A model generated the notes under the pieces. That model was given only the letters and a program-made list of their open reading frames with translations, was not told the DNA's origin and searched no databases. Of a stretch of DNA of 64,000 bases, positions 1-64,000 are shown piece by piece. The DNA is from Rhizocola hellebori. Lineage in GTDB: Bacteria > Actinomycetota > Actinomycetes > Mycobacteriales > Micromonosporaceae. The stretch's first letter is position 1, and every line of letters begins with the position of its first letter. The stretch lies in NCBI RefSeq assembly GCF_016862955.1, contig NZ_BONY01000001.1:186001-250000 (forward strand). The letters run 5' to 3'. Position numbers and translations under genes: made by a program.

Positions 1-1018
1 AGGCGCCCCAGATCGAGCCGTAGACCACACTGCCGCCGGTGACGTACGCCGTCTCGGGCGCCATGGTGAGGCCGAAGTTCGACGGCATCTGGGCCAGCAC
101 GCCGTCGATGATGCGGATGAGGTTCGCCTGCGACGCCGACAGCTGGTTGATGTTGCCGCTGCCGGTGAGGCCGGTCTCGATGTCGATGTCGATCCCGTCG
201 AAGTTGTACCGCTTCAGGATCGGCACGATGGTGGCTACGAACCGGTCGGCGACCGCGCTGGAGCCCAAGTCGATGCCGGCCGCCGCGCCGCCGATGGACA
301 TCAGGATGGTCAGCCCGGCTGCCTTGGCCGAACACATCTCGGCCGGGGTGGCCACCTTGACGCCCGCGTCCATGCCGTCCTCCCACAGCACGGTGCCGTC
401 GGAGCGGATGACCGGGAAGGCCGCGTTGACCACGTTGTAGCCGTGGGTACGGATGCGCGAGTCGGTGATCGGGATCCAGCCCAGCGGCGGGTGTACCCCA
501 TTGGCCGCGCCATCCCAGTTCTCCCAATACCCCTGCAGCACCTTGCCGGCCGGCCGCGACTTCACCGCACACGTCGTGCCTCCGGGCGGCTGCGAGGACG
601 GCGGCGGCGAGGAGGGCGGCGGCGAGGAGGGCGGCGGGGGCGACGACGGCGGCGGTGAGGACGGGGGTGGTGACGAGGGAGGCGGGGGCGAGGAGGGCGG
701 CGCCCCGGTGCAGGCGCCTAGGTCGCGCCAAAGCGAAGGCGTCGCAGCGGGGTTCCAGCCCGCGCCGACGTACGCGGTGTGCGTCACCAGCGCTTCGTAG
801 AGCCGGCCGCTGTAGGTGACCCGCGTTCCCACGGTGTAGGTATTCCCCTCGGCCCAGGCCGGTGAGTTGCACACGACAAGGACGCCGACCGCGTCAGGCG
901 CGACCGCGGCCCGCCCCGACGGAACGAGGATCAGCGCGGTCACGATCGTCACGGCGGCGCTCACCGCGGCCGCCACCACCATGCGCCGGGGTGGTGTCAA
1001 TCGATAGGTGTTCCACAT
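1..1018 (-). CDS. Secreted GH18 chitinase with N-terminal chitin-binding domain (3' end outside window)
   Basis: Hydrolyses beta-1,4-GlcNAc linkages of chitin outside the cell. Reading from the ATG at 1018, residues 1-40 form a signal peptide with basic residues before a hydrophobic core. A CBM5/12-like chitin-binding module follows (AWAEG...YTVGTRVTY...LYEAL...WNPAAT...LWRDLG). Next is a Ser/Pro linker of repeated SSPPP units at about residues 105-141, then a TIM-barrel domain starting GYWENW. The GH18 catalytic signature DxxDxDxE is present as D274, D277, D279 and E281, with E281 the expected acid. The open frame runs past base 1, so the C-terminus is not seen. There is no clear Shine-Dalgarno sequence; the short upstream stretch is AT-rich and includes a TTGACA. 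Confidence 0.93.
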   Translation of the reverse strand, partial: MWNTYRLTPPRRMVVAAAVSAAVTIVTALILVPSGRAAVAPDAVGVLVVCNSPAWAEGNTYTVGTRVTYSGRLYEALVTHTAYVGAGWNPAATPSLWRDLGACTGAPPSSPPPPSSPPPSSPPPSSPPPPSSPPPSSPPPSSQPPGGTTCAVKSRPAGKVLQGYWENWDGAANGVHPPLGWIPITDSRIRTHGYNVVNAAFPVIRSDGTVLWEDGMDAGVKVATPAEMCSAKAAGLTILMSIGGAAAGIDLGSSAVADRFVATIVPILKRYNFDGIDIDIETGLTGSGNINQLSASQANLIRIIDGVLAQMPSNFGLTMAPETAYVTGGSVVYGSIWGA

Positions 1019-1065
1019 CTGTTAATTATTAGGAAGGTTTACTGTCAATGTCTATAGCACTGTCG

Positions 1066-1611
1066 TTACAGGACGCCGTGGGTTTGGTACCAGGCGCGCA
1101 CCCGCGCCAGCATCGTCGGGTCCATAGCCATCCGCTGATGGTCGAAGCCGGCGTAGACCCGCAGCTCATGCGGCACCGCGTTGCCGGTCAGGATGGTGTC
1201 GAGCCGCTGGTCCAACGCCAGCGCGACGACCTGGTCGATGTCGCCGTGGTGCAGCTGGTAAGGCGTGACGATCTGCTGGGCGGCGGCCGGCTTGGTGGCA
1301 TTGGGACCGTCGCTGACCCCGCCCGCGGTGTGTGACGCCGCCCGGAAGTCGCCCGGGTGGGCACCCAACAGCCGACCGGTGACGAAAGCGCCCATGCTGT
1401 GGCCGTGCGCGGCGAGCCGGGTCAGGTCGACACCGCCGACACGGGTCAGCAGGGCGCGGGCCTTGACGGCGCGCTGCACGTTGGCCGTCGAAGCGCCGTC
1501 CGGGCCGTCGGGCGCATTGCCAAGGTCGTCGGCGTCCGGGGCATGGGTGTACATGGTGCCGATCGCGACCAGGCCCCAGCTTCGCATGGCCACCTCATCG
1601 ACGATCGTCAT
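1066..1611 (-). pseudogene. N-terminally truncated alpha/beta-hydrolase (dienelactone hydrolase/lipase-like)
   Basis: The 181-residue frame carries the C-terminal two thirds of an alpha/beta-hydrolase. The nucleophile elbow GHSMG has Ser72, a candidate acid lies in HGDID and a candidate His in FDHQR. It begins inside the segment that normally follows the oxyanion-hole strand (MRSWGLVAIGT), so about 90 residues with the HG-type oxyanion motif are absent. An in-frame TAA lies three codons upstream of the first ATG, which rules out extension. Upstream DNA is already the leader of the divergent metallopeptidase gene. It is most likely a 5'-deleted remnant. A functional short protein cannot be excluded, because the reading frame itself is intact. 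Confidence 0.55.
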
Positions 1612-1700
1612 CAGCCTTGATTATGGGATTCGAGATTACCAATCTCTGGGGCTGCCCCGGGAGAGTCGTGCACAACCTTCCAGAAAGGAGCACCCCCTCC

Positions 1701-2720
1701 ATGCTCCGTTCCGTAGTCATGACTCTGGCCCTGAGCCTCGCCCCCGGCCCGGCCGCGGTGGCCCACGAGTGGCGCGAGGTCTTCTCCCCCGACGGCACCA
1801 TTACCCAGCTCTACCTGCCCAAGCAGGTGGACACCGCACCGAGTGGGTTGGCGGCACTGGCCGCCGACGTCACGCCGCTGCAGCAGACCGGCCCGTCGAG
1901 CCAGCGATTCGACCTGGTCTTCGTCGGCGACGGCTACACCGCAAGCCAGCAAAGCCTTTTCGTCAGTCACGCCACCGCCAAATGGAACGAGGTGTCCGCG
2001 GTCGAGCCGTTCAAGAAGTACAAGGCCTACTTCAACGTGTGGCTGGTCCATGTCATCTCCGCCAGCTCCGGTGTGGACAACGACCCGACCCGCGGGATCA
2101 GCCGCAGCACCGCGATGGACATGGGTTTCTGGTGCGGGGGAACGGAACGCCTGCTGTGCGTCAGCCAGTCCAAGGCGCTGGGCTTCGCCGCCAACGCGCC
2201 CGCCGTCGACCAGGTGATGGCCCTGGCCAACAGCACCAAATATGGCGGCGCGGGTTACACGAGCGGTGGTCTGGCCACGGCCTCCGGCGGCAACGCCCAG
2301 TCGGGCCAGGTGGCGATCCACGAATTCGGCCACTCGATCGGCCGGCTCGCCGACGAATACTTCACCGCCGGGCGCACCTACACCGGCGGCGAACCCACCT
2401 GGATCAACGCCTCGAAGCTCACCTCGGCCCAGATGACGGCGGCCCGTACCAAGTGGTATGCCTACATTGGACGGCCGACCCCCGACGGCGGCGTCATCGG
2501 CACCTTCCAGGGCGCCAACCAGTACGCCAACGGGATCTACCGGCCATCGGACAACTCCCTCATGCGCTCGCTGGGCAAACCGTTCAACCTGGTGGGCCTG
2601 GACGCCATGGACGCCGCGATCGCGGCCAAGATTGTCATCACGGCCGCACCACCCGACGCCCCATCATGGACTGATGGATCTCGAGATCCGGCATATGCGG
2701 GCGGTCTGCGCGATCGCTGA
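1701..2720 (+). CDS. Secreted M64-family zinc metallopeptidase
   Basis: The 339-residue protein has an N-terminal signal peptide (hydrophobic LALSLAPGPAAVAHE). The motif HEFGHSIGRLADEY gives zinc ligands H207 and H211, catalytic E208 and the downstream conserved Asp-Glu-Tyr of the M64 (IgA peptidase) family. RFDLVFVGDGYT near residue 70 is also typical of the family. The start at 1701 is chosen for AGAAAGGAG at 1681-1690; a frame-open ATG at 1617 would bury the signal peptide. The last 47 bases overlap the downstream LysR gene, and the tail after about residue 318 looks unstructured. The substrate is unknown. Confidence 0.88.
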   Translation: MLRSVVMTLALSLAPGPAAVAHEWREVFSPDGTITQLYLPKQVDTAPSGLAALAADVTPLQQTGPSSQRFDLVFVGDGYTASQQSLFVSHATAKWNEVSAVEPFKKYKAYFNVWLVHVISASSGVDNDPTRGISRSTAMDMGFWCGGTERLLCVSQSKALGFAANAPAVDQVMALANSTKYGGAGYTSGGLATASGGNAQSGQVAIHEFGHSIGRLADEYFTAGRTYTGGEPTWINASKLTSAQMTAARTKWYAYIGRPTPDGGVIGTFQGANQYANGIYRPSDNSLMRSLGKPFNLVGLDAMDAAIAAKIVITAAPPDAPSWTDGSRDPAYAGGLRDR

Positions 2721-3624
2721 CACCGGCAGCCTGACGAAAGCCGCTGCGGCGCTTGGGCTTTCCCAACCTGCCCTCACCGCACAGCTGCAGCGGGTGGAAC
2801 GTGAGCTCGGGGGTCCCCTGTTCACCCGGAGCAGGCAGGGAGCGGCCCTGACCCGGCTGGGCGAGTTCGTGCTCAGCCGGGCCAGGGCCACTTTGCTGAA
2901 CATGGATGAGCTCAGGCGTGGCGCGGCCCGCCATCACGACGGCGGCCGGATCATCCGGCTCGGTGGCGCGATGGGGTCGGTGGCAGTGGGGCAGGCGCAT
3001 CGGCTCGGCGCCTACCTGCACGACATCGATCTGCGGCTGCAGATGGAGTACTCGCCGCGCCTGCTGTGGGAGTTGCTGATGGCGGGCCGGCTGGACGCAC
3101 TGACCACTGTGGACTATCCGGGGTTCGAGGTGCGACCGCCGCCGGGCATCGCCTGCGAGGTGATCGAGTTCGAGCCGGTCTTTGTCGCGCTCTCGGCGCA
3201 GCACCAATTCGCCGGTAGGCAGGAGATCGAGCTGGCTGACCTGGCCGACGAGACCTGGGCGCTGACCCCCTCGGACGGGGCCGGCTGGCCCGACTGCTTC
3301 CACGCCGCCTGCCAGCAGGCCGGGTTCATCGCCCGGGTGCCGTACACCATCGCCAGCCGCGCCCCGATCTGCGATCTCGTCGCCGCCCGCCAGGCCATCT
3401 CGGCATGCCAGGCCGTTTTTGAGGTTTCCGAAGGCATCGTGGTACGGCCGCTGGCCGGCTCGCCGATCGTCATGCGTCACCTGCTCGCGTGCCGCCGCGA
3501 CGGCCCGCTGGCCCCGCATCTGGCGATGCTGCTGCGATTCGGCCAGGAGGCCCATCACGACTATGCCCAGCGGGCACCCTCCTACCTGGCCTGGCGGGCC
3601 GCCCGCCGGGGTGAGTTTGATTGA
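2674..3624 (+). CDS. LysR-family transcriptional regulator
   Basis: The 316-residue protein has an N-terminal winged HTH (residues 1-60: MRAVCAIADTGSLTKAAAALGLSQPALTAQLQRVERELG), the hallmark of LysR regulators, and a C-terminal periplasmic-binding-like effector domain. The ATG at 2674 gives the standard LysR start, directly before the conserved RHMRA..A. It lies inside the 3' end of the M64 peptidase gene, so the two are probably translationally coupled, or the peptidase reading frame was extended by a 3' mutation. The target is unknown; the peptidase and the membrane protein gene downstream are the nearest candidates. Confidence 0.88.
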   Translation: MDLEIRHMRAVCAIADTGSLTKAAAALGLSQPALTAQLQRVERELGGPLFTRSRQGAALTRLGEFVLSRARATLLNMDELRRGAARHHDGGRIIRLGGAMGSVAVGQAHRLGAYLHDIDLRLQMEYSPRLLWELLMAGRLDALTTVDYPGFEVRPPPGIACEVIEFEPVFVALSAQHQFAGRQEIELADLADETWALTPSDGAGWPDCFHAACQQAGFIARVPYTIASRAPICDLVAARQAISACQAVFEVSEGIVVRPLAGSPIVMRHLLACRRDGPLAPHLAMLLRFGQEAHHDYAQRAPSYLAWRAARRGEFD

Positions 3625-3691
3625 CAATTCGCGATCAGCCGCGTACTCAGTTTCCTACCGTCCCATCGGCCCCCGAGAGAGCAGGCATACT

Positions 3692-4342
3692 ATGGCAACT
3701 GTCTCGCAGGACACCACCACGGTTCGCCGCCTGCGGCTTGGGGTCGGCGTCATGGGCATGGCCCTGCCGGTGGTGATCACGATCGGATACGCGCTGCAGG
3801 TCGGCGAGGCTGTCCTGCTCAACTCGATCAGCGGCGCCTACTACACCGACATGCGCGACGTCTTCGTCGGCAGCCTCTGCGCCATCGGGGTCTTCCTCAT
3901 CTGCTATCGCTATGCCCGCCCGGACAATGTGCTGAGCACGGTGGCCGGCATCGCCGCCATCGCGGTGGCCCTGTTCCCCACCACCCCCAAGGGCGAGCAG
4001 ATCCTCGTCTCCGCGGCCGACGACACGACCGGAATAGTGCACGGCGTGGCGGCCATCATCCTCTTCCTCGACCTGGCCGCCTTCTGCTTCTTCCTGTTCC
4101 CGCGCTCGACCGCGCCGAGCGCCCTGACCATGCGCAAGAAGACCCGCAATGTCATCTATACGATCAGCGGGATAGCGATCCTGGTCGGTCTGGGCCTGGC
4201 CGCGCTGGGCAGCAGGATATTGCCCGACGACGTGGTCCGTACGATACGTCCGCTGTGGTGGGGCGAGTCGGTGGCCATCTTCGCCTTCGGCATCGCCTGG
4301 TTCACCAAGAGCAACACCATCTTCCGCGACCGCGAGTCATAG
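3692..4342 (+). CDS. Polytopic membrane protein (DUF998-like)
   Basis: The 216-residue protein has six likely membrane helices: about residues 14-35, 50-66, 75-93, 112-133, 150-170 and 187-205. The segment ISGAYYTDMRDVFVGSLCAIG with following YRYARPDN and ALFPTTP is typical of a widespread family of uncharacterised bacterial membrane proteins. The start at 3692 follows a purine-rich GAGAGAGCAGG at about 3674-3684. It sits 67 bases after the LysR gene on the same strand. No function can be assigned from sequence. Confidence 0.7.
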   Translation: MATVSQDTTTVRRLRLGVGVMGMALPVVITIGYALQVGEAVLLNSISGAYYTDMRDVFVGSLCAIGVFLICYRYARPDNVLSTVAGIAAIAVALFPTTPKGEQILVSAADDTTGIVHGVAAIILFLDLAAFCFFLFPRSTAPSALTMRKKTRNVIYTISGIAILVGLGLAALGSRILPDDVVRTIRPLWWGESVAIFAFGIAWFTKSNTIFRDRES

Positions 4343-4392
4343 CGGACGCGCACTGGATCACCGGGCGTGACAGGGCTGGTTACCATGGCGCC

Positions 4393-4863
4393 ATGTTGCA
4401 CGCCCGCAAACCCAGCTGGTGGACCAATTCCTACGACATCATGGCCGGCAACCAGCTGATCACCAGGTGGAACCGGTCGTTGTGGCGCAATGGGGGCACC
4501 TTCGCACTGGACGGCCACAGCTACACGATCCGCGCCAATGCCTGGGGCAGCAAGTACACGATGACCCTCGGCACCGACCGGGTGATAGCCGCGGCGGAGC
4601 GGGTGGGCCGCAAGAACTGGACGGTGCAGGCGGGCGGGCACACCTATGCGTTCCAGCGCACCTCCATGTGGCGGCAGGAGGAGGCCCTGGTCACGGGAGG
4701 CCGGGTCACCGGCGTGATCAGGCGCGTGAGCACCTGGCGCACCGACGCGGTCGCCGACCTTCCCCAGCTCGAGCCGGCCGTCCAGGTCTTCGTCCTCGCG
4801 GTGGTGCTGACGATGTGGGACAACGCCCACTACGCCGCGTCTTCCGTCACCATCGTCAGCTGA
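4393..4863 (+). CDS. LURP-one/tubby-like fold protein, function unknown
   Basis: The 156-residue protein is predicted to be mostly beta-strand, with alternating hydrophobic strands separated by basic turns (RWNRSLWRNGG, GHSYTIRANAWGSKYTM, RKNWTVQAGGHTYAF). It ends in a hydrophobic helix (PAVQVFVLAVVLTMWDN). This layout resembles the small actinobacterial LURP-one-related (tubby C-terminal-like/scramblase-like) proteins, which end in one buried or membrane-seeking helix. The fold call is by pattern only. The ATG at 4393 gives the shortest consistent start; a nearby ATG at 4384 is out of frame. It converges with the YbjQ-type gene, with a 4-base gap. Confidence 0.6.
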   Translation: MLHARKPSWWTNSYDIMAGNQLITRWNRSLWRNGGTFALDGHSYTIRANAWGSKYTMTLGTDRVIAAAERVGRKNWTVQAGGHTYAFQRTSMWRQEEALVTGGRVTGVIRRVSTWRTDAVADLPQLEPAVQVFVLAVVLTMWDNAHYAASSVTIVS

Positions 4864-4867
4864 GCGC

Positions 4868-5224
4868 CTAGTCGACGAGCTTCTTGAAGTTCGCCTTGGC
4901 GAAATCGCTCACCGGTGTCACCCAGACGGCGGTGCCGTAGGCACAGACCTCGGTCCACTGCTGGAAGGAGCCGGTGTCGAAGCGCATCGCCACAATCGCG
5001 TTCCCGCCGCGCGCCTTGGCCTGCTCGACCATCCGGGCCATGGCCTGGTTTCGGCTTTCTGCCAGCAGCCGGGACATCTCCGGGATCTCGCCTCCGCTCA
5101 TGGCGCGCAGCCCCGCGCTGAAGGTCGTGCCGATCGTCATGGCCCGCACGGTCAGCCCGAACACCTCGCCGTACACCGCGCCGATCTCGAAGCCCGGTAC
5201 TTCATTGGAAGTCACCACCATCAT
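4868..5224 (-). CDS. YbjQ/UPF0145 family protein
   Basis: The 118-residue protein matches the YbjQ family along its length: an N-terminal VTSNEVPGFEIGAVYGEVFGLTVRA, a central GGEIPEMSRLLAESRNQAMARM, and the C-terminal GGNAIVAMRFDTG...EVCAYGTAV block. Members are small homo-oligomeric proteins sometimes called heavy-metal-binding domain proteins; their biochemical role is unsettled. The start at 5224 gives MMVVTS; the second Met at 5221 is equally possible. It is transcribed in the same direction as the sugar ABC operon upstream, 33 bases away. Confidence 0.82.
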   Translation of the reverse strand: MMVVTSNEVPGFEIGAVYGEVFGLTVRAMTIGTTFSAGLRAMSGGEIPEMSRLLAESRNQAMARMVEQAKARGGNAIVAMRFDTGSFQQWTEVCAYGTAVWVTPVSDFAKANFKKLVD

Positions 5225-5257
5225 TGGTCACACGCTAGCCGGGCCGATCCACCCATG

Positions 5258-6124
5258 TCAGCCTGCGAACCATGGCGTGGCAAGGCCGCGGCATCCCGGG
5301 TCGAGCAGCAGTACTTGGCCGGAGAGCGGCGCTTGCGCCAGCTGGTCCGCGCTCAGGCCGATGCTCGCGCTCGTGACGGCCAGGGTGCTCAGGTCCGGGC
5401 CGACGAAGGCGCACCGGGTGGGTCGCGGCACCGGCACCATCACCACCCGGTCGACGCTGCCGTCCGGGGCGTAGCGCACTATCCGGCCGCCGTCCCATTT
5501 GCAGTTCCACACGAAGCCCTCGGCATCCACGGTGACTCCGTCCGGGTACCAAGGCTCGCCCTCGTCGCACACAAAGACGCGCCCCTGCCCGACCGTGCCC
5601 GTGCCCGGCTCGAAATCGTAGGCCCGCACCACCTGCCGAGTGGAATCGACGTGATAGACGGTGCGCCCGTCCGGGCTCCACGCCGGCCCGTTGGAGCAGA
5701 TGATGCCCCCGAACGAGGCCGAGACCGTCCTATCCGGATGGAAGCAGTAGAACGTGCCGGTCGGCTGGGACTCGGCCATGTCCATGGAGCCGAACCAGAA
5801 CCGGCCCTGCGGATCGACTGCGCCGTCGTTGAACCGGTTGCCGGCCAGGTCGGTCTCCAGCGTGTAGACGACCTCGAGGTCGCCCGAATCGATGTCGCAG
5901 TAGACAAGCGAGTGCCGCAGCGCGGCCAGCAGACCGCCCCCGGCGCGCAGCGCGACCGAGCCGACCGGGTCGGGCAGCTGCAGGGTGCGGGTCGGCCCGG
6001 AGGGCCAGTCCCGTGAATAGATCTTCTGGCCGGTGATGTCGACCCAGTAGAAGCGGGACAGCCGCGCATCCCACAGCGCACTCTCGCCCAGCTCGCACTT
6101 GACGTCGGAAAAGACTTCAGGCAT
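5258..6124 (-). CDS. SMP-30/gluconolactonase (LRE) family lactonase
   Basis: The 288-residue six-bladed propeller protein carries the family landmarks: GESALWD with Glu14 as metal ligand, NDGAVDPQGRFWFGSM near residue 100, NGPAWSPDGRTVYHVDS near 145 and PDGVTVDAEGFVWNC near 195. Family members hydrolyse sugar 1,5- or 1,4-lactones using one divalent metal. It is the last gene of the ABC sugar importer operon and its start overlaps the permease stop by 8 bases. It therefore probably opens a lactone formed by oxidation of the imported sugar. The substrate cannot be named; no dehydrogenase or dehydratase is linked. Confidence 0.88.
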   Translation of the reverse strand: MPEVFSDVKCELGESALWDARLSRFYWVDITGQKIYSRDWPSGPTRTLQLPDPVGSVALRAGGGLLAALRHSLVYCDIDSGDLEVVYTLETDLAGNRFNDGAVDPQGRFWFGSMDMAESQPTGTFYCFHPDRTVSASFGGIICSNGPAWSPDGRTVYHVDSTRQVVRAYDFEPGTGTVGQGRVFVCDEGEPWYPDGVTVDAEGFVWNCKWDGGRIVRYAPDGSVDRVVMVPVPRPTRCAFVGPDLSTLAVTSASIGLSADQLAQAPLSGQVLLLDPGCRGLATPWFAG

Positions 6125-7112
6125 TGGATTTTTCCCTGCCGTAGGTGAGCAAGATGGCGAGGATGACCAGACCGTAGATGATGCTGCGGCCGTATTCGGG
6201 GACTCGTTGTGCCTGTAGGAAGGTGACGACGGCGACCAGGGTCAGCGAGCCGGCGACGACGCCGACGTAATGCCCGCGCCCGCCCAGGATCGAGACGCCG
6301 CCCACCACGACCGCGGCGATGGACTCGAACAGGTAGGGGTCGCCGAGCCCGAGCGATGGCTGACCGCCGTAGGCGACCAAGGCTATTCCGGCGATCGCGG
6401 CGAAGACTCCGCTGAGCGTGTAGAGCGCGACCGTCACCCCGCGCACGCTGACCCCGGACAGGTAGGCCCCCCGCGGGCTGACCCCGACCGCGTAGACGCG
6501 CCTGCCAAAGGTGGTCAGCGTCAACAGGACGGTGAGCAACAGCGCGACTCCCGCCCACAGCAACAGCTGGGCCGGGACACCGAAGACCTTGTCCACAAAC
6601 ACCTCCCGCAGCGGCTTGGGCGCGTAGGAGGCGCACGAGGCACAGGTGAGCCCCTTGGACAGGCCCAGGGTCAGGCCTTGCATCACCCCGTTCATGCCCA
6701 GCGTCATCACCACCGCGGGCACGCCCAGCCAGGCCACACCCATTCCGTTGGCGAAGCCGATGACCGCGCCGAGCCCGAGCGCCAGCGCCAGGGCGAGCCC
6801 AGTCCGCCCGGTCTGCCCGAGGCTGGTGGTGGTCAGCACGATCGCCGCGCCGTTGAGCACCCAGGGGATTGACAGGTCGATGCCGCCCACGAGCACCACG
6901 AGCATCTGCCCGGCGGCGACGAATCCGATGAAGCTGGCCACGACGAGCATCACCCGAAGGCTTGACCAGGTGGCGAAATCCGGGTTGAACAGCGAGCCGA
7001 TCGCGATCACCGCCACCGCCGCGGCCCAGGCGTAAAGCACGCGCCGCGTGTTCGGTGTCAGCGCGCGCAGTCGCGCGCGCCAGGACGGACCGCCGATTTC
7101 CGTTGTGCTCAC
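6117..7112 (-). CDS. Sugar ABC transporter permease (RbsC-like), second of two
   Basis: The 331-residue hydrophobic protein has the BPD_transp_2 (ribose/xylose type) pattern, with about ten helices and the conserved loop VLVGGIDLSIPWVLNGAA. Later signatures are FGRRVYAVGVSPRGAYLSGV and the glycine-rich VVVGGVSILGGRG. The GTG start at 7112 overlaps the TGA of the preceding permease (GTGA), indicating translational coupling. With the other permease it forms the heterodimeric membrane channel. A Cys-rich insertion (LTCASCASYAPKPLREVF) between helices is unusual and may lie outside the membrane. Confidence 0.9.
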   Translation of the reverse strand: MSTTEIGGPSWRARLRALTPNTRRVLYAWAAAVAVIAIGSLFNPDFATWSSLRVMLVVASFIGFVAAGQMLVVLVGGIDLSIPWVLNGAAIVLTTTSLGQTGRTGLALALALGLGAVIGFANGMGVAWLGVPAVVMTLGMNGVMQGLTLGLSKGLTCASCASYAPKPLREVFVDKVFGVPAQLLLWAGVALLLTVLLTLTTFGRRVYAVGVSPRGAYLSGVSVRGVTVALYTLSGVFAAIAGIALVAYGGQPSLGLGDPYLFESIAAVVVGGVSILGGRGHYVGVVAGSLTLVAVVTFLQAQRVPEYGRSIIYGLVILAILLTYGREKSNA

Positions 7113-8077
7113 AACGCTCCCCTTCTTGCTCGGGCGATCAGAGCGGCCCCGGTGCCCAGCAGCACGGCGACAACCAGGAAGAGCCCCTGAAACAGTGACT
7201 GGTAAAGCGGATCGATGCCGGCGAAGAAGATGACGTCGATGACGAGGGTGAGCGCGACCGCACCGGCCATCGCGCCCAGCGCGCTGCCCCGGCCACCGCT
7301 GAAGGCCACGCCGCCGACCACCACCGAGGCGATGGAGGTCAGGATGAAGGGGCCACCCGCGTTCGCGTCGCCGGCCGTGGTGGTGGACACGTAGAACACC
7401 GCGGCCAGCGCGCTGCACAGGCCCGAGAGCGCATAGACCGCTATCTTAATCCGGGCCGCCGGGACGCCTATCGCCACCGCACTGGTCTCGTCACTGCCGA
7501 CCGCGTAGACGCGCATGCCGAATCTGGTGCGACGCAACACGAGCCAGCCGAGCACCGCGAGGCTGAGCCAGATCAGGCCGGTCGGCACGGTCGGGTTGGT
7601 GAGCACCATCCGCACCCCGGACGGAATGGAGCCGCCCGGCACCGGCAGCACCCACAGCGCGAGCCCGCTGAAGATGGACAGGGTCGCCAGCGTGGTGAGG
7701 ATGGGAGCGATCCGCGCCCGCGCCACGATCACGCCGTTGACCGCCCCGCAGGCTGTCCCCAGCGCCAGTATGGCCAGCAGCCAGGCGAAAGGGGTCAGGC
7801 CCGATCCGTGCACCCGGGTCGCGGTGACAGCGACGCAGAAGGCGACTATTCCCCCGACCGACAGGTCGATGCCACCGGTGATGACGACCAGGCTCTGTCC
7901 AATCGCGACAAAGACCAGGGGCAGCGTGGTGTTGAGGATGGACAGGTAGTCGAACGAGGTGGGCAGATGGCCCAGGTTCGTGGTGTAGACGAGCAGATAG
8001 GTCACCGCGGTCGCGGTGAGCACCGCGTAGCCAAGACTGGCCGGGCCGCTCAGCAGCCGGCGCAACCGATCAGGCAC
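7109..8077 (-). CDS. Sugar ABC transporter permease (RbsC-like), first of two
   Basis: The 322-residue polytopic protein has the type-2 sugar permease signature VVITGGIDLSVGGIVAFC around residue 70, then TRFGMRVYAVGSDETSAVAIGV and VVVGGVAFSGGRGSALGAM. It pairs with the following permease and with the double ATPase upstream. Its ATG at 8077 overlaps the stop of the ATPase gene by 8 bases. All genes of this operon are overlapping or nearly so, consistent with one transcript from the binding-protein gene. Confidence 0.9.
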   Translation of the reverse strand: MPDRLRRLLSGPASLGYAVLTATAVTYLLVYTTNLGHLPTSFDYLSILNTTLPLVFVAIGQSLVVITGGIDLSVGGIVAFCVAVTATRVHGSGLTPFAWLLAILALGTACGAVNGVIVARARIAPILTTLATLSIFSGLALWVLPVPGGSIPSGVRMVLTNPTVPTGLIWLSLAVLGWLVLRRTRFGMRVYAVGSDETSAVAIGVPAARIKIAVYALSGLCSALAAVFYVSTTTAGDANAGGPFILTSIASVVVGGVAFSGGRGSALGAMAGAVALTLVIDVIFFAGIDPLYQSLFQGLFLVVAVLLGTGAALIARARRGAL

Positions 8078-9602
8078 CGGGCACCTCCTTCAGCGAGGCG
8101 GCCACGATGCGCTCGGCGTCGCGCACCGGCCCGTCGAGTTCTACGGCAACCCGTCCCTCGCGCAGGACCAGTACCCGATGACAAAGATGCGCGATCTCCT
8201 CGGTCTCTGACGAATAGAACAGGATCGCCTTGCCCTGCGCGGCCAGCTGAGCGATCAGATCGAAGATGTCGCGTTTGGTGGCCGCGTCCACTCCCCGCGT
8301 CACGTCGAAGAGCAGCAGCACCTGGGCGTCGGTGAGCAGCCACCGGGCCATCAGTACCTTCTGCTGGTTGCCCCCGGACAGGTTGCCCACCGCTTGGCTG
8401 GTGGAACGGCCCGCGCCGATGCGCAGCTGCCCGACCAGCGAGGCCACGGCTTGCGCTTCCCGGCCCCGGCTCACCAGCCCGCCGGAGGAACGACGGGCCA
8501 GCGTGGCGAGCGCGATGTTGTCGCGAATGGACAGTGGCAGGAACAGGCCCTCCGCCTTGCGATCCTCTGGCACATAGGCGATGCCCAGCCCGGCCCGGAT
8601 GGCATCGCGCGGCCGGCGCAGGGTGACCGGGAAGCCGCCCACCTCAAGGTTTCCGGCCGCTGCGCGCTGCGCGCCGAACAGGGTGAGGAACAGGTCCCGC
8701 TGCCCCTGCCCGGCCAAGCCTCCCACGCCCAGGATCTCGCCCTGGCGCATGCTGAACGAGACACCCTGCAACCGGCCGCCTCGCAAATCGCTTACCCGCA
8801 AAGCGGTCTCGCCGGTCGCGATGGTGGTGACATCGGGATAGGTACCCTCGAAGGTGCGCCCACTCATAAGCGTGACCGCTTCGGCCTCGGAAAGGTTTTC
8901 CCGGGTGGCGACGTGGGTTCCGTTGCGCATCACGGTCACCCGGTCGGCGAGCGCCTCGATCTCACGCCAGCGATGCGAGGTGAAGATGACACAGGTGCCC
9001 GCGTCGCGCAGCCGCCTCATGTGCCCGGAGAGCCACTCCACCTGTTTGTCGGGCAGGGCAGCGGTCGGCTCGTCGAGGATGAGCACCCTGGGCTCGGTGG
9101 CCAGTACCCGCACCAGCTCCACCACCTGCCGGTGCGCGACCGACAGCTCGGCCGCGGTGAGCCGGCTGTCGATGTAGTCCACGCCGTAACGGTGCAGGAT
9201 CGCCTCGGCCTCGGGAACCAGCCGGCCGCGCCGGACCAGGCCCAGCCTCCCGCGCGGTGGGCTGTGCAGGAGGAGGTTCTCCGCGACGGTCAGGTCGGGG
9301 ATGAGCGAAAGCTCCTGAAACGCTGTCGCCACACCGAGACCACGCCGCGCGGCCGGCTCGACCACGCGGCGCACCTGCTGGCCGAAGATCTCCACCTTCC
9401 CCCGATCGGCGGTGATCACTCCACATAGGACTTTGATCAGCGTGCTCTTGCCCGCGCCGTTCTCACCGGCCAGGGCGTGGATCTCTGCGGGGCGCGCCGC
9501 GAACGACGCCCCCCGCAGAGCCTGGACCCCGCCAAAGGCACGGTCGACTCCGGACGCTTCGATCGCCATGACCTGCATCTCGGATTTTTCTGTGAGTACC
9601 AT
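8070..9602 (-). CDS. Sugar ABC transporter ATP-binding protein (RbsA-type, two nucleotide-binding domains)
   Basis: The 510-residue protein has two ABC modules. The first has a canonical Walker A ([10 protein letters not shown]), a Walker B VLILDEPTAAL and a SHRW switch region. The second has the usual degenerate Walker A (GLAGQGQRDL) and an intact LSGGNQQKV signature, but its Walker B reads LLLFDVTRGVD in place of the common LDEPTRGVD. The acidic pair is therefore altered. Start choice: ATG 9602 has GGGGG eight bases upstream; ATG 9617 (two bases after the previous stop) and ATG 9578 are alternatives. It energises the two downstream permeases. Confidence 0.9.
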   Translation of the reverse strand: MVLTEKSEMQVMAIEASGVDRAFGGVQALRGASFAARPAEIHALAGENGAGKSTLIKVLCGVITADRGKVEIFGQQVRRVVEPAARRGLGVATAFQELSLIPDLTVAENLLLHSPPRGRLGLVRRGRLVPEAEAILHRYGVDYIDSRLTAAELSVAHRQVVELVRVLATEPRVLILDEPTAALPDKQVEWLSGHMRRLRDAGTCVIFTSHRWREIEALADRVTVMRNGTHVATRENLSEAEAVTLMSGRTFEGTYPDVTTIATGETALRVSDLRGGRLQGVSFSMRQGEILGVGGLAGQGQRDLFLTLFGAQRAAAGNLEVGGFPVTLRRPRDAIRAGLGIAYVPEDRKAEGLFLPLSIRDNIALATLARRSSGGLVSRGREAQAVASLVGQLRIGAGRSTSQAVGNLSGGNQQKVLMARWLLTDAQVLLLFDVTRGVDAATKRDIFDLIAQLAAQGKAILFYSSETEEIAHLCHRVLVLREGRVAVELDGPVRDAERIVAASLKEVPGA

Positions 9603-9619
9603 CGACGAGGCCCCCATGA

Positions 9620-10714
9620 TCAGGAACCGAGGTTGACTTTTAGCGTTCCAGGGCAAGGTGTTCCGTCGGTGGCCGCGTTCTGGCACAGCACGACGGTGGC
9701 GTTGGGGCCCGAGTCGGTGAAGTCGGCGAAGAAACTGTCCGGCAGATCCGGGAACACGGTCTCGCCCGGCTTGAGCGAGTCGGAAGTGGCCACCGGGAAC
9801 GGGATTTCGATGCTCTTCTTCTGGCGCTCACCCTTGAGCACCGCCCGCGCCAGCTCCAGCGAGATGACCGACAGGAACGGCGGTTGCCCGACCGACATGC
9901 CGACCACCTTGGGCGTGAGGATGCCGGCCATGTACTTGCGGAAGCCGTTCTCCCCTTCCCCACCGAACACCGGCATCGGCCGGCCCGCCTCGGCGAACGC
10001 CTTGATCACGCCGTCGGTGCCGCCCGAGACCCATACCCCGTCCACCTTCGGCAGCCCCGGCAGCTGGGCTGAGGTGTTGCGCTGCGCGGTCGCCGAATCC
10101 CACATGCCGGTGTACTCGCCGACAAGTTTGATCCCGGGGTTGGCCGCGAAGACCTCCTTGGCGCCCTTGTTGCGGTCGTTGTCGGCACCCGTGCCGGCCA
10201 CGCCCGTGACCATGATGACGTTGCCCTGCCCCTTGAGCTGGTCGACGATGAACTGCGCCAGCTGCTTACCGAACTTGACCTGATCGGTGTTGACGGTCAG
10301 GCCACACGGAGCGTCCACCGTGTTGTCGAACGACACCACCACGATGCCGCGGTCACACGCCTGCTGCACCACACCGTTGAGGCCGCTGGTCGACGCGGCG
10401 TTGATGACGATGGCGTTGACACCCTGCGAGATCAGGTTCGAGATCTGCCGGGACTGGGTCGACACATCGTTGCCAGCGTTGTAGATGCTGCATTCGACCT
10501 GCTCGAGGTAGGGCGGCATGGCGCAGGCCGCCTTGAAGACGTTCTCCATCTCCACCCGCCACTGGTTGCCGATGAAGGAGTTGGAGAGCGCGATTTTCAC
10601 CCTCTTCGCCCCGCCTGTCGCCGGATTGTCGGCGGACCCGTCGCCACAGCCTGTTGAGATCAATAGCACAACAGCCGCCGCGGCAAGCAGACGCGCGTAC
10701 CGATGTATGCTCAT
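9620..10714 (-). CDS. Sugar ABC transporter substrate-binding lipoprotein (RbsB/XylF class)
   Basis: The 364-residue protein starts with a lipoprotein signal peptide ending in the lipobox ISTGC, so it should be anchored outside the membrane. The mature part is a type-1 periplasmic binding fold: RVKIALSNSFIGNQWR, NLISQGVNAIVINAAS, GIVVVSFDNTVDAP and GVWVSGGTDGVIKAF are the expected strand-loop blocks. Several Cys residues in the mature domain (for example CAMPPYLEQVEC) suggest disulfides. It is the first gene of the importer operon, 154 bases downstream of the ROK regulator gene. The ligand is unknown; the lactonase downstream suggests an aldose processed through its lactone. Confidence 0.9.
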   Translation of the reverse strand: MSIHRYARLLAAAAVVLLISTGCGDGSADNPATGGAKRVKIALSNSFIGNQWRVEMENVFKAACAMPPYLEQVECSIYNAGNDVSTQSRQISNLISQGVNAIVINAASTSGLNGVVQQACDRGIVVVSFDNTVDAPCGLTVNTDQVKFGKQLAQFIVDQLKGQGNVIMVTGVAGTGADNDRNKGAKEVFAANPGIKLVGEYTGMWDSATAQRNTSAQLPGLPKVDGVWVSGGTDGVIKAFAEAGRPMPVFGGEGENGFRKYMAGILTPKVVGMSVGQPPFLSVISLELARAVLKGERQKKSIEIPFPVATSDSLKPGETVFPDLPDSFFADFTDSGPNATVVLCQNAATDGTPCPGTLKVNLGS

Positions 10715-10800
10715 TTCGCTCCACCTTGTATCACCGCCCCGGGCCGTTCCCGCGGCGTCTTACGGTTTGGCAGCGGCGGCAACCGCGGCCAAATCTCTTA

Positions 10801-10852
10801 GCCCGCGTGCATGCGGGCATGGCGGCCAGAGACTTTGGGCTCTGGCCGTTTT
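10801..10852. terminator. Tandem hairpins between ROK gene and ABC operon
   Basis: Two stems lie in the 154-base gap. GCCCGC/GCGGGC (10801-10806 and 10813-10818) has a six-base loop. A perfect nine-base stem CGGCCAGAG/CTCTGGCCG (10823-10831 and 10840-10848) has an eight-base loop and is followed on the + strand by TTTT. Placed just after the ROK stop on the minus strand, they probably end the regulator transcript, leaving the importer to its own promoter. Confidence 0.6.
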
Positions 10853-10868
10853 GTGCGCAGGTGGTTGT

Positions 10869-12050
10869 TTAGTGTTTCGGCAAAGGGAAGCTTTCAGCGT
10901 CCCTCAGCACCGCCGATGCGGCGCCCCGGACCACGACGACGTCGTAGTCCAATTCGCCCACAACGACCGGAGGCAGCACCTCTCCGGCATGGATAGCCCG
11001 GCGAGCCATGGATTCCCGAAGCGGGCCGAGCAGGATCTCCCCAGCCGGGGCCAGATTCCCGCCGATGACGATCAGCTCCGGGTCGAGCAGGTTGTACATG
11101 TTGGCGGCGGCCAACCCGATGTGCCGGCCCGCGTCGGCGAGCACCCGGCGGCAACCGGCGTCGCCGACCTGGGCCAGCTTGATGACGTCTGCGATGGACA
11201 GCCGGTCGCGGTGGCTGCGCCACAGGTTCTGGGTGATGGCGTCGGCGTTGGCCAGCGTGTTGAGACAGCCCCGCCCGCCGCACTCGCACACCAGACCGTC
11301 TTCGTCGATGGTGGTGTGCCCGAGCTCGCCGGCCGTGCCGTTGGCACCCGAATAAAGCGCGCCGTTGAGCACCAGCCCCGCGCCGATGCCCGACGCCGAA
11401 TAGATGAAGGCGACATCCTTGCACCCGCGCGCCGCGCCCCAGGTCATCTCGGCGAGCGCGCCGAAGTTGGCGTCGTTGTCGACCAGCAGGGGCAACTGCA
11501 AAACCTCGTGTGCGGTGGCCCAGGGATTGACGTTGACCCACGGCTTGAGCGTGGTCGCTCTGCCATTTACGCCGGTACGGCGCTGGATCGGCCCGGGCAT
11601 AGCCACGCCGACGCCGATCACCTGCGCCCGGGTGAACCCCACCCGGGCCAGCATGTGATCGATCAGCGTGCCCGCCATCTTGAGGGTGGCTTCCGGCGGG
11701 GTGTGGTCGTCGACCGGAATGGAGTCGTGCACCAGCAACTCCTGAGCGGTGTTGCAGATCGCCGCGCGCACCACGCCGTTGGCGATCTCCAACCCGAGCG
11801 CCACCCCGAGCGAGCCGTTGAGACCGACCAGGGTCGGTGGGCGGCCGGTCTTGCGAGCATCCTTGCCGGCCACCACCTCGACCACGGTGCCGGCCGCCAT
11901 CAGCTCATCGATCACGCTGGTGACGGTGGAGCGGGAAAGCCCGATCTGCGCCAGCGCACTGCGGCTGAGCGCACCCCGCTCCCGAAGCGCACCCATCACC
12001 CGGGCGCGATTGGCCCGGCGTTGTGACGACGGCGTTTCGGGGACGGACAT
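10869..12050 (-). CDS. ROK-family transcriptional regulator (NagC/XylR type)
   Basis: The 393-residue protein has an N-terminal winged HTH (residues 10-65: NRARVMGALRERGALSRSALAQIGLSRSTVTSVIDELMAAG) and a ROK sugar-kinase-like domain. The ROK zinc motif is seen as GHTTIDEDGLVCECGGRGCL, with its three cysteines in CxCxxxxC and the preceding His. The ATP/sugar site retains DNDANFGALAE. Repressors of this class release DNA when they bind a sugar. It lies immediately upstream of the ABC importer and on the same strand, so it is the likely regulator of that operon and of itself. Confidence 0.9.
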   Translation of the reverse strand: MSVPETPSSQRRANRARVMGALRERGALSRSALAQIGLSRSTVTSVIDELMAAGTVVEVVAGKDARKTGRPPTLVGLNGSLGVALGLEIANGVVRAAICNTAQELLVHDSIPVDDHTPPEATLKMAGTLIDHMLARVGFTRAQVIGVGVAMPGPIQRRTGVNGRATTLKPWVNVNPWATAHEVLQLPLLVDNDANFGALAEMTWGAARGCKDVAFIYSASGIGAGLVLNGALYSGANGTAGELGHTTIDEDGLVCECGGRGCLNTLANADAITQNLWRSHRDRLSIADVIKLAQVGDAGCRRVLADAGRHIGLAAANMYNLLDPELIVIGGNLAPAGEILLGPLRESMARRAIHAGEVLPPVVVGELDYDVVVVRGAASAVLRDAESFPLPKH

Positions 12051-12073
12051 GCGACGAGTATCAGCGCTTTACC

Positions 12074-12137
12074 TTGAACTAGTCAATACAGGTCGCCAAA
12101 TATGCATTCTCACGACTTTATTAAGTCTGCTTTAGAC
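12074..12137. promoter_or_regulatory. Candidate operator/promoter region of the ROK gene
   Basis: An AT-rich pocket upstream of the ROK start contains TTGAACTAGTCAA (12074-12086, arms TTGA/TCAA). About 40 bases further out is GTCTGCTTTAGAC (12125-12137, arms GTCT/AGAC), preceded by the near-palindrome CTTTATTAAG (12116-12125). Their position fits autoregulation by the ROK protein. No second copy of TTGAACTAGTCAA was noticed before the importer, so assignment is tentative. Confidence 0.35.
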
Positions 12138-12307
12138 AAAAGCCAAGCACATCTGCCGGGTGCCAGGAATTCTCGATCATTTCCGAGAGCGCTCTCATCT
12201 GGTCTGCCGCAACGGTTATGAATGGTTCATGCAAAACTACGGCAATTGTTTGGCAACACAGCCATTGGTATTGACCGGATTAATGAGAAAGCGCAGACTC
12301 CGTCGTC

Positions 12308-12694
12308 ATGGCCACCTCATTGACGACGGCCCAAGAGGCCATGCGGCGCTGGGCATACGGCGCCGCCGACGGCGACTGGTCGGGCTTGCTGCAGATGCTG
12401 GATCCCGATGTGACGTTCCACGTTCCGGTCGCTGAATTCGCCGGCGTGCGGCACGGCGCCGCCGAAGCCGCGCGATTCTTCGGTCATCTCAGCCCCACCC
12501 TGCGCGCCCAGCTCGACGTCACCGGCACCCTGGCCGACGGCGACCGGGTCGCCTTCGAGGTCTCTGTTCGCGGCAGCTGGCACGGCCAGCCGCTGACGCA
12601 GGCGCTGTGTCTGGTCTTCGTGGTCGACGGGCATCGCATCCGCGAGTTCCGCGAATACCTGGCCTGGCCCGGCGGACTGGAAAACGCCGGGTGA
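12308..12694 (+). CDS. SnoaL/NTF2-fold protein
   Basis: The 128-residue protein has the ketosteroid-isomerase/SnoaL layout: an N-terminal helix (EAMRRWAYGAADGDWSGLLQML), then DPDVTFHVP and FAGVRHGAAEAARFFGHL. Strands with GDRVAFEVSVRG and HRIREFREYLAW complete the cone-shaped barrel. Members are small isomerases, cyclases, hydrolases or ligand-binding proteins. No specific active-site pair can be claimed here. It stands alone, with the ROK regulatory region upstream and a strong terminator hairpin starting at its stop codon. Confidence 0.78.
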   Translation: MATSLTTAQEAMRRWAYGAADGDWSGLLQMLDPDVTFHVPVAEFAGVRHGAAEAARFFGHLSPTLRAQLDVTGTLADGDRVAFEVSVRGSWHGQPLTQALCLVFVVDGHRIREFREYLAWPGGLENAG

Positions 12695-12720
12695 ACACGC
12701 GGCTCGCGTGCTCACCCGGC
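12686..12720 (+). terminator. Intrinsic terminator of the SnoaL-fold gene
   Basis: A 15-base stem with one mismatch (12686-12700 against 12706-12720, loop ggctc) includes the TGA stop in its left arm and is followed by a short T-rich stretch. It also faces the convergent exporter gene, so it may act in both directions. Confidence 0.7.
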
Positions 12721-12788
12721 TGGGTTTCTGGACCGACCCGCGGCCACGGCTGAGCCAAGGCTAGACCGTGCGCGGCTGCGGCGATGGG

Positions 12789-14390
12789 TCAGTCGCGCCC
12801 GGACCGTCCGGCCAGCACCGGCTCGGGTTTGGCCGCGGGTGTGGTGGCGGCCTGCTCGGGCAGGTCCAGACTCGTCCGCAGCACGATGCTCGGCAGCAGC
12901 AGCGCGGCGATGAGTCCCACCACGCCGATGCCGGCCGAGATGAGGAAGATGTGGCCGGTGGCGTCGCCGTAGGCCGCCCGCACAATCGCTTGCACCGCTT
13001 CAGGAAGCGCGCTGAGGTTCAGCGAACCGCCACCGCTGCTCTTGCCCGCCGGCATTCCCGCCGCGGCCAGGTGTTCGGTGATGTTGGACTGCACCCGGGT
13101 GGCCAGCACGGCGCCCAGCACCGACACGCCGATCGTGCCGCCCAGCGACCGGAAGAAGGTCACCGCGCCGGTGGCCGCGCCCAGATCGCGCAGGGAAGCG
13201 GTGTTCTGCACGGCCAGCACGAGGTTCTGCATGGTCATGCCCACGCCCGCGCCCACGAGCAGCATTCCGAGACCCAGCTGCCACAGCGGAGTCTGGTGGT
13301 CGATGAAGCCCAGGCCGAGGAAGCCCCCGACGAGCACGACGGTTCCGGCCACGATGTAGGCCTTCACCTTTCCTGTCCGGGTGACCAGCTGGCCGGTGAC
13401 GGTCGTGGCGATCATCACGCCGGCCATCATCGGAATGGTCAGCAGACCCGCCTCGGTCGGTGTGTAGCCCCGCCCGATCTGGAAGTACTGGCCCAGGAAC
13501 ACCGATCCGCCGAACATCGCCATCCCGACCGCGAGGCTGGCGATGATGGCCAGCGCGGGGGTGCGCTGCTTGACGATGTCGAGCGGAACGACCGGGTGCT
13601 CGGCTCGCTTTTCCACCTGCACGGCAGCGGCCAGGATCGCCACGCCGGGGAGGACGAACGCGGCGCTCTGCCACGACATCCAGTCGAAGTTGTTGCCCAC
13701 GAACGACACCCAGATCAGCAACACGCTCACCCCGACGGCGATCAGGCTCGCGCCCAGGTAGTCGATCTTCTGCTTGGTCCGGGCCGGAACGGCGATGTGC
13801 AGGGTCCACTGCAGCAGCGCGAAAGCCAGCACCGCGATCGGCACGCCGATGAAGAAGCACCAGCGCCAGCCGAGCCATGAGGTGTCGACGATGATGCCGC
13901 CCAGCAGCGGTCCGGTGATCGTCGCCACGGCCATCACCGCGCCGAGGTAACCGTTGTAGCGGCCGCGTTCCCGCGGCGAGATCATCGCGGCGATCACGAT
14001 CTGCACCAGCGCTTGCAGACCGCCGACGCCGATGCCCTGTACCGCCCGCGCGGCGATGAGCTGCCCAGAATCCTGGGCGAACCCGGCCAGCAGCGAGCCG
14101 ACGACGAAAATGCCGATGGCGATCTGCACCAACAGCTTTTTGCTGAACATGTCGGCCAGGCGGCCCCAGATCGGGGTGGTGGCGGTGGCGGCCAGCAGGG
14201 TGGCGGTGACGACCCAGGTGTACTGCGTCTGCGTGCCATTGAGTTCGCCAAGGATGCGCGGAAGCGCGGTGGAGACGATGGTCGAGCTGATCATGGCGAC
14301 AAACAACACCAGCATCAGCCCACTGAGCGCTTCCAGGATCTCCCGGTGCGTCATTGCATCAGGCTGCGGCTTCGCAGCAAGGGTCTTCAT
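12789..14390 (-). CDS. DHA2-family MFS multidrug exporter (EmrB/QacA type, 14 TM)
   Basis: The 533-residue protein has fourteen hydrophobic helices. It carries the DHA2 motifs near the N-terminus (LFVAMISSTIVSTALPRI, WVVTATLLAATATTPIWGRLADMFSKK), the antiporter motif C-like stretch GPLLGGIIVDTSWLGWRWCFFI, and a long C-terminal half ending after helix 14 with a short basic tail. It should expel amphipathic drugs using the proton gradient. It is divergent from a TetR gene, with 85 bases between them containing two palindromes, the standard arrangement for repressor-controlled export. Confidence 0.92.
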   Translation of the reverse strand: MKTLAAKPQPDAMTHREILEALSGLMLVLFVAMISSTIVSTALPRILGELNGTQTQYTWVVTATLLAATATTPIWGRLADMFSKKLLVQIAIGIFVVGSLLAGFAQDSGQLIAARAVQGIGVGGLQALVQIVIAAMISPRERGRYNGYLGAVMAVATITGPLLGGIIVDTSWLGWRWCFFIGVPIAVLAFALLQWTLHIAVPARTKQKIDYLGASLIAVGVSVLLIWVSFVGNNFDWMSWQSAAFVLPGVAILAAAVQVEKRAEHPVVPLDIVKQRTPALAIIASLAVGMAMFGGSVFLGQYFQIGRGYTPTEAGLLTIPMMAGVMIATTVTGQLVTRTGKVKAYIVAGTVVLVGGFLGLGFIDHQTPLWQLGLGMLLVGAGVGMTMQNLVLAVQNTASLRDLGAATGAVTFFRSLGGTIGVSVLGAVLATRVQSNITEHLAAAGMPAGKSSGGGSLNLSALPEAVQAIVRAAYGDATGHIFLISAGIGVVGLIAALLLPSIVLRTSLDLPEQAATTPAAKPEPVLAGRSGRD

Positions 14391-14412
14391 GATTAAGAAT
14401 CATGCCACGAGA

Positions 14413-14444
14413 TTGCCCTGAGGGCAAAATTGCCCCCTAGGCAT
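14413..14444. promoter_or_regulatory. Tandem TetR-type operator
   Basis: TTGCCC-TGA-GGGCAA (14413-14427) is a perfect dyad, followed by the imperfect dyad TTGCCC-CCT-AGGCAT (14430-14444). The two start 17 bases apart, a spacing seen when two repressor dimers bind side by side. The element lies in the short gap between the divergent exporter and TetR starts and would cover both promoters. Confidence 0.75.
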
Positions 14445-14475
14445 TCAAGCTCGGCGACCGGTATGATCTCGGTCC

Positions 14476-15069
14476 GTGGAGGAAACCACGACCTTGCGTG
14501 AGCGCAAGAAAGAGGCCACCAGGCAGGCGTTGCACGAGGCAGCGCTGCGTCTGGCGCTCGAACACGGCCTCGACGCCGTCACCCGCGACGCCATCGCCGA
14601 CGAGGCCAACGTGTCGAGGCGCACATTTTCCAACTACTTCGCCAGCAAGGAAGACGCCATCCTGCACGGCGACCGGGTGCGTGTGCAGCGATTGCTGGAG
14701 ATGCTGCGGGCCCGCCCCGCGCGCGAGGCACCGTGGCAGGCGCTCACCGCCGCCACTCTCGCCCACTACCGAGAGCGCGGCGACCTCGACCCCGACTGGC
14801 TCGCCCGGCTGCGCCTGCTGCGGCGTCATCCTTCGATCCTCGCCGAGCAGATGGCCGCCAACGCCAAACTGGAGGACGAGCTCGCCACGGAGATCGCTGC
14901 CCGTGACCCCGGTCACCCCGACGAGCCGATGCGCTCACGCGTGATGGCCTCCGCCTTTCTGACCACACTGCGGGTGGTCGCCGGCATCTGGGCCGAGAGC
15001 AACGGCAGCGAGCCACTCGACGAAGCGATCCGCGCGGGCCTGGCCCGTGTTGCCGAGCGATTCAAATGA
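14476..15069 (+). CDS. TetR-family transcriptional repressor
   Basis: The 197-residue protein opens with a typical TetR DNA-binding domain (residues 8-55: RKKEATRQALHEAALRLALEHGL..VTRDAIADEANVSRRTFSNYFASKEDAI), followed by an all-helical ligand domain. The start is a GTG at 14476, because the next in-frame Met lies inside the protein. There is little Shine-Dalgarno signal, so the message may have a very short leader. It most likely represses the divergent exporter and itself through the palindromes at 14413-14444. The downstream membrane protein gene overlaps its stop by four bases. Confidence 0.9.
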   Translation: MEETTTLRERKKEATRQALHEAALRLALEHGLDAVTRDAIADEANVSRRTFSNYFASKEDAILHGDRVRVQRLLEMLRARPAREAPWQALTAATLAHYRERGDLDPDWLARLRLLRRHPSILAEQMAANAKLEDELATEIAARDPGHPDEPMRSRVMASAFLTTLRVVAGIWAESNGSEPLDEAIRAGLARVAERFK

Positions 15070-16124
15070 CATCGGCACGACGCTGGGCCCGCAGACTCAT
15101 CCCGCTGCTCGCCATCGCCGTCGCCGCATTGACCGTTCGCGACCAGCTGCCAAGCCCCGCAACAATTTGGTCGGTCATCGCCACGGCCGATCCGACCTGG
15201 ATCGCCGTGGCGTTCGCCGCCGAGTGGGTGTCGATGGCGATGTTCGCCCGCCAGCAGCAGCGGCTGCTCAAAGGGGTCGGCATCGACGTGGCCATGGGCA
15301 GGGTGCTGGCCGTGACCTACAGCCGCTCGGCCATCGCCATCAGCATGCCCGCCGGGACAGCGCTGTCGGCAGGCTTTGCCTATCAAGCGTTCCGGCGATG
15401 GGGCGCGAGCCGCGAGGCGGCCACCACCGTCATGATCCTGTCTGGGGTGCTCTCCTTCGCCGCGCTGGCGCTGCTCTACCTCACCGGGTTTCTGTTCACG
15501 CTGGGCCAAGCCCCGATGAGCACCTGGCACGCGCACCCGGTGGCCACCATCGCCGCGCTCACCGCAGCCGTCGCCGTCGCGGTCCTCCTCGCCTGGCGGC
15601 GCGGCCGAAGTAGGTCGAATTCCCCTGCCACGCCAACGGTTCGCAGCAACCGGCTAGCCACCTTCCTGGGTGGAATCATCGCGGCCGCGGCCACCATGGC
15701 CCCCCGCCACCGCGCCGCGGCGCTCGCCTTCGCCGCCGCGAACTGGCTGGCCGACATGGCCTGCCTCGCCGCGGTCACCCGCGCGGTCCATCTGCCCCTT
15801 GCCTTCTTCCACCTCGGCACGATCTATGTCGTGGTGCAGATCGTGCGGCAGATCCCGCTCACCCCCGGCGGCATGGGCGTCATCGAGGCCAGCCTGCTCA
15901 GTGCACTCGTCGCAGCCGGCGCCGACGACGCCTCCGCCGCGGGCGCCGTCATCGGCTACCGCCTCTTCTCGTGCTGGCTCATCATCGCCGCGGGCCTGGC
16001 GATCTGGGCCTTCCTACGGCGCACCCTGCGATCGCACACCGACCTCGCTCCGCCGCACGACATGCCGGCCTCACCTGATAGGACCCTGAGCGCCACCGCG
16101 ACCACGACCGGCCCGAGCCACTGA
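15066..16124 (+). CDS. LPG-synthase-TM (UPF0104/AglD2) family membrane protein
   Basis: The 352-residue polytopic protein has the layout of lysylphosphatidylglycerol synthase transmembrane-domain (flippase-like) proteins: eight or so helices, the early RQQQRLLKGVG segment, the conserved SRSAIAISMPAGTALSAGFAYQAFRRWGAS block and the late PLTPGGMGVIEASLLSALVAAG motif. Only the membrane domain is present, with no tRNA-dependent aminoacyl transferase domain, so lysine transfer is not implied. Lipid flipping is a family-based suggestion. ATGA overlap with the TetR stop indicates co-translation. Confidence 0.85.
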   Translation: MTSARRWARRLIPLLAIAVAALTVRDQLPSPATIWSVIATADPTWIAVAFAAEWVSMAMFARQQQRLLKGVGIDVAMGRVLAVTYSRSAIAISMPAGTALSAGFAYQAFRRWGASREAATTVMILSGVLSFAALALLYLTGFLFTLGQAPMSTWHAHPVATIAALTAAVAVAVLLAWRRGRSRSNSPATPTVRSNRLATFLGGIIAAAATMAPRHRAAALAFAAANWLADMACLAAVTRAVHLPLAFFHLGTIYVVVQIVRQIPLTPGGMGVIEASLLSALVAAGADDASAAGAVIGYRLFSCWLIIAAGLAIWAFLRRTLRSHTDLAPPHDMPASPDRTLSATATTTGPSH

Positions 16125-16373
16125 TTCACCCCGCCGTGAAACAGGCCGGCGAAGCGGCCTAGCGCCTCGAATGGGCAAGCGGCCATCGCCAGGACAGCTA
16201 TGGACACCTGCCGCTGGTGGTCACAAGTTGGACAGAAGGCGCATGGGTTGCCCTAGATGTATCTCTGCGGATACGGTGGTCGGCATCATTGGCATTCTCT
16301 ACATGGTCATCTCTCCCTGTGTAGATCGACTGCTGGTCGGGCGGAACATGCGTGCTTAGTGAGGTCTGGTACC
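16125..16373 (+). other. Intergenic region at the left edge of the low-GC island
   Basis: No coding frame is convincing here. A six-base-stem hairpin (AGGCCG 16143-16148, CGGCCT 16155-16160) may terminate the preceding operon. Base composition falls towards that of the next gene. The promoter of the STAND gene must lie here, but no consensus -35/-10 pair stands out. GAGG at 16361-16364 is its ribosome binding site. Confidence 0.4.
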
Positions 16374-19300
16374 ATGTCAGCCGATTCCACAACGGACGGA
16401 CTGGCCCGCGTGCTTGGATCCCGAGCCGCGTCAGCCCTTCGCGACTGGGCGCTGGCAAAGTCCCGCTCGGTCCGACTAGCCAGTCCCGAGTGGACCTCTC
16501 GCGGCTACACGGGAGCCGTGCTAGCAGCGGTCAACGTCAGCACCCTGGGCGATCCTGATGTAAAGGTCATCGTCAAGGTCTGCCCGCCCGGCCCGTATGC
16601 TCGCGAGCCGACAGCCCATCGCCAGGCTAAAGCAAGTTCGAGCGCGACCTTCTATGCAGCACACCTGGTCGAGCAGATCTATAGTGCGCACCCGATAAAC
16701 GGCGGCGGGATGCTGATGTTCCAGGAGATCGCCACCGCGACCTTAGATGGTGTTCCCCTCTCTCAGGTCCCCGATGACCATCTGGCCCGATCGTGCGGGA
16801 TTGTGGTCCATGGCTTGCTGGCCGAATGGAATTCGGCGCGGATACGCACCAGTGACACTACGGTCGGCGCTTTCCTCCAAGGCGAATTGCGCGGAGCCCT
16901 CAACTCCGGCGGGTCGGTTCATGCCCTCGCAAAGCATGTGCGTCTGCTAGAGCCGGAGGCAAGATGGATCCTTGATGCCGGCCGTGATGGCCACCCGTTG
17001 CCCAACCCGGCGATGATGGCCAGCGATCCGGCGCTAGGTGCTCATCTGAAGTTCGATGTCATCCGCGGTCCCGCCCACGGCGACTTGCACCTCGAGAACG
17101 TGCTGATCCCGCAGGAGTACGGCCAGTTCGAGCCACAGAAGTTTCGTCTGGTGGATCTGTCAACTTTCGAAGATGACGCACCTGTCACCCGCGACCCGGT
17201 GACCCTCATGTTGTCAGTCATCGCACCGTCGGTGTCGGAGCTGCGCGCCGATGAGCAGGAAGCCCTTCTCGACTTTGTCCTTGAACCGTGGCCTCCGACG
17301 CCACCTCGCCTCAGCACGCTGATGGCTCACATCCTTGAGGTCATCTACCGCACTGGCAACGAGGCGATAAAGGCCATGCGGCTGGGTGACTGGCGCTCAC
17401 AGTACCTGCTATCAGTCCAGGCCACGGCCACGCTCTTCACCTCATTTGAGAGCGTAGGGGAGGCGGGGCGATGGTGGTTCTTGCGACTTGCCGCCCGCGC
17501 TGGTGCCGCATTCCTGCGCCGTCATCACCACTACCATCCAGGCACGCCGGTTTCATTGCGACGCCCCCTATCGCTACCGTCATCGCGTTCGTCGTGGTCT
17601 CAGTCCCAGACCCTGTCGGTGACCGGCGACCTATCGCGGCAGTCCTCGCTACTTCCGACGGAGCTCGCCACGCTGTTGCGGCTCTTGGCCGAGTCATCAC
17701 ACGAGCTTCTAACTGCTGCCTACCACGCTACGTCCCATCCAGACGCCCAGTCGGCTGGTTGGGAGAACGCGTCGTCGTTGGTCGAGCTTCTTCAGAGGGC
17801 GGATGCAAGTTCTGCGCCCGCACCTCCACTACTAATTTTCGTAGACCAACTGGCGCACCTCAGCACCGGCTCACATGATCTTGCCTTGCACCGCTGGCTC
17901 AGTGCGGTGGGCCGCAACCACGGGTATACCGACGAAACATTGCGCCAACTTTGTTCCACTTCGCTGCGCGCCTCTAGCCAGCACCCCACTACCAAGCCTT
18001 TATGGGTCGGCGATACAAATGCCGACGACCCCAATTCAGGCGGCTCCACCTCAGTTACTAAGTTATATCCGAATAGTCAGTCTTTGCCAGGAGGCTCCAT
18101 GATTTCCGAGACGACGCAAACCCCGAGCGTGGAGGGGGTGAAGAACCCTCCGCAAAGGCGGCAGATTGTCGGTAGTCTTCCGGCCAAGAATCCGGCGTTC
18201 ACTGGCAGGGATCAACTCCTCCGTATCATGGCGACCACCTTGAACGAAGCGTCGGCGGTCTCGGTGATCCCGCAGGCCCTGCACGGCCTGGGCGGCGTAG
18301 GTAAGACTCAGCTCGCCACCGAGTTTGTTCACCGCAACCTCCATCATTACGAGATTGTGTGGTGGATGTCGGCCGAGGACCCGTCTCTCGTGCGAGCGTC
18401 GCTTGTGGAGCTGGCGAGGAAACTTCAGCTTCCCGCCGGTGAGGAGGTCCGGCAAACAATCGCGCTCGTGCTGGACGCATTGGCTACCAGTACAAGCCGT
18501 TGGCTGCTCGTCTACGACAATGTTGATAGTCCCGACGACATCAGCGGATTGGTGCCCAGCGCCGGCGGCCACGTGATCATCACCTCGCGCAACAACGCCG
18601 CTTGGGCGACTGGGAGCGGAGCTGTGGAGGTCGATGTCTTTGAGCGTTCGGAGAGCGTCAAGCTGTTGCAGCTGCACGGGAAGAGCATAAGTGATCATGA
18701 TGCTGCCCGTCTCGCGGAAAAGCTCGGCGATCTTCCGCTAGCCCTGGAACAGGCAGCTATCTGGCATGCCAGCACCGGTATGCCAGTGAGCGAATATCTG
18801 GAGTTGTTCGACAAGAACTTGAGGGAGCTGCTAAGTGAGGGCAGGCCGTCCAATTACCCGGATACTATCTACGGCATTCTGAAGGTTGCCGTGGGTCGGT
18901 TGAGAACGGATGCACCTGCCGCCGCTGAGCTGCTTGAGTTGTTCGCTTTCCTTGGCGCTGAACCGATTTCGGTTGATTTGCTGCGCGCTGGACGTGGAAG
19001 TGGGTTATCCGAAGCTCTGGCGGCTGCGCTAGACCGCCCGATCGAACTCAACCGCGTTATTCGGGAGCTGCGGCGCTTCGGCCTGGCTCGGGTTGATACC
19101 AAGGAGGGCCAACGGGTTCAAGTGCACCGGCTGGTGCAGCGGGTGTTACGGGAAGAACTCGTGGAGGACCGGCTCAACCAGGCCAGGTCGAATGCCCAAC
19201 GCCTGCTTTCATTGGCTAATCCCGGGTACCCCGACGTCCCTAAGAACTGGCCGGTTTACAAGGAGATCTTTCCGCACATCCACGCCGCCGAGCTGCTCGA

Positions 19301-20636
19301 TGCACCGCAGGAGGTGGCGCGAACCGTCGTGCTGGATGAGATTCGGTATCTGTTCAAGACCGGCGACTACCTGGCCAGCAAGATGCTTGGTGAGACGACG
19401 CTGAAAGCGTGGGAAGGAAAGACCGACGCAGCTCTCGGCCTAGACCAGGAGTTGGTCTTGATCGCCTCCCGGCTCCTCGCCGACGCACTAAGACTGCTGG
19501 GTGAGGCTGCCAAGGCCCACCAGCTTAACACCGCTACCCTTGAGCGGCTGCGCAACAGCACGCACTTTGGTGAGGATCATGAACATACGCTTAACACGGC
19601 CAACGGGCTCGGAGTGGGCTTGCGGATGGAAGGTCGGTTCGTCGAATCCCTTGCGGTGGAACGAGATAATGTCGAGCGCCACGTGCGGGTCTGGGGTGAC
19701 AAAGATCAGGCGACCCGGCGCGCGCAAAACAACCTTGCGGTCAGCCTGCGGCACCTGGGCAGGTTCGAAGAGGCGTTCGATATCGATCAACGACTCGTTT
19801 CATTGTGGCGTGAAAGCGCTGGCGACATCGATACCCGGACCTTGTTCTGCGTAGCAAACTTCGCTCGCGATCAAATTGGCCTTGGTAAATACCGCGATGC
19901 ATTGGAAATGCAGCGCAAGAACCTCGAGCCGTATCGCGACCAGCTTGGCCTGCACCACGGCGAGGTTTTGATGGCGGCACGGACCATCACCATCACGCTC
20001 CGGAAATCGGGATACTACGCAGATGCACGGGATGCCGGCCGGGACAATTATCACGACCATCACGCGAAGTTTGGAAAGAACCACGAGCATACGCTGTCGG
20101 CAAGAATGAGTTATGCCAACGCCTTGCGCTGCTGTAGCGAATTTTCGGCGGCGCGTGCCGAGTTGCGCGAATGTGTAGACACGTATCGATCAGTGTTTGG
20201 CGACCAGCATCCGTTCACTCTCGCAGCAAACGTGAATCTGGCGATCGCATTGCGATCGGCCCGTGACTACGACGAGGCGGCGGTGATCAGCGAGCACTCG
20301 CTCAGGCACTTGACTGACCTTCTCGGGCCGAAACACCCTTATACGATTGCCGCAGCCAACGGCAGGGCGAACGGGCTTGCCCTCTCCGGAGACGTTATGG
20401 CTGCTGGGCAACTGTCGGCGCAGACCTTTGACCACGCACGGGAAATCTACGGCGAGAAGCACCCCGTGACGCTGGCCTGTGCGGTCAACGCCGCGCGCGA
20501 CGACGCTGCGGGGGGTGCACTGCTCGACAATTCGTTGTCAAGAATGCGGGAGACATTGGGTGCCGATCATCCCGAGGTGCTTGATGCGGCCCGAGGCGAG
20601 CGAATGGAGTGTGATATCGAACCCCCGCCAACGTAG
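16374..20636 (+). CDS. APH/kinase-like - NB-ARC - TPR protein (FxsT-like STAND regulator)
   Basis: The 1420-residue protein has three parts. Residues about 30-330 look like an aminoglycoside-phosphotransferase/protein-kinase fold, with HGDLHLEN (H235, D237, N242) and a later VDLS (D261) as the catalytic-loop and metal-binding equivalents. A linker with a short helical block (LLIFVDQLAHL, about residue 490) resembles adaptor regions of actinobacterial conflict proteins. From about residue 610 comes NB-ARC: GLGGVGKT (K644), LLVYDN (D715), HVIITSRN and GDLPLAL. A C-terminal array of about 42-residue TPRs follows (EDHEHTLNTANGLG, GDQHPFTLAANVNLA, GPKHPYTIAAANGRA). The NB-ARC-TPR part matches the TPR partner of FxSxx-COOH systems. 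It is convergent with the HExxH gene, 15 bases apart. GC is clearly lower than in the flanks. Confidence 0.85.
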   Translation: MSADSTTDGLARVLGSRAASALRDWALAKSRSVRLASPEWTSRGYTGAVLAAVNVSTLGDPDVKVIVKVCPPGPYAREPTAHRQAKASSSATFYAAHLVEQIYSAHPINGGGMLMFQEIATATLDGVPLSQVPDDHLARSCGIVVHGLLAEWNSARIRTSDTTVGAFLQGELRGALNSGGSVHALAKHVRLLEPEARWILDAGRDGHPLPNPAMMASDPALGAHLKFDVIRGPAHGDLHLENVLIPQEYGQFEPQKFRLVDLSTFEDDAPVTRDPVTLMLSVIAPSVSELRADEQEALLDFVLEPWPPTPPRLSTLMAHILEVIYRTGNEAIKAMRLGDWRSQYLLSVQATATLFTSFESVGEAGRWWFLRLAARAGAAFLRRHHHYHPGTPVSLRRPLSLPSSRSSWSQSQTLSVTGDLSRQSSLLPTELATLLRLLAESSHELLTAAYHATSHPDAQSAGWENASSLVELLQRADASSAPAPPLLIFVDQLAHLSTGSHDLALHRWLSAVGRNHGYTDETLRQLCSTSLRASSQHPTTKPLWVGDTNADDPNSGGSTSVTKLYPNSQSLPGGSMISETTQTPSVEGVKNPPQRRQIVGSLPAKNPAFTGRDQLLRIMATTLNEASAVSVIPQALHGLGGVGKTQLATEFVHRNLHHYEIVWWMSAEDPSLVRASLVELARKLQLPAGEEVRQTIALVLDALATSTSRWLLVYDNVDSPDDISGLVPSAGGHVIITSRNNAAWATGSGAVEVDVFERSESVKLLQLHGKSISDHDAARLAEKLGDLPLALEQAAIWHASTGMPVSEYLELFDKNLRELLSEGRPSNYPDTIYGILKVAVGRLRTDAPAAAELLELFAFLGAEPISVDLLRAGRGSGLSEALAAALDRPIELNRVIRELRRFGLARVDTKEGQRVQVHRLVQRVLREELVEDRLNQARSNAQRLLSLANPGYPDVPKNWPVYKEIFPHIHAAELLDAPQEVARTVVLDEIRYLFKTGDYLASKMLGETTLKAWEGKTDAALGLDQELVLIASRLLADALRLLGEAAKAHQLNTATLERLRNSTHFGEDHEHTLNTANGLGVGLRMEGRFVESLAVERDNVERHVRVWGDKDQATRRAQNNLAVSLRHLGRFEEAFDIDQRLVSLWRESAGDIDTRTLFCVANFARDQIGLGKYRDALEMQRKNLEPYRDQLGLHHGEVLMAARTITITLRKSGYYADARDAGRDNYHDHHAKFGKNHEHTLSARMSYANALRCCSEFSAARAELRECVDTYRSVFGDQHPFTLAANVNLAIALRSARDYDEAAVISEHSLRHLTDLLGPKHPYTIAAANGRANGLALSGDVMAAGQLSAQTFDHAREIYGEKHPVTLACAVNAARDDAAGGALLDNSLSRMRETLGADHPEVLDAARGERMECDIEPPPT
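18088..18101 (+). promoter_or_regulatory. Internal Shine-Dalgarno and in-frame ATG inside the STAND gene
   Basis: CAGGAGG at 18088-18094 is followed four bases later by an in-frame ATG at 18099. Starting there would give an 845-residue NB-ARC-TPR protein without the kinase-like part, beginning with an acidic/Gln-Thr-rich leader 68 residues before the Walker A lysine, as in stand-alone FxsT proteins. This suggests a second product, or a past fusion of two genes in which the downstream gene kept its own ribosome binding site. Confidence 0.55.
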
Positions 20637-20651
20637 GCGAATCTTTCTGTT

Positions 20652-21962
20652 TCATTGTTGGCGATTGCGCTGTCGCCATAGTTTGTGCTGAGCGCGGAGT
20701 ACATCGTTTGCATGAGCAGCGACGCTGGCCGGGATCGGCTGGGCCATCAGCAGATCGCATCTATGCCGCATGGTTTTGGCAAACTGCACGCCCTCGGGAG
20801 TCAGTGAGTCAGCGGACACAAGTATGTCCAAGGCCGTGTCCACCTGTACTCGCCGAAGGGCAAGCTCGTTCTCTGCGGTCTGGCGAATGCGAGTATCTTC
20901 ACTGAGATCCAGCCAGGTCTCGGCGACGGCCAGAAATGCGTATACGCCGTGAAGTAGTCCACCTATTGGCCGGGCATCGGGTCGCCAGGGAGCGAAGTAG
21001 CGGGCCTCACTACGGCGATCGAATAGCGGCATGAGGTTTAATAGCCCGTTGAGCGTGGAGTGGGCCTGCTCGTGGACTAGCGCAATTGCGAAGCGAGCAG
21101 GATCGGTTGGCAGAGTCATGGCTAGCGCACCCATCGCGTCCTGCGATGTCATGCTTATCTCGGCGAGCCCGGGCTGAGGTGCTAGGGGCACCAGCACCTG
21201 CATGATCTGCGATACCTGCGCCGCCCGTTGCGGCGAATGCCTACAAAGTAATTGCCAGGCCGACAAGAATAATTCGTTCCAGCGACCATACTGATCCGAT
21301 GGCACTCGTCCGGTCGTACGTGCCCCATAGCAGTCGCGGAGCGGGTCTAGGTCATCGAAAGCGAGATCTAGTGCGAGTTGGCCATGCATTGCTGTCAAAC
21401 GCCGCATCGCGATCCAGCTAGTAGATGCCGATTCCTGGCCATGCTGAACGGTAAGAGCGTTGCCGTCGCAGTGAATTGTCAAACGCCCGTCCTTCACCAC
21501 CAGCCTGATGTTCAAACTGCTCCCGTCGCACGGTATGGCCACGCCCAGTGTCGGGAGGACGAGACATCCGCTGTCGGTCACGGTCCGGGTTTCAGCATCG
21601 ACACCAGCCCGCAGCGCGGCGACCGCCGCAAATGCGCCGAGGCGGGCCACGCTTTGATCGAGCGTGCGACGATTTGTCTGTGGGGCCTTAAGCGCCTCGA
21701 TGCAGCGCGCGATCCAGTGTCCGGACCAGGCCTGGTTGGACAGGCATGCGATCTGCTGCGGCGAGCGAAGTTGCGCCTCGGACAACACGTCAACCGCGCG
21801 GGAGAGCGGCTCGCTGGTCGGCATCGACCGAAGGATGTGTGCGGTAAGTAAGTGGTCGACGCTGGCTTGGGCCGAGCGGAGCGTCTTCGCCGTCAGGGGG
21901 TCCAGCTTCCCGGCCGCCAACGAGGTAATTGACGCAGCCGATAAAATGTATCTATTTATCAA
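20652..21962 (-). CDS. HExxH-type peptide-modifying enzyme (FxsB-associated / aKG-HExxH family)
   Basis: The 436-residue protein contains ALVHEQAHSTLNGLL (H297, E298, H301), followed by the family block RYFAPWRPDARPIGGLLHGVYAFLAVAETW. This combination identifies the 'HExxH motif' peptide-modification proteins found alone or fused to the radical SAM enzyme FxsB in FxSxx-COOH clusters. Related enzymes have been described as 2-oxoglutarate-dependent peptide beta-hydroxylases, so HExxH here may hold iron rather than a protease zinc. There is no signal peptide. The start is TTG at 21962 with GGAGG just upstream and only 11 bases after the stop of the small peptide gene, so the two are co-translated. 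The likely substrate is that peptide. Confidence 0.82.
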   Translation of the reverse strand: MINRYILSAASITSLAAGKLDPLTAKTLRSAQASVDHLLTAHILRSMPTSEPLSRAVDVLSEAQLRSPQQIACLSNQAWSGHWIARCIEALKAPQTNRRTLDQSVARLGAFAAVAALRAGVDAETRTVTDSGCLVLPTLGVAIPCDGSSLNIRLVVKDGRLTIHCDGNALTVQHGQESASTSWIAMRRLTAMHGQLALDLAFDDLDPLRDCYGARTTGRVPSDQYGRWNELFLSAWQLLCRHSPQRAAQVSQIMQVLVPLAPQPGLAEISMTSQDAMGALAMTLPTDPARFAIALVHEQAHSTLNGLLNLMPLFDRRSEARYFAPWRPDARPIGGLLHGVYAFLAVAETWLDLSEDTRIRQTAENELALRRVQVDTALDILVSADSLTPEGVQFAKTMRHRCDLLMAQPIPASVAAHANDVLRAQHKLWRQRNRQQ

Positions 21963-21973
21963 GTGCCCCTCCG

Positions 21974-22222
21974 CTATGGCGCAGTTTCGGACTGCTCGCC
22001 CTTCGCGTGCTGGACCGTGGTGTCGTCGACTGAGTTGGAGACGATCGCCTCAGGCAGTACTGCACTACTCCAGCCCAGGAGGGCCACGCGCGGGTGCTCG
22101 CGTTCAGCTAACAGCTGCCGAAGCGCTGCGATCAGGTGCGGCTCCCCTGCGGAGATTAGGTCGCGTGCCGTCCAAACGCTCACATCGGTCAGGATTGACT
22201 CGTAGCCGTCGGTCTTATCCAT
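21974..22222 (-). CDS. FxSxx-COOH-like precursor peptide with internal WSSAV motif
   Basis: The 82-residue protein follows the layout of FxSxx-COOH precursors: a short acidic N-terminus, SILTDV, then helix-forming LIAALRQLLAE, a hinge and RVALLGWSSAV. In known members the protein ends at F-x-S-x-x; here the equivalent is W51-S52-S53-A54-V55 and a 27-residue polar tail (56-82, ending QSETAP) follows. A strong GGGAGG lies six bases before the ATG. The HExxH enzyme gene begins 11 bases downstream. The assignment rests on pattern and position. If correct, residues 51-55 are the probable modification site, and the tail may be removed or may serve as a separate recognition or effector element. Confidence 0.65.
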   Translation of the reverse strand: MDKTDGYESILTDVSVWTARDLISAGEPHLIAALRQLLAEREHPRVALLGWSSAVLPEAIVSNSVDDTTVQHAKGEQSETAP

Positions 22223-22305
22223 CGCTAACCTCCCTGATTTCGGCTTCGGACGGAAGACCGCACCGACGAGCTTCGGATTCCTTGCGCCTCAGCGCTGATA
22301 CCGCT

Positions 22306-22343
22306 GGACAGCCGCAGACGGGCCGCTGACGGTGCGGCTGTCC
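22306..22343 (-). terminator. Hairpin after the S-4TM gene
   Basis: GGACAGCCGCA (22306-22316) and TGCGGCTGTCC (22333-22343) form a perfect 11-base stem with a 16-base loop. It lies 65 bases past the S-4TM stop and upstream of the peptide gene. It probably ends the S-4TM transcript and so separates it from the peptide/HExxH operon, whose promoter must then lie in 22223-22305. Confidence 0.6.
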
Positions 22344-22408
22344 GTCCGGTGTCTATTACCATACGTCGATGGCGTGTACTTTCCCAGACCATCCGCCCTT
22401 GCCCGGAT

Positions 22409-23326
22409 TCAGTGGGCGTTCACCATACGTGACAGCTCCTGCATCGACGCCTGAAAGTCGACGCGATCCCGGTCGCGGTACCGGTCAAAGAAGATGTTGG
22501 GCACGCGGGTGCACGTGACACGAGTCTGGAAGATCACATTCTGGACTTCCCGCGCCAGCCGGGACAGCTCTGGCTCGCTATCGGGCCGACCGAGCGCCGC
22601 AACGATTTGCTCGCGCACCACGATCAGCGCTTGGGAGCGGGTCTTTGCCGTCAGCTGCTGGGCCCGGTAGGTGTCAAGCCCCATCATTAGTGCTCCCAAC
22701 GATGGGACGTAAAACTGGAGCACGATGTCGGCGACGGTAATTTCGAGTAGCGAGCCCAGCATCACGCCGGCGGCGGCCCATGTGGCGACCACGATAAGGA
22801 TGGCAAAGGAGTATCGCTGACGGATGCGGGCGCCCCAGCCGAGGTTCTGTTGCTGGCAAGCCAGGACATCATACGGGCCAGGCAGTTCTGGTATCTCGTA
22901 GTAGCCCCTCAGGAGGTCCTCGGAGCCGCGATACAACCGTGCGAGCTTGCTGATCTCGTCTGGGTTGACCCGCGGCCCGGCCACGACAAGATTCCACGGT
23001 AGGCGGAATAGCGCGACATCGAACATCTCCTGAAGAAGCGCGGCTCGCTGGACCTCACGTTGCGCCCACGCCGAAAGCCCTACTGCGTGCAATAGCGCCC
23101 ACAGCCCGCCGATCACTGTGACCGCAGTAGCAATGCTGGTTACCGTCGTGGTGACGAGACCGAGCACCGCGATAAGGGCCGAGGTGCTCAGGCGCAAGCC
23201 CTCGAGTCGCTGGGCTCGCAAATGCGACGCAGTGATGGCGCGTAGCAACAAAAGCGACTCTGGGCTGTTCTGCTGCTCACGCAGATCGGATTCTGCCTTG
23301 GATGCACGGCCCTCTTCCGTAGGCAT
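22409..23326 (-). CDS. S-4TM family putative pore-forming effector
   Basis: The 305-residue protein has two helix pairs (about residues 47-90 and 172-218) and long cytoplasmic segments. The middle contains the S-4TM signature: an LQEMFDVALFRLPWN segment, then AGPRVNPDEI, a tryptophan/tyrosine-rich stretch ending YYEIPELPGPYDVLACQQQNLGW, and RIRQRYS before the third helix. S-4TM proteins are predicted to form membrane pores that kill or arrest the cell in nucleotide-activated and STAND-linked conflict systems. No cyclic-nucleotide synthase is nearby, so activation would have to come from the STAND/peptide genes or elsewhere. The start at 23326 lacks a good Shine-Dalgarno sequence. Confidence 0.78.
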   Translation of the reverse strand: MPTEEGRASKAESDLREQQNSPESLLLLRAITASHLRAQRLEGLRLSTSALIAVLGLVTTTVTSIATAVTVIGGLWALLHAVGLSAWAQREVQRAALLQEMFDVALFRLPWNLVVAGPRVNPDEISKLARLYRGSEDLLRGYYEIPELPGPYDVLACQQQNLGWGARIRQRYSFAILIVVATWAAAGVMLGSLLEITVADIVLQFYVPSLGALMMGLDTYRAQQLTAKTRSQALIVVREQIVAALGRPDSEPELSRLAREVQNVIFQTRVTCTRVPNIFFDRYRDRDRVDFQASMQELSRMVNAH

Positions 23327-23746
23327 ATTGAAGTTCTACATGGTCGCGTGCCGATAGCATTCCTCAGCCGGATCGCCAGAACGTGAGTGAGTGACCGTCG
23401 GATCTTGGCCTCACTCGCTGCGCTTCCGATCACCTCAACGCCCGGCAAGCTTGTGCTGGTCGTCGGCTAAGGCCGCCGAGGCCCGGCCCCCTCCTGCACC
23501 TGGGCAGGTCGAACCGGGAACGGTGCGCGGCGATCCAGCCCGGCAGGGCTGCGCCCACTCCGAGCGACGCTACCGCTTCCGCGTCAGCCAGGTGGCAAGT
23601 GGCCCTCTGCCGTCGCACATTGACCTGGAGCAATCGTCATCTTCGATGTGGCCGCCGCTGCACCGCCCAGGCAGCGGTCGCACCGCGCCTGCCACAGCGG
23701 GCCGATCGGTATCAGCGACGTGGCCGCCTGCGAAGCCTTGGGGGTG
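23327..23746. other. Gene-poor region with remnant of a duplicated small gene
   Basis: No full gene was found. On the minus strand, about 23528 down to 23430 encodes AHRSRFDL and a diverged C-terminus in the same sense as the intact small membrane protein gene at 23747-23980. The rest, including the expected membrane segment, is absent or unrecognisable. This fits a decayed 3' copy of that gene, created by duplication about 310 bases apart at the right edge of the low-GC island. Confidence 0.5.
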
Positions 23747-23836
23747 TCAACGCGCGCCCGGGTGCTGGTCGTCGGCGGACGCCGACGGGGCGCCGGCCTC
23801 TTCCTGCACCTGCAGGTCGAACCGGGAACGGTGCGC
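23453..23836. repeat. Direct repeat pair (about 75 bases each) around the small membrane protein gene 3' end
   Basis: Copy A is about 23453-23528 and copy B about 23762-23836. Both begin with GTGCTGGTCGTCGGC and end with the same 25 bases (23504-23528 and 23812-23836), which encode AHRSRFDL on the minus strand. The middle parts have diverged by substitutions and small indels. Copy B lies inside the intact gene; copy A is the remnant. Confidence 0.7.
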
Positions 23837-23980
23837 ATTCGGCTGGTACACCTCGTCAAGCGGGCCCATCACGGCGCCGCCGAGACCTCGTCGGCGCATG
23901 ACCGACGCCAACCAGACGAACCCGCCCATGATGATCGCGAAGCCACCGGCGACCATGAGGAACGCTAAGAACTCCAGCAC
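23747..23980 (-). CDS. Small single-pass membrane protein (DUF6191-like)
   Basis: The 77-residue protein has one N-terminal membrane helix (LEFLAFLMVAGGFAIIMGGFVWLA), a basic stop-transfer (RRRGLGG) and a short cytoplasmic tail with MGPLDEVYQPNAHRSRFDLQVQEE. This tail pattern, xDExYxPxAHxxR, is common in very short actinobacterial proteins of unknown function (similar to DUF6191). The C-terminal half has a degraded copy upstream at 23453-23528. It is divergent from the thioesterase gene by 41 bases. Confidence 0.65.
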   Translation of the reverse strand: MLEFLAFLMVAGGFAIIMGGFVWLASVMRRRGLGGAVMGPLDEVYQPNAHRSRFDLQVQEEAGAPSASADDQHPGAR

Positions 23981-24021
23981 GAGACGAAGCCTACGTCGGC
24001 TCGTCAGGTAGGTTTCGCGTC

Positions 24022-24552
24022 ATGCTCATCGGTGAAGATGCCAAGCCAGCCACCCTGCACCCCGACGCGCCCCCACCGGGCACGCAGCTGCCGTCGCACT
24101 ATGACCGGTGCTACGGCTGCGGGCCGCACCACCAGGCGGGGTTGCGGATGCAGATGACGGTCGGCGAAGGCACCAGCGTCCACGGGCGTTTCGAGGTGAC
24201 CGACGAGCATCAGGGCGCCCCCGGCCTGGCCCACGGCGGGCTGCTGGCCTGTGCGATGGATGAGGCGCTGGGCACCCTCGGCTGGCTGCTGGGCATCCCC
24301 GCGGTCACCGCCCACCTCGAATCCGACTTCCGCATCCCGGTGCCGGTCGGCACCATCCTGCACCTGCACGCGCACTGTCTGGGGGTCGCGGGCCGCAAGA
24401 TCTACCTTTCTGCCACCGCCCGGCTCAACGATCCGGAGGGGCCGGTCGCGGTGCAGGCGCAGGCGATGTTCCTCGCGGTCAATCTGACCCACTTCGCCGA
24501 GCACGGCCGTCCCTCGGGCATGGATCGCGAACCTACCCGCATCAACCCATAA
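24022..24552 (+). CDS. PaaI-type hotdog-fold thioesterase
   Basis: The 176-residue protein has a hotdog domain with the thioesterase active-site region GLAHGGLLACAMDEALGTLG (the HGG plus downstream Asp-Glu) and strands HLESDFRIPVPVGT and RKIYLSATARL. An N-terminal CYGCGPHHQAGL with two cysteines is common in this actinobacterial subgroup. It would hydrolyse acyl-CoA thioesters in the cytoplasm. The acyl chain is unknown, and no linked acyl-CoA pathway gene is present. Confidence 0.85.
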   Translation: MLIGEDAKPATLHPDAPPPGTQLPSHYDRCYGCGPHHQAGLRMQMTVGEGTSVHGRFEVTDEHQGAPGLAHGGLLACAMDEALGTLGWLLGIPAVTAHLESDFRIPVPVGTILHLHAHCLGVAGRKIYLSATARLNDPEGPVAVQAQAMFLAVNLTHFAEHGRPSGMDREPTRINP

Positions 24553-24566
24553 CGGCGACGCCGCGC

Positions 24567-25016
24567 TCAGACGAGCGTCCAGGTGGTGCAGACCGGCACC
24601 CCATCGCCGGGATGGCAGGTGATGCGCAGGTGGCCTCGGGCGAGCCCGGGCGCGGCAAAGCGGCCCAGGGCATCGGCCTCAAGCCAGGTGGGACCGGCCG
24701 GATGGTCGATCCTGATCCGGGCGCTCTGCGGCGGGACCAGCTGGCCGAGCAGGCTGACCTGCCGCCCCGTGGTGGTGAGCTCGACTTCGATGGTGAGCTC
24801 GCCGGCCGTGAAGGTCAGCAGCTCGGGCTGGTGCTCACCGCGTACCCCGGCCAAAGTGGCGGAACGGGATTCGTCGGCCAGCTGGGCGAGGGCGGCATCG
24901 GGATCGCGCCAGGACAGCGCTTCCTTGGCCGCCAGCACCACATCGGCGGGCACGGCATCCTGGCGGGATGTCAAGCCCTGCAAGGCTTCCCAGAGGGCGT
25001 CATCGTTGGTGGGCAT
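24567..25016 (-). CDS. Conserved small partner of the sigma/S8/CHAT module, unknown function
   Basis: The 149-residue protein has an acidic helical N-terminus (residues 1-65, including LAAKEALSWRDPDAALAQLADES). The beta-rich C-terminus has ELLTFTAGELTIEVELTT, SLLGQLVPPQSARIRIDH and LEADALGRFAAPGL. No anti-sigma zinc motif (HxxxCxxC) or membrane helix is visible. Its ATG shares one base with the TGA of the sigma gene, so it is translated with it. From position it may modulate the sigma factor, but that is inference. The gene ends convergently 14 bases from the thioesterase gene. Confidence 0.65.
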   Translation of the reverse strand: MPTNDDALWEALQGLTSRQDAVPADVVLAAKEALSWRDPDAALAQLADESRSATLAGVRGEHQPELLTFTAGELTIEVELTTTGRQVSLLGQLVPPQSARIRIDHPAGPTWLEADALGRFAAPGLARGHLRITCHPGDGVPVCTTWTLV

Positions 25017-25588
25017 CACACGGTGACCTTCTGCCGGAGCTGGTCGAGACAGCGGGATCGAGTAGGGCCGATGCTGCCGATGGGAATCTCCAGCGCGGCA
25101 CTGATCTCGTGATAGCTGGGCGGCGGGTCCAGCACCATCAGGCGCAGCAGCCGCTGGCAGTTCATCGGAAGCTGGCCCACCGCCGCCCACAGGAACTTGT
25201 CGCGCTCGCGCTGCAGCATGTCGTCGTCCAGCTCGGGCTGGGAGGCGTCGTGCCGGTCCAGGCTGAGCAGATCGCTGGCGGGCAGGTCGTGACCCGCCCG
25301 GCGCAGCAATGCCAGCGCTTCGCGCCGCGCGGTGGTGGCCAGCCAGGCGCCGAGGCGTTCCGGGTCCCGGATCCGCCCGAGCTGTTCCACCAGGCGAAGC
25401 CAGGTCGCCTGGTGGATGTCGGCCGCGTCGGCGGAACCGAGCCGGAAGCTGCGCGCCACGGTCCACACCAGCCCGGAGTATTTGTCCACGATGGAACTCC
25501 AGGCTCGCTGGTCTCCGGTGGCCGCCGCGTCGAGCAGCGACTTGATGTCTGCCTCGGGGAGGTTCACATCGAGTGAGCCTACCGTCAC
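25016..25588 (-). CDS. ECF-like RNA polymerase sigma factor
   Basis: The 190-residue protein has sigma region 2 (residues 20-85: LLDAAATGDQRAWSSIVDKYSGLVWTVARSFRLGSADAADIHQATWLRLVEQL) and region 4 (about 125-185: LPMNCQRLLRLMVLDPPPSYHEISAALEIPIGSIGPTRSRCLDQLR). It should direct RNA polymerase to its own promoter set. The GTG at 25588 overlaps the TGA of the subtilase gene (GTGA). It forms an operon with the S8 protease upstream and the small partner downstream. The divergent CHAT gene and the injection-system operon are plausible targets. Confidence 0.88.
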   Translation of the reverse strand: MTVGSLDVNLPEADIKSLLDAAATGDQRAWSSIVDKYSGLVWTVARSFRLGSADAADIHQATWLRLVEQLGRIRDPERLGAWLATTARREALALLRRAGHDLPASDLLSLDRHDASQPELDDDMLQRERDKFLWAAVGQLPMNCQRLLRLMVLDPPPSYHEISAALEIPIGSIGPTRSRCLDQLRQKVTV

Positions 25589-26760
25589 GGCAGTCCCGGG
25601 TATTGACCGACTATGTTGGCTCGAGCCTTGGCCATCACCGCTGCTAGAGCAGCCTGCACCGTGGCGGCCTGGCTCAGTTCCTCGGCCAGGGCAGCCACCA
25701 CGTGCGGGGTGGCGAAGGAGGTTCCGCTCCATAATGCCCATCCCGTCGGGAATTGCTCGTGGCGCACAAAGGTGCTCGTGATGTCGGCGCCGGGCGCCGC
25801 CAGGCTGACCCACTCGCCGCTGTTGCTCCATTGACAAATGCCGGTGCCATCGTGCGCCGCCACCGCGACGACCTGCCGCGCCCAGGGCACATCGGCGCCG
25901 GCGAACGCCGCCGGCCAGAACGGGCGGCCGCGCTGGCCGTCGTTGCCCGCCGCGGCGACCACGAGCCGTTCCCGGCCGGCCAGCACCTGGCCCAGCGCCT
26001 GGGAAAGGGCCAGCGGCGGCTGGTCGTCGAGGGTGAAGCCACCCAGCGAAAGATTGATCAGTTTCTCGTCACCGAGGCGGCCCAGCGCCACGATGAGGTC
26101 GGCCTCGGTGCAGGCGCCGAAGGTGTCCAGCACCCGGATGGCGCGGATGCCCGCCTTCTGGGTCTGTGCGGCCAGCACCCCGATGATGAAGTTGGCGTGG
26201 CCGACGTCGCCGTCGAGAACACCGTCGTTGTCCACATCGGTGTCGCTTTCATAGTCGCCGTCGGCGGCGGTGTAAGCGCGGGCCGGCAGGGGGCTGTTGC
26301 GCCACACCCCGGTGTCGAGCACCGCCACCGACACCTGGCCGGCACTGCGCGCGGGCAGGGTGCGCGGACGCAGCGCCGGAACCGGCGGGCCGAACGGGCC
26401 ACCATGTTCGAAGGGCGCCGACAGGAAAACGTGGTTGGGGCTGGCGGCCACCCGATCGTCGCCGTCGTCCTGCGCGAGCTGGCGCAGCCTGCGTGCCGCG
26501 ACCGGGACATCGAGGCCACTGCCGCGATAGCGGATCAGGCCCGGAGCGAGCTGGCTTTCCTCGATCGAGCCGGCGGCGCCGAGCTGACCCAGCACCCGTT
26601 CGGCCGATTGCCGGTGATCTGCCAGCACGAGCAACTCGCCCTGGGCGAACCAGACCGGCAGCCCGCCCGGTCGCGTCTCCTGGCCCAGCCAGCTCAGCCC
26701 GCGCATCCGGCTTGCCCTGCGCTGCTGCCATTGCCGCAAGCGGTCCTCCGACAGTGCCAT
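25585..26760 (-). CDS. Cytoplasmic S8-family serine protease (subtilase)
   Basis: The 391-residue protein has the catalytic triad D149 (VAVLDTGV), H188 (DVGHANF) and S348 (SGTSFATPHV), with the oxyanion Asn in AAAGNDG. There is no signal peptide. Residues 1-140 form a non-secretory N-terminal domain in place of a typical prodomain. It should therefore act inside the cell, unusual for a subtilase. The start at 26760 is chosen for GGAGG nine bases upstream; a TTG three codons earlier is less likely. It leads the sigma operon and is divergent from the CHAT protease gene. Such S8/CHAT pairs in conflict systems suggest one protease activating or cutting the partner's products. Confidence 0.88.
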   Translation of the reverse strand: MALSEDRLRQWQQRRASRMRGLSWLGQETRPGGLPVWFAQGELLVLADHRQSAERVLGQLGAAGSIEESQLAPGLIRYRGSGLDVPVAARRLRQLAQDDGDDRVAASPNHVFLSAPFEHGGPFGPPVPALRPRTLPARSAGQVSVAVLDTGVWRNSPLPARAYTAADGDYESDTDVDNDGVLDGDVGHANFIIGVLAAQTQKAGIRAIRVLDTFGACTEADLIVALGRLGDEKLINLSLGGFTLDDQPPLALSQALGQVLAGRERLVVAAAGNDGQRGRPFWPAAFAGADVPWARQVVAVAAHDGTGICQWSNSGEWVSLAAPGADITSTFVRHEQFPTGWALWSGTSFATPHVVAALAEELSQAATVQAALAAVMAKARANIVGQYPGLP

Positions 26761-26824
26761 CTCGCCCAACCTCCGTCATCTCGTGTCATCGCGAACAACC
26801 AAACAGAGAGCACCCTGAACGACG

Positions 26825-26856
26825 CTGATACATACACCTATGTCGGAAGACCGACA
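26825..26856. promoter_or_regulatory. Palindrome in the S8/CHAT divergent promoter
   Basis: CTGATAC (26825-26831) is followed by the perfect dyad TGTCGG-aaga-CCGACA (26841-26856), which ends 26 bases before the CHAT start. A CTGATACG plus GTCGG...CCGACA arrangement recurs after the CHAT gene at 29483-29542. This may be an operator or the recognition element of the neighbouring sigma factor. Confidence 0.45.
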
Positions 26857-26882
26857 CCGCGAGCCGTGCGACGATCACGCAT

Positions 26883-29486
26883 GTGGATTCATCGACTGCG
26901 GGCCGGGCCCTGGCCATGGTCATGGCCGATCCGCGCGGGGCGCAGGCCCTCGCCGTGGATCTGCTCGCGACAGCCAAGCGCGAGGCGGATCCGGCTGGCG
27001 AAGTGACCGCGCTGCGGGCGCTCGGATTGGCCGCCCGGGAGCTACAGGACGCCGCCACGGCTGCGCACCAGCTGCGGCTTTCGGTGGCCGTGGCCCGGCG
27101 GGCAGGTCTGGCCGAGCTGGCCGCCGAATCCCGGATGAGCCTGGCGCTGGTCCTGGACGATCTTGGCCGCCCACGCTCGGCCGTACGGGAGATCGATCTG
27201 GCCCTGACCGCGCTGCGCGGCCTCCCGCTGGCGCGGGCGCGCATGCAACAGGGCATCCTGTTGCGCCGGCTGGGCCGGGAAGCCGACGCGCTGCGCGCCT
27301 ACAGCACCGCGCTGGCCAGCTTCCGCCGGCACGGGGACCTGCTGTGGCAGGCCAGGGTGCTCACCAACCGCGGGGTGCTGCAGGCCTACCGCGGTGGGCT
27401 GAGCCAGGCACGCGCAGACCTTCTTCGCGCGCAGGAGCTGTATAGGGAGCTCGGTCTGACCTCGGCGGTGGCCCAGGTGGAGCACAACCTCGGTTTCGTC
27501 TCGGCCCAGGGCGGCGACCTGGTGTCCGCCTTGGACTGGTACGACCGCGCCGACGAGCATTTTCGGCGAAGCGGCTCACGTCCGGCGGTGGCGCTGATCG
27601 ACCGGGCCGAGCTGCTGCTGGCGGCCCGGCTGCTGGGCGAGGCGCGGCAGGCCGCCCAGGACGCGGTGCAGGCCGCCACCGACGCGCAACTGGGATCCCT
27701 TGTCCCGCAAGCCAAGCTGCTGCTCGCCCAGAGCGCCCTGGCCGCGGGCGATCAGGCGGCCGCGCATGAGGCGGCCGGTCAGGCTCGGCGCGCCTTTCAG
27801 CGCCAGCAGCGCGAACGCTGGGCTGTGCATGCGCGCTATCTGGAATTGCGTTCCGCCGCCAGCCAGGATCGCGCCTCCCTGCGCAAGGTCGCCGCCGCGC
27901 TGGAAAATTCCGGCTGGGCCGAACAGGCGCTGGAGGCACGGCTGTTTCTCGCCTCCTGCGGCGACCAGGCTGCCCTGGCCGGGCTGGCGGCGCCACCGGC
28001 CAAGGCTGGTCTGGCCCGGTTGCGCATCCGCGCCTGGCACGGCCGGGCGCTCAGCCTGGTGCATCTCGGCGACCCGGCCGGGGCCAAACGAGCCCTCGAC
28101 GCCGGGCTTCGCCTGCTCGATCAGTATCGGGCCGCCCTGGGCGCCACCGAGCTGCGGGTGCTCAGCTCCGGCGAGGGCGCGGACCTTGCGGCGCTTGGCA
28201 TCCGGCTGGCCCTGGCCGATCACCGGCCCCGCCAGGTGCTGGCCTGGGCGGAGCGGTGGCGAGCGGCCACGTTGCGGCTGCGGCCGGCCCGCTCCCCCGA
28301 CGACCCCGAGCTGACCCGCGATCTGGCCCAGCTGCGCCGGGTGGGCGCCGAGCTGACCGGCCAGGACGGCGACCCGGTACGCCGCCACCGCCTGCTGCGC
28401 CGGCAACGGGCGCTGGAGGAGGCGATCCGCAGACGCACCTGGCGGACCGGCGCCGCCATGTCCACAATGGACAAGGCCATCCCGCTGGAGCGGGTCATCG
28501 CCTCGCTCGGCGACCGAGCGCTAGTCGAGCTCGTGGAGGAGCAGGGCCACCTCATAGCACTGGTCGCCGTGGCCGGTCGGGTCCATCTGCGGCAGCTGGC
28601 CACGGCCGCGGCCACCACCGCCGAGGTCGCCGCGCTTCGGTTCGCCTTGCGCCGCTTGGTTTCCAGGTACGGCTCGGCCGCCTCGCAGGCCGCCGCCGAC
28701 GCGGCCGCCAGGCACGGCCTTCGCCTTCTCGACGAGTGGCTGCTCGCACCGGTCCGGCCGCTGATCGGCGATCGCGAGCTCGTCATCGTCCCCACCGGGG
28801 CGCTGCAGGCGCTGCCGTGGTCGGCCCTGCCGAGCTGCGCCGGCCGCCCGATCACCGTCGCCCCCTCCGCCACGGTGTGGTGGCAGGCCGCCACCTCTGA
28901 TCGCCACCACAAACCGGTGCCGCACACCGGAAAACGGCGCACGGTACTGGTGGCGGCGCAGGAACCGCCGTGCGCCGTCCCGGAGGTACAAGCGTTGGCC
29001 GCGCTGCTGACCCACGACGCCTCGCTGGTCGGCACTCAGGCCACTGTCCAGGCCACGCTCACCGCGATGGACGGCGCACACCGCGCGCACATCGCCGCGC
29101 ACGGCGCCTTCCGCGCGGACAACCCGCTGTTTTCCTACCTGAGCCTGGCGGATGGCCCGATGACCGTGCACCACTTCACTTCTCTGCGCCGGATGCCAGA
29201 GCTGGTGGTGCTATCCGCGTGCGACACCGGCCTGTCGACGGTCTATCCCGGCGACGAGCTGATGGGCCTGAGCGCCACCCTGCTCGGCGCGGGAACCCGG
29301 ACCCTCGTCGCGAGCACCGGCCCGGTCGAAGACACCGCGACCCAAACCCTCATGGTGCAGCTGCATCGTCACCTCGACGCCGGAACCGCGCCGTCGCATT
29401 CGCTGGCCTTGGCGCGCAGTGCAGCTGACCCGGACAGCTGGGCCACCGCACATTCATTCACCTGCTTCGGCGCGGGTACCGCCTGA
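26883..29486 (+). CDS. TPR-CHAT domain protease
   Basis: In the 867-residue protein, residues 1-430 form helical repeat pairs (TPR-like: ALRAYSTALASFRRHGDLLWQARVLTNRG and the like). From about residue 540 to the end is a CHAT (caspase HetF-associated with TPR) domain. The catalytic dyad is visible as H740 in HIAAHGAF and C780 in LSACDTG, with the usual GDELMGLSATLLGAGTRTLVASTGPV after it. CHAT proteases are caspase relatives that cleave partner proteins upon sensing. The start is GTG at 26883; an overlapping ATG at 26881 is out of frame. It stands between the sigma/S8 operon and the injection-system operon and may gate one or the other. Confidence 0.9.
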   Translation: MDSSTAGRALAMVMADPRGAQALAVDLLATAKREADPAGEVTALRALGLAARELQDAATAAHQLRLSVAVARRAGLAELAAESRMSLALVLDDLGRPRSAVREIDLALTALRGLPLARARMQQGILLRRLGREADALRAYSTALASFRRHGDLLWQARVLTNRGVLQAYRGGLSQARADLLRAQELYRELGLTSAVAQVEHNLGFVSAQGGDLVSALDWYDRADEHFRRSGSRPAVALIDRAELLLAARLLGEARQAAQDAVQAATDAQLGSLVPQAKLLLAQSALAAGDQAAAHEAAGQARRAFQRQQRERWAVHARYLELRSAASQDRASLRKVAAALENSGWAEQALEARLFLASCGDQAALAGLAAPPAKAGLARLRIRAWHGRALSLVHLGDPAGAKRALDAGLRLLDQYRAALGATELRVLSSGEGADLAALGIRLALADHRPRQVLAWAERWRAATLRLRPARSPDDPELTRDLAQLRRVGAELTGQDGDPVRRHRLLRRQRALEEAIRRRTWRTGAAMSTMDKAIPLERVIASLGDRALVELVEEQGHLIALVAVAGRVHLRQLATAAATTAEVAALRFALRRLVSRYGSAASQAAADAAARHGLRLLDEWLLAPVRPLIGDRELVIVPTGALQALPWSALPSCAGRPITVAPSATVWWQAATSDRHHKPVPHTGKRRTVLVAAQEPPCAVPEVQALAALLTHDASLVGTQATVQATLTAMDGAHRAHIAAHGAFRADNPLFSYLSLADGPMTVHHFTSLRRMPELVVLSACDTGLSTVYPGDELMGLSATLLGAGTRTLVASTGPVEDTATQTLMVQLHRHLDAGTAPSHSLALARSAADPDSWATAHSFTCFGAGTA

Positions 29487-29542
29487 TACGTCGGATATCG
29501 GCGACGGCCCAGTCGCCCAGCCGACATCAACCGCCGTATCAG
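29483..29542. promoter_or_regulatory. Nested inverted repeats between CHAT gene and injection-system operon
   Basis: Three nested arms are present: CTGATACG/CGTATCAG (29483-29490, 29535-29542), GTCGG/CCGAC (29490-29494, 29521-29525) and GGCGAC/GTCGCC (29500-29505, 29512-29517). It begins over the CHAT stop codon and may act as its terminator, but it also shares CTGATAC and GTCGG...CCGACA with the site upstream of the CHAT gene. The operon start at 29615 follows. A TGTC-N5-GACA dyad at 29562-29574 is also present. Confidence 0.45.
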
Positions 29543-29614
29543 CCGCCTGCTCCCAGACCTCTGTCTGTCTGACAAGCGTGCCATCGGGGCACGCCGGACA
29601 GCTGGAGGCGCACA

Positions 29615-30283
29615 ATGCCACTGCCCGATGAGCACACCGGCCCGTTGGTAAGCGCCAACGCTGCTCTGCTCCACCAGCTCGCCGCGGCGGGGGTCGCGGT
29701 CGAGATGTCACCGCCGCCTGAATCGCAGGATCGCTTGCGGCTCATGGTCTGGCCGGTGGCGCTGCTGCCGGAGGACGTTCCCGCGCAAGCAGGAAACCCG
29801 CTTCGGCTGCGGGTGCGCTATGTCGTGGCGGTGGGCGGGCCGGCCGAGGCGGCACTGGCGCTCTGGGATCGTTTGCTGGAAACAGAGCAGCCTTATCTGG
29901 TACCCGAAAAAGTCTCCTCGTCGCTATGGCAGGCGATCGGGGTGGGGCAGCGCCTCGGGTTGCTCTTCGAGGTTCCGGTTCAGTTCGCCAGGCCGGTCAC
30001 CACGGCGCCCCGGGTGACCTCGCTGCCGAGCCTGGTTTCCATTTCCCTGCGCCGGGTTCACGGCCGCGTCGTCACCTCCGGTGGCGTGCCGCTGGCCGGG
30101 ATGCGGGTGGCCGCCGCCGATGGCACCTCGGTCACCCATTCCGACACCAACGGCCACTTCGTGCTCAGCGGCGTCCAAGCCGATCAGCCGTTGCGGCTCA
30201 ACGTCACGGGCCGCGGTCTGCGGCTCGCCGCCGAGGTTGCGGCCGTCTCGGCCGAACCCGTCGTCATCACCTGCGAAATCTAG
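29615..30283 (+). CDS. Injection-system protein with carboxypeptidase-regulatory-like domain (Pvc16-position)
   Basis: The 222-residue protein has two parts. Residues 1-140 contain LRVRYVVAVGGPAEAALALWDRLLE and resemble in layout the DUF4255/Pvc16 proteins that precede the sheath gene in contractile injection systems. Residues 145-222 form a small beta-sandwich of the carboxypeptidase regulatory-like type (VHGRVVTSGGVPLAGMRV, THSDTNGHFVLSGV). Pvc16-type proteins are thought to cap or link the sheath end. It is the first gene of the operon; the sheath gene follows after 11 bases. Confidence 0.6.
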   Translation: MPLPDEHTGPLVSANAALLHQLAAAGVAVEMSPPPESQDRLRLMVWPVALLPEDVPAQAGNPLRLRVRYVVAVGGPAEAALALWDRLLETEQPYLVPEKVSSSLWQAIGVGQRLGLLFEVPVQFARPVTTAPRVTSLPSLVSISLRRVHGRVVTSGGVPLAGMRVAAADGTSVTHSDTNGHFVLSGVQADQPLRLNVTGRGLRLAAEVAAVSAEPVVITCEI

Positions 30284-30294
30284 GAGGTTAGTCG

Positions 30295-31506
30295 ATGCCC
30301 ATGTACTCCTCTCCCGGCATTTATGTCGAGGAGGTCTCCGGTGGCAGCAGGCCGATCGAGTCGGTCGGCACCAGCACCGCGGGATTCGTTGGCACAGCAC
30401 CGGATCAGAACGCGCGCCGCGGCGAAGCCGTGGCCGTGAACAGCTGGTCGGAGTTCCTGCGGGTCTTCGTCGGGGACAGCCAGCAGGGCACCCCGCTGTC
30501 CCGCGCGATCTATGGCTTCTTCGACAATGGCGGCGGGCGCTGCTATGTCGTCAACATCGCGCCAGGTGAACCGTTGGCGGGCAAGGGCCGTCAGCGCAGC
30601 GGGCTGCGCCTGCTGGAGGCGATCGATGAGATCGCCGTGGTGGCCGCGCCCGGCTACACCGACGCACTGTCCTATGAGGACCTTCTGGCGCACTGCGAGC
30701 TGATGGGCGACCGGATGGCCATCCTGGACGGCCCCGAGCAGGTCGGCGATGTGGAGCGGCTCACCCGAGCCGGCGCCAGCGGTCTGCCCAAGCCCAAGCG
30801 GGCCGAGGGCGACCCCGCCCCGCAGGCCGCCGAGGAAAACGCCGGCCTGCGGCCGCGGCAGTCCGACTACGGCACGTTCTATGTGCCATGGCTCGTCGTA
30901 CGCGACGCGCTGAGCGGTGACGTGGTGGGAACCCCGCCCAGCGGCCACGTCGCCGGGGTGTGGGCACGCAGCGACACCCTGCGCGGGGTGCACAAGGCCC
31001 CCGCCAACGAGCCGGTACGCGGCGCGGTCGACCTGACCTACCGGGTGACCAAGGTGGAGCAGGACATCCTCAACCCGGCCGGCGTCAACTGCATCCGTCA
31101 CTTCCCCGCCGAAGGCATCCGCATCTGGGGAGCGCGGACACTGGCCGCCTCGGGCAGCGAATGGCGCTACCTCAACGTGCGCCGTCTTTTCAACATGCTC
31201 AAGGAGTCCATCGGCGACGGCACCCGCTGGATCGTCTTCGAGCCCAACGACAACCTGCTCTGGCGCTCGATCCGGCGAGACATTTCCGCCTTCCTGACAA
31301 GGGTTTGGCGCGATGGCGCGCTGCAGGGCCGCACCCCGCAGGAAGCCTTCTTCGTCAAGTGCGACGAGGAAACCAACCCGGCCGAGGTTCGCGACGCCGG
31401 CGAAGTGGTGACGCTCATCGGCGTCGCTCCGGTCAAACCGGCCGAATTTGTCATCTTCAAGATCAGTCAGTCCGCCGGTACCGGCGGCGAGCAGGCAGGA
31501 GCCTGA
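30295..31506 (+). CDS. Contractile tail sheath protein
   Basis: The 403-residue protein opens with the standard sheath N-terminus (SSPGIYVEEVSGGSRPIESVGTSTAGFVG). It ends with the conserved C-terminal domain (VNCIRHFPAEGIRIWGARTL, ASGSEWRYLNVRRLFNML, RWIVFEPND). Sheath subunits stack around the inner tube and contract to drive it through a target envelope. AGGAGG at 30283-30288 sits six bases before the ATG, the strongest ribosome binding site of the cluster, fitting the high copy number needed. It is short for a sheath, as in actinobacterial injection systems. Confidence 0.95.
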   Translation: MPMYSSPGIYVEEVSGGSRPIESVGTSTAGFVGTAPDQNARRGEAVAVNSWSEFLRVFVGDSQQGTPLSRAIYGFFDNGGGRCYVVNIAPGEPLAGKGRQRSGLRLLEAIDEIAVVAAPGYTDALSYEDLLAHCELMGDRMAILDGPEQVGDVERLTRAGASGLPKPKRAEGDPAPQAAEENAGLRPRQSDYGTFYVPWLVVRDALSGDVVGTPPSGHVAGVWARSDTLRGVHKAPANEPVRGAVDLTYRVTKVEQDILNPAGVNCIRHFPAEGIRIWGARTLAASGSEWRYLNVRRLFNMLKESIGDGTRWIVFEPNDNLLWRSIRRDISAFLTRVWRDGALQGRTPQEAFFVKCDEETNPAEVRDAGEVVTLIGVAPVKPAEFVIFKISQSAGTGGEQAGA

Positions 31507-31507
31507 C

Positions 31508-31996
31508 ATGCCTGAAGTCACTGCACGTCCCGCCGCCCAGCCGGGCAATCTGGTGGACCCCTACCGCGCCTACAACTTCAAGCTGCTCATCAACAACGTC
31601 ACCGAGGGCCACTTCACGGAGGTGGGCGGGCTTGGCGTCAAGGTGGAGACGATCGCCTACCGCGAGGCGGGCAACAACTCGGTGGTGCGGGCGATCCCCG
31701 GACGGGTCACCTACCAGCCGGTCACCCTGCGCTACGGGCTGACCTCCTCGGTCGAGCTGTGGGAATGGCTGATGACCGCGGTCGAGGGCCGGGTCAGCCG
31801 CCGCAACGTCTCGATCGTCATGCTGGACAGCTCCGGCTCGGCCGAGTCCATGCGCTGGAACCTGGTCAACGCGTGGCCCCAGGAATGGTACGGCTCCCCG
31901 CTCAACGCGATGAGCCGCGACCTCGCCGTCGAAACCCTAGTGCTGGCGCACGACGGACTCCAGCGGGAGATCAGCAATGTGGGCATGGCTGCTTAG
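31508..31996 (+). CDS. Inner tube protein (gp19/Hcp-like)
   Basis: The 162-residue protein has the tail-tube pattern DPYRAYNFKLLINNVTEGHFTEVGGLGVKVETIAYREAGN, followed by RVTYQPVTLRYGLT and WNLVNAWPQEWYGSPLNA. Hexameric rings of such proteins form the inner tube. The ATG is one base after the sheath stop. Only one tube gene is found; many related systems carry two or three paralogues, of which the LysM-containing hub protein downstream is a distant one. Confidence 0.93.
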   Translation: MPEVTARPAAQPGNLVDPYRAYNFKLLINNVTEGHFTEVGGLGVKVETIAYREAGNNSVVRAIPGRVTYQPVTLRYGLTSSVELWEWLMTAVEGRVSRRNVSIVMLDSSGSAESMRWNLVNAWPQEWYGSPLNAMSRDLAVETLVLAHDGLQREISNVGMAA

Positions 31997-33221
31997 CCTG
32001 GCCGGATTCGCTCGCCGGTTCATGGGCCGCGGCATCGCGAACCGGCCGAGCCCAGCGGTACGGCTGGGGGGCGTCGCCCCCCAGCCCGACCCGCCGGACT
32101 GGCCATCGGTGTTCCCGCGGCCGGCCACCGAATCCGACGACATCTATCCGGCAGCGCTGACCGATCCGCGCTGGTCCGACCTGTCTCGCCCGCGGGCCCT
32201 GCCGGCATCACCGCGGGCGGCGAACACCAACGGCGGCAGCCAATGGATCACGCCGCGCCGCTTAGGCTCGACGCCGATCCGCGATGGTGCCGAACGGATG
32301 CCGCCACAAGCGGCACCCGTTGCCGCGCCGACCCTTCCGCACGCGAGCCCCGGTGCCAACCAGACCTCGCCCGGCCCGACAGCCGGTGCCGACCACATCT
32401 CGCCACAAGTGACCCCCGGTGCCGACCCAACCTCAGCCCATTCAACTCCCGGTGCCGACCACGCCTCTCCACAAACGACTCCCGGTGCCGACGACGCCTC
32501 GCCCCACGTGGAGCGCCGTGCCCACCAGACCTCACCGCACGTGATGCCCGAGACCTCGCCACAAGCGGGGCACGGCGACCAGAACTCGCTCCACGCGGGG
32601 CCTCGTGGCCAGCAGGCCGAATGGCAAGCAACGCCCGGAGCCGATCAGATCACGCCACAAGCATTGCCCGGTCTCCACCAGACCTCGCCACAAGCGGGGT
32701 CTGGCACCCACCAAAGCCCGCTCCACGCGGTGCCCGAGACCTCGCCACCAGCGGAACTCGGCACCGACCGGGCCTGGCCTGAGCCGCAGGCGTCATTTGG
32801 CGACAGCGGCTGGCGGCTGCGGGATGGCTGGACGACAAGGGTTTCGCCCCGGCGAGACGAACCGGCCGCGGAAGGCGGCGGGCGAGCTGCGCCGGCTGAA
32901 GCGGCACATAGCCAAGCCGACGACCGCCCACGCCACGAGCTGGCGGCGATGCCGGGCGTGGTGGGCATCTGGCCATCGCTGCCCTGGCACGACAGCCCGG
33001 GCTCCGCAGCGGCGGGCGGTGAACGGCGAACGCAGCTGACCGCCGAGCGCCTGCCGCCGGGCGGATGGACCAAGACGTCCCCAGGCAACCTCACGGACTC
33101 AGCGCAATGGCCACAGCTGCTGGACGACAGCGAGCTCTGGATCGCCCCGGCCGCCGCGGCAGACGAGCGAAGGGTCCGCCGGCTTGATCGTGAACAGGAG
33201 GGTAGACCATGGAGCGCATAG
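31977..33221 (+). CDS. Pro/Gln/His-rich repeat protein in injection-system operon
   Basis: The 414-residue protein is unlike others in the cluster. The N-terminus (MWAWLLSLAGFARRFMGRG) is a short amphipathic or hydrophobic helix. Residues about 118-260 are a disordered array of 11-residue units of the form [T/S]PGADxxSPxx. Residues 270-414 are tryptophan-rich with two short motifs (WRLRDGWTTRVSP, VVGIWPSLPWHDSP). It starts 20 bases inside the tube gene with GGGAG upstream, and ends 13 bases inside the hub gene. A scaffold, spacer, length-setting or cargo-loading role is possible, but no homologous function is recognised. Confidence 0.8.
   Translation: MWAWLLSLAGFARRFMGRGIANRPSPAVRLGGVAPQPDPPDWPSVFPRPATESDDIYPAALTDPRWSDLSRPRALPASPRAANTNGGSQWITPRRLGSTPIRDGAERMPPQAAPVAAPTLPHASPGANQTSPGPTAGADHISPQVTPGADPTSAHSTPGADHASPQTTPGADDASPHVERRAHQTSPHVMPETSPQAGHGDQNSLHAGPRGQQAEWQATPGADQITPQALPGLHQTSPQAGSGTHQSPLHAVPETSPPAELGTDRAWPEPQASFGDSGWRLRDGWTTRVSPRRDEPAAEGGGRAAPAEAAHSQADDRPRHELAAMPGVVGIWPSLPWHDSPGSAAAGGERRTQLTAERLPPGGWTKTSPGNLTDSAQWPQLLDDSELWIAPAAAADERRVRRLDREQEGRPWSA
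32340..32760 (+). repeat. 33-base coding repeat array
   Basis: Tandem 33-base units encode [T/S]PGADxxSPxx. The clearest are three successive units from 32412 to about 32510, starting at Thr146 of the protein. Degenerate units extend on both sides, some of 30 or 36 bases. The unit boundary keeps the reading frame. A second, less regular block starts near 32630. Confidence 0.75.
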
Positions 33222-33847
33222 CTTTTCTGGTCGATGAGACCGGCGAGCGGATCGACTGTCTGATCAATCCGGAGACCTTGGTCATGCGCCGGCTGGCCGG
33301 TGTGCGCCCGGCGGCGCTGCCAGGGGCGGTGATGGGCGCCGACGGCGACGACGTGTTGCTCTACACCGGCGGCGGCCGCACCGAGCTCGTGCTCGATCTG
33401 CTCTTCGATGTCGAGCTGATGGAGCCGGCGAACCGGCCCGACGATGTGCGCAAGCTGACCAGCCGGTTGTGGCGGCTGGCCGACAGCGGCGAGGGCAGGC
33501 CGCCCCAGGTGCGCCTGGTGTGGGGCAAGACCTGGAACCTGCCCGGAGTCGTGGTCAGTGTCGCCGAACGGCTCGACGCCATCGACGCCGCCGGCAATCC
33601 CCGCCGGTCTTGGCTGCGCCTGAAACTGGTGCGCACCAACGAGGAGGTCAAGGCGCGCCCGGCGAAGACCAATCAGAGCGCCGTGCAGGCGGTCGGCAAC
33701 GGCTCCGGCTCCGATGGCGTGCGTTTCGATCTGCTGGCAGCCGATGCCCTCGGCGATCCGTCCCGGTGGCGGGAATTGGCCGAGCACAACGGAATCGCCG
33801 ACCCGCTGCGGGTCCCGGCGGGGGCTGTGCTGGCGGTGCCGTCATGA
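33209..33847 (+). CDS. Baseplate hub/tube-initiator protein with LysM-like C-terminus (Pvc7-like)
   Basis: The 212-residue protein has an N-terminal CIS tube-like domain (residues 1-150: AFLVDETGERIDCLINPETLVMRR, ELVLDLLFDVELM, VRLVWGKTWNLPGVVVSVAERLDAID) and a C-terminal LysM-like segment (DPSRWRELAEHNGIADPLRVPAGAVLAVP). Such proteins join the VgrG spike to the tube. The order tube - hub - VgrG - tip matches known contractile injection systems. The ATG at 33209 has AGGAGGGTAGACC upstream. Its stop overlaps the VgrG start (ATGA). Confidence 0.88.
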   Translation: MERIAFLVDETGERIDCLINPETLVMRRLAGVRPAALPGAVMGADGDDVLLYTGGGRTELVLDLLFDVELMEPANRPDDVRKLTSRLWRLADSGEGRPPQVRLVWGKTWNLPGVVVSVAERLDAIDAAGNPRRSWLRLKLVRTNEEVKARPAKTNQSAVQAVGNGSGSDGVRFDLLAADALGDPSRWRELAEHNGIADPLRVPAGAVLAVPS

Positions 33848-35304
33848 TCATTCCGAACGTTGAGGTACGCCTGAACGCCCGCCCGCTGGAAGCGAGAGTG
33901 CTCGCGTTACGCGTCGCCGCACGCATCTCCCAGCCCACCCAGGCAGAGGTGACCCTGGCCGGGCCGGCCGACGGCTGGCCGATCGGCGTCCCGCTGCGGA
34001 TCAGTATCGACGACGAGATGCTCTTCGACGGTGAGGTCACCGCCATGGAGCTGATGCGCGGTCCGGGTTCTGAGTCGGCGTGGGTGTTGCGCGGCTACGA
34101 TCTGCTGCACCGGTTACGCAAACGCCAGCAGCCAAGGGTTTTCGAGAACATCACGGTCGCCGACCTGGCCCGCGCGCTTGTCGCGGACTGCGGGCTCGAG
34201 GTCGAGTGCGACAACGCGGGTTCGCCGATCCCCCGCCTCGTGCAGCATCGCCAAACCGACTGGGAACTGTTGTCCCAGACGGCCGCCAGGCACGGCGTGT
34301 ACCTGATCCTCGACGGCGACAAGCTGTGCCTGACCAAGCTGCGCCCACGCGGCGAGGCGATCGAGCTCAAGCTCGGCGACACGCTGTGGCAGGCGCGCAT
34401 CGAAGCCAATGTGGATCGCTCGCTCGGCTCGGTGACCGCCATCGGCTGGCACGCCGAACAGGCCGAGGTGCGCAAGGAGAAAGCCACCGCGCCGAGGCGC
34501 GACAACCTGCCCGAGATAGCGGTCGACGCGACGCAAACCCTGGTCGATCAGCCGCTGGCCAATCTGGCGGAGGCGGCGCAGGCGGCGCTCGACCTGAGCG
34601 CGGCGCGCACAGTTCACCTCGACGGGACAGCACGCGGCAACACCGCGCTGCGTCCCGGCCGGGCGGTGGCGGTGCACGGCCTCGCTGACGCGGTCACCGG
34701 TGTCCACCCGTTGTGCAGCACCATCCACACCGTCACCGCCGAGGGCTATCAGACGTGGTTCAGCACGCAGCCGCCGTCGGTGGCCGCTGCCCCGTCCGGG
34801 GCGTCGGTCACGCTGGGGCGCGTCGAGTCGGTCGCCGATCCGCATGGTGCGGGCCGGGTTCAGGTGAGCCTGCCGGCCTACGGTGAGGTGGATCTGGGCT
34901 GGCTGAGCGTGTTGTGCCCGGGCGCGGGTCCGGGCAAGGGCATCGTGGCGCTGCCCGACGCCGGCGATCTGGTCGTGGTGGCGCTGCCGCACGAGAATCC
35001 GGCCGAAGCCATCGTGCTCGGCTCGCTCTACGGCCCGGCCACCCCACCGGACGCCGGTGTCGAGGGCGGCGCGGTGCGGCGCTGGACGCTGCACAGCGGT
35101 GCGGGCCAAAGCATCGTCATCGACGACGAGCACAAGCTGGTGCGTCTGTCCAATGCCGATGGTAGCCGCCTGGAGCTGGCCCCGGATCTGGTGACCCTGT
35201 GCGCGCACACCGACATGGTCATCGAGGCGCCGGGCCACCACCTGACCATCCGGTCGGCCGCGGTCGACTTCGAGCACGCCATGCTGCCCGAGGTGATCTC
35301 ATGA
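33844..35304 (+). CDS. VgrG-like spike protein (Pvc8-like)
   Basis: The 486-residue protein has a gp27-like base (RISIDDEMLFDGEVTAMELM, VLRGYDLLHRLRKRQQPRVFENITVADLARALVADCGL, HRQTDWELLSQTAARHGVYL). It continues with an OB-fold and gp5-like needle (SVTLGRVESVADPHGAGRVQVSLP, GWLSVLCPGAGPGKGIVALPDAGDLVVVALP). It forms the trimeric spike at the tube tip. It ends with a short beta-helix segment and no C-terminal effector domain. ATGA overlaps on both sides put it firmly in the operon. Confidence 0.93.
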   Translation: MIIPNVEVRLNARPLEARVLALRVAARISQPTQAEVTLAGPADGWPIGVPLRISIDDEMLFDGEVTAMELMRGPGSESAWVLRGYDLLHRLRKRQQPRVFENITVADLARALVADCGLEVECDNAGSPIPRLVQHRQTDWELLSQTAARHGVYLILDGDKLCLTKLRPRGEAIELKLGDTLWQARIEANVDRSLGSVTAIGWHAEQAEVRKEKATAPRRDNLPEIAVDATQTLVDQPLANLAEAAQAALDLSAARTVHLDGTARGNTALRPGRAVAVHGLADAVTGVHPLCSTIHTVTAEGYQTWFSTQPPSVAAAPSGASVTLGRVESVADPHGAGRVQVSLPAYGEVDLGWLSVLCPGAGPGKGIVALPDAGDLVVVALPHENPAEAIVLGSLYGPATPPDAGVEGGAVRRWTLHSGAGQSIVIDDEHKLVRLSNADGSRLELAPDLVTLCAHTDMVIEAPGHHLTIRSAAVDFEHAMLPEVIS

Positions 35305-35639
35305 AATGGATCGTCACCACCGCCGACATCCGCTGCGACCACGACGGCAAGGTGGCCAACAACCCGTCGCAGCACTGGGTGGAGATCTCCGGGCATCCGG
35401 TGCTCGTCGACGACGACCCGCAGGGGCGGGCGATCGCGCGCTGTCCCAACATCGGGGCCACCATGAAGCCCTGCGTGAAGACGCTGCGCGTCGCCGTCGG
35501 CTACAGCGATTGGATCCGCATCGACGGCCACGCCATCGTCCTGGACACCCTCGACGGCTTGACCGACGGCACCGTCCCCGGCACGGTGCACTACCGCGTG
35601 CGTACCCCCGGACAGTCCTTTGTGGAGGCTGAATCATGA
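35301..35639 (+). CDS. PAAR-like spike tip protein (Pvc10-position)
   Basis: The 112-residue protein has RCPNIGATMKPCVKTLRVAVGYSDWIRIDGHAIVLDTLDGLTDGTV, in line with the short PAAR-like tip proteins that follow VgrG in injection systems. Possible metal-binding residues include Cys and His (CDHDG, HPV, RCPN, KPC). It would sharpen the spike. It overlaps the VgrG gene by four bases and the gp25 gene by four. Confidence 0.75.
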   Translation: MKWIVTTADIRCDHDGKVANNPSQHWVEISGHPVLVDDDPQGRAIARCPNIGATMKPCVKTLRVAVGYSDWIRIDGHAIVLDTLDGLTDGTVPGTVHYRVRTPGQSFVEAES

Positions 35640-36025
35640 ATTCATTGCGTTTCGCGGCCGAGGAAGGCCCGGTGGTCACCGCCGCGGGCAGGCTGGCCAT
35701 GGTGCACGGGGACGAGGCCATCCGGCAGGCCATCATCCTGCTGCTGGGCACCGCGCCCGGCGAACGCTTGATGCGGCCCGACTACGGCTCGCACCTGCAT
35801 CGGCTTTTGTTCTCGGCCAACGATCAGACCACGGCCGGGCTTGCCATCCACTACGTGAAGCAGGCGCTCCAGCGCTGGGAGCCCCGTATCGAGGTGGAGG
35901 AGGTCGACGCCGATCCCGATCCCGATGTCGCCTCACGCCTCAACATCCATCTGCGGTACCGAGTCAAGCAGACCCTCACCATCGATGTCCTGCAGTATCC
36001 GCTTTCCCTTGGAGCGACGCCATGA
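35636..36025 (+). CDS. gp25-like baseplate wedge protein (Pvc9-like)
   Basis: The 129-residue protein carries the gp25/GPW signature: DEAIRQAIILLLGTAPGERLMRPDYGSHLHRLLF, followed by a helix and VASRLNIHLRYRVKQT. In baseplates this protein nucleates the sheath. The EAIRQAIxxLLxTxPGERxMRPxYG core is intact. It is translationally coupled to both neighbours. Confidence 0.95.
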   Translation: MNSLRFAAEEGPVVTAAGRLAMVHGDEAIRQAIILLLGTAPGERLMRPDYGSHLHRLLFSANDQTTAGLAIHYVKQALQRWEPRIEVEEVDADPDPDVASRLNIHLRYRVKQTLTIDVLQYPLSLGATP

Positions 36026-38568
36026 GCATTCCCGTGCCCAACCTGGACGACCGCACCTTCGCCGATCTGGTCGCCGACGCCACCAGCCGGGTGCAGCGGC
36101 TGTGTCCACAGTGGAGCGACCTGTCGGTGCACGACCCCGGGTCGGTGCTGTTGGAGGCTTTCGCCTACCTCACCGACGTCATGCTGTTCCGGCTCAACCG
36201 ATTGCCGGAGAAGGCCTATCTGGAGTTCCTCAACCTGCTCGGGGTCAGCCGGCATCCGCCCGCGGCGGCCTGGACGCAGCTCACCTTCAGCCGGGTCGGC
36301 CAGGACGCCACCGAGCGGATAGTCGTTCCGGCCGGCACGAAAGTGGCCGCGGTGCGGGGCAGCGATCCGCAGCCGGTCGTCTTCACCACCACCCAGCCGA
36401 TCGCGCTGGCGGCGGGCGAGGCGCAAGCCTCGGTGCGCGCCTATCACTGCGAGCTGGTCGACGGCGAGCTGCTCGGGCTGGGCACCGGGCTGCCCGGTCA
36501 GGTGCTGCGCACCACCCGCGCGCCGCTGGTGAGCACCGGCGAGGCGCTGGAGGTCATGCTGGGCGTGGAGACCACGGCGCCCGCCGAAGGCGCCGCGGCA
36601 CGCGAGTTCATGGGACTCACCTTCGAGATCTGGCCGGAGGTCGCCACCTTCGCCGGGCTCAACCCCGATGAGCGCGGTTACCTGCTGGACCGGGCCTCCG
36701 GTGTGGTCACCTTCGCGCCGGCGCTGGACCGGCTGGCCACTCCGGCCGCGGTGCCGCAGGCGCATCGCCAGATCAGGATGTGGTACAGGGTGGGCGGCGG
36801 CGAGACCGGAAACGTTGCCGCGCAAACACTCACCGGGTTGCGCGACCCCATCGCCGGGGTGCGGGTGAGCAACCCCGACCCGGCGCGCGGGGGGCGCGAC
36901 ATCGAGCCGGTCGACGCGGCGGCCAAACGCGGCCCCTACGAGCTGTTCACGTTGCACCGCGCCATCACCGCCCGCGACTTCGAGCTGCTGGCCACCGCCG
37001 GATCCCCCGCGGTGGCCCGGGCCAAGGCCTTCACCCGGGCGTCGATGTGGTCGTTCGCGCGGCCGGGCGAGGTCGAGGTGACCCTGGTGCCCTTCGTCGC
37101 GGAGGCGGCACGGCCGGGCTGGCGGCTGCCGGTGGAGACGCTGGCCGACCGCCAGCTGGACGAGGTGCGCCTGGAGGCGCAGGCCGACCTGGACCGCAGA
37201 CGGGCTTTGGGCACCAGCGTGACCACGACGTGGGCGCGGTACAAGACAGTGTCGGTGCGGGGCCGGGTCGTGGTCGGCCGCCAGGAGGATCTGGAGGCGG
37301 TGCGGCGGCGCATTCACGACCGGCTGCACCAGACGATCAGCCCGCTGCCCGCGCCCGGCACCGCCGACGGCTGGGCCTTCGGCGAGCCGCTGCGGGCGTC
37401 CAATGTGTACAGGATCCTGGAACAGGCCGAACCCGGCGTGCGTTACGTGGAAAACGTTCGCTTCGTCGTGGACGGCGCGCCCGATCGCGAGATCCGGTCC
37501 ATCGCCGCCGACGGGTATCAGCGCGGCACTTGGTACGCCGGCGGGGGCGAGACGGTTTTCCGCTCCACCAACGACGGTGAAGGCTGGGAGCTGATCGCGC
37601 GGTTCCCCGAGGAAACGGTGCGGCAGGTGCTACCGGCCCCGGTCAGCGATCGCCCCGGGGTGGTGGCAAGGCCCGGTGCGGTCGCCGTGATCACGTCGCT
37701 GGCCGAGGGCGGATCGGCGCTTCACGTCTCGGCCGATCTCGGCGAAACCTGGCGCAAACTCGGTGAGATTGACGCGCTCGTGCTGGAGGCCGCCTGGATC
37801 GACCGGGAGGAGGCGGTGTCGCTGCTGCTGGCCACCGACGTCGGTCTTTACGAGCAGTCCCTGCTCGACGGCGCGGTGCCGCTGCAGATCATCGTCGACA
37901 CCAAGGACGCCGACCGCGGCTTCTACTCGGTCAAGGCTTTCGTCTCCGAGCGCGGCGGATGGGCGGTGGCACTGGCCGCACAGGGCCAGCACGGGGTCTA
38001 CCTGTCCACCGCGGGCGGGCGTCAGGACACCTTCGCGCACATAGGTTTGAAGGGCACCGACACCCGAACCCTCGCCGTGCAGATCGACGGCCCGCACACC
38101 CACCTGTGGGTGGGCACCGGCATGGCCGATCCCCGTCAGCCGGGCAAGGGCTGTTACCGGGCAAGGCTTTTCGAGGCCGACATCCGGTGGCAGGAGCTGT
38201 CGTCGGGGTGGACCGGCGGAACCTGCTGGGACGTGGACTTCATGGGCGGCAGCGCCTTCGCCGCCACCCAGAGCGCCGGGATTCTCCAGCTGGACGTCAA
38301 CTCCGCCACCCCGCAATGGGAGACGCCGTCGGTCAACTGCGGGCTGCCGCTGCGTGACCGCACCCGCTTCGAGCCGGTCCAGTCCGTGGCCGCCACCACG
38401 GCCGGGCAGGTCCTGGTGGCCGGCATTCGCGGCGTACACCGCAGAACCGGTGCCCTGGCTTGGAAAGCGGCCGCCAGCACCGAGCTGGCGCAGCTGGTCA
38501 CCATTCCGCCGACGTGGCTGCTGGTCTCCGGCGACCACGACATCGAGGTGGTGAGCGAAGATGCGTAG
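36022..38568 (+). CDS. Baseplate J protein fused to a C-terminal Asp-box beta-propeller
   Basis: In the 848-residue protein, residues 1-490 are a baseplate J/gp6 wedge protein (SDLSVHDPGSVLLEAFAYLTDVMLFRLNRLPEKAYLEFLNLLGV; FTLHRAITARDFELLA; VRYVENVRFVVDG). Residues about 495-848 are a repeat-rich beta domain with two Asp-boxes, S515-T-N-D-G-E-G-W522 and S570-A-D-L-G-E-T-W577. Further blades with WYAGGGETVF, TRTLAVQIDGPHTHLWVGTG and TTAGQVLVAGIRGVHR follow. Asp-box propellers bind glycans or proteins. Fusing one to the wedge would place six propellers around the baseplate, possibly replacing separate tail fibres. It overlaps the next gene by eight bases. Confidence 0.9.
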   Translation: MSIPVPNLDDRTFADLVADATSRVQRLCPQWSDLSVHDPGSVLLEAFAYLTDVMLFRLNRLPEKAYLEFLNLLGVSRHPPAAAWTQLTFSRVGQDATERIVVPAGTKVAAVRGSDPQPVVFTTTQPIALAAGEAQASVRAYHCELVDGELLGLGTGLPGQVLRTTRAPLVSTGEALEVMLGVETTAPAEGAAAREFMGLTFEIWPEVATFAGLNPDERGYLLDRASGVVTFAPALDRLATPAAVPQAHRQIRMWYRVGGGETGNVAAQTLTGLRDPIAGVRVSNPDPARGGRDIEPVDAAAKRGPYELFTLHRAITARDFELLATAGSPAVARAKAFTRASMWSFARPGEVEVTLVPFVAEAARPGWRLPVETLADRQLDEVRLEAQADLDRRRALGTSVTTTWARYKTVSVRGRVVVGRQEDLEAVRRRIHDRLHQTISPLPAPGTADGWAFGEPLRASNVYRILEQAEPGVRYVENVRFVVDGAPDREIRSIAADGYQRGTWYAGGGETVFRSTNDGEGWELIARFPEETVRQVLPAPVSDRPGVVARPGAVAVITSLAEGGSALHVSADLGETWRKLGEIDALVLEAAWIDREEAVSLLLATDVGLYEQSLLDGAVPLQIIVDTKDADRGFYSVKAFVSERGGWAVALAAQGQHGVYLSTAGGRQDTFAHIGLKGTDTRTLAVQIDGPHTHLWVGTGMADPRQPGKGCYRARLFEADIRWQELSSGWTGGTCWDVDFMGGSAFAATQSAGILQLDVNSATPQWETPSVNCGLPLRDRTRFEPVQSVAATTAGQVLVAGIRGVHRRTGALAWKAAASTELAQLVTIPPTWLLVSGDHDIEVVSEDA

Positions 38569-39022
38569 CGAGGCGATCGCCACCCTGCTTCCCGCGGCCT
38601 ATCAGCGGGCGATCCATCCCTCCGGGGTACTGGCCGCGCTGCTGGACGTGATGGAAAGCCAGCACGAGGCGAGCGAAACCCTGCTGGAGACCGTCGAGGA
38701 TCTGTTCCACCCCTATCGCTGTCCCGACCGCATGGTGGCCTTCCTCGCCCGCTGGGTGGCGGTGGACCACCTCGGGGCCAACCGGGATCTGGTCGCCCGG
38801 GGCAGCGCCCTGGCCCAGTCCCGGGGGACGGCGGCCGGGCTGCGCGAGGCGATACAGCTGGCCACCGGGCTGGCCGAGGTCGCCATTGAGGAGCGGGCCG
38901 ACCGCCCCTTCCACCTCATCGTCAGGGTTCCCGACGGATTCGATCGGGTCGAGCACCTGCGCCAGATCGTCGAGCTGGAAAAACCAGCCGCCACCACCTA
39001 CGAAATAGGAGTTTTGATATGA
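38561..39022 (+). CDS. Phage tail protein I-like baseplate protein (Pvc12-like)
   Basis: The 153-residue protein resembles tail protein I family members: EAIATLLPAAYQRAI, VLAALLDVMESQHEASETLLETVEDLFHPYRCPDRMVAFLARWVAVD, RGTAAGLREAIQLATGL, and the C-terminal PAATTYEIG. These form the second wedge subunit with the baseplate J protein. It is the last recognisable structural gene of the injection system and overlaps the next gene by four bases. Confidence 0.88.
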   Translation: MRSEAIATLLPAAYQRAIHPSGVLAALLDVMESQHEASETLLETVEDLFHPYRCPDRMVAFLARWVAVDHLGANRDLVARGSALAQSRGTAAGLREAIQLATGLAEVAIEERADRPFHLIVRVPDGFDRVEHLRQIVELEKPAATTYEIGVLI

Positions 39023-40080
39023 GCACCAAGTGGGTCGTCACCACCGCCACCGAGCGGGTCACCCTCGACAACACGCGCAGCGCGGAGATCACCTTTACCG
39101 TGACCAACCAGGCCGAACGCAGTGCCCGCGCGCTGTTCGACATTCGCACCGGCACCGGGGTCGACACGTCCTGGTTCGCCATCGACGATCCGCAGCGCCT
39201 GGTGCGCCCGGCGGCCTCCGTGCCCTACCTGGTGCGCATCGCCGTTCCGGCACAGGTCGCCCCCGGGTCTTACGACTTCGAGGCGCGGGTCTGCCCGCCG
39301 GATGCCGCGCCGGAGGAGAACTTCGTGCTCAGCCGCCGGGTGCTGCTCGAAGTTCCGGCCCCGCCGGCGCCACCGAAGCGCAAATGGCCATGGTGGCTGA
39401 TAGCCATCGCCGCGGCCATCCTCGCTCTGGTGATCGGTGTCATCACCTGGCTGGCGTGGCCCACCGCGCAGGCACCGCAGGCCCTGCCCAGCCCGACACC
39501 TTCGGTCTCCCCTGCCGTGGCCGCCGAGTACGTTCCCGTTCCGAAGGTGATCGGCCTCAGCCTGCCCGATGCGCTCACCTCCTTGCAGAAGGCGGGTTTC
39601 ACGCAGGGCACGACGGTGTACCGTTTCGAACCCGGCAGCCCCAACCTGGTCACCCGGCAGGGAATGCCGCCCGGCACCCTGGCTGTCAAGGGCAGCCGGA
39701 TGGACATGGAGATCTTCATTCCCACCACCAAGCCGACCATCCTGTCCCCCAAAGCGGGCTCCAACGTCACCCCCAACTCCATGCCCCTGGTGACATGGTC
39801 GGCAGCGCAGCCGACGGTCAGCCGGTGGCTGGTCACGGTGCAACCGGAACGGTGCAGCAAGACCGCGGCCGGAACGGAGACGTGCAGCGGCGGGCCTCTC
39901 CTTCCGGCACAGCTCGTCGGCGCTCGTGAGCACATGCCGCCGCTTCCGACTTTGTCCTATGTGGACACCACCAAGGCGGGCTGGCGTCACAACGGCTTCA
40001 TCACCATCTACGTCCAGCCGGTCGATGACATCGGCCTCTGGGGCGAGCCCGCCTCGATCCGCTTGTACCTGGAGCACTGA
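39019..40080 (+). CDS. Injection-system membrane protein: Ig-like cytoplasmic domain, one TM, PASTA-like extracytoplasmic domain
   Basis: In the 353-residue protein, residues 1-115 form a beta-sandwich of the Ig/CARDB type (RVTLDNTRSAEITFTVTNQAERSARALFDI). A basic KRKWPWW precedes a TM helix (about 124-147). A short PSP-rich spacer follows, then a PASTA-like domain (172-235: VPVPKVIGLSLPDALTSLQKAGF, VTRQGMPPGTLAVKGS) and a further beta domain. There is no cleavable signal, so the Ig domain should stay inside. PASTA domains often bind peptidoglycan or beta-lactams. Cytoplasmic injection systems in Streptomyces depend on a single-TM membrane partner (CisA). This gene holds a comparable position, though homology is not claimed. 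Confidence 0.75.
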   Translation: MSTKWVVTTATERVTLDNTRSAEITFTVTNQAERSARALFDIRTGTGVDTSWFAIDDPQRLVRPAASVPYLVRIAVPAQVAPGSYDFEARVCPPDAAPEENFVLSRRVLLEVPAPPAPPKRKWPWWLIAIAAAILALVIGVITWLAWPTAQAPQALPSPTPSVSPAVAAEYVPVPKVIGLSLPDALTSLQKAGFTQGTTVYRFEPGSPNLVTRQGMPPGTLAVKGSRMDMEIFIPTTKPTILSPKAGSNVTPNSMPLVTWSAAQPTVSRWLVTVQPERCSKTAAGTETCSGGPLLPAQLVGAREHMPPLPTLSYVDTTKAGWRHNGFITIYVQPVDDIGLWGEPASIRLYLEH

Positions 40081-40081
40081 C

Positions 40082-40525
40082 ATGCCCGCGCTGACCCGTG
40101 GGCAGAAGATTCTGGCGCTGGTGGCGGTGCTCATCGTCGCGCTCTACGTGACCGGCGTCGCCACTCAGCAGGGGTCCACCGGCAAGGTGGACCCCACCGA
40201 GAACGGCTTGGTCAAGATGCTGGGCCGCTGGTTCGGCAGCCCCGATCAGGCCGAGCCGGGCGAGCTTTCCGCGCCCTGCCTGGCCCAGCAGCAACTGACC
40301 ATAAAGGACAGTTGTGTGCTGACGGTGGCCTCCTCCGACAAGGATCTGCGTGAGGTGGTGTTGCGCGCGCAGCAACCGGTGCGGCTGCACACCCGCGCCC
40401 CACACGACGATTCCTTCCTGGACAAGGACTTGACCGCCGGAGAAGAGGTCAAGGTGACCGTGGACTCCTCCGGCGGCGACGTCACCCTTACCTGTTCCTC
40501 CTGCGTGGTACTGGTGGGTGAGTGA
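40082..40525 (+). CDS. Single-pass membrane protein of the injection-system operon
   Basis: The 147-residue protein has an N-terminal signal-anchor (residues 9-28: ILALVAVLIVALYVTGVATQ) and an extracytoplasmic beta-rich domain with four cysteines (APCLAQQ, DSCVL, LTCSSCVV), probably in disulfides. The ATG is one base after the preceding stop. No family is recognised. From position it may work with the PASTA-like protein in docking the particle at the membrane. Confidence 0.7.
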   Translation: MPALTRGQKILALVAVLIVALYVTGVATQQGSTGKVDPTENGLVKMLGRWFGSPDQAEPGELSAPCLAQQQLTIKDSCVLTVASSDKDLREVVLRAQQPVRLHTRAPHDDSFLDKDLTAGEEVKVTVDSSGGDVTLTCSSCVVLVGE

Positions 40526-40526
40526 G

Positions 40527-41276
40527 ATGGATAGGCTGCGCACCCCGTTCTTCTTCATCAGCCTGGTGGCGCTCGGGCTCGTGGTGCTGGTGGAGACCGG
40601 CAGCTCGTTCCTGCTGGGCCTGCAACCGGCCATGGGCACGGCCGCCGAGCTCGGCGCCGACGTGCCACCCGGTGCGCCGGAAAACCCAGGCGGCCTTGCC
40701 ATCTCCTATCTGGCTCTGATCGATGTCATCGTGCTCGGCACGGTGGCCCTGATGGCGGTGGGCATCGTCTTCTCCAAGCGGCTGCACGCTCGCGCGCAGG
40801 GAATCATCACCCTGATCGGGGCGATCGTTCTCATCCTCATCGCGATCGTGCTGCTGATAGTGGCCATCGCCCAGCTGATCCTCATGGTTTCGCTGCTGCT
40901 CGCGATTCCGTTCGGCACCATCGCCTACCTGATCATTTGGGGCTCTTTCCCGCGCGGCGAGGCGGCGGTCGTGCTGTCGCTCATCATGTTTCTCAAGCTG
41001 GTCGCGGTGGCCTTCCTCATCGCGGCACAACAGCGGTTCCTTCAGAACAAGGGGCTCGTGGCGCTCATCCTGACCTCGTTGCTGGGCAACGTGGTCGCGG
41101 TCTTCCTGCACGGTCTTGTCCCGGGCATCCTGGTCAGCATCACCGACGACATAGCCGCGATCGTGTTCGCGGTGGTGGCCATCATCTGGGCCATCATCCT
41201 GCTCATCGGCTCGATCCCGGCCATCGTGCGCGCCCTGCAGGTCACGGTGGAGAGCAAACCCGTGCCCTCGTCGTAA
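40527..41276 (+). CDS. Polytopic membrane protein ending the injection-system operon
   Basis: The 249-residue protein has six or seven hydrophobic helices and very short loops: FFFISLVALGLVVLVE, YLALIDVIVLGTVALMAVG, ITLIGAIVLILIAIVLLIV, LILMVSLLLAIPFGTIAYLI, VLSLIMFLKLVAVAFLIA, LVALILTSLLGNVVAVFL, IVFAVVAIIWAIILLIG. No family motif is recognised. It starts one base after the previous stop and is followed by a strong terminator. It may be a membrane platform or an immunity-like component; both are guesses. Confidence 0.7.
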   Translation: MDRLRTPFFFISLVALGLVVLVETGSSFLLGLQPAMGTAAELGADVPPGAPENPGGLAISYLALIDVIVLGTVALMAVGIVFSKRLHARAQGIITLIGAIVLILIAIVLLIVAIAQLILMVSLLLAIPFGTIAYLIIWGSFPRGEAAVVLSLIMFLKLVAVAFLIAAQQRFLQNKGLVALILTSLLGNVVAVFLHGLVPGILVSITDDIAAIVFAVVAIIWAIILLIGSIPAIVRALQVTVESKPVPSS

Positions 41277-41285
41277 AACAGTGGT

Positions 41286-41319
41286 GGCGCCAGCGGCGTG
41301 GGGGTTCGCCGCTGGCGCC
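41286..41319. terminator. Bidirectional terminator after the injection-system operon
   Basis: GGCGCCAGCGGCG (41286-41298) and its exact complement CGCCGCTGGCGCC (41307-41319) form a 13-base stem with an eight-base loop. It sits between the convergent operon end and the hsp20 stop, nine bases past the former and 25 from the latter. Confidence 0.8.
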
Positions 41320-41344
41320 GGGACCGGTGCAACGTTTTGCCGGC

Positions 41345-41797
41345 TCAGCTCTCGGTGGCCGGCTCCGCCGTGGCACCGTTGATGGCGATGCGCTTGGGCT
41401 CGTCATCGGAGAAGGCGCCGCTTACCCGAACGGTCAGCACGCCGTCGCTGTAGTCAGCACTCAGCGCTTCCGCCGTGACATGGCGCGGCACGGTGAAGCT
41501 TCGCCGGAACGAGCCGTATCGGACCTCACGCAGGCGATAGACGGAGCTGTCCTCCGCCCGCTCATCGCGGCGCTCGCCGTGGATGACCAGACGGCCATTG
41601 GTCAGCTCGACGGTGACGTCCTTGGTGATGTCCACCCCGGGCAGTTCGACGCGGACCACGGCGTCCGTGCCGTCACGCACGATCTCGGCTGCGGGCACGA
41701 AAGCATCCTTCTGAGCCGGCCCGAAGCCACGGCGAAGGAGGACGCTGTCGAAGCTGGCGAACGGGTCGCGCCTGGTCAAAAGGGTCAGGTTGGTCAT
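41345..41797 (-). CDS. Hsp20/alpha-crystallin family small heat-shock protein
   Basis: The 150-residue protein has an alpha-crystallin domain from residue 36 to 135: VPAAEIVRDGTDAVVRVELPGVDITKDVTVELTNGRLVIHGERR, VRYGSFRRSFTVPRHVTAEALSADYSDGVLTVRVSG. It binds unfolding proteins without ATP. The ATG at 41797 follows GGAG of the leader. A HAIR element upstream (41846-41866) predicts repression by HspR, with induction when DnaK is titrated. Confidence 0.93.
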   Translation of the reverse strand: MTNLTLLTRRDPFASFDSVLLRRGFGPAQKDAFVPAAEIVRDGTDAVVRVELPGVDITKDVTVELTNGRLVIHGERRDERAEDSSVYRLREVRYGSFRRSFTVPRHVTAEALSADYSDGVLTVRVSGAFSDDEPKRIAINGATAEPATES

Positions 41798-41845
41798 TTT
41801 GTCGTCTCCTGGGAGTCTCAAGTTTTGTCCACCTGACAGACCAAA

Positions 41846-41866
41846 CTTGAGCCGACCCGACTCAAT
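41846..41866. promoter_or_regulatory. HAIR (HspR-binding) inverted repeat upstream of hsp20
   Basis: CTTGAGC-N7-ACTCAAT matches the HAIR consensus CTTGAGT-N7-ACTCAAG at 12 of 14 arm positions, with the exact seven-base spacer. It lies 49 bases upstream of the hsp20 ATG and covers the last codons of the rhamnulokinase gene. A further CTCAAG half-site lies at 41817-41822, giving an overall CTCAAGTTT...AAACTTGAG symmetry with the proximal arm. Confidence 0.8.
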
Positions 41867-43325
41867 TCCGAGCGGCGCTGTGATCCGGGCCACCGCGGTC
41901 AAGGCGCAGCGCGGCCTCACGCCACACCTGCTGGCTGCCCTGGGGCTCGAAGCGGCGCACCGGTTGGGTGGCCCGGACCAGGGCGCGCATATCGTCCAGG
42001 CTGGCCCCGACCGCGCCCAGCGACCGGGCCTGCACGAGGATGTTGCCCAGCGCGGTGGCCTCGACCGGCCCGGCCAGTACGGGCAGGCCGCAGGCGTCGG
42101 CGGTGAGCTGGCACAGCAGGTCGTTGCGGGCACCGCCGCCGACGATGTGAACGACGTCGACCGCGCGCCCGGACAGGCGCTGCGCATCGTCCAATGTGGA
42201 CATGTGGGCGAGCGCGAGACTGTCCAGGATGCAGCGCACCGTCTCCGCCTGGGTCTGCGGCGCGCTCTGCCCGAGCCGCCGGCAGGCCTCACCGATGCGG
42301 GCCGGCATGTCGCCGGGGGCCAGGAAGCTCGGCTCGTTCGGGTCGATGACCGCACGCAACGGTGTCACCTGCGCCGCGGCGCGCAACAGCGGCTCGACGT
42401 CGTCGACCCCCCACACCCGCTGGCATTCCTGCACCAGCCACAGGCCCATGACGTTGCGCAGGTACCGGATGGTGCCGTCGATGCCGACCTCGTTGGTGAA
42501 GTTGGCCAGCCTGCTCTCCTGCGACAGGACCGGCGCGTCCAGCTCCACTCCGGCCAAAGACCAGGTGCCGCAGGAGATGTAGGCGAACCGCTGCCCCTGC
42601 GCCGGAACCCCGATGACCGCCGACGCGGTGTCGTGTGAGGCCACCGTGGTGACCGGCACGCCGCCGAGCCCGGTCTCCTTACCCAGCACGCCGAGACGGT
42701 CGCCGGGCTCGCGCAGCGGCGGCAGAATGGCGGGCCGGATCCCAAGCCGGGTGGCCAGCTGCGCCGACCACTTCCCGTCGGTCACATCGAGCAGCTGTGT
42801 CGTGGAGGCGTTGGTGCGCTCCGCGCCGATCTGACCGGTCAGCCAGTAACCGATCAGATCCGGGATCAGCAGCAGCGTTCTGGCGGCCGCCATCTGCGCG
42901 GTGTCGCGCGCGGCGACCAATTGGAAGATGGTGTTGAACGGCAGCAGCTGCAGCCCGGTGGCCGGGTAGAGCTCCTCGGCCGGCACCTCACGCAGCACCC
43001 GTTCCATCACCCCGTCGGTGCGGGTGTCGCGGTAGTGCACCGGATTGCCAAGCAGCTTTCCGTCGGCGTCGAGCAGGCCGTAGTCGATCGCCCACGAGTC
43101 GACGCCGATCGAGTCGACCGGGCCGGCCTGACGCAGCCCTTCCAGGATGCTCCGATAGAGGCTCAGCACATCCCAATGCAGCGTTGCCCCCACGGTCACC
43201 GGGATGTTCGGGAAACGCGCCACCTCGGCCAGGCCGAGCAGGTCCGGCCCGACCCGGCCGGTCATCACCCGGCCGCTGGCCGCGCCGAGATCGACGGCGG
43301 CCACCGTGCGCACCGGCGCGCTCAT
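41862..43325 (-). CDS. rhaB: Rhamnulokinase
   Basis: The 487-residue FGGY-type kinase phosphorylates L-rhamnulose at O-1. Its N-terminus AAVDLGAASGRV is the phosphate-binding loop typical of rhamnulokinases. SIGVDSWAIDYGLLD, NPVHYRDTRTDG, NASTTQLLDV, TVASHDTASAV, YISCGTWSLAGVE and HIVGGGARNDLLCQLTAD follow in the expected order. It is the last gene of the rhamnose operon, with ATGA overlap with the aldolase/dehydrogenase gene. Its stop codon lies within the hsp20 HAIR element, so the two loci are packed together. Confidence 0.95.
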   Translation of the reverse strand: MSAPVRTVAAVDLGAASGRVMTGRVGPDLLGLAEVARFPNIPVTVGATLHWDVLSLYRSILEGLRQAGPVDSIGVDSWAIDYGLLDADGKLLGNPVHYRDTRTDGVMERVLREVPAEELYPATGLQLLPFNTIFQLVAARDTAQMAAARTLLLIPDLIGYWLTGQIGAERTNASTTQLLDVTDGKWSAQLATRLGIRPAILPPLREPGDRLGVLGKETGLGGVPVTTVASHDTASAVIGVPAQGQRFAYISCGTWSLAGVELDAPVLSQESRLANFTNEVGIDGTIRYLRNVMGLWLVQECQRVWGVDDVEPLLRAAAQVTPLRAVIDPNEPSFLAPGDMPARIGEACRRLGQSAPQTQAETVRCILDSLALAHMSTLDDAQRLSGRAVDVVHIVGGGARNDLLCQLTADACGLPVLAGPVEATALGNILVQARSLGAVGASLDDMRALVRATQPVRRFEPQGSQQVWREAALRLDRGGPDHSAARN

Positions 43326-45355
43326 CTCAGGAACGCCGCGGCGACGCCGGCGTCGACCGGCACGTGCAGGCCCGTGGTGTGGGAAAGCTCCGCACAGGTC
43401 AACACGAACACCGCGTTGGCCACGTGCTCGGGCAGCACCTCGCGTTTCAGCAGGGTTCGCTGGGCGTAGAACTCGCCGAGCTTCTCCTCGGGTACGCCGT
43501 AGACGGCGGCCCGCTTCGCCCCCCACCCGGAGGCGAAGATCCCCGAGCCGCGCACGACACCGTCCGGGTTGACCCCGTTGACCCGGATCCCGTGCCCGCC
43601 CAGCTCGGCGGCCAACAGCCGCACCTGGTGGGCCTGGTCGGCCTTTGCCGCGCCGTAGGCGACGTTGTCAGGCCCGGCGAAAACCGCGTTCTTGCTGGCG
43701 ATGTAGACGATGTCGCCACCCATCGCCTGCGCCACCATGACCCGGGCCGCCTCCCGGGAAACCAGGAACGAGCCTCGGGCCATCACGTCGTGCTGGAGGT
43801 CCCAGTCGTCGGTTGTGGTTTCCAGCAACGGTTTTGACACCGACAGGCCGGCGTTGTTGACGACGAGGTCGACCCCGCCGAAGGCCAGCGCTGCGGCCGC
43901 GAACCCTTGCCGCACCTGCGTTTCGTCGGTCACGTCCAGCTGGCAGGCGATCGCCGCGTCGGGGCCGCCGATCTCCTGCGCCACCCTGGTGGCGGTGGCC
44001 ATGTCGCGATCGGCCACCACGACGCACGCGCCCTCCGCGGCCAGGCGCAGCGCGATCGCCCGGCCGATGCCCGAACCGCCGCCGGTGACCAGGGCGACCC
44101 GGGCCGCCAGCGGCTTGGGCTTGGGCATCCGGGCGAGCTTGGCCTCCTCCAGCGCCCAGTACTCGATCCGGAACTTCTCCGCCTCCGGGATCGGCGCATA
44201 GCGTGACACCGCCTCGGCCCCGCGCATCACGTTGATGGCGTTGACGTAGAACTCCCCCGCCACCCGCGCGGTCTGCTTGTCGCGGCCGAAGCTGAACATG
44301 CCCACGCCGGGTACCAGGACGATGGCCGGGTCTGCGCCGCGCATCGGCGGCGACTGCGCGTCGGCGTGACGTTCGTAGTAGGCGGCGTACTCCTTGCGGT
44401 AGGCCGCGTGCAGCTCACCGAGTCGCGCGATGGTCTCGGCCAGGCCCGCGGTGGGTGGCAGGTCCAGCACGAGGGGGCGCACTTTGGTACGCAGAAAATG
44501 ATCCGGACAGGAGGTGCCCAGCGCGGCCAGCCGTGGATGTTCGGCGTGGGCAAGGAAATCGAGCACCACCTCGGTGTCGGTGAAGTGCCCGACCTGTGCC
44601 CGGTCGGTGGAGGCCAGCCCGCGCAGCACCGGCGCCAGCTCGGCGGCGCGGGCCCGCCGCTGTGTCTCGGGCAGCGCGGCAAAGCCGGGCAGCGGCGGGC
44701 CGAACGGGTCGGGACGGCCGTGCTGGTCGAGGAATGCTTGCGCGGTATAGATAATCTCCACCGACCGCTGCTCACATTCCTGGCTGGAGTCACCCCAAGC
44801 GGTGATGCCGTGCCCGCCCAGAATGACTCCGATCGCGCTGGGATGGGCCGCGCGCCACGCCGCGATGTCCATACCCAGCTGGAAACCGGGACGCCGCCAC
44901 GGCACCCATCCCACCCGATCGCCGAAACACCGTCGCGTCAACGCCTCGCCGTCGGCCGCGGTGGCCAGCGCGATGCCCGCGTCGGGATGCAGATGGTCCA
45001 CGTGCGCGGCGTCGAGCAGCCCGTGCATGGCGGTGTCGATGGACGGCGCGGCACCGCCCTTGCCGTGCAGGCAGTAGTCGAACAGGCCGACCATCTCATC
45101 CTCGCGGTCGACACCCGGGTAGACCCCGGTCAGGGCGCGTAGCCTGTCCAGGCGCAGCACCGCCAGCCCGGCCTCGGTGATGGTGCCCAGATCTCCGCCG
45201 GAACCCTTGACCCACATCAGCGGCACCGGCTGTCCGGTGACCGGGTCGGCCGCCTCGCCTTTGGCCGAGGTGTTGCCGCCGGCATAGTTGGTGTTGCGCG
45301 GGTCGGTGCCCAGCCGCCGCGACCTTTCGATCAGCTCCTGCAGTGCCCCGGTCAT
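43322..45355 (-). CDS. Bifunctional rhamnulose-1-phosphate aldolase / short-chain alcohol dehydrogenase
   Basis: In the 677-residue protein, the N-terminal half (about 1-400) is a class II aldolase: NTNYAGGNTSAKG near the start, HVDHLHPDAGIALATA with the metal-binding His pair, and a second HGITAWGD. The C-terminal half (about 420-677) is a short-chain dehydrogenase with TGGGSGIG, the NNAG motif and the catalytic YGAAK. The fusion splits rhamnulose-1-phosphate and then oxidises L-lactaldehyde. The start at 45355 shares one base with the rhaI stop (TGATG); an in-frame start 12 bases upstream is possible. It is the standard fused enzyme of actinobacterial and rhizobial rhamnose operons. Confidence 0.95.
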   Translation of the reverse strand: MTGALQELIERSRRLGTDPRNTNYAGGNTSAKGEAADPVTGQPVPLMWVKGSGGDLGTITEAGLAVLRLDRLRALTGVYPGVDREDEMVGLFDYCLHGKGGAAPSIDTAMHGLLDAAHVDHLHPDAGIALATAADGEALTRRCFGDRVGWVPWRRPGFQLGMDIAAWRAAHPSAIGVILGGHGITAWGDSSQECEQRSVEIIYTAQAFLDQHGRPDPFGPPLPGFAALPETQRRARAAELAPVLRGLASTDRAQVGHFTDTEVVLDFLAHAEHPRLAALGTSCPDHFLRTKVRPLVLDLPPTAGLAETIARLGELHAAYRKEYAAYYERHADAQSPPMRGADPAIVLVPGVGMFSFGRDKQTARVAGEFYVNAINVMRGAEAVSRYAPIPEAEKFRIEYWALEEAKLARMPKPKPLAARVALVTGGGSGIGRAIALRLAAEGACVVVADRDMATATRVAQEIGGPDAAIACQLDVTDETQVRQGFAAAALAFGGVDLVVNNAGLSVSKPLLETTTDDWDLQHDVMARGSFLVSREAARVMVAQAMGGDIVYIASKNAVFAGPDNVAYGAAKADQAHQVRLLAAELGGHGIRVNGVNPDGVVRGSGIFASGWGAKRAAVYGVPEEKLGEFYAQRTLLKREVLPEHVANAVFVLTCAELSHTTGLHVPVDAGVAAAFLR

Positions 45356-46536
45356 CAGGCCCCCCACCCGGCGGCCTGGCCTTGCGCACGTTCGGCTCGG
45401 ATTTGCTCAAAGTAGCCGGACCGCTTGTAGGCCGCGATCGGATCAGGGTCCAGCCCCATTTCCTCGCGCAGCTCGCGCAGCAGCGGCCGGACATCGGTCT
45501 GATAGGCGTCCATCATCGCCGCGTTGGCCTCCAGCACGTCGCCGTTGTTCTGCGCGGCCCGCAGCGCGTCGTGGTCGACCAGCAGCGCTTTGGCGGTGGC
45601 CTCCTGCACGTTCATCACCGAACGGATCACCGCGGGGATCTTCGGCTCGATGTTGTGGCACTGGTCGAGCATGAAAGCTATGCCCGCGTTGGCATCCAGC
45701 GCACCCGCCAGCACGATCTCGTGCATGATCCGGAAGAGCTGGAACGGGTCGGCCGCACCGACCATCAGATCGTCGTCGGCGTAGAACCGCGAGTTGAAGT
45801 CGAATCCGCCCAGTCTTCCAGCGCGAAGCAACATGGCGACGATGAATTCTATGTTGGTACCAGGTGCATGATGCCCGGTGTCGATGACGACCTGCGCCCG
45901 GTCACCAAGCTGGGTGCAATGCAGGTAGGCGGTGCCCCAGTCGGGCACGTCGGTCATGTAGAAAGCGGGCTCGAAAAGCTTGTACTCCAAAAGCATCCGC
46001 TGATCGCCGGCAAGCCGGTCATAGGTTTCCCGCAGCGCCTCGGCCAGGCGGTCCTGGCGGGTGCGCACGTCGTCCTGGCCGGGATAGTTGGTGCCGTCGG
46101 AGAACCACAGTTTGAGGTCGCGCGACCCGGTCTGGTCCATGACGTCAACGCACTCCAGCAGATGCCCGATCGCTTTACGGCGCACCCCCGGGTCGGGGTT
46201 GGTCACACTGCCCAGCATGAAGTCGTTGTCCTGGAAGACATTGGCGTTGATCGTGCCCAGCTGGATCCCGGCGTCGGCCGCGGCACGGGCCAGCTGCGCG
46301 TAGTCGGCCACCTTGTCCCACGGGATGTGCAGCGCCACGCTCGGCGCCACGCCGGTGAACCGATGCACGGTCGCCGCATCGGCGATCTTCTCGTAGGGAT
46401 CGCGCGGCACACCCTGCTGCGCGAAGACCTTGAACCGGGTCCCGGAGTTGCCGTAGGCCCAGGACGCCGTCTCGATGCGCTGCCCGCGCAGGGCCGAAAG
46501 CACGCGCGACCGGGTCTGCGGCGCCAGCTCACTCAT
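45355..46536 (-). CDS. rhaI: L-rhamnose isomerase (RhaI type)
   Basis: The 393-residue TIM-barrel isomerase converts L-rhamnose to L-rhamnulose. Diagnostic stretches are LKLWFSDGTNYPGQDD, QRMLLEYKLFEPAFYMTD, QVVIDTGHHAPGTNIEF, GGFDFNSRFYADDDLM and QCHNIEPKIPAVIRSV, which supply the metal ligands (Glu, Asp, His) of this family. The start at 46536 has GGGAGAAACAAA upstream. It is the first catabolic gene after the importer genes and is separated from the binding protein by a strong hairpin. Confidence 0.95.
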   Translation of the reverse strand: MSELAPQTRSRVLSALRGQRIETASWAYGNSGTRFKVFAQQGVPRDPYEKIADAATVHRFTGVAPSVALHIPWDKVADYAQLARAAADAGIQLGTINANVFQDNDFMLGSVTNPDPGVRRKAIGHLLECVDVMDQTGSRDLKLWFSDGTNYPGQDDVRTRQDRLAEALRETYDRLAGDQRMLLEYKLFEPAFYMTDVPDWGTAYLHCTQLGDRAQVVIDTGHHAPGTNIEFIVAMLLRAGRLGGFDFNSRFYADDDLMVGAADPFQLFRIMHEIVLAGALDANAGIAFMLDQCHNIEPKIPAVIRSVMNVQEATAKALLVDHDALRAAQNNGDVLEANAAMMDAYQTDVRPLLRELREEMGLDPDPIAAYKRSGYFEQIRAERAQGQAAGWGA

Positions 46537-46577
46537 TTTGTTTCTCCCAGCTGATCGTGTGCGGTTGAGCGGGTCGG

Positions 46578-46609
46578 TGGTGTGGCATGGATCGCGCCAT
46601 GCCACACCA
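46578..46609 (-). terminator. Strong hairpin between the rhamnose-binding protein gene and rhaI
   Basis: TGGTGTGGCATGG (46578-46590) and CCATGCCACACCA (46597-46609) form a perfect 13-base stem with a six-base loop, eight bases after the binding-protein stop. There is no U-tract and the rhaI start follows at 46536. It is therefore more likely a partial terminator or RNA-stabilising stem that raises binding-protein mRNA above the downstream genes. Confidence 0.65.
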
Positions 46610-46617
46610 AACGTGTG

Positions 46618-47667
46618 TCAGAAGTTGAATTGCTCGATGTTGGACGCGGTGAACGTGAACGGGTCTCCCAGCAGCACGGTGGCGTCCTTGCCGACGGTGA
46701 ACTCGCCGAGCTTGCCGGCCTTGAACTTGTCGCCCTCCTTGCCAGTGATCATCCCAGAGGCAAGCGCGCCACCGGCGTAGGCGGCCAGGTAGCCGAGGTC
46801 GGCCGGGTTCCACAGCGCGAAAGCTTTGACCGTGCCGTCTTTGACGAAGCTGCGCATCTGGTTGGGCGTGCCCAGCCCGGTCAGCTGCACCTTGCCCTTG
46901 AAGGTGGAGCCGGACAGGTAGCGGGCCGCCGCCGCGACACCCACCGTGGTGGGCGAGATGATGCCCTTGAGGCTGGGGTGTTTGGCAAGCAGCGCCTGGG
47001 TTTCGGTGAACGACTTCTCGTCCTTGTCGTCGCCGTAGACGGTATCCACCAGCTTGAGTTTGGCGTACTCCGGCTTGGTCAGCTCCGCCTTCATCATTTC
47101 GATCCAGGCGTTCTGGTTGGTGGCGTTGGCCGTCGCCGACAGGATCGCGATCTCGCCGCCGTCGGCGCCGATCGCCTGGGAGATCAGTTTGATCTGGATT
47201 TTGGCGATGCCCTCGGCCGTCGCCTGGTTGATGAACAGATCGCGGCACGACGCGTTGGTGTCCGAGTCGAAGGTGACCACCTTCGCCCCGGCCTGGCGGG
47301 CCTCGTTGAGCGCGCCGCAGATGGCGTCCTTGTCGTTGGCGGACACCACAATGACATCGGTCTTCTGCTGCGAGAGCGTGTTGATGTAACTGACCTGAGC
47401 CGATGGGCTCGACTCCGACGGGCCGGTCTCGGTGTACTTGCCGCCGAATTCCTCAACCGCGGCCTTGCCGCCGTTGTCGGAGGTGGTGAAGTAAGGGTTG
47501 TTGACCTGCTTGGGCAGGAACGCGATTTTCAGGCCGCTCTTCATGGCACCGGTGCCGCCGGGGCCGGGGCCGGCTGGGGTGTCCTCGGCGCACGCGGCCG
47601 TGGCCAAAGCGAGCGCCGCCATGGCGGCCAAGGCCAGCAAGCGGACCTGTGTCGTGCCTGCTCTCAT
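46618..47667 (-). CDS. rhaS: Rhamnose ABC transporter substrate-binding lipoprotein (RhaS type)
   Basis: The 349-residue protein has a lipoprotein signal peptide with lipobox TAAC and a type-1 sugar-binding fold: LKIAFLPKQVNNPYFTTSDNGG, INTLSQQKTDVIVVSANDKDA, KVVTFDSDTN, GDDKDEKSFTETQALLAKHPSLKGIISPTTVG. The FLPKQVNNPYF opening is characteristic of rhamnose-binding proteins. It delivers L-rhamnose to the RhaP/RhaQ/RhaT transporter encoded just upstream. The name follows the rhizobial rhaSTPQ nomenclature, not the E. coli activator. Confidence 0.92.
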   Translation of the reverse strand: MRAGTTQVRLLALAAMAALALATAACAEDTPAGPGPGGTGAMKSGLKIAFLPKQVNNPYFTTSDNGGKAAVEEFGGKYTETGPSESSPSAQVSYINTLSQQKTDVIVVSANDKDAICGALNEARQAGAKVVTFDSDTNASCRDLFINQATAEGIAKIQIKLISQAIGADGGEIAILSATANATNQNAWIEMMKAELTKPEYAKLKLVDTVYGDDKDEKSFTETQALLAKHPSLKGIISPTTVGVAAAARYLSGSTFKGKVQLTGLGTPNQMRSFVKDGTVKAFALWNPADLGYLAAYAGGALASGMITGKEGDKFKAGKLGEFTVGKDATVLLGDPFTFTASNIEQFNF

Positions 47668-47710
47668 GTGAGGGTTCCTTTCCTATCCTCGCCGTGAATC
47701 ACCGGCGGCA

Positions 47711-48724
47711 TCAACTGGAGGGCGAAACTGTTGGTGCGTTGGAGCGCCGCCGGCGCAGCCGCTCGCGCAGCATGCCGACGACATTCGGTCCGACGACCGA
47801 GGCGATGAGCAGCGAGCCGGTGATGACGGTGAGCGTGTTCTCCGGCACGTAGGCCAGCTGCAGCGCGTTGCGCAGCACACCGAGCAGGCAGACCGAGGCG
47901 AGCACGCCGAGCAGGGCGCCCCGGCCACCGAAAATCGAGACCCCGCCGAGCAGCACCGCGGCGACGACCGCCAGCTCCAGGCCCGTCCCGTTGTCTGCGC
48001 GGGCGCTGGCGAAGCGCAGCGTCCAGAACACCCCGGCCAAGGCCGACATGGCGCCGCTGGCGACGAAGAGCCAGAATTTGGCCTGCCGCACGTTGACTCC
48101 GGCGAAGCGGGCCGCTTCGGCGTTGTTGCCCATGGCGTAAAGGCCGCGGCCGATGGGTGTCGCGTGCAGGACGACGGCGAAAATCACGGCGAGCGCCGCC
48201 ACGACCAGGATCACCCAGGGGATGGTGGTCCCGGGAAGGGGCTTGATGGCCGAGGTGGTCCAGGCGACCGGGTAGTTGGCCACGGCCCGGTCACCGAGCA
48301 CGACGTAGGCCAGACCTCTATACAGGGCAAGGGTTCCGATCGTCACCGCCAGCGACGGCAGCCCGAAACCGGTGACGAACAAGCCGTTGACCGCGCCCAG
48401 GACGGCGCCCATCAGCAGGCTGATCGCGATCAGGGCCGGCAGCGAGCTCACCCCCCACACCCACAGCTGCCCGACCACGGTGCAGGTCAGCCCGAGCACG
48501 CTGGCCACCGACAGGTCGATCTCACCGGTGATGACGATGAGGGTCATCGGCAACGCGATCAGCGCGATCGGGATCGCCTCAAGGGTGACGAAGCGCCAGA
48601 ATCGGGGACTGGCCACACCATCGATGGTCAGCGACCCGACGACCGCGACGGCGACCAGCGCGACAAGCATGACCGCGCTCCAGGAACCGAGAGCACCGCG
48701 CGCCCGGATGGCCCGATCAGACAT
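47711..48724 (-). CDS. rhaQ: Rhamnose ABC transporter permease (RhaQ type)
   Basis: The 337-residue polytopic protein has the permease loop IVITGEIDLSVASVLGLTC and later TPIGRGLYAMGNNAEAARFAGV and VAAVLLGGVSIFGGRGAL. The substitution GEIDLS for GGIDLS is common in rhamnose permeases. The ATG at 48724 has AGAAAGGA nine bases upstream and overlaps the preceding permease stop by eight bases; an ATG nine bases earlier has no spacing to that site. The P/Q assignment between the two permeases is by order only. Confidence 0.88.
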   Translation of the reverse strand: MSDRAIRARGALGSWSAVMLVALVAVAVVGSLTIDGVASPRFWRFVTLEAIPIALIALPMTLIVITGEIDLSVASVLGLTCTVVGQLWVWGVSSLPALIAISLLMGAVLGAVNGLFVTGFGLPSLAVTIGTLALYRGLAYVVLGDRAVANYPVAWTTSAIKPLPGTTIPWVILVVAALAVIFAVVLHATPIGRGLYAMGNNAEAARFAGVNVRQAKFWLFVASGAMSALAGVFWTLRFASARADNGTGLELAVVAAVLLGGVSIFGGRGALLGVLASVCLLGVLRNALQLAYVPENTLTVITGSLLIASVVGPNVVGMLRERLRRRRSNAPTVSPSS

Positions 48725-49751
48725 GGGTGACATTCCTTTCTCGCAGGCTGCGCGCGACGCGAGCCGACAGCGCCCGGTCCAGGCCGATGGCGGCCAGGAT
48801 CAGCGCGCCGACCGCGGCGCCCTGCCAGAACGGGCTGATGCCCAACACGGGCAGGGCGGCCCTGATCGTGGTCAGCAGCACCGCCCCCAGCGCCGCGCCG
48901 TAGACCGAACCGCTGCCACCGAAGATGGCCACGCCGCCGACGACCACCGCGGCGACCACGTTGAGTTCACTGCCCAGACCGGCGTTGGCGTCGATGGTGC
49001 CGAAGCGGGCGGCGTGCAGCACCCCGGCCAGACCGGCCAGGGCGCCGCTGGCCACGAACGCGGCGAACACCCGGCGGCCGGCCGGGATGCCGGAAAGCCT
49101 TGCCGCGGCTGGATCCGAGCCGATGGCGTAGAGCTCGCGGCCGCCCCGATAGTGGCGCAGGTAGTAGCCGACCGCGATCAGAACGGCGGCCGCGAACAGG
49201 GCCAGCACCGGCATGCCCAGCACGGTGTCGGTGCCCATCCGCAGGAATCCCGGCGGCATGTCGGCGGCGTTGATCTGCCGTCCGGTGGCCCACATGTAGT
49301 CCAGGCCGCGGAACACATAGAGCGTGCCGAGCGTGACCACGAGCGCAGGCACCTTCGCGGTGGCGATGAGGCCGCCGTTGACCGCGCCCAACACGGCCCC
49401 CAGCGCCACGCCGGCCAGCAACATCACGGCAATCGGCGTGCCCGGCGCGGCGACGAAGAGCGCTCCGGTGGCGAAGGCCGACAAGCCCAGGATGGACCCG
49501 ACCGACAGGTCAACGTTACGGGTGATCACGACGATGGCCTGACCCACGGCGAGGATCGCCAGGATCGTGGAACCCAAGAGAAGGTCTTTGATGTTCTGTG
49601 CGCTCAAGAAACGGGGATTGACCGCGAAGGTGACCGCCACCAGCAGCCCGAGCGCCAGGGCGATGCCCAGCTCACGAACCAGGAACGCCCGCCGCGCCAG
49701 ACGGGCGCCCCGGGTTTGCGGCCGCACCGGCGGCGCGTCGACGGTCATCAT
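48717..49751 (-). CDS. rhaP: Rhamnose ABC transporter permease (RhaP type)
   Basis: The 344-residue polytopic protein has [19 protein letters not shown] as the membrane-permease loop (RNVDLS replacing GGIDLS, a feature of RhaP-type permeases), then [21 protein letters not shown] and [18 protein letters not shown]. It overlaps the ATPase stop (ATGATGA). It partners with the next permease to form the channel. Confidence 0.88.
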
Positions 49752-51244
49752 GCCGCGGCCGCCTGTCCGGTGGCGGCCAGCATGACCGCTTCCTCGCCGG
49801 CCCGCGCCCGGGGGATGTCGGCAGTCAACCGGCCCTCGTGCATGACCAGGACCCGATCCGCCATCCCCAGCACCTCCGGCAGCTCGCTGGACACCATGAG
49901 CACGGCGACGCCGTCTGCGGCCAGCGTGGACAGCAGCCGGTGCACCTCGGCCTTGGTCCCCACGTCGATGCCGCGGGTGGGCTCGTCGACGATCAGCACC
50001 CGGGGCGCGGTGGCCAGCCATTTGGCCAGCACCACCTTCTGCTGGTTGCCGCCGGACAGGGTCGCGACCGGGTCGGTGAGGCGGGCGGCTTTCACCTGCA
50101 GCCGCTGCGCCCAGGTGGCTGCCGCCCTGCTTTCGGCGCCGGGGAACAGCAGCCCGGCGCGGGTCAGCGCCCACCTTCGGGGAAGGGTGGCGTTGCGCTC
50201 GACCGAAAGCTCCATCACCAGGCCTTGCTGGCGGCGGTCTTCTGGTACCAGCGCGATTCCCGCCTTGATGGCGGCGGCCGTGTCGGCGTTGGGCAGGGCG
50301 GCCCCGTCCACCAGCACCTCGCCCGCGTCGCGGCGGTCGATGCCGAAGATCGCCCGGATCACCTCGCTGCGCCCGGCCCCGACCAAACCGGCCAGAGCGA
50401 CAATCTCTCCACTGTGGACGGTGAAGCCGATGTCGGCGAAGACGCCGTGCCGGGTCAGCCCGCGCACCTCAAGCCTGGGCTCGCCGATGGCGGCGGGCTG
50501 CTTGTCGAACATGGCCGAGACCTCCCGGCCGACCATCTGGCGCACCACGGCATCGACGGTCAGGCTCTGCGTGACGCCGGTGGAGACCCGCCTTCCGTCG
50601 CGCATGACGGTGATGCGCTGGCACAGCGCGAAGACCTCGTCGAAGCGATGCGAGATGAACAGCACCGCGGCCCCGGCGTCGCGCAGTGCCCGGGTCACCG
50701 CGAAAAGCCGCTCGACCTCGACACCGGACAGGGCCGCGGTCGGCTCGTCCATCACCAGCACCCGCGCCTCCAAGGAGATCGCCTTGGCGATCTCGACGAG
50801 CTGCTGGTCGGCGATGGACAGCCCGCGGGCGGGCCGGTCCGGATCGAGGCGCACGCCGAGCCTGGCGAACAGTTCCGCGGCGCGGGCGCGCATCTTCGCC
50901 AGGTCGATGCGGCGCAGGCTGCGCAGGGGCTGACGCCCGATGAAAATGTTCTCCGCCACGCTCAGGTCGGGGAACAGGGTCGGCTCCTGATAGATCACGG
51001 CGATGCCCGCCGACCGCGCATCGGCCGGCCCGGACAGCGACAGGGGCTGCCCGTCGAGGGTGATGGTTCCCGCGTCCGGCGGGTAAACCCCGGCGAGGAT
51101 CTTGACGAGGGTCGACTTGCCCGCGCCGTTCTCCCCGACAAGGGCATGCGCTTCGCCGCCGAACAGCTCAAGCCGCACGTCCTGCAGCGCCGCCACAGCG
51201 CCGAAGGACTTGCTGAGGCCGTCGAGGGTGAGCAGTGGTGGCAC
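49748..51244 (-). CDS. rhaT: Rhamnose ABC transporter ATP-binding protein (RhaT type)
   Basis: The 498-residue double-NBD protein has, in the first module, [37 protein letters not shown] and [12 protein letters not shown]. The second has LVGAGRSEV (degenerate Walker A), [15 protein letters not shown] and an intact [16 protein letters not shown]. It is the first gene of the rhamnose operon. The GTG at 51244 is preferred because GAGG lies five bases upstream; an in-frame TTG at 51265 is an alternative, and an ATG at 51255 is out of frame. The operator at 51273-51284 lies directly upstream. Confidence 0.9.
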
Positions 51245-51272
51245 GGGGACCTCATTTCGCGACAATCGCCTG

Positions 51273-51284
51273 TGAAACGTTTCA
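51273..51284. promoter_or_regulatory. LacI-type operator upstream of the rhamnose operon
   Basis: TGAAACGTTTCA is a perfect 12-base palindrome with the central CG typical of LacI-family sites. It lies 28 bases upstream of the GTG at 51244, where bound repressor would block transcription of the importer and catabolic genes. Confidence 0.8.
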
Positions 51285-51472
51285 TCGCTTCGCTACGACG
51301 ACGTTAGGAGCCGGACGGACCTTGCGTCAAGGGTTCCCGCGGAGTTGCCGTTTTAGTGGCAATCGATCTCTGAGATCCGCAAGCGAGGGATTTTGATTCC
51401 ATTCAACGCAGACCCGCTATCCTGGTCCATCGACGCCCTGACGATCGGGGATGCCAGCGCCGATGTGGGGAT

Positions 51473-51484
51473 TGAGTCGTTTCA
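51473..51484. promoter_or_regulatory. Second LacI-type operator, before the regulator gene
   Basis: TGAGTCGTTTCA matches the operon operator at 10 of 12 positions; both are followed by TCG (CGTTTCATCG shared). It is 38 bases before the regulator ATG. Two sites 200 bases apart on either side of the divergent promoter region allow autoregulation and perhaps DNA looping. The 51285-51472 interval holds no gene. Confidence 0.65.
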
Positions 51485-51522
51485 TCGATCCTGTAGGATC
51501 ACTGCGGGTGGGGGTGAGGGGC

Positions 51523-52554
51523 ATGGCCGAGACCGGCATCAAGGAGGTCGCGCTGCGCGCGGGCGTCTCCGTGGGCACGGTGAGCAACGTGCTCAACCGT
51601 CCGCAGGCGGTCTCCTCGCAGACCCGCCAGCGCGTGCTCGACGCCATCAAAGAGCTGGGTTATGTGCGCAACGACTCGGCGCGCCACCTGCGGGCCGGGC
51701 GCAGCAGGACAGTGGCCATCGTGGTGCTGGACGTCTCCAACCCGTTCTTCACCGATGTCGTGCAGGGCGCCGAGGAGGTGGTGGCCCAGGCCGGGGGCAT
51801 GCTCGTGGTCTGCAACAGCGGCGAGGACCCGGCCCGGGAAAGACACCATCTGGCCCTGCTGGAGGAACAGCGCGTCCAAGGCCTGCTCATCACGCCGGTG
51901 GGCGCCGGGCACCACAAACAGCTGGAGCGCCTCATCGAGCGCGGCATCCCGGTGGTGCTGGTCGACCGCGGCTCCGGCCAGAACAACCGCTGCTCGGTGG
52001 CGGTCGACGACGTGCTCGGCGGCCGGCTCGCCGGGCAGCATCTGGCCGAGTGCGGACACCGCAGAATCGCTTTCGTGGGCGGGCCGTTCACCATCCCGCA
52101 GGTGGCCGATAGGCATGCCGGGGCGCTCGCCGCGCTGGCCGAGGTGGGCGGCATCGACCTGCAGGTGGTGGAGACCGCCTCGCTGTCGGCGGTGGCCGGC
52201 CGGGAGGCGGCCGAGGCGATCTGTGCCCTGCCCGCCGCCAAACGCCCGACCGCTATCTTCTGCGCCAACGATCTGCTGGCGCTGGGGGTGTTGCAGGGGC
52301 TGACCACCAACGGGTTACGCGTGCCCCACGACATCGCCCTGATCGGTTACGACGACATCGACTTCGCCGCGACCGCCGCGGTGCCGCTGACCTCGGTGCA
52401 CCAGCCGCGTGAGCAGCTGGGCCGCACCGCGGCGCAGCTGCTGCTGGAAGAGGCCGAGGACGCCGAGCGCCATGGCCACCGCCACGTGGTCTTCCAGCCG
52501 CATCTGGTGGTACGCCAGTCGACCGTGGCGGTCAAACGTAAGGCGAGCCGCTAG
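51523..52554 (+). CDS. LacI-family regulator of the rhamnose operon
   Basis: The 343-residue protein has an N-terminal LacI HTH (IKEVALRAGVSVGTVSNVLNRPQAVSSQTRQRVLDAIKELGYVRNDSARHLRAGRS) and a sugar-binding core (VVLDVSNPFFTDVVQGAEE, FCANDLLALGVLQGL, DIALIGYDDIDFAATAAVPLTSVHQP). The ATG at 51523 follows a GGGGGTGAGGGG stretch. It is divergent from the rhamnose importer, so it is the predicted L-rhamnose or rhamnulose-responsive repressor that binds the TGAAACGTTTCA-type sites. It converges with the lipoprotein esterase gene, overlapping by four bases at their ends. Confidence 0.93.
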   Translation: MAETGIKEVALRAGVSVGTVSNVLNRPQAVSSQTRQRVLDAIKELGYVRNDSARHLRAGRSRTVAIVVLDVSNPFFTDVVQGAEEVVAQAGGMLVVCNSGEDPARERHHLALLEEQRVQGLLITPVGAGHHKQLERLIERGIPVVLVDRGSGQNNRCSVAVDDVLGGRLAGQHLAECGHRRIAFVGGPFTIPQVADRHAGALAALAEVGGIDLQVVETASLSAVAGREAAEAICALPAAKRPTAIFCANDLLALGVLQGLTTNGLRVPHDIALIGYDDIDFAATAAVPLTSVHQPREQLGRTAAQLLLEEAEDAERHGHRHVVFQPHLVVRQSTVAVKRKASR

Positions 52555-53498
52555 GCCGGTGACACCTGGGCGAGCAGGAAGTCCATCACGGCGGGGGCAA
52601 ATGCGGCGCTCAGCGACGGGACATGGCGGCCGTCCTTGATGGACCACAGCTGCACGACGGTCGCGTCGCGGCACCCCGACCGGTAGGTCGTCACCGCGGT
52701 CTCCGCACCGGACAACCCGGCGTCCAGGTCGATGGGGGCGGCCGAGGTGTCGGCGGTGTCGGCGCAGCCGTCATGGCCCCGCCAGGAGGCCAGCGTCTGC
52801 GCCGCCGAGGGGTAGGGCTGACCGACGTTCAGGCCGCCCTCGTAGCGGATCGTGCTGTCGGCGCTGCCATGGATCTGCAGCACGCTCACCGGCCGGGCCG
52901 GTTTGCACTGTGCGGCATCGTTGGTGGCCGCACCCGCCAGCGAGACGATCGCGGTGATCTGCGTGGCGTGCTCACAGGCCATCCGGTACGCCATGAAGCC
53001 GCCGTTCGAATGGCCAACAAAGTAGACACGCCGGGGGTCGACCGAGTACGACGATTTGACCGTATCGATCAGCCGGCTCAGGTATCCCGAGTCGTCCACA
53101 CCGATCCCGCCGAAATCGCAACACGCCGCGGTGGCGTTCCAGAACCGGTTACCGTTCCTGTTCTGGCTGCCGTCGGGCATGGCGTAGAGGAACCCGCGAC
53201 GTTCAGCCTCGGCGGTGAGCTTGAAGTAGCGCTCCTGCTGGGCCGCGCTGGACTGGAACCCGTGCAGCAGCACCACCAGCGGCATTTTGGCGGTGGCGGT
53301 GTAGGAGTTGGGCACGTAAAGCTGAAACGGCCGGTCGTCGAGCTTGACCGACACGGCCGCGCCGACGGTCACCGGCGTGGTTGCGACGACGCCACCCGGC
53401 GTGGTCGCCGGGGCGGCGTCGTCACGTTTGGCCGGGCTGGTGCAGGCCGCCGGCAGCAGCACGATCAGCGATGCGACCAGAAGTCGTCTCAAGCCCAT
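52551..53498 (-). CDS. Lipoprotein esterase of the PHB-depolymerase/feruloyl-esterase (LpqC) type
   Basis: The 315-residue protein has a lipobox LPAAC near residue 20 and a Thr/Pro-rich spacer. An alpha/beta-hydrolase of the PhaC-depolymerase-like class follows: VVLLHGFQSSAAQQERYFKLTAEAERRGFLYAMPDGSQN, RVYFVGHSNGGFMAYRMACEHA (nucleophile Ser in GHSNGG), VLQIHGSADSTIRYEGG with the Asp, and DGRHVPSL with the catalytic His. Substrates of relatives include short-chain polyesters and feruloyl esters. The start at 53498 is chosen as the beginning of the signal peptide (MGLRRLLVASLIVLLPAAC). Confidence 0.87.
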   Translation of the reverse strand: MGLRRLLVASLIVLLPAACTSPAKRDDAAPATTPGGVVATTPVTVGAAVSVKLDDRPFQLYVPNSYTATAKMPLVVLLHGFQSSAAQQERYFKLTAEAERRGFLYAMPDGSQNRNGNRFWNATAACCDFGGIGVDDSGYLSRLIDTVKSSYSVDPRRVYFVGHSNGGFMAYRMACEHATQITAIVSLAGAATNDAAQCKPARPVSVLQIHGSADSTIRYEGGLNVGQPYPSAAQTLASWRGHDGCADTADTSAAPIDLDAGLSGAETAVTTYRSGCRDATVVQLWSIKDGRHVPSLSAAFAPAVMDFLLAQVSPA

Positions 53499-53557
53499 GG
53501 CCTTGATACTGCCCGACACGGTGCCAGCGTGTCGAATCTGTTCCCAGTCGCCGAAAT

Positions 53558-54019
53558 TCAGTCGGCGACCAGAACGTCGCGTCGCGAGGACGACCAGCTG
53601 TTGCCGGCCGTGCTGCGCTCCCGCTGACGGCGCACCACCCACGTTCCGGGGGCTATCCCGGTGGCGCCGTGCTCACGATGGATCAGATAGACGGTGCTGG
53701 TGTTGCGCAGCGCCGCGATCGCCAGCCCGGTCGGGTCCCAGGGCCAGGGCAACCACTCGCAGGTGTACGGGTCGGCGACCAGGGTGTGCGGGTTGCCGCC
53801 GCTGGCCGAGCGCAGCAGTTCCACTCCGGACGGTGGAACCTTGCGCCAGGTCCTGAAGCCAATCACGGCGGTCTGCTCGACCATCGCGTGCGGGATGACG
53901 ATCAGGTCTCCTTGGGCTTGAAGACCATTCACCACCGGGATGGCGGCCTCGAGCTCCAGATGGTCAAGCACGTCGCGGCCGCTGAGTGCGGTCAGCTCGG
54001 CGAGCGTAATCGTTGTCAT
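53558..54019 (-). CDS. Uncharacterised protein paired with a DUF6745 protein
   Basis: The 153-residue protein has no signal peptide or TM. A helical N-terminus (TLAELTALSGRDVLDHLELEAAIPVVNGLQAQGDLIVIP) precedes a beta-rich remainder with GVELLRSASGGNPHTLVADPYTCEWLPWPW. No motif is recognised. It lies 10 bases downstream of the DUF6745 gene in the same direction. Small proteins with the GGNxHxL...G segment often accompany DUF6745 genes in actinobacteria, so the two probably act together; the function is unknown. Confidence 0.65.
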   Translation of the reverse strand: MTTITLAELTALSGRDVLDHLELEAAIPVVNGLQAQGDLIVIPHAMVEQTAVIGFRTWRKVPPSGVELLRSASGGNPHTLVADPYTCEWLPWPWDPTGLAIAALRNTSTVYLIHREHGATGIAPGTWVVRRQRERSTAGNSWSSSRRDVLVAD

Positions 54020-54029
54020 GGCATCACCT

Positions 54030-55256
54030 TCAGGTACGTCGCAGGAGTTGGCGGTATTGGTGAGCGGTAAGGCCGTAGGACCAGCCCGCGGCGGCAACCG
54101 GATCGTCGAGGTCGGCCGGCACGGTCAGCCCGTAGCGCCGCCGGTGTCCGTCGCGTTCGACCGAGCCGTTGACCGCCAGCAGCAGCCGGGCCGGTGTCCC
54201 CCACAGCTGGGGCGGCAGGTCGTAGAGGCGAAGGTCGCAGCCGGGATTGCCCGGGTCCGGCGCGGCCGCGATGAGGTCCAGCCCGGCCCTGTCCAGGTAG
54301 GCCTGCCATCCGATCCGCTCGATGGCGCAGCGGCGCACCTCCACGTTTCGCTCGGCCAGAATCCTTTCCACAGCAGGGTCTTCGATGACCCAGGCCGGGA
54401 CCACCGTGCCGTGCCACGCGTGCAGGGCCCAGCCGTCGGCAAAGCGCACCGCCGGCCCGGTCGCGTTGTGCAGCCGGACTTCGCCGTGGCGGCTGGCGGC
54501 GGACGTCTCGACCGACACCGCGCTGGTGCGCTCTGCCACCACGCAGATGTCGGCCAACGGCCACCACCACCCGCACGAGCGCACGATCTGCGCCCACATC
54601 TCCAGCTGCGCGGCCTCTTCCGGGCCCAGCAACGCCATTCCCAGCCGCCGCCGGATGTCGAAATGGGCCACCCACGGCGCATCATGCTGTCCCCGCCAGC
54701 CGAGCAGGTTGGAGCCGCGGCCCAGTTTCGCGCGCAGGGGCACCGCCAGACCGTCCCTTAACGACAGTCGCAGCGCGTCGAGCACCCCCACGTCCAGGAC
54801 CTCGGGGAGGCGCACCCCCGTTCGCAGCGCCTCCTCGGGATGGTCGCGGGCCAGCGCCGACGAACCGGTGGCGCTCCACGGCGGGTCCAGTGAGCTGCCG
54901 GTGCGTTGCTCCAGCCGATGGCGCAGCTGACCCTGAAGCGAGGCAAGCCTTATCGCCACCGGCTGCATATCGGATTGTGTCCACATAGGACTGGTTAGGT
55001 CGATCGGCGCATCGGCCCGCCCGGCAAGCAGCTCATAGGCTTTCGCCGGGGAGTCGACCCAGACGAATTCCGGTGGTTTCGCGTCGATCAGCGCATAGAG
55101 CTTGGTGATCGCCGCCTGGGCGGCGTCTCGCTCGGCCGGTTCGCAGGACAGGCCATGGCTGAGCCACTCGGCTCGTAACCGGATTGCCTGCTGCCATCGT
55201 GCCAGAGCGACTGAGGAATCGCGGAGGATCTCGACCCTCCGCTTGCGCGCGTTCAC
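54030..55256 (-). CDS. DUF6745 domain protein
   Basis: The 408-residue protein's central and C-terminal parts hold the DUF6745-type block: WWWPLADICVVAERTSAVSVETS, GEVRLHNATGPAVRFADGWALHAWHGTVVPAWVIEDP, and VRRCAIERIGWQAYLDRAGLDLI. The HNxTGPAVRFxDGWxLHAWHG segment is the most recognisable feature. There is no signal peptide or membrane helix. It is 12 bases downstream of the YndJ-like gene and may share its transcript. Its biochemical role is not known. Confidence 0.78.
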   Translation of the reverse strand: MNARKRRVEILRDSSVALARWQQAIRLRAEWLSHGLSCEPAERDAAQAAITKLYALIDAKPPEFVWVDSPAKAYELLAGRADAPIDLTSPMWTQSDMQPVAIRLASLQGQLRHRLEQRTGSSLDPPWSATGSSALARDHPEEALRTGVRLPEVLDVGVLDALRLSLRDGLAVPLRAKLGRGSNLLGWRGQHDAPWVAHFDIRRRLGMALLGPEEAAQLEMWAQIVRSCGWWWPLADICVVAERTSAVSVETSAASRHGEVRLHNATGPAVRFADGWALHAWHGTVVPAWVIEDPAVERILAERNVEVRRCAIERIGWQAYLDRAGLDLIAAAPDPGNPGCDLRLYDLPPQLWGTPARLLLAVNGSVERDGHRRRYGLTVPADLDDPVAAAGWSYGLTAHQYRQLLRRT

Positions 55257-55268
55257 CGCGCTGGGGCG

Positions 55269-56120
55269 TCAACGCCCCTTTCCCGGCTCAACATGCTGAA
55301 AAGCGTGACACACCATCGGCCCCGCTGGCAAGTGCGGACGGCTCACGCCCAGCTGAAGCGCTTTGCGCAAAGCCAGCAGCGTGCACAGCGCGAATCCGAT
55401 CGCGTTGGCCAGACCGTGCGTGGCCACCATCCAGCTCACCGAGAGGTGCGGCACCGCGAAGACGTGACCGGCGGCCCAGTCGACGGCCAGCAGCATGGTG
55501 CCGCCCAGGAGCAATGCTGGCAGCACTATCCGCAACTGCCGCCAGATCAGCCATGCCACCATCCACATGCCCGCCGTCAGAATCACAGCACCGGCCAGCT
55601 CCACCGCATCGCCGAGGAAATATCCCACCAGCACGACCGCCGTCCCGACCGGGACGGACAGCGATGCGGCTGTCCCCCAAGGATTTTCCGACGCCGTCGT
55701 CAGCAGCCCGGCGATCAGCGCGGCGGCGAAACCGGCATAGTGAAAGTGGGCCACCGTCAAGCTCAGAACATCGAGTTCAAAACCCATCATGTGGTACCCC
55801 GACCGCTCCGCCACCAAGGAGAAGCTCGCCACGCTCAGGCAGCCATACGCCGTCGCGGTGGCCACATTGGCAATGGTGAACACCCGCGGCACCAGCCAGA
55901 TAAGGCACACCGTGCCGATCGCATAGCCGACGGCGAGCGTGGCGGAGAACCCGCCGCGCGGCAGCCACAGCGCCACCGCTCCGGGCACCGCCGCCGCATA
56001 CCACCACCACGAGAACCGGCCGGTCAGCTTCAACCCCAGCGGAACGATCGCGAGCATTCCCAACGCCACCACGGCATTGAGCACCATATGCGCCCACGGC
56101 GCCAGCCCGTGCCCCATCAT
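55269..56120 (-). CDS. YndJ-like polytopic membrane protein
   Basis: The 283-residue protein has about eight membrane helices. It includes FELDVLSLTVAHFHYAGFAAALIAGLL with an intramembrane HFHY, and HGLANAIGFALCTLLALR near the C-terminus, both typical of YndJ-family proteins. The family is uncharacterised; the conserved His residues could bind a cofactor or metal. It is the first gene of a short operon (YndJ, DUF6745, partner), with a promoter and two TetR-type operators upstream. The start is ATG at 56120 or the adjacent 56117. Confidence 0.75.
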   Translation of the reverse strand: MMGHGLAPWAHMVLNAVVALGMLAIVPLGLKLTGRFSWWWYAAAVPGAVALWLPRGGFSATLAVGYAIGTVCLIWLVPRVFTIANVATATAYGCLSVASFSLVAERSGYHMMGFELDVLSLTVAHFHYAGFAAALIAGLLTTASENPWGTAASLSVPVGTAVVLVGYFLGDAVELAGAVILTAGMWMVAWLIWRQLRIVLPALLLGGTMLLAVDWAAGHVFAVPHLSVSWMVATHGLANAIGFALCTLLALRKALQLGVSRPHLPAGPMVCHAFQHVEPGKGR

Positions 56121-56147
56121 CGCCCCCGATCTCCGTCGCCCAATTTC

Positions 56148-56203
56148 TTGAGCGATCGCTTAAACCCAAATCCGAGTTAAGCGACCGCTCAATAAATTGT
56201 CAA
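56148..56203 (-). promoter_or_regulatory. Promoter with paired TetR-type operators for the YndJ operon
   Basis: On the minus strand, TTGACA (56203-56198), a 17-base spacer and TTAACT (56180-56175) form a good sigma-70-type promoter. TTAAGCGACCGCTCAA (56177-56192) overlaps the spacer and -10. TTGAGCGATCGCTTAA (56148-56163, with the perfect core AGCGATCGCT) lies just downstream, 29 bases apart start to start. This sequence type is typical of TetR-family sites. No TetR gene lies nearby. Confidence 0.7.
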
Positions 56204-56364
56204 GCCCGTGGATCGCAGATCACAGCGGCTCGTCTGTCCATTGTGGACGTAATTGGGTGCCGTAGTCCGTGCCGTAGTTTTGCTGATGTTTGCCGATGTC
56301 GCGGCTGCCTAGCATCGCCTAGCTCACCCCTTGAGCATCGCATTCACCCATGTGGAGGCAAACG

Positions 56365-57567
56365 ATGCACGACCTCGCACAGTCAGTCCATCCCGCGGCC
56401 GGGACAGCCGGGCCGCTGCGGTTTCGGCGGGCGCTGGTGCGCACGCTGACCGCGGTGGCCTTGGCTTCGGCCGTCGGGCTCGCCGCTCCGGCCGCTCCGG
56501 CGGTCGCGGCCGCGCCGCCGCTGCCCAGTGACGTCACGGCTTTCAGCACGCCACTGATCGATCCGTCGGGATTGTTCCTGATCAACCGGGGGCTGGACAA
56601 CAGCATCCTGTTCAGCCGCGGAGTCCCTGCGGACAACGCCTACAGCGACTTCTTCTCCATCGGCGGACAGATCATCGGCGACCCGACGGCTGCTATCGCA
56701 CCGCAGGGCGCGCAGGTGTTCGCCCGTTCCGTCGGCAACGTGCCAGTCACCAACCTGGTGGTTTCCTATGCTTTCCCGACCGGCTTCAGCACGATCCCCG
56801 GGCTGCTGATCTCCAGCGAGATCGCCGCGGTCCGGATTCCGCCGCAGGGTTCGCTGCCACCGATGATCCGCATCTTCGCCCGCGGCCAGGACGACGGAGC
56901 GGTCTACACCAATCTGCTGGTCAATGGGGATCCGCAGGGCTGGGTCAGCCTCGGCGGCTTCATCACCAGTGAGATCTCGGCGGCCATCATCGGCCCGCTG
57001 GGGTTCCCGCCGGACATCCGGCTGGTGGTACGCGGCGGGGACAACCGTCTGTACGCCATGGTGCTGAACAACGTCAACGGGGTGGTGTCCGGCTGGACAC
57101 CGCTGGGCAACCTGATCGCGGGCAGCAACCCGAGCCTGTCCGGTCAGAATGCCCTGACCAACTTCCAGGGCAACGAGGTGTTCGTGGTCGACGCGGCCAG
57201 CAGGGCCGCGTTCACCTGGAACTTCAACAGCCCCGGCTGGGTCAGCCTGGGCGGGAAGGTGGTCGGCGACATCGCCGTGTCCACCCCCTCCGACTTCGGC
57301 CTGCACCTGCACGTGCGCGGCACCACCAACGCGGTCTACCTCAACCGGCGTCCGCCGGGCTCGACCAGGTTCGGTGGCTACATCAACCTCGGCGGCGTTC
57401 TGACCGGCAACATCTCCGCCAGCGGAGGCGGCGCGATCAATGGCCGCACCGTGGTCGATCAGTTCATCACCCGTACCCGTGAGAACGGGATCAGCAGCAG
57501 GATCCAGCTCAATACGGTGGGCGGATTCACGTCGTTCTTCAACATAAACGGACCGCCGCAGGGCTGA
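56365..57567 (+). CDS. Secreted beta-propeller lectin-like protein (tectonin/PLL type)
   Basis: The 400-residue protein has a signal peptide (basic FRRALVRTL, then a long Ala-rich core ending in VAAAP) and six to seven repeats of about 50 residues. Each repeat carries a W/F-x-S/P-L-G-G type turn (DFFSIGG, WVSLGG, WTPLGN, WVSLGG, YINLGG) followed by a residue pattern such as IRIFARGQDDGAVYTN or IRLVVRGGDNRLYAM. This is the layout of PLL/tectonin-like propellers that bind fucosyl or methylated sugars. GGAGG at about 56353-56357 supports the start at 56365. It is a secreted, glycan-binding candidate without a catalytic domain. Confidence 0.82.
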   Translation: MHDLAQSVHPAAGTAGPLRFRRALVRTLTAVALASAVGLAAPAAPAVAAAPPLPSDVTAFSTPLIDPSGLFLINRGLDNSILFSRGVPADNAYSDFFSIGGQIIGDPTAAIAPQGAQVFARSVGNVPVTNLVVSYAFPTGFSTIPGLLISSEIAAVRIPPQGSLPPMIRIFARGQDDGAVYTNLLVNGDPQGWVSLGGFITSEISAAIIGPLGFPPDIRLVVRGGDNRLYAMVLNNVNGVVSGWTPLGNLIAGSNPSLSGQNALTNFQGNEVFVVDAASRAAFTWNFNSPGWVSLGGKVVGDIAVSTPSDFGLHLHVRGTTNAVYLNRRPPGSTRFGGYINLGGVLTGNISASGGGAINGRTVVDQFITRTRENGISSRIQLNTVGGFTSFFNINGPPQG

Positions 57568-57582
57568 CCTCGGCGCGCCGTT

Positions 57583-57612
57583 CGGCCTGCTCGCGGATTC
57601 GCGAGCAGGCCG
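57583..57612 (+). terminator. Terminator of the propeller gene
   Basis: CGGCCTGCTCGCG and CGCGAGCAGGCCG (57583-57595 and 57600-57612) form a perfect 13-base stem with a GATT loop, 16 bases after the stop codon. Confidence 0.8.
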
Positions 57613-57677
57613 CCATCGCGTGCCGGTGACGCTAAGCGAGGCAACGGTCACCGGACGGTGAGTCGCGATAGGACGGA

Positions 57678-58898
57678 TTGTTTGACCGCTTGGTGAAGAA
57701 TTCGACATCGCTGTATCCTCAGCGGGCAAAGCTTGCGGAGAGGGATGCGTTGCCTTCACACCAAGAGAGCCCGGCACAGGAATATTGGGAGGTCGACGCC
57801 CCTCCCGATCCCACTGTCGCCCAGACCAGCACGGAGTTCCTCGCCGAGCTCGAGGTGCAGCTCCGATGGTCGCAGCTCTCCGTAGCCGACATTGAGCACC
57901 GGGTAAGGGCCTACGGCGGTTACGTTCCTGAGGGCAGCGTCACGGCTACGCTGCGCGGCAACGCTTTGCCCAGCGAGGATCTGCTTGTCCAGCTGCTGTG
58001 GGCGGTCGGCTGCGACGACCAAACCGTTGAGCTGTGGCTGTGGGCCCGGGAGCGGCTGGAGGCTGGAGGAACGTCCTTCGATCCGACATCTGTTTTGTGG
58101 GTACCGGATGAGCAACAGCGATATGCCGAAGGCGCCCTCGCCCAAGCCGTCCAGCAGCGAAGCGACGGCGGGTGGCGCGGCGTGCACCGCCACGGGACCC
58201 CCGACGACGCCGACGCTAAATACACGCCGAAACGCCTGCGGTCCAAGGGATCTGCTCGCGACCGTGACGGGCGCACCAACTGGTCGTCGCTGGTGATGAT
58301 TGGCCTGGTGGCCCTCGGGGTCCTGGCGCTGGGCGCCGGCGCCATCGCCGTTTTCGTCGACGGGGACGAGGTCGCCGCCCCGCCGCCGGGCAACCGCCAA
58401 GCGTGCTGCGCGGCAAGCCCCGCCCCCGGCTCCCAGACACCGGCGGCCCCGCAGGCGACCGAGTTCCCGCTCGGCCCGGGCTTGCCCAGTTCCAACGTCA
58501 AACCGACGGTCAGCACCACGCCGAAACCCACCACCACGACGCAGGGCCCTCAGCCCACCGTCACCACCCCGCCGCCGCCACCACCTCGCCTGACCGGCTC
58601 CGCCAACACGACCTGCACCAACCAGGAGGGCGTGTGGCAGGTCACCGTCACCCTGACGGCGAGCCTGGCCAACGCCGACTCGGGCACCGACCCGCAGGGC
58701 CGGGCAGGTCAGGGCAGCCCCCTGAACTCGTTCGGGCTCAACGGCTCGGGCAGCACACTCTTCAGCGGGCAGACCACGTTCGATGCCGGTGCCGCCCCGG
58801 ATCCCCTCCAGGGCACCGTCGAGTGGCATGTGACGGTCACCGTGGCCGGGGTCAGCCTCGACACCAACGGCACCGAGGGCTACGCCTGCGGCAGCTGA
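57678..58898 (+). CDS. HTH-like cytoplasmic domain - TM - extracytoplasmic domain protein
   Basis: In the 406-residue protein, residues 45-130 resemble an actinobacterial helix-turn-helix adaptor (EFLAELEVQLRWSQLSVADIEHRVRAYGGYVPEGSVTATLRGNALPSEDLLVQLLWAVG). A basic stretch precedes one TM helix (about 208-230: SSLVMIGLVALGVLALGAGAIAVFV). A Pro/Thr-rich linker and a beta domain with a single disulfide-capable Cys pair (TTCTN, YACGS) lie outside. Such one-TM XRE-like proteins may link envelope signals to transcription; this is inference. The start is uncertain: TTG at 57678 has only AGGA upstream, and GTG at 57693 is possible. Confidence 0.7.
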   Translation: MFDRLVKNSTSLYPQRAKLAERDALPSHQESPAQEYWEVDAPPDPTVAQTSTEFLAELEVQLRWSQLSVADIEHRVRAYGGYVPEGSVTATLRGNALPSEDLLVQLLWAVGCDDQTVELWLWARERLEAGGTSFDPTSVLWVPDEQQRYAEGALAQAVQQRSDGGWRGVHRHGTPDDADAKYTPKRLRSKGSARDRDGRTNWSSLVMIGLVALGVLALGAGAIAVFVDGDEVAAPPPGNRQACCAASPAPGSQTPAAPQATEFPLGPGLPSSNVKPTVSTTPKPTTTTQGPQPTVTTPPPPPPRLTGSANTTCTNQEGVWQVTVTLTASLANADSGTDPQGRAGQGSPLNSFGLNGSGSTLFSGQTTFDAGAAPDPLQGTVEWHVTVTVAGVSLDTNGTEGYACGS

Positions 58899-58967
58899 TG
58901 ACGAGCGGCGCTGGACAGGTGCTGTTACCGTCTCGACGACGCAATTCGGGGCCGGTGGAGGCGCGCG

Positions 58968-60032
58968 ATGGGCTTGATGGATAAGATTCGGGGCGAACTG
59001 GTCGATATCATCGAGTGGCTCGATGATAGCCGCGACACGATCGTCTGGCGGTTCCCCCGGCACGACAACGAGATCAAGATGGGCGCCCGCCTGGTGGTGC
59101 GCGAGTCGCAGACCGCGGTCTTCGTCAATGAGGGCCAGATCGCCGACACCTTCGGTCCGGGCACCTACACTCTGCAGACCCAGAACGTGCCCCTCCTGTC
59201 GACCCTCAAGGGCTGGAAGCACGGCTTCGACTCGCCCTTCAAAGCCGAGGTCTATTTCGTCAACACGCGGCTGTTCACGGACATGAAATGGGGCACTCAA
59301 AACCCGGTCATCGTGCGTGATCAAGAATTTGGAATGGTCCGGCTGCGGGCGTTCGGCACCTATGCCGCCCGGGTCGTCGACGCCCCCAAGCTGTTGACCC
59401 AGCTGGCGGGGACGGATCCGCAGTTTCGCACCCAGGAGGTCGAAGAGTTCCTGCGCCAGGCCATCGTGGGCCGGATGGGCGCAGCCCTGGCCAGCGCGGG
59501 TGTGCCGATGCTCGACCTCGCCGCGCACCAGATCGGTGTCGGCGACCAGGTCGCGGCCGCGCTCAACGGCGAGCTTGCCGACCTGGGCATCCAGATCGCC
59601 AAGTTCGTCATCGAGAACATCTCCCTGCCGCCCGAGGTCGAGCAGGCCATAGACAGCCGCAGCAAGTCGGGCATCATCGGCAACCTCGACCGGTACACCC
59701 AAATGCAAACCGCCGATGCGGTGCGCGACGCCGCCGACAACCCCGGCGGGGCAGCGGCCGACGGCATCGGCCTGGGTCTGGGCATCGCCGCAGCGCAACG
59801 GGCAAACGCCGCGTTGACGTCGCCGCCACCGCTGCCCGGCCAATGGTTTGTCGGCGCCGACGGCAACAGGCTAGGCCCATTCGACCTCGACGCCCTGCGC
59901 GCACGGGCCGGCAGCGGCTCGCTGAGCGCCGAAACGCTGGTCTGGAAGGCCGGCATGAGCGGCTGGCTGCCCGCCGGGCAGATCCCCGAGCTCGCCAGTG
60001 TCCTGGCCACCACTCCCCCGCCGCTGCCGTGA
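58968..60032 (+). CDS. SPFH-domain protein with C-terminal GYF_2 domain (YdjI-like)
   Basis: In the 354-residue protein, residues 1-220 are an SPFH-type domain (WRFPRHDNEIKMGARLVVRESQTAVFVNEGQIADTFGPGTYTLQTQNVPLL; VYFVNTRLFTDMKWGTQNPVIVRD). It is of the virion-core-like/YdjI subgroup, which lacks a membrane anchor. After an Ala/Gly-rich stretch, residues 293-345 match a GYF_2 domain (QWFVGADGNRLGPFDLDALRARAGSGSLSAETLVWKAGMSGWLPAGQIPEL). The Bacillus counterpart ydjI sits in an envelope-stress operon. It overlaps the zinc-ribbon gene by GTGA. Confidence 0.88.
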   Translation: MGLMDKIRGELVDIIEWLDDSRDTIVWRFPRHDNEIKMGARLVVRESQTAVFVNEGQIADTFGPGTYTLQTQNVPLLSTLKGWKHGFDSPFKAEVYFVNTRLFTDMKWGTQNPVIVRDQEFGMVRLRAFGTYAARVVDAPKLLTQLAGTDPQFRTQEVEEFLRQAIVGRMGAALASAGVPMLDLAAHQIGVGDQVAAALNGELADLGIQIAKFVIENISLPPEVEQAIDSRSKSGIIGNLDRYTQMQTADAVRDAADNPGGAAADGIGLGLGIAAAQRANAALTSPPPLPGQWFVGADGNRLGPFDLDALRARAGSGSLSAETLVWKAGMSGWLPAGQIPELASVLATTPPPLP

Positions 60033-61087
60033 CGACCACCTCGTTTCCGTGCGCCAGCTGCGGCGCACGGGTCGAGCACCTTCCCGGAACGGATGCGCTG
60101 TCGTGCCCGTACTGCGGCTCGCAGCAGGCCATCGTGGCGGTGCAGCGACAGGTCGCCGAGCACAGCTTCACCGACCTTCGGCCACGGCAGCGCGCCGCGG
60201 CGCAGCTGTTCTCCTGCCCCAAATGCGCGGCGCAGACCGAAAGCGACGCGCTTTCCGAGCGCTGCCCGTTCTGCACCACCCCGCTGGTCGGCGATGCGCA
60301 GTCGATCGGCCAGATCGCGCCGGAGGCGGTGGTGCCCTTCGACGTGGATCAGGCCGCGGTGCGCGACCGGTTGCGGCAGTGGATTTCCACCCGCTGGTTC
60401 GCCCCGTCGAGTCTGCGCCAGGTCGGGGTCGCCGAGTCGGTCCGCAGCGTCTACCTTCCACATTGGACTCTCGACTCCCAGACCGCCTCCGACTACACGG
60501 GTCAGCGCGGTGACGACTACTGGGCCACCGAGTCCTACACCACCACGGTCAACGGCCAGTCACAGACCCAGACCCGCCAGGTTCGGCGCACCCGGTGGCG
60601 GCCGGCCAGCGGCTCGGTGTCGCGCCGCTTCGACGACGTGCTGGTCCCCGCGACCCGCCGCGTGGACTCCGACCACCTGCACGACCTCATGCCGTGGCCA
60701 CTGCCGCAGGCCAAGCCCTACCAGCCCGAGTACCTTTCCGGGCACCAGACGCTGCGCTACGAGGTCGAGCCGGAGGCGGCGCTGGAGCAGGCCAAGCAGC
60801 AGATGGCCGCGGTCATCCACGAGGACTGCGAGCAGGACATCGGCGGCGATCACCAGCGTGTCTCCAATGTGGACACCCAATACACCGATGTCACCTACAA
60901 ACTGATGCTGCTGCCGGTGTGGATTGTGTGTTACCTGCACGCGGGCAAGAGCTGGCAGGTCTACGTCAACGGTTCGTCGGGAAGCGTCACCGGCCAGCGG
61001 CCCTACAGCACGGCCAAGATTGCGGCCGCGATCACCGTCGGCCTGGCCCTGATCGGCCTGCTGGTCTTCCTGTTCACCCGCAACTGA
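60029..61087 (+). CDS. Zinc-ribbon protein with C-terminal TM (partner of SPFH protein)
   Basis: The 352-residue protein begins with two zinc ribbons: CASCG...CPYCG (residues about 8-33) and CPKC...CPFC (about 70-90). The long middle domain (PHWTLDSQTASDYTGQRG..YW, QVRRTRWRPASGSVSRRFDDVLVPATRR) is mostly beta. One TM helix lies at the extreme C-terminus (IAAAITVGLALIGLLVFLF). It is thus a tail-anchored protein with its bulk in the cytoplasm. Zinc-ribbon/SPFH pairs are found together widely; envelope-stress sensing or membrane repair is the usual suggestion. The start is GTG 60029, which overlaps the SPFH stop. Confidence 0.85.
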   Translation: MTTTSFPCASCGARVEHLPGTDALSCPYCGSQQAIVAVQRQVAEHSFTDLRPRQRAAAQLFSCPKCAAQTESDALSERCPFCTTPLVGDAQSIGQIAPEAVVPFDVDQAAVRDRLRQWISTRWFAPSSLRQVGVAESVRSVYLPHWTLDSQTASDYTGQRGDDYWATESYTTTVNGQSQTQTRQVRRTRWRPASGSVSRRFDDVLVPATRRVDSDHLHDLMPWPLPQAKPYQPEYLSGHQTLRYEVEPEAALEQAKQQMAAVIHEDCEQDIGGDHQRVSNVDTQYTDVTYKLMLLPVWIVCYLHAGKSWQVYVNGSSGSVTGQRPYSTAKIAAAITVGLALIGLLVFLFTRN

Positions 61088-61096
61088 CCGCCGCGG

Positions 61097-61130
61097 GGGC
61101 AGGGCGGCGGATGAGCCCGCCGCCCTGCCC
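61097..61130. terminator. Bidirectional terminator
   Basis: GGGCAGGGCGGCGG and CCGCCGCCCTGCCC (61097-61110 and 61117-61130) form a perfect 14-base stem with a six-base loop. It lies between the convergent zinc-ribbon gene and the secreted protein gene. Confidence 0.8.
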
Positions 61131-61147
61131 GTCAGCGCGCGCCTGGG

Positions 61148-61675
61148 TCAGCCGCGCTTGAGGTAGTACCGGAAGTCCTTTGGTCCCCAGCAATTTGCCG
61201 CGCCAAAGACCACCTGCTCGGAAAGCCGGGCACCCGAACCGAGCGCAATCCACTTGTTGATGTAGTGGGTGCGGTTGACCCAGGTGTAGGGCCCGAACTC
61301 CACCCCCGGCTCCCAGGCATTGTGCCAAAGCGTCGTGCCGGCGTTGTCGTAGATGCTTGCCCCACTGAGCCAGTTGGTGGCCCGCGACGTCGTGTAGGCC
61401 GTGATCACCACTTTGGTGACGTAGGCGCGCGACGAGTCGGCCTCACCGATGTACCACGTCGCTTTCGCTTGCATCATCGATCCTTGGCACATGTCGTCGT
61501 CGTAGTCCAGGATCGCGTAGGTGGTGACGTAGGTCTTCGGGTCGAGGGCTACCTTGACATAGGTTTCCGCGAAGGGCTTGAGAACCGCGGCGGAGGCCGG
61601 GGTGGCCGCCACCAGGACGGTCATTGCCATCGCGAGCCCGGCCAGTGCGGCACGGGCCAAAGACATTGCTCTCAC
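61148..61675 (-). CDS. Secreted protein of unknown function
   Basis: The 175-residue protein has a signal peptide (MSLARAALAGLAMAMTVLVAATPASA, cleaved about 30 residues in) and a beta-rich mature domain of about 145 residues. Two cysteines (DDDMCQGSM, AANCWGP) could form one disulfide. Aromatic-rich strands are seen, such as ATWYIGEADSSRAYVTKVVI. The GTG at 61675 has AAGGAG five bases upstream; the in-frame ATG at 61666 is the alternative. No family is recognised. It is co-oriented with a second small secreted protein 31 bases upstream. Confidence 0.7.
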   Translation of the reverse strand: MRAMSLARAALAGLAMAMTVLVAATPASAAVLKPFAETYVKVALDPKTYVTTYAILDYDDDMCQGSMMQAKATWYIGEADSSRAYVTKVVITAYTTSRATNWLSGASIYDNAGTTLWHNAWEPGVEFGPYTWVNRTHYINKWIALGSGARLSEQVVFGAANCWGPKDFRYYLKRG

Positions 61676-61706
61676 GGTCACTCCTTTGTGGACTGTGATG
61701 GCTGAA

Positions 61707-62150
61707 TCATTTGGCGACGTCGTACTTCCAACCTTCACATTCGACCGCCCCGTTGGAGGTCGATCGTTTGCAGCCGCGCCACTTGATGCTGAACGGTTCG
61801 GTCTGGGTGCTGCCGGTCCACGCCGACTCGGAACGCTCGCCGCACGACACCCCGTTGATGGTGCCGCTCTTGAACTCCCAGTAGCCCGCCGAGGCGTCGT
61901 AGATCACGTATTGGGCGAGCGGCACCCAGCCGTCACCACACATCCGATCCTTGACCGTGAAGGAGTTGCGGCCGACGCTGGGATTGTGGTTGCCGGCGTT
62001 GTACCAGACCTCACCGGCGACGGGCCTGCTGCCCGACCAGTGATAGATGAGCTGATGCGAGGTGGCGGCCTGCGCCGGGGCGCCGCCGAGCACGGTGGCG
62101 ATGGTGAACGAAGCCGCCAGCACGCCCAGTAGCTTGGGTAATCTCCACAT
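61707..62150 (-). CDS. Secreted cysteine-containing protein of unknown function
   Basis: The 147-residue protein has a signal peptide (LPKLLGVLAASFTIATVLGGAPAQA) and a compact mature domain of about 115 residues. Its four cysteines (DRMCGDGW, GVSCGERS, WRGCKR, VECEGW) probably form two disulfides. The domain is rich in Trp, Gly and Ser, with a predicted all-beta fold. An in-frame ATG at 62162 would add four residues; neither start has a good Shine-Dalgarno sequence. It precedes the other secreted gene in a likely two-gene operon, divergent from the SARP regulator gene. The function is not recognisable. Confidence 0.7.
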   Translation of the reverse strand: MWRLPKLLGVLAASFTIATVLGGAPAQAATSHQLIYHWSGSRPVAGEVWYNAGNHNPSVGRNSFTVKDRMCGDGWVPLAQYVIYDASAGYWEFKSGTINGVSCGERSESAWTGSTQTEPFSIKWRGCKRSTSNGAVECEGWKYDVAK

Positions 62151-62232
62151 GCCGCACAGCATTCGGGGTGATGGTTGTACGAAACCTTGCAGAATCCTTA
62201 AACTGGCAGTTCCGCACGACTGTCGTTATTGG

Positions 62233-64000
62233 ATGGTGAAGGTGGAACTCCGTCTGCTCGGCCCGGTGGAGCTGTGGGCACAAGGGACCGCCGTGCACCT
62301 CGGCACCCCACGACAGCGTGGTGTGCTCGCCGCGCTCGCGGTCGATGCCGGGCGTCTGGTCGAGGTCGACATGCTCATCGATCGGGTCTGGGACAAGCCA
62401 CCGCAGCGGGTCCGCCAGGCGCTGTGGGTGTATGTGAGCCAGCTGCGCGCCGCGCTGCGGCACACCGCCGGTGCGCAGCTGGTGTCCCGCTCCGGCGGAT
62501 ACCTGCTGGACGTGGAGCCCGACGCGGTGGACTTCCTCTGCTTCCGGCGGCTCACCGAGCAGGCGCGGGGGCTGCCCGCCACGGAAGGTCTGCGGGCCGG
62601 CCTGCTCGGGCAGGCACTGGGTCTGTGGCGGGGCCAGCCGTTGGCTGGGCTGTCCGGCTCGTGGGCGCGCCGCACCGCGGACGCCTGGCGCCAGCAACAC
62701 CTCGACGCGCTGGTGGTATGGGCACAGGCCGAAACCCGGATGGGAAACCCGGGCGCGGTCGTCGCGGCACTCACCGAAGCGGTCGGCGAACATCCGCTGG
62801 CCGAGTCGCCAGTGGCCGCGCTCATGCTCGCCTACCACGGGCTGGACCGCAACTCCGATGCGCTGGAACAATACCTGGCCCTGCACCGACGGCTGGCCGA
62901 GGAGCTGGGCACCGATCCCATGCCGCGGTTGCAGCAGATCCATCGCGCCATCCTGCGCGGCGAGCCGATGCCGGCCGGGTTCGCCGGGTCCCCGCCGGAT
63001 GGCGCGCCGGCGCGGTCTCGCCGCCCGCTCGCCGCCCAGCTGCCAGCCGGCCCGGGCGGGTTCAGTGGCCGCACCGCAGAGCTCGACTTTCTGAGCTCCA
63101 GTATGCTGCGCGCGCTGTCAGGCACGCCCGTTTGCGCGGTAGTGGGCACCGCGGGGGTGGGCAAGACGGCGCTGGCGTTGCGCTGGGCGCATCGGGCCGC
63201 CGGCGCCTTCCCCGATGGCCAGCTCTTCATCGACCTTTACGGCTTCGATCCGGTGCGCCCGGCGTTGGACCCGGCCGAGGCGCTGCAACGGTTCCTGCGC
63301 GCGCTCGGAGTCGACCCGGCGGCCATACCGTCCGATATGGACGAAGCCGCGGCGCTGTACCGCTCCCATATGTCCGACAAGCGAATGCTGGTGGTGCTCG
63401 ACAACGCTTTCAGCGATCAGCAGGTCAGACCGCTGCTGCCGGGCGCGGCCGGCTCAGCTGTCGTGGTGACCAGCCGGCATCTGCTGCGCGGCCTGGTGGC
63501 CCATGACGGCGCGCGCCTGCTGTCGCTTGAGCCGATGGCTCCAGCGGAGGCGCTCGATCTGCTGTTGGTCGCGCTGGCACACCGCGACGAACGAGCCGAC
63601 CTCGGCGACGTCGCCGAGCTGGCACGGCTGTGCTGCTGCTTGCCGCTGGCCTTGCGGGTGGCCGCCGCGCACCTCACGGTCCACCCCCAGCTGACCGTCG
63701 CGAAATATGTGGCGCAGCTGGCGGAAGGCCCCTTGTCGATTCTGGACAGAGGCGACGAGGCGCTGGTGACGGCCGCGCTCGACCTGTCCTATCGTGCGCT
63801 GGCGCCGCCGGCCAGGCGTCTTTTCCTTCTCTTGGGGGTGATGCCGGGGCAGGAGTTCGGCCTGCCGGCCGCGGCCGCGGTGCTGGGCGGCCCGCTCAGC
63901 CAGACCCGCCGCCTGCTGGACAATCTGTGCGCCGCGCATCTGGTCGCCGAGCGCGAACCGGGCCGCTACCGCATGCATGACCTGCTGCGCCACTACTGCC
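62233..64000 (+). CDS. SARP-type regulator with NB-ARC domain (AfsR-like; 3' end outside window)
   Basis: 589 complete codons are seen before the right edge. Residues 1-90 form the OmpR-like winged HTH of SARPs (VELRLLGPVELWAQGTAVHLGTPRQRGVLAALAVDAGRLV, LIDRVWDKPPQRVRQALWVYVSQLRAALR). Residues 95-250 are the bacterial transcriptional activator domain (VDFLCFRRLTEQARG, EQYLALHRRLAEELGTDPMPRLQQIHRAIL). From 275 comes NB-ARC, with GTAGVGKTALAL (K311), MLVVLDN, VVTSR and LPLALR. AfsR-type proteins activate secondary-metabolite or secreted-product genes. It is divergent from two small secreted proteins, 82 bases away. A C-terminal TPR array would be expected beyond the edge. Confidence 0.9.
   Translation, partial: MVKVELRLLGPVELWAQGTAVHLGTPRQRGVLAALAVDAGRLVEVDMLIDRVWDKPPQRVRQALWVYVSQLRAALRHTAGAQLVSRSGGYLLDVEPDAVDFLCFRRLTEQARGLPATEGLRAGLLGQALGLWRGQPLAGLSGSWARRTADAWRQQHLDALVVWAQAETRMGNPGAVVAALTEAVGEHPLAESPVAALMLAYHGLDRNSDALEQYLALHRRLAEELGTDPMPRLQQIHRAILRGEPMPAGFAGSPPDGAPARSRRPLAAQLPAGPGGFSGRTAELDFLSSSMLRALSGTPVCAVVGTAGVGKTALALRWAHRAAGAFPDGQLFIDLYGFDPVRPALDPAEALQRFLRALGVDPAAIPSDMDEAAALYRSHMSDKRMLVVLDNAFSDQQVRPLLPGAAGSAVVVTSRHLLRGLVAHDGARLLSLEPMAPAEALDLLLVALAHRDERADLGDVAELARLCCCLPLALRVAAAHLTVHPQLTVAKYVAQLAEGPLSILDRGDEALVTAALDLSYRALAPPARRLFLLLGVMPGQEFGLPAAAAVLGGPLSQTRRLLDNLCAAHLVAEREPGRYRMHDLLRHYC

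Follow-up and report, generated by a model that had tools for sequence, protein, structure and literature searches.

Here we describe a locus in which an operon for an S8 subtilase, an ECF sigma factor and a small partner protein is divergent from a TPR-CHAT protease gene, itself directly 5′ of a contractile injection system (CIS) operon. It lies in a 64-kb window (the whole stretch of DNA analysed), and its gene order, strands and coordinates agree with an earlier sequence-only reading. Its features are:

24567–25016, minus strand: partner, 149 residues from the ATG at 25016 (no family match; structure prediction)
25016–25588, minus strand: ECF sigma factor (Pfam, NCBIfam); GTG start overlaps the S8 stop, stop overlaps the partner ATG
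25585–26760, minus strand: S8 subtilase, probable zymogen (Pfam; predicted prodomain-like fold and catalytic domain)
26803–26831, minus strand: promoter-like element before S8-sigma-partner, GTATCA (26826–26831), N17, CTCTGT (26803–26808)
26841–26856, minus strand: palindrome TGTCGG-TCTT-CCGACA, separated by 9 bp from the GTATCA hexamer downstream of it
26883–29486, plus strand: TPR-CHAT caspase-like protease (Pfam), outside the shared promoter-like element
29512–29526, plus strand: GTCGCCCAGCCGACA, counterpart of the palindrome at equal distance from the element
29536–29564, plus strand: the same promoter-like element, 5′ of the CIS operon, GTATCA (29536–29541), N17, CTCTGT (29559–29564)
29615–41276, plus strand: CIS operon (Pfam, NCBIfam; its end is that of the block conserved in the loci compared), with the following ORFs
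29615: carboxypeptidase-regulatory-like C-terminus
30295: sheath
31448: tube
31977: repeat-rich protein
33209: CIS_tube
to 35304: spike/hub
35199: further ORF of the operon
35620: baseplate J
38561: tail P2_I
39019: PASTA
39926 and 40518: ORFs with hydrophobic segments

The three minus-strand genes form a single overlapping operon (24567–26760). The S8 and sigma genes share GTGA and the sigma and partner genes TGATG, and because of these overlaps the three are probably translationally coupled. The CIS operon contains the eCIS-type parts (sheath, tube, spike/hub, baseplate J and tail P2_I), and no AAA+ ATPase match was found among the 12 of its proteins scanned. Rfam returned nothing at gathering scores between 24000 and 42000. 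A CRISPR array was considered between 22000 and 44000 and rejected: the 20 largest of at least 60 direct-repeat families look like a 33-nt coding repeat of the 31977 ORF and chance matches.

In the sigma factor, Pfam recognizes region 2 alone (Sigma70_r2, 1e-11); NCBIfam matches sigma70-ECF (TIGR02937) over residues 25–183, and the sigma2–sigma4 architecture is present. Searches of Pfam, NCBIfam, PADLOC, PDB profiles and Foldseek placed the partner in no family: nothing matched at E 0.01 in Pfam or NCBIfam, or with E ≤ 0.001 in Foldseek. In the PDB profile search the strongest hit (E 0.004) was to a biofilm surface protein; it covers part of the beta domain only and was set aside. The predicted fold comprises three N-terminal helices (residues 5–55), a low-confidence linker and a C-terminal all-beta domain, in which most of the nearly invariant positions lie (alignment A1, the window sequence and 28 of 29 partner ORFs, L043 having been dropped; the sigma alignment, A4, holds the window sequence and 20 of 37 sigma ORFs, short or divergent ones having been dropped by hand). 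Overlapping genes and a small helical N-terminus are usual in sigma/anti-sigma pairs, and the partner is a candidate anti-sigma factor or protease substrate. It might instead be a co-activator, scaffold or sensor, with proteolysis switching the system off. Searches of Pfam, NCBIfam, PDB profiles and Foldseek found no relation to a known anti-sigma domain, and this, with the concentration of nearly invariant positions in the beta domain, favours such a role, whereas the gene overlap and helical N-terminus are those expected of an inhibitor; we regard the non-inhibitor role as doubtful, though deserving serious consideration.

Pfam finds CHAT (1e-36) and TPR in 26883–29486, and the dyad H740/C780 is intact, as first read, and invariant in 23 of 23 aligned sequences (A2, the window and 22 of 36 CHAT ORFs). 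In the PDB, the CHAT portion of the profile hits the CHAT proteins 8d9f and 7x8a, which we take to be Craspase chains, and 8rot, titled 'CHAT domain-containing protein'. The S8 ORF (Peptidase_S8, 6e-20, on 25585–26769) is better started at the ATG at 26760, which is preceded by GGAGG. Its triad, D152/H191/S351, is complete, again in line with the first reading, and occurs with the oxyanion N276 in 19 of 19 aligned sequences (A3, the window and 18 of 29 S8 ORFs). Both residue counts refer to alignments that cover part of the ORFs found, short or divergent ones having been dropped by hand. The subtilase indeed lacks a signal peptide: there is no hydrophobic N-terminus, and the top 19-residue Kyte–Doolittle mean (1.19) belongs to the catalytic domain (residue 211). 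In the predicted model, a prodomain-like region (38–116, P0002 numbering) with the order beta-alpha-beta-beta-alpha-beta precedes the catalytic domain, and the best-scoring PDB hit is pro-subtilisin E in its unautoprocessed form (3whi, E 2.2e-16). The model points to a probable zymogen with a putatively inhibitory N-terminal prodomain.

Sigma, partner, S8 and CHAT together constitute a cassette of general occurrence in actinobacteria. The partner profile was found in 22 of 198 phylum genomes, and sigma, S8 and CHAT are all present around the partner match in 27 of 37 other neighbourhoods, above chance. CIS genes lie beside the cassette in none of 37 fetched neighbourhoods of relatives outside the closest clade (six of which end early at contig ends) and in none of the 20 loci of the phylum set; most cassettes thus stand apart from CIS genes, which counts against the first interpretation. 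The notion of a dedicated guard of the injection operon is borne out in part, the CIS link being confined to one clade. There, in a draw of 300 genomes, the cassette adjoins the CIS in all ten genomes (four genera) with a sheath at least 86% identical, versus none of the 33 other sheath loci fetched. At least 72 sheath matches were nearly full length at about 62–67% identity, of which 24 were fetched, as were 8 more distant ones. A contig profile scan gave 11 loci with the CHAT alignment as query, and no relative when the query was the single CHAT protein. In the sigma (99/98) and CHAT (100/100) trees, built without L086 (a near copy of L085) and without hits below 140 (sigma) or 400 (CHAT) residues, the CIS-linked cassettes group as a single clade. 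Elsewhere in the window's genome, a second cassette (L052) has no CIS and a second CIS (L077) has no cassette. Conservation among the CIS-linked loci compared extends from the partner through 41276, and no flanking ORF common to these loci was found outside this block.

Two intact proteases adjoining the CIS, with S8 in a sigma operon whose promoter type is common to the CIS, would also suit a post-translational role, in which the substrates of CHAT and S8 would be CIS parts, the partner or cargo, and the sigma factor would set protease levels only. However, CIS parts cannot be general substrates of CHAT or S8, because those 27 loci carry sigma, S8 and CHAT free of CIS genes, and we judge this role unlikely. 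Processing of CIS proteins is conjectural here, as is the cell-death control to which the first reading likened the arrangement.

The promoter-like elements of the two operons are the same. GTATCA-N15–21-CTCTGT occurs twice in the window, both times with N17 (0.00 expected from 100 shuffles), once 5′ of each operon and directed into it. Exact N17 sites are present in 10 of 10 genomes with cassette and CIS together, versus 0 of 5 CIS genomes without an adjacent cassette; the backwards pattern, as a control, gave 0 in these 15 genomes. The S8-side site is absent at one CIS-linked locus (L039, Allorhizocola). A looser element with two mismatches was discarded as swamped by background: it does not discriminate, because 19 of 20 genomes match it, with or without a cassette. 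In an unbiased count, GTATCA is the top-ranked hexamer upstream of 34 other cassette operons (12 versus 0.43 expected), often with CTCY 16–17 bp after it, and it ranks top again in a new set of 20 phylum loci (8 of 17 versus 0.69). Bipartite sites run 38 forward versus 2 reversed in the 37 cassette loci of relatives and 21 versus 0 in the 20-locus set; the 35 sheath loci without a cassette give 2 versus 2. Fifteen of the 38, in 13 of the 37 loci, lie within 500 bp of the start of a sigma, S8 or partner gene to which they are assigned, and none is assigned to CHAT; in the second set, 9 of the 20 loci have a site assigned within 700 bp. The remaining sites may have diverged, serve a start elsewhere or be due to chance; the second cassette of the same genome (L052) has no assigned site.

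A putatively autoregulatory element is thus found before the sigma factor's own operon in part of the loci. Because the element is common to both operons and GTATCA is enriched before other cassettes, we consider it probable that the sigma factor drives its own operon and has come to control the CIS operon as well. The sequence patterns support a sigma factor that reads GTATCA-N16/17-CTCY before its own operon and, in this lineage, before the CIS operon, and a CHAT protease made separately, outside the sigma regulon. The early suggestion that the sigma factor affects CIS expression gains support at the sequence level to the extent that the predicted element is shared, tracks an adjacent cassette and has its core before cassette operons across the phylum.

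Another DNA-binding protein could be the reader of the element, an activator or repressor to which both operons answer. The operator-looking palindrome argues for this, being at a fixed distance in CIS-linked loci (GACA at its place in 21 of 31 bipartite sites, versus 0 of 38 and 0 of 21 in other cassette loci); it is possibly an extra operator specific to these loci. Yet the two-part element, with its 16–17 bp spacing, precedes sigma operons across the phylum without the palindrome, and the cassette has no further DNA-binding gene, and such a regulator seems quite improbable. That cassette and CIS are mere neighbours, a stand-alone cassette having landed by the operon with no functional tie, would fit the CIS-free cassettes elsewhere, the single linked clade and the sheath loci of the same genomes without a cassette (L077, L119, L120), but is very improbable given an element missing from sheath loci without a cassette and an adjacency kept in ten of ten genomes of four genera with no other common flank.

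A 206-residue ORF behind a promoter site in the same genome (L143) shows, by eye, a deaminase-like HGE...CxxC pattern; Pfam and NCBIfam gave no match for it, and the PDB none that convinced. It resembled a regulon member but counts only as a lead, because its sole homologue among 20 genomes searched (in G009) lacks such a site in the fetched locus.

We favour, with moderate confidence, a self-contained actinobacterial signalling cassette whose ECF sigma factor gained control of the adjacent CIS operon in one Micromonosporaceae lineage and would be released by proteolysis. Put simply, a switch gene set widespread in bacteria (two proteases, one of them caspase-like, and a sigma factor that activates genes) probably took over the promoter of a phage-tail-like injection machine in one group of soil actinomycetes. 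The helical N-terminus of the partner would keep the sigma factor inactive; stress acting on the TPR region would activate CHAT, which would either cut the partner itself or activate the S8 zymogen to do so; and the freed sigma factor would amplify its own operon and turn on the injection system. The gene overlaps, the zymogen-like S8 and the three-helix-plus-beta partner fit the proteolytic part of this explanation. More tentatively, and short of an even chance in our estimation, the locus may represent a caspase-to-injection-machine pathway: a cytoplasmic TPR-CHAT protease would sense damage or infection and, by triggering an ECF sigma factor and the zymogen of a subtilase, lead the cell to build a phage-tail machine inside itself. 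As a reusable plug-in, the cassette would then acquire new outputs through promoter capture (the CIS here; elsewhere LuxR-type regulators, DUF6345 secreted proteins or extra subtilases). To our knowledge, the triggers of actinobacterial injection systems are poorly known. With a short predicted promoter, its predicted sigma factor and two predicted proteases, the connection from protease switch to machine production becomes open to test, and the same promoter gives access to the outputs of a cassette present in several actinobacterial families. The literature searched, most subscription papers lying outside its scope, contained no account of this cassette.

Streptomyces SigE, also an ECF sigma factor, is reported to regulate a gene for a sheath and one for a CIS regulator (SCO4253, SCO4263; PMC10286715). 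SigE differs in being a global envelope-stress sigma factor, and the text consulted mentions no such protease cassette. EACC2/caspase systems are reported to couple a caspase-like peptidase to an ECF sigma factor and a TPR protein (eLife 2021, e70394; PMC8195603); by comparison, the Pfam matches of the four cassette proteins are CHAT, TPR, Peptidase_S8 and Sigma70_r2 only. In the type III-E CRISPR system Craspase, the TPR-CHAT protease Csx29 is reported to act with Csx30, which inhibits the sigma factor CASP-sigma, and autoregulation was proposed (PMC10028731). The present locus likewise has a TPR-CHAT protease with a His-Cys dyad, an ECF sigma factor and a third protein. It differs in having no Cas7-11/gRAMP among the window proteins covered by the Pfam scan (29 distinct proteins, part of the ORFs), in a partner of 149 residues whose profile matched no PDB chain named Csx30, and in the extra S8 zymogen; an RNA trigger is not expected here. 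In CalpL/CalpT/CalpS, a CRISPR Lon protease is reported to cut an anti-sigma factor and thereby, presumably, to release an ECF sigma factor (PMC11417357). The release proposed here would be alike, through a different protease family, with CHAT and TPR only in Pfam and no SAVED domain. The SAVED-CHAT/prokaryotic-caspase system of type III-B CRISPR runs a two-protease cascade on sigma regulators; here, by contrast, the second protease is an S8 zymogen and TPR replaces SAVED. By analogy with the characterized Csx29/Csx30 and CalpL/CalpT/CalpS systems, a proteolytic switch assembled from the parts present at this locus is plausible.

The cassette consists of three minus-strand genes that overlap by a few bases (junctions GTGA and TGATG) and of a TPR-CHAT gene facing away from them, 128 bp downstream of which the contractile injection system (CIS) operon starts:

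24567-25016, minus strand, 149-residue partner
25016-25588, minus strand, ECF sigma factor
25585-26760, minus strand, S8 subtilase
26883-29486, plus strand, TPR-CHAT protein, divergent from the S8-sigma-partner genes

This confirms the arrangement described in the sequence-only reading: an operon of S8, sigma and partner genes, a divergent TPR-CHAT gene preceding the CIS, and intact active-site residues. The CHAT dyad (H740/C780) is invariant in 23/23 aligned sequences, as are the S8 residues D152/H191/N276/S351 in 19/19. Hydropathy gives no sign of a signal peptide in S8. Its predicted fold includes a beta-alpha-beta-beta-alpha-beta prodomain at residues 38-116, and among PDB structures it is matched best by unautoprocessed pro-subtilisin E (3whi; E 2.2e-16, 367 columns); S8 is therefore probably a cytoplasmic zymogen, a feature out of reach of the sequence-only reading. 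In the predicted partner structure (mean pLDDT 86.6), three helices are joined by a weakly predicted linker to an all-beta domain, and homology searches gave no homologue with known function.

A related sheath was found at E 1e-20 in 193 of the 300 family genomes drawn. Ten of these genomes (11 loci, 4 genera), including Catellatospora species and Allorhizocola rhizosphaerae (Micromonosporaceae), carry a sheath that is at least 86% identical, all with the cassette in the same place. The cassette is present at none of the 33 other fetched sheath loci, namely the sister L088 (75-77%), 24 from the group of 72 with about 62-67% identity, and 8 that are more distant. In trees, the CIS-linked cassettes form one clade (sigma 99/98, CHAT 100/100). 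The conserved block of the linked loci extends from the partner through 41276; in the fetched flanks, which cover about 6-10 kb on the partner side and up to about 9 kb past the CIS operon, none of the other window ORFs searched for is shared. On this evidence, the association most plausibly arose once and was then retained. In Catellatospora tritici (G159), the locus occurs on two contigs (L085 and L086) with near-identical matches, reflecting either a real duplication or an assembly artefact.

Outside this clade the cassette occurs without a CIS. Partner matches are present in 33 of 61 genomes (our own and 60 relatives). Excluding the three closest, we obtained 37 cassette neighbourhoods (L040-L076; six truncated at contig ends), each picked via its partner match, in which tblastn located sigma in 34, CHAT in 33, S8 in 27 and the partner in 26; sigma, S8 and CHAT occur jointly in 27 and all four in 18. 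None of the 37 contains CIS genes, and neither does any of the 20 loci fetched from the 22 genomes (of 198) matched by a profile search over the phylum. The R. hellebori genome itself has a second cassette without a CIS (L052) and a second CIS without a cassette (L077). The cassette is therefore a general switch, and the proposal that it is a dedicated guard of the injection system survives only in part, in that this clade's CIS operon probably belongs to the cassette regulon, as judged from promoter-like sequences.

An alignment of the two intergenic gaps (S8-CHAT and CHAT-CIS) from ten loci revealed a common element, GTATCA-N17-CTCTGT, one copy of which precedes each operon (S8-sigma-partner and CIS) and is oriented into it. 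With spacers of 15-21 allowed, the window contains only these two sites, both N17, and 100 shuffles gave none. The CIS-side element is present in 11/11 linked loci (as CTCTTT in L081) and the S8-side element in 10/11 (missing in L039). Genome-wide, the exact element occurs in all ten cassette+CIS genomes (26 sites, 23 at the cassette+CIS locus) and in none of five CIS genomes lacking an adjacent cassette; the backwards pattern gave no match in the 15 genomes. Extended by CTG and with two mismatches tolerated, the element matches 19/20 genomes, so this loose form fails to separate the genome groups; its seven zero-mismatch matches all lie within cassette+CIS genomes.

The same signal emerged in 34 other cassettes, where hexamers upstream of sigma or S8 were counted without using the window motif. 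GTATCA ranked first (12 loci versus 0.43 expected), as did GTATCAG among heptamers (8 versus 0.19), and CTCC or CTCT follows many of these GTATCA sites by 16-17 bp. The combined bipartite pattern occurs 38 times forward versus twice reversed in the 37 cassette loci, with no site assigned to CHAT, and two versus two times in 35 sheath loci without the cassette. In 20 further wider-phylum loci there are 21 forward and no reversed sites, and GTATCA is again the top hexamer (8/17 versus 0.69 expected). Sites assigned to sigma, S8 or the partner were found in only 13/37 loci (within 500 bp) and 9/20 wider-phylum loci (within 700 bp).

Judged by sequence comparison, the sigma factor most likely reads GTATCA-N16/17-CTCY and drives the operon that encodes it as well as, in this clade, the CIS operon. 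CHAT would lie outside this regulon, a position compatible with a sensor; it could act as the trigger, the partner as inhibitor and S8 as a second, amplified protease. Proteolytic release, and the link to cell death raised in the sequence-only reading, are hypotheses. A second regulator may bind at CIS-linked loci, where a palindrome (TGTCG-N6-CGACA type; 29512-29526 and 26841-26856) lies at a fixed distance upstream of both promoters. GACA precedes the hexamer by 9 bp at 21/31 bipartite sites there and at none of the 38 and 21 sites (59 in total) of other cassette loci. By eye, short inverted repeats follow the CTCTGT box in the 5' leaders of many CIS-linked loci (about 26770-26800 and 29565-29600 in the window).

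Other sites precede additional subtilases and LuxR-type regulators (that of L056 has a GerE domain, and by eye the L063 and L072 ORFs start like it), as well as a nucleotide-cyclase-domain ORF (L050) and, in L055 and L070, secreted DUF6345 proteins. A 376-residue protein adjoining the partner sits behind the element in 3/15 genomes searched (G016, with CTCTTT, G148 and G159, all of the Catellatospora genus g17) and may be an additional target of the switch. On contig 19 of R. hellebori (L178, 5923-6543), a 206-residue ORF with a deaminase-like HGE...CxxC pattern by eye has an exact GTATCA-N17-CTCTGTCTG site shortly upstream; its G009 homologue has no such site. Also in G009, distant from the CIS locus, a 319-residue ORF (L140, 512-1471) with a trypsin-like GDSGGP motif by eye has an exact promoter site upstream, no Pfam match and no convincing PDB match.

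Within the CIS operon, an ORF between tube and CIS_tube (31977-33221) contains about ten 33-nt repeats encoding 11-residue PGAD-TSPQ-like units, possibly a length-setting or linker protein. The last genes (39019-41276; a PASTA protein and 199- and 252-residue ORFs) encode strongly hydrophobic segments and may supply a membrane component comparable to Streptomyces CisA. Elsewhere, an NB-ARC/TPR protein (16257-21962; VMAP-M0 match, TCAD9 match under its cut-off) adjoins an FxsBH-like aKG-HExxH peptide hydroxylase, and both have weak homologues close to a cassette of Actinoplanes philippinensis (L193). A SMODS-associated 4TM effector is encoded at 22409-23326 (S_4TM, E 1e-76; PADLOC 4TM effector), with no CBASS synthase recognised among the few neighbouring proteins scanned.

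The strongest PDB matches of the CHAT profile are TPR proteins; CHAT proteins, including 8d9f, 7x8a and 8rot, are matched over the CHAT part only. We take 8d9f and 7x8a to be Craspase. The nearest characterised logic to the putative switch is that of CalpL-CalpT-CalpS (PMC11417357) and Csx29-Csx30-CASP-sigma, in which a TPR-CHAT protease cleaves a sigma inhibitor (PMC10028731). The cassette resembles such systems in logic, yet is not a member, because the 29 window proteins scanned include no CRISPR component and the searches linked the partner to neither Csx30 nor CalpT. For Streptomyces, a sheath gene and a CIS regulator are reported targets of SigE, a global ECF factor (PMC10286715), and eCIS promoters are developmentally timed (PMC10020575); in two Streptomyces CIS papers, passages dealing with sigma factors, proteases, caspases or CHAT describe no CHAT/S8/sigma cassette. 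Given SigE, ECF control over a CIS is already known in kind; what is new, as far as the literature searched shows, is a locus-encoded sigma factor with caspase-like and subtilase partners.
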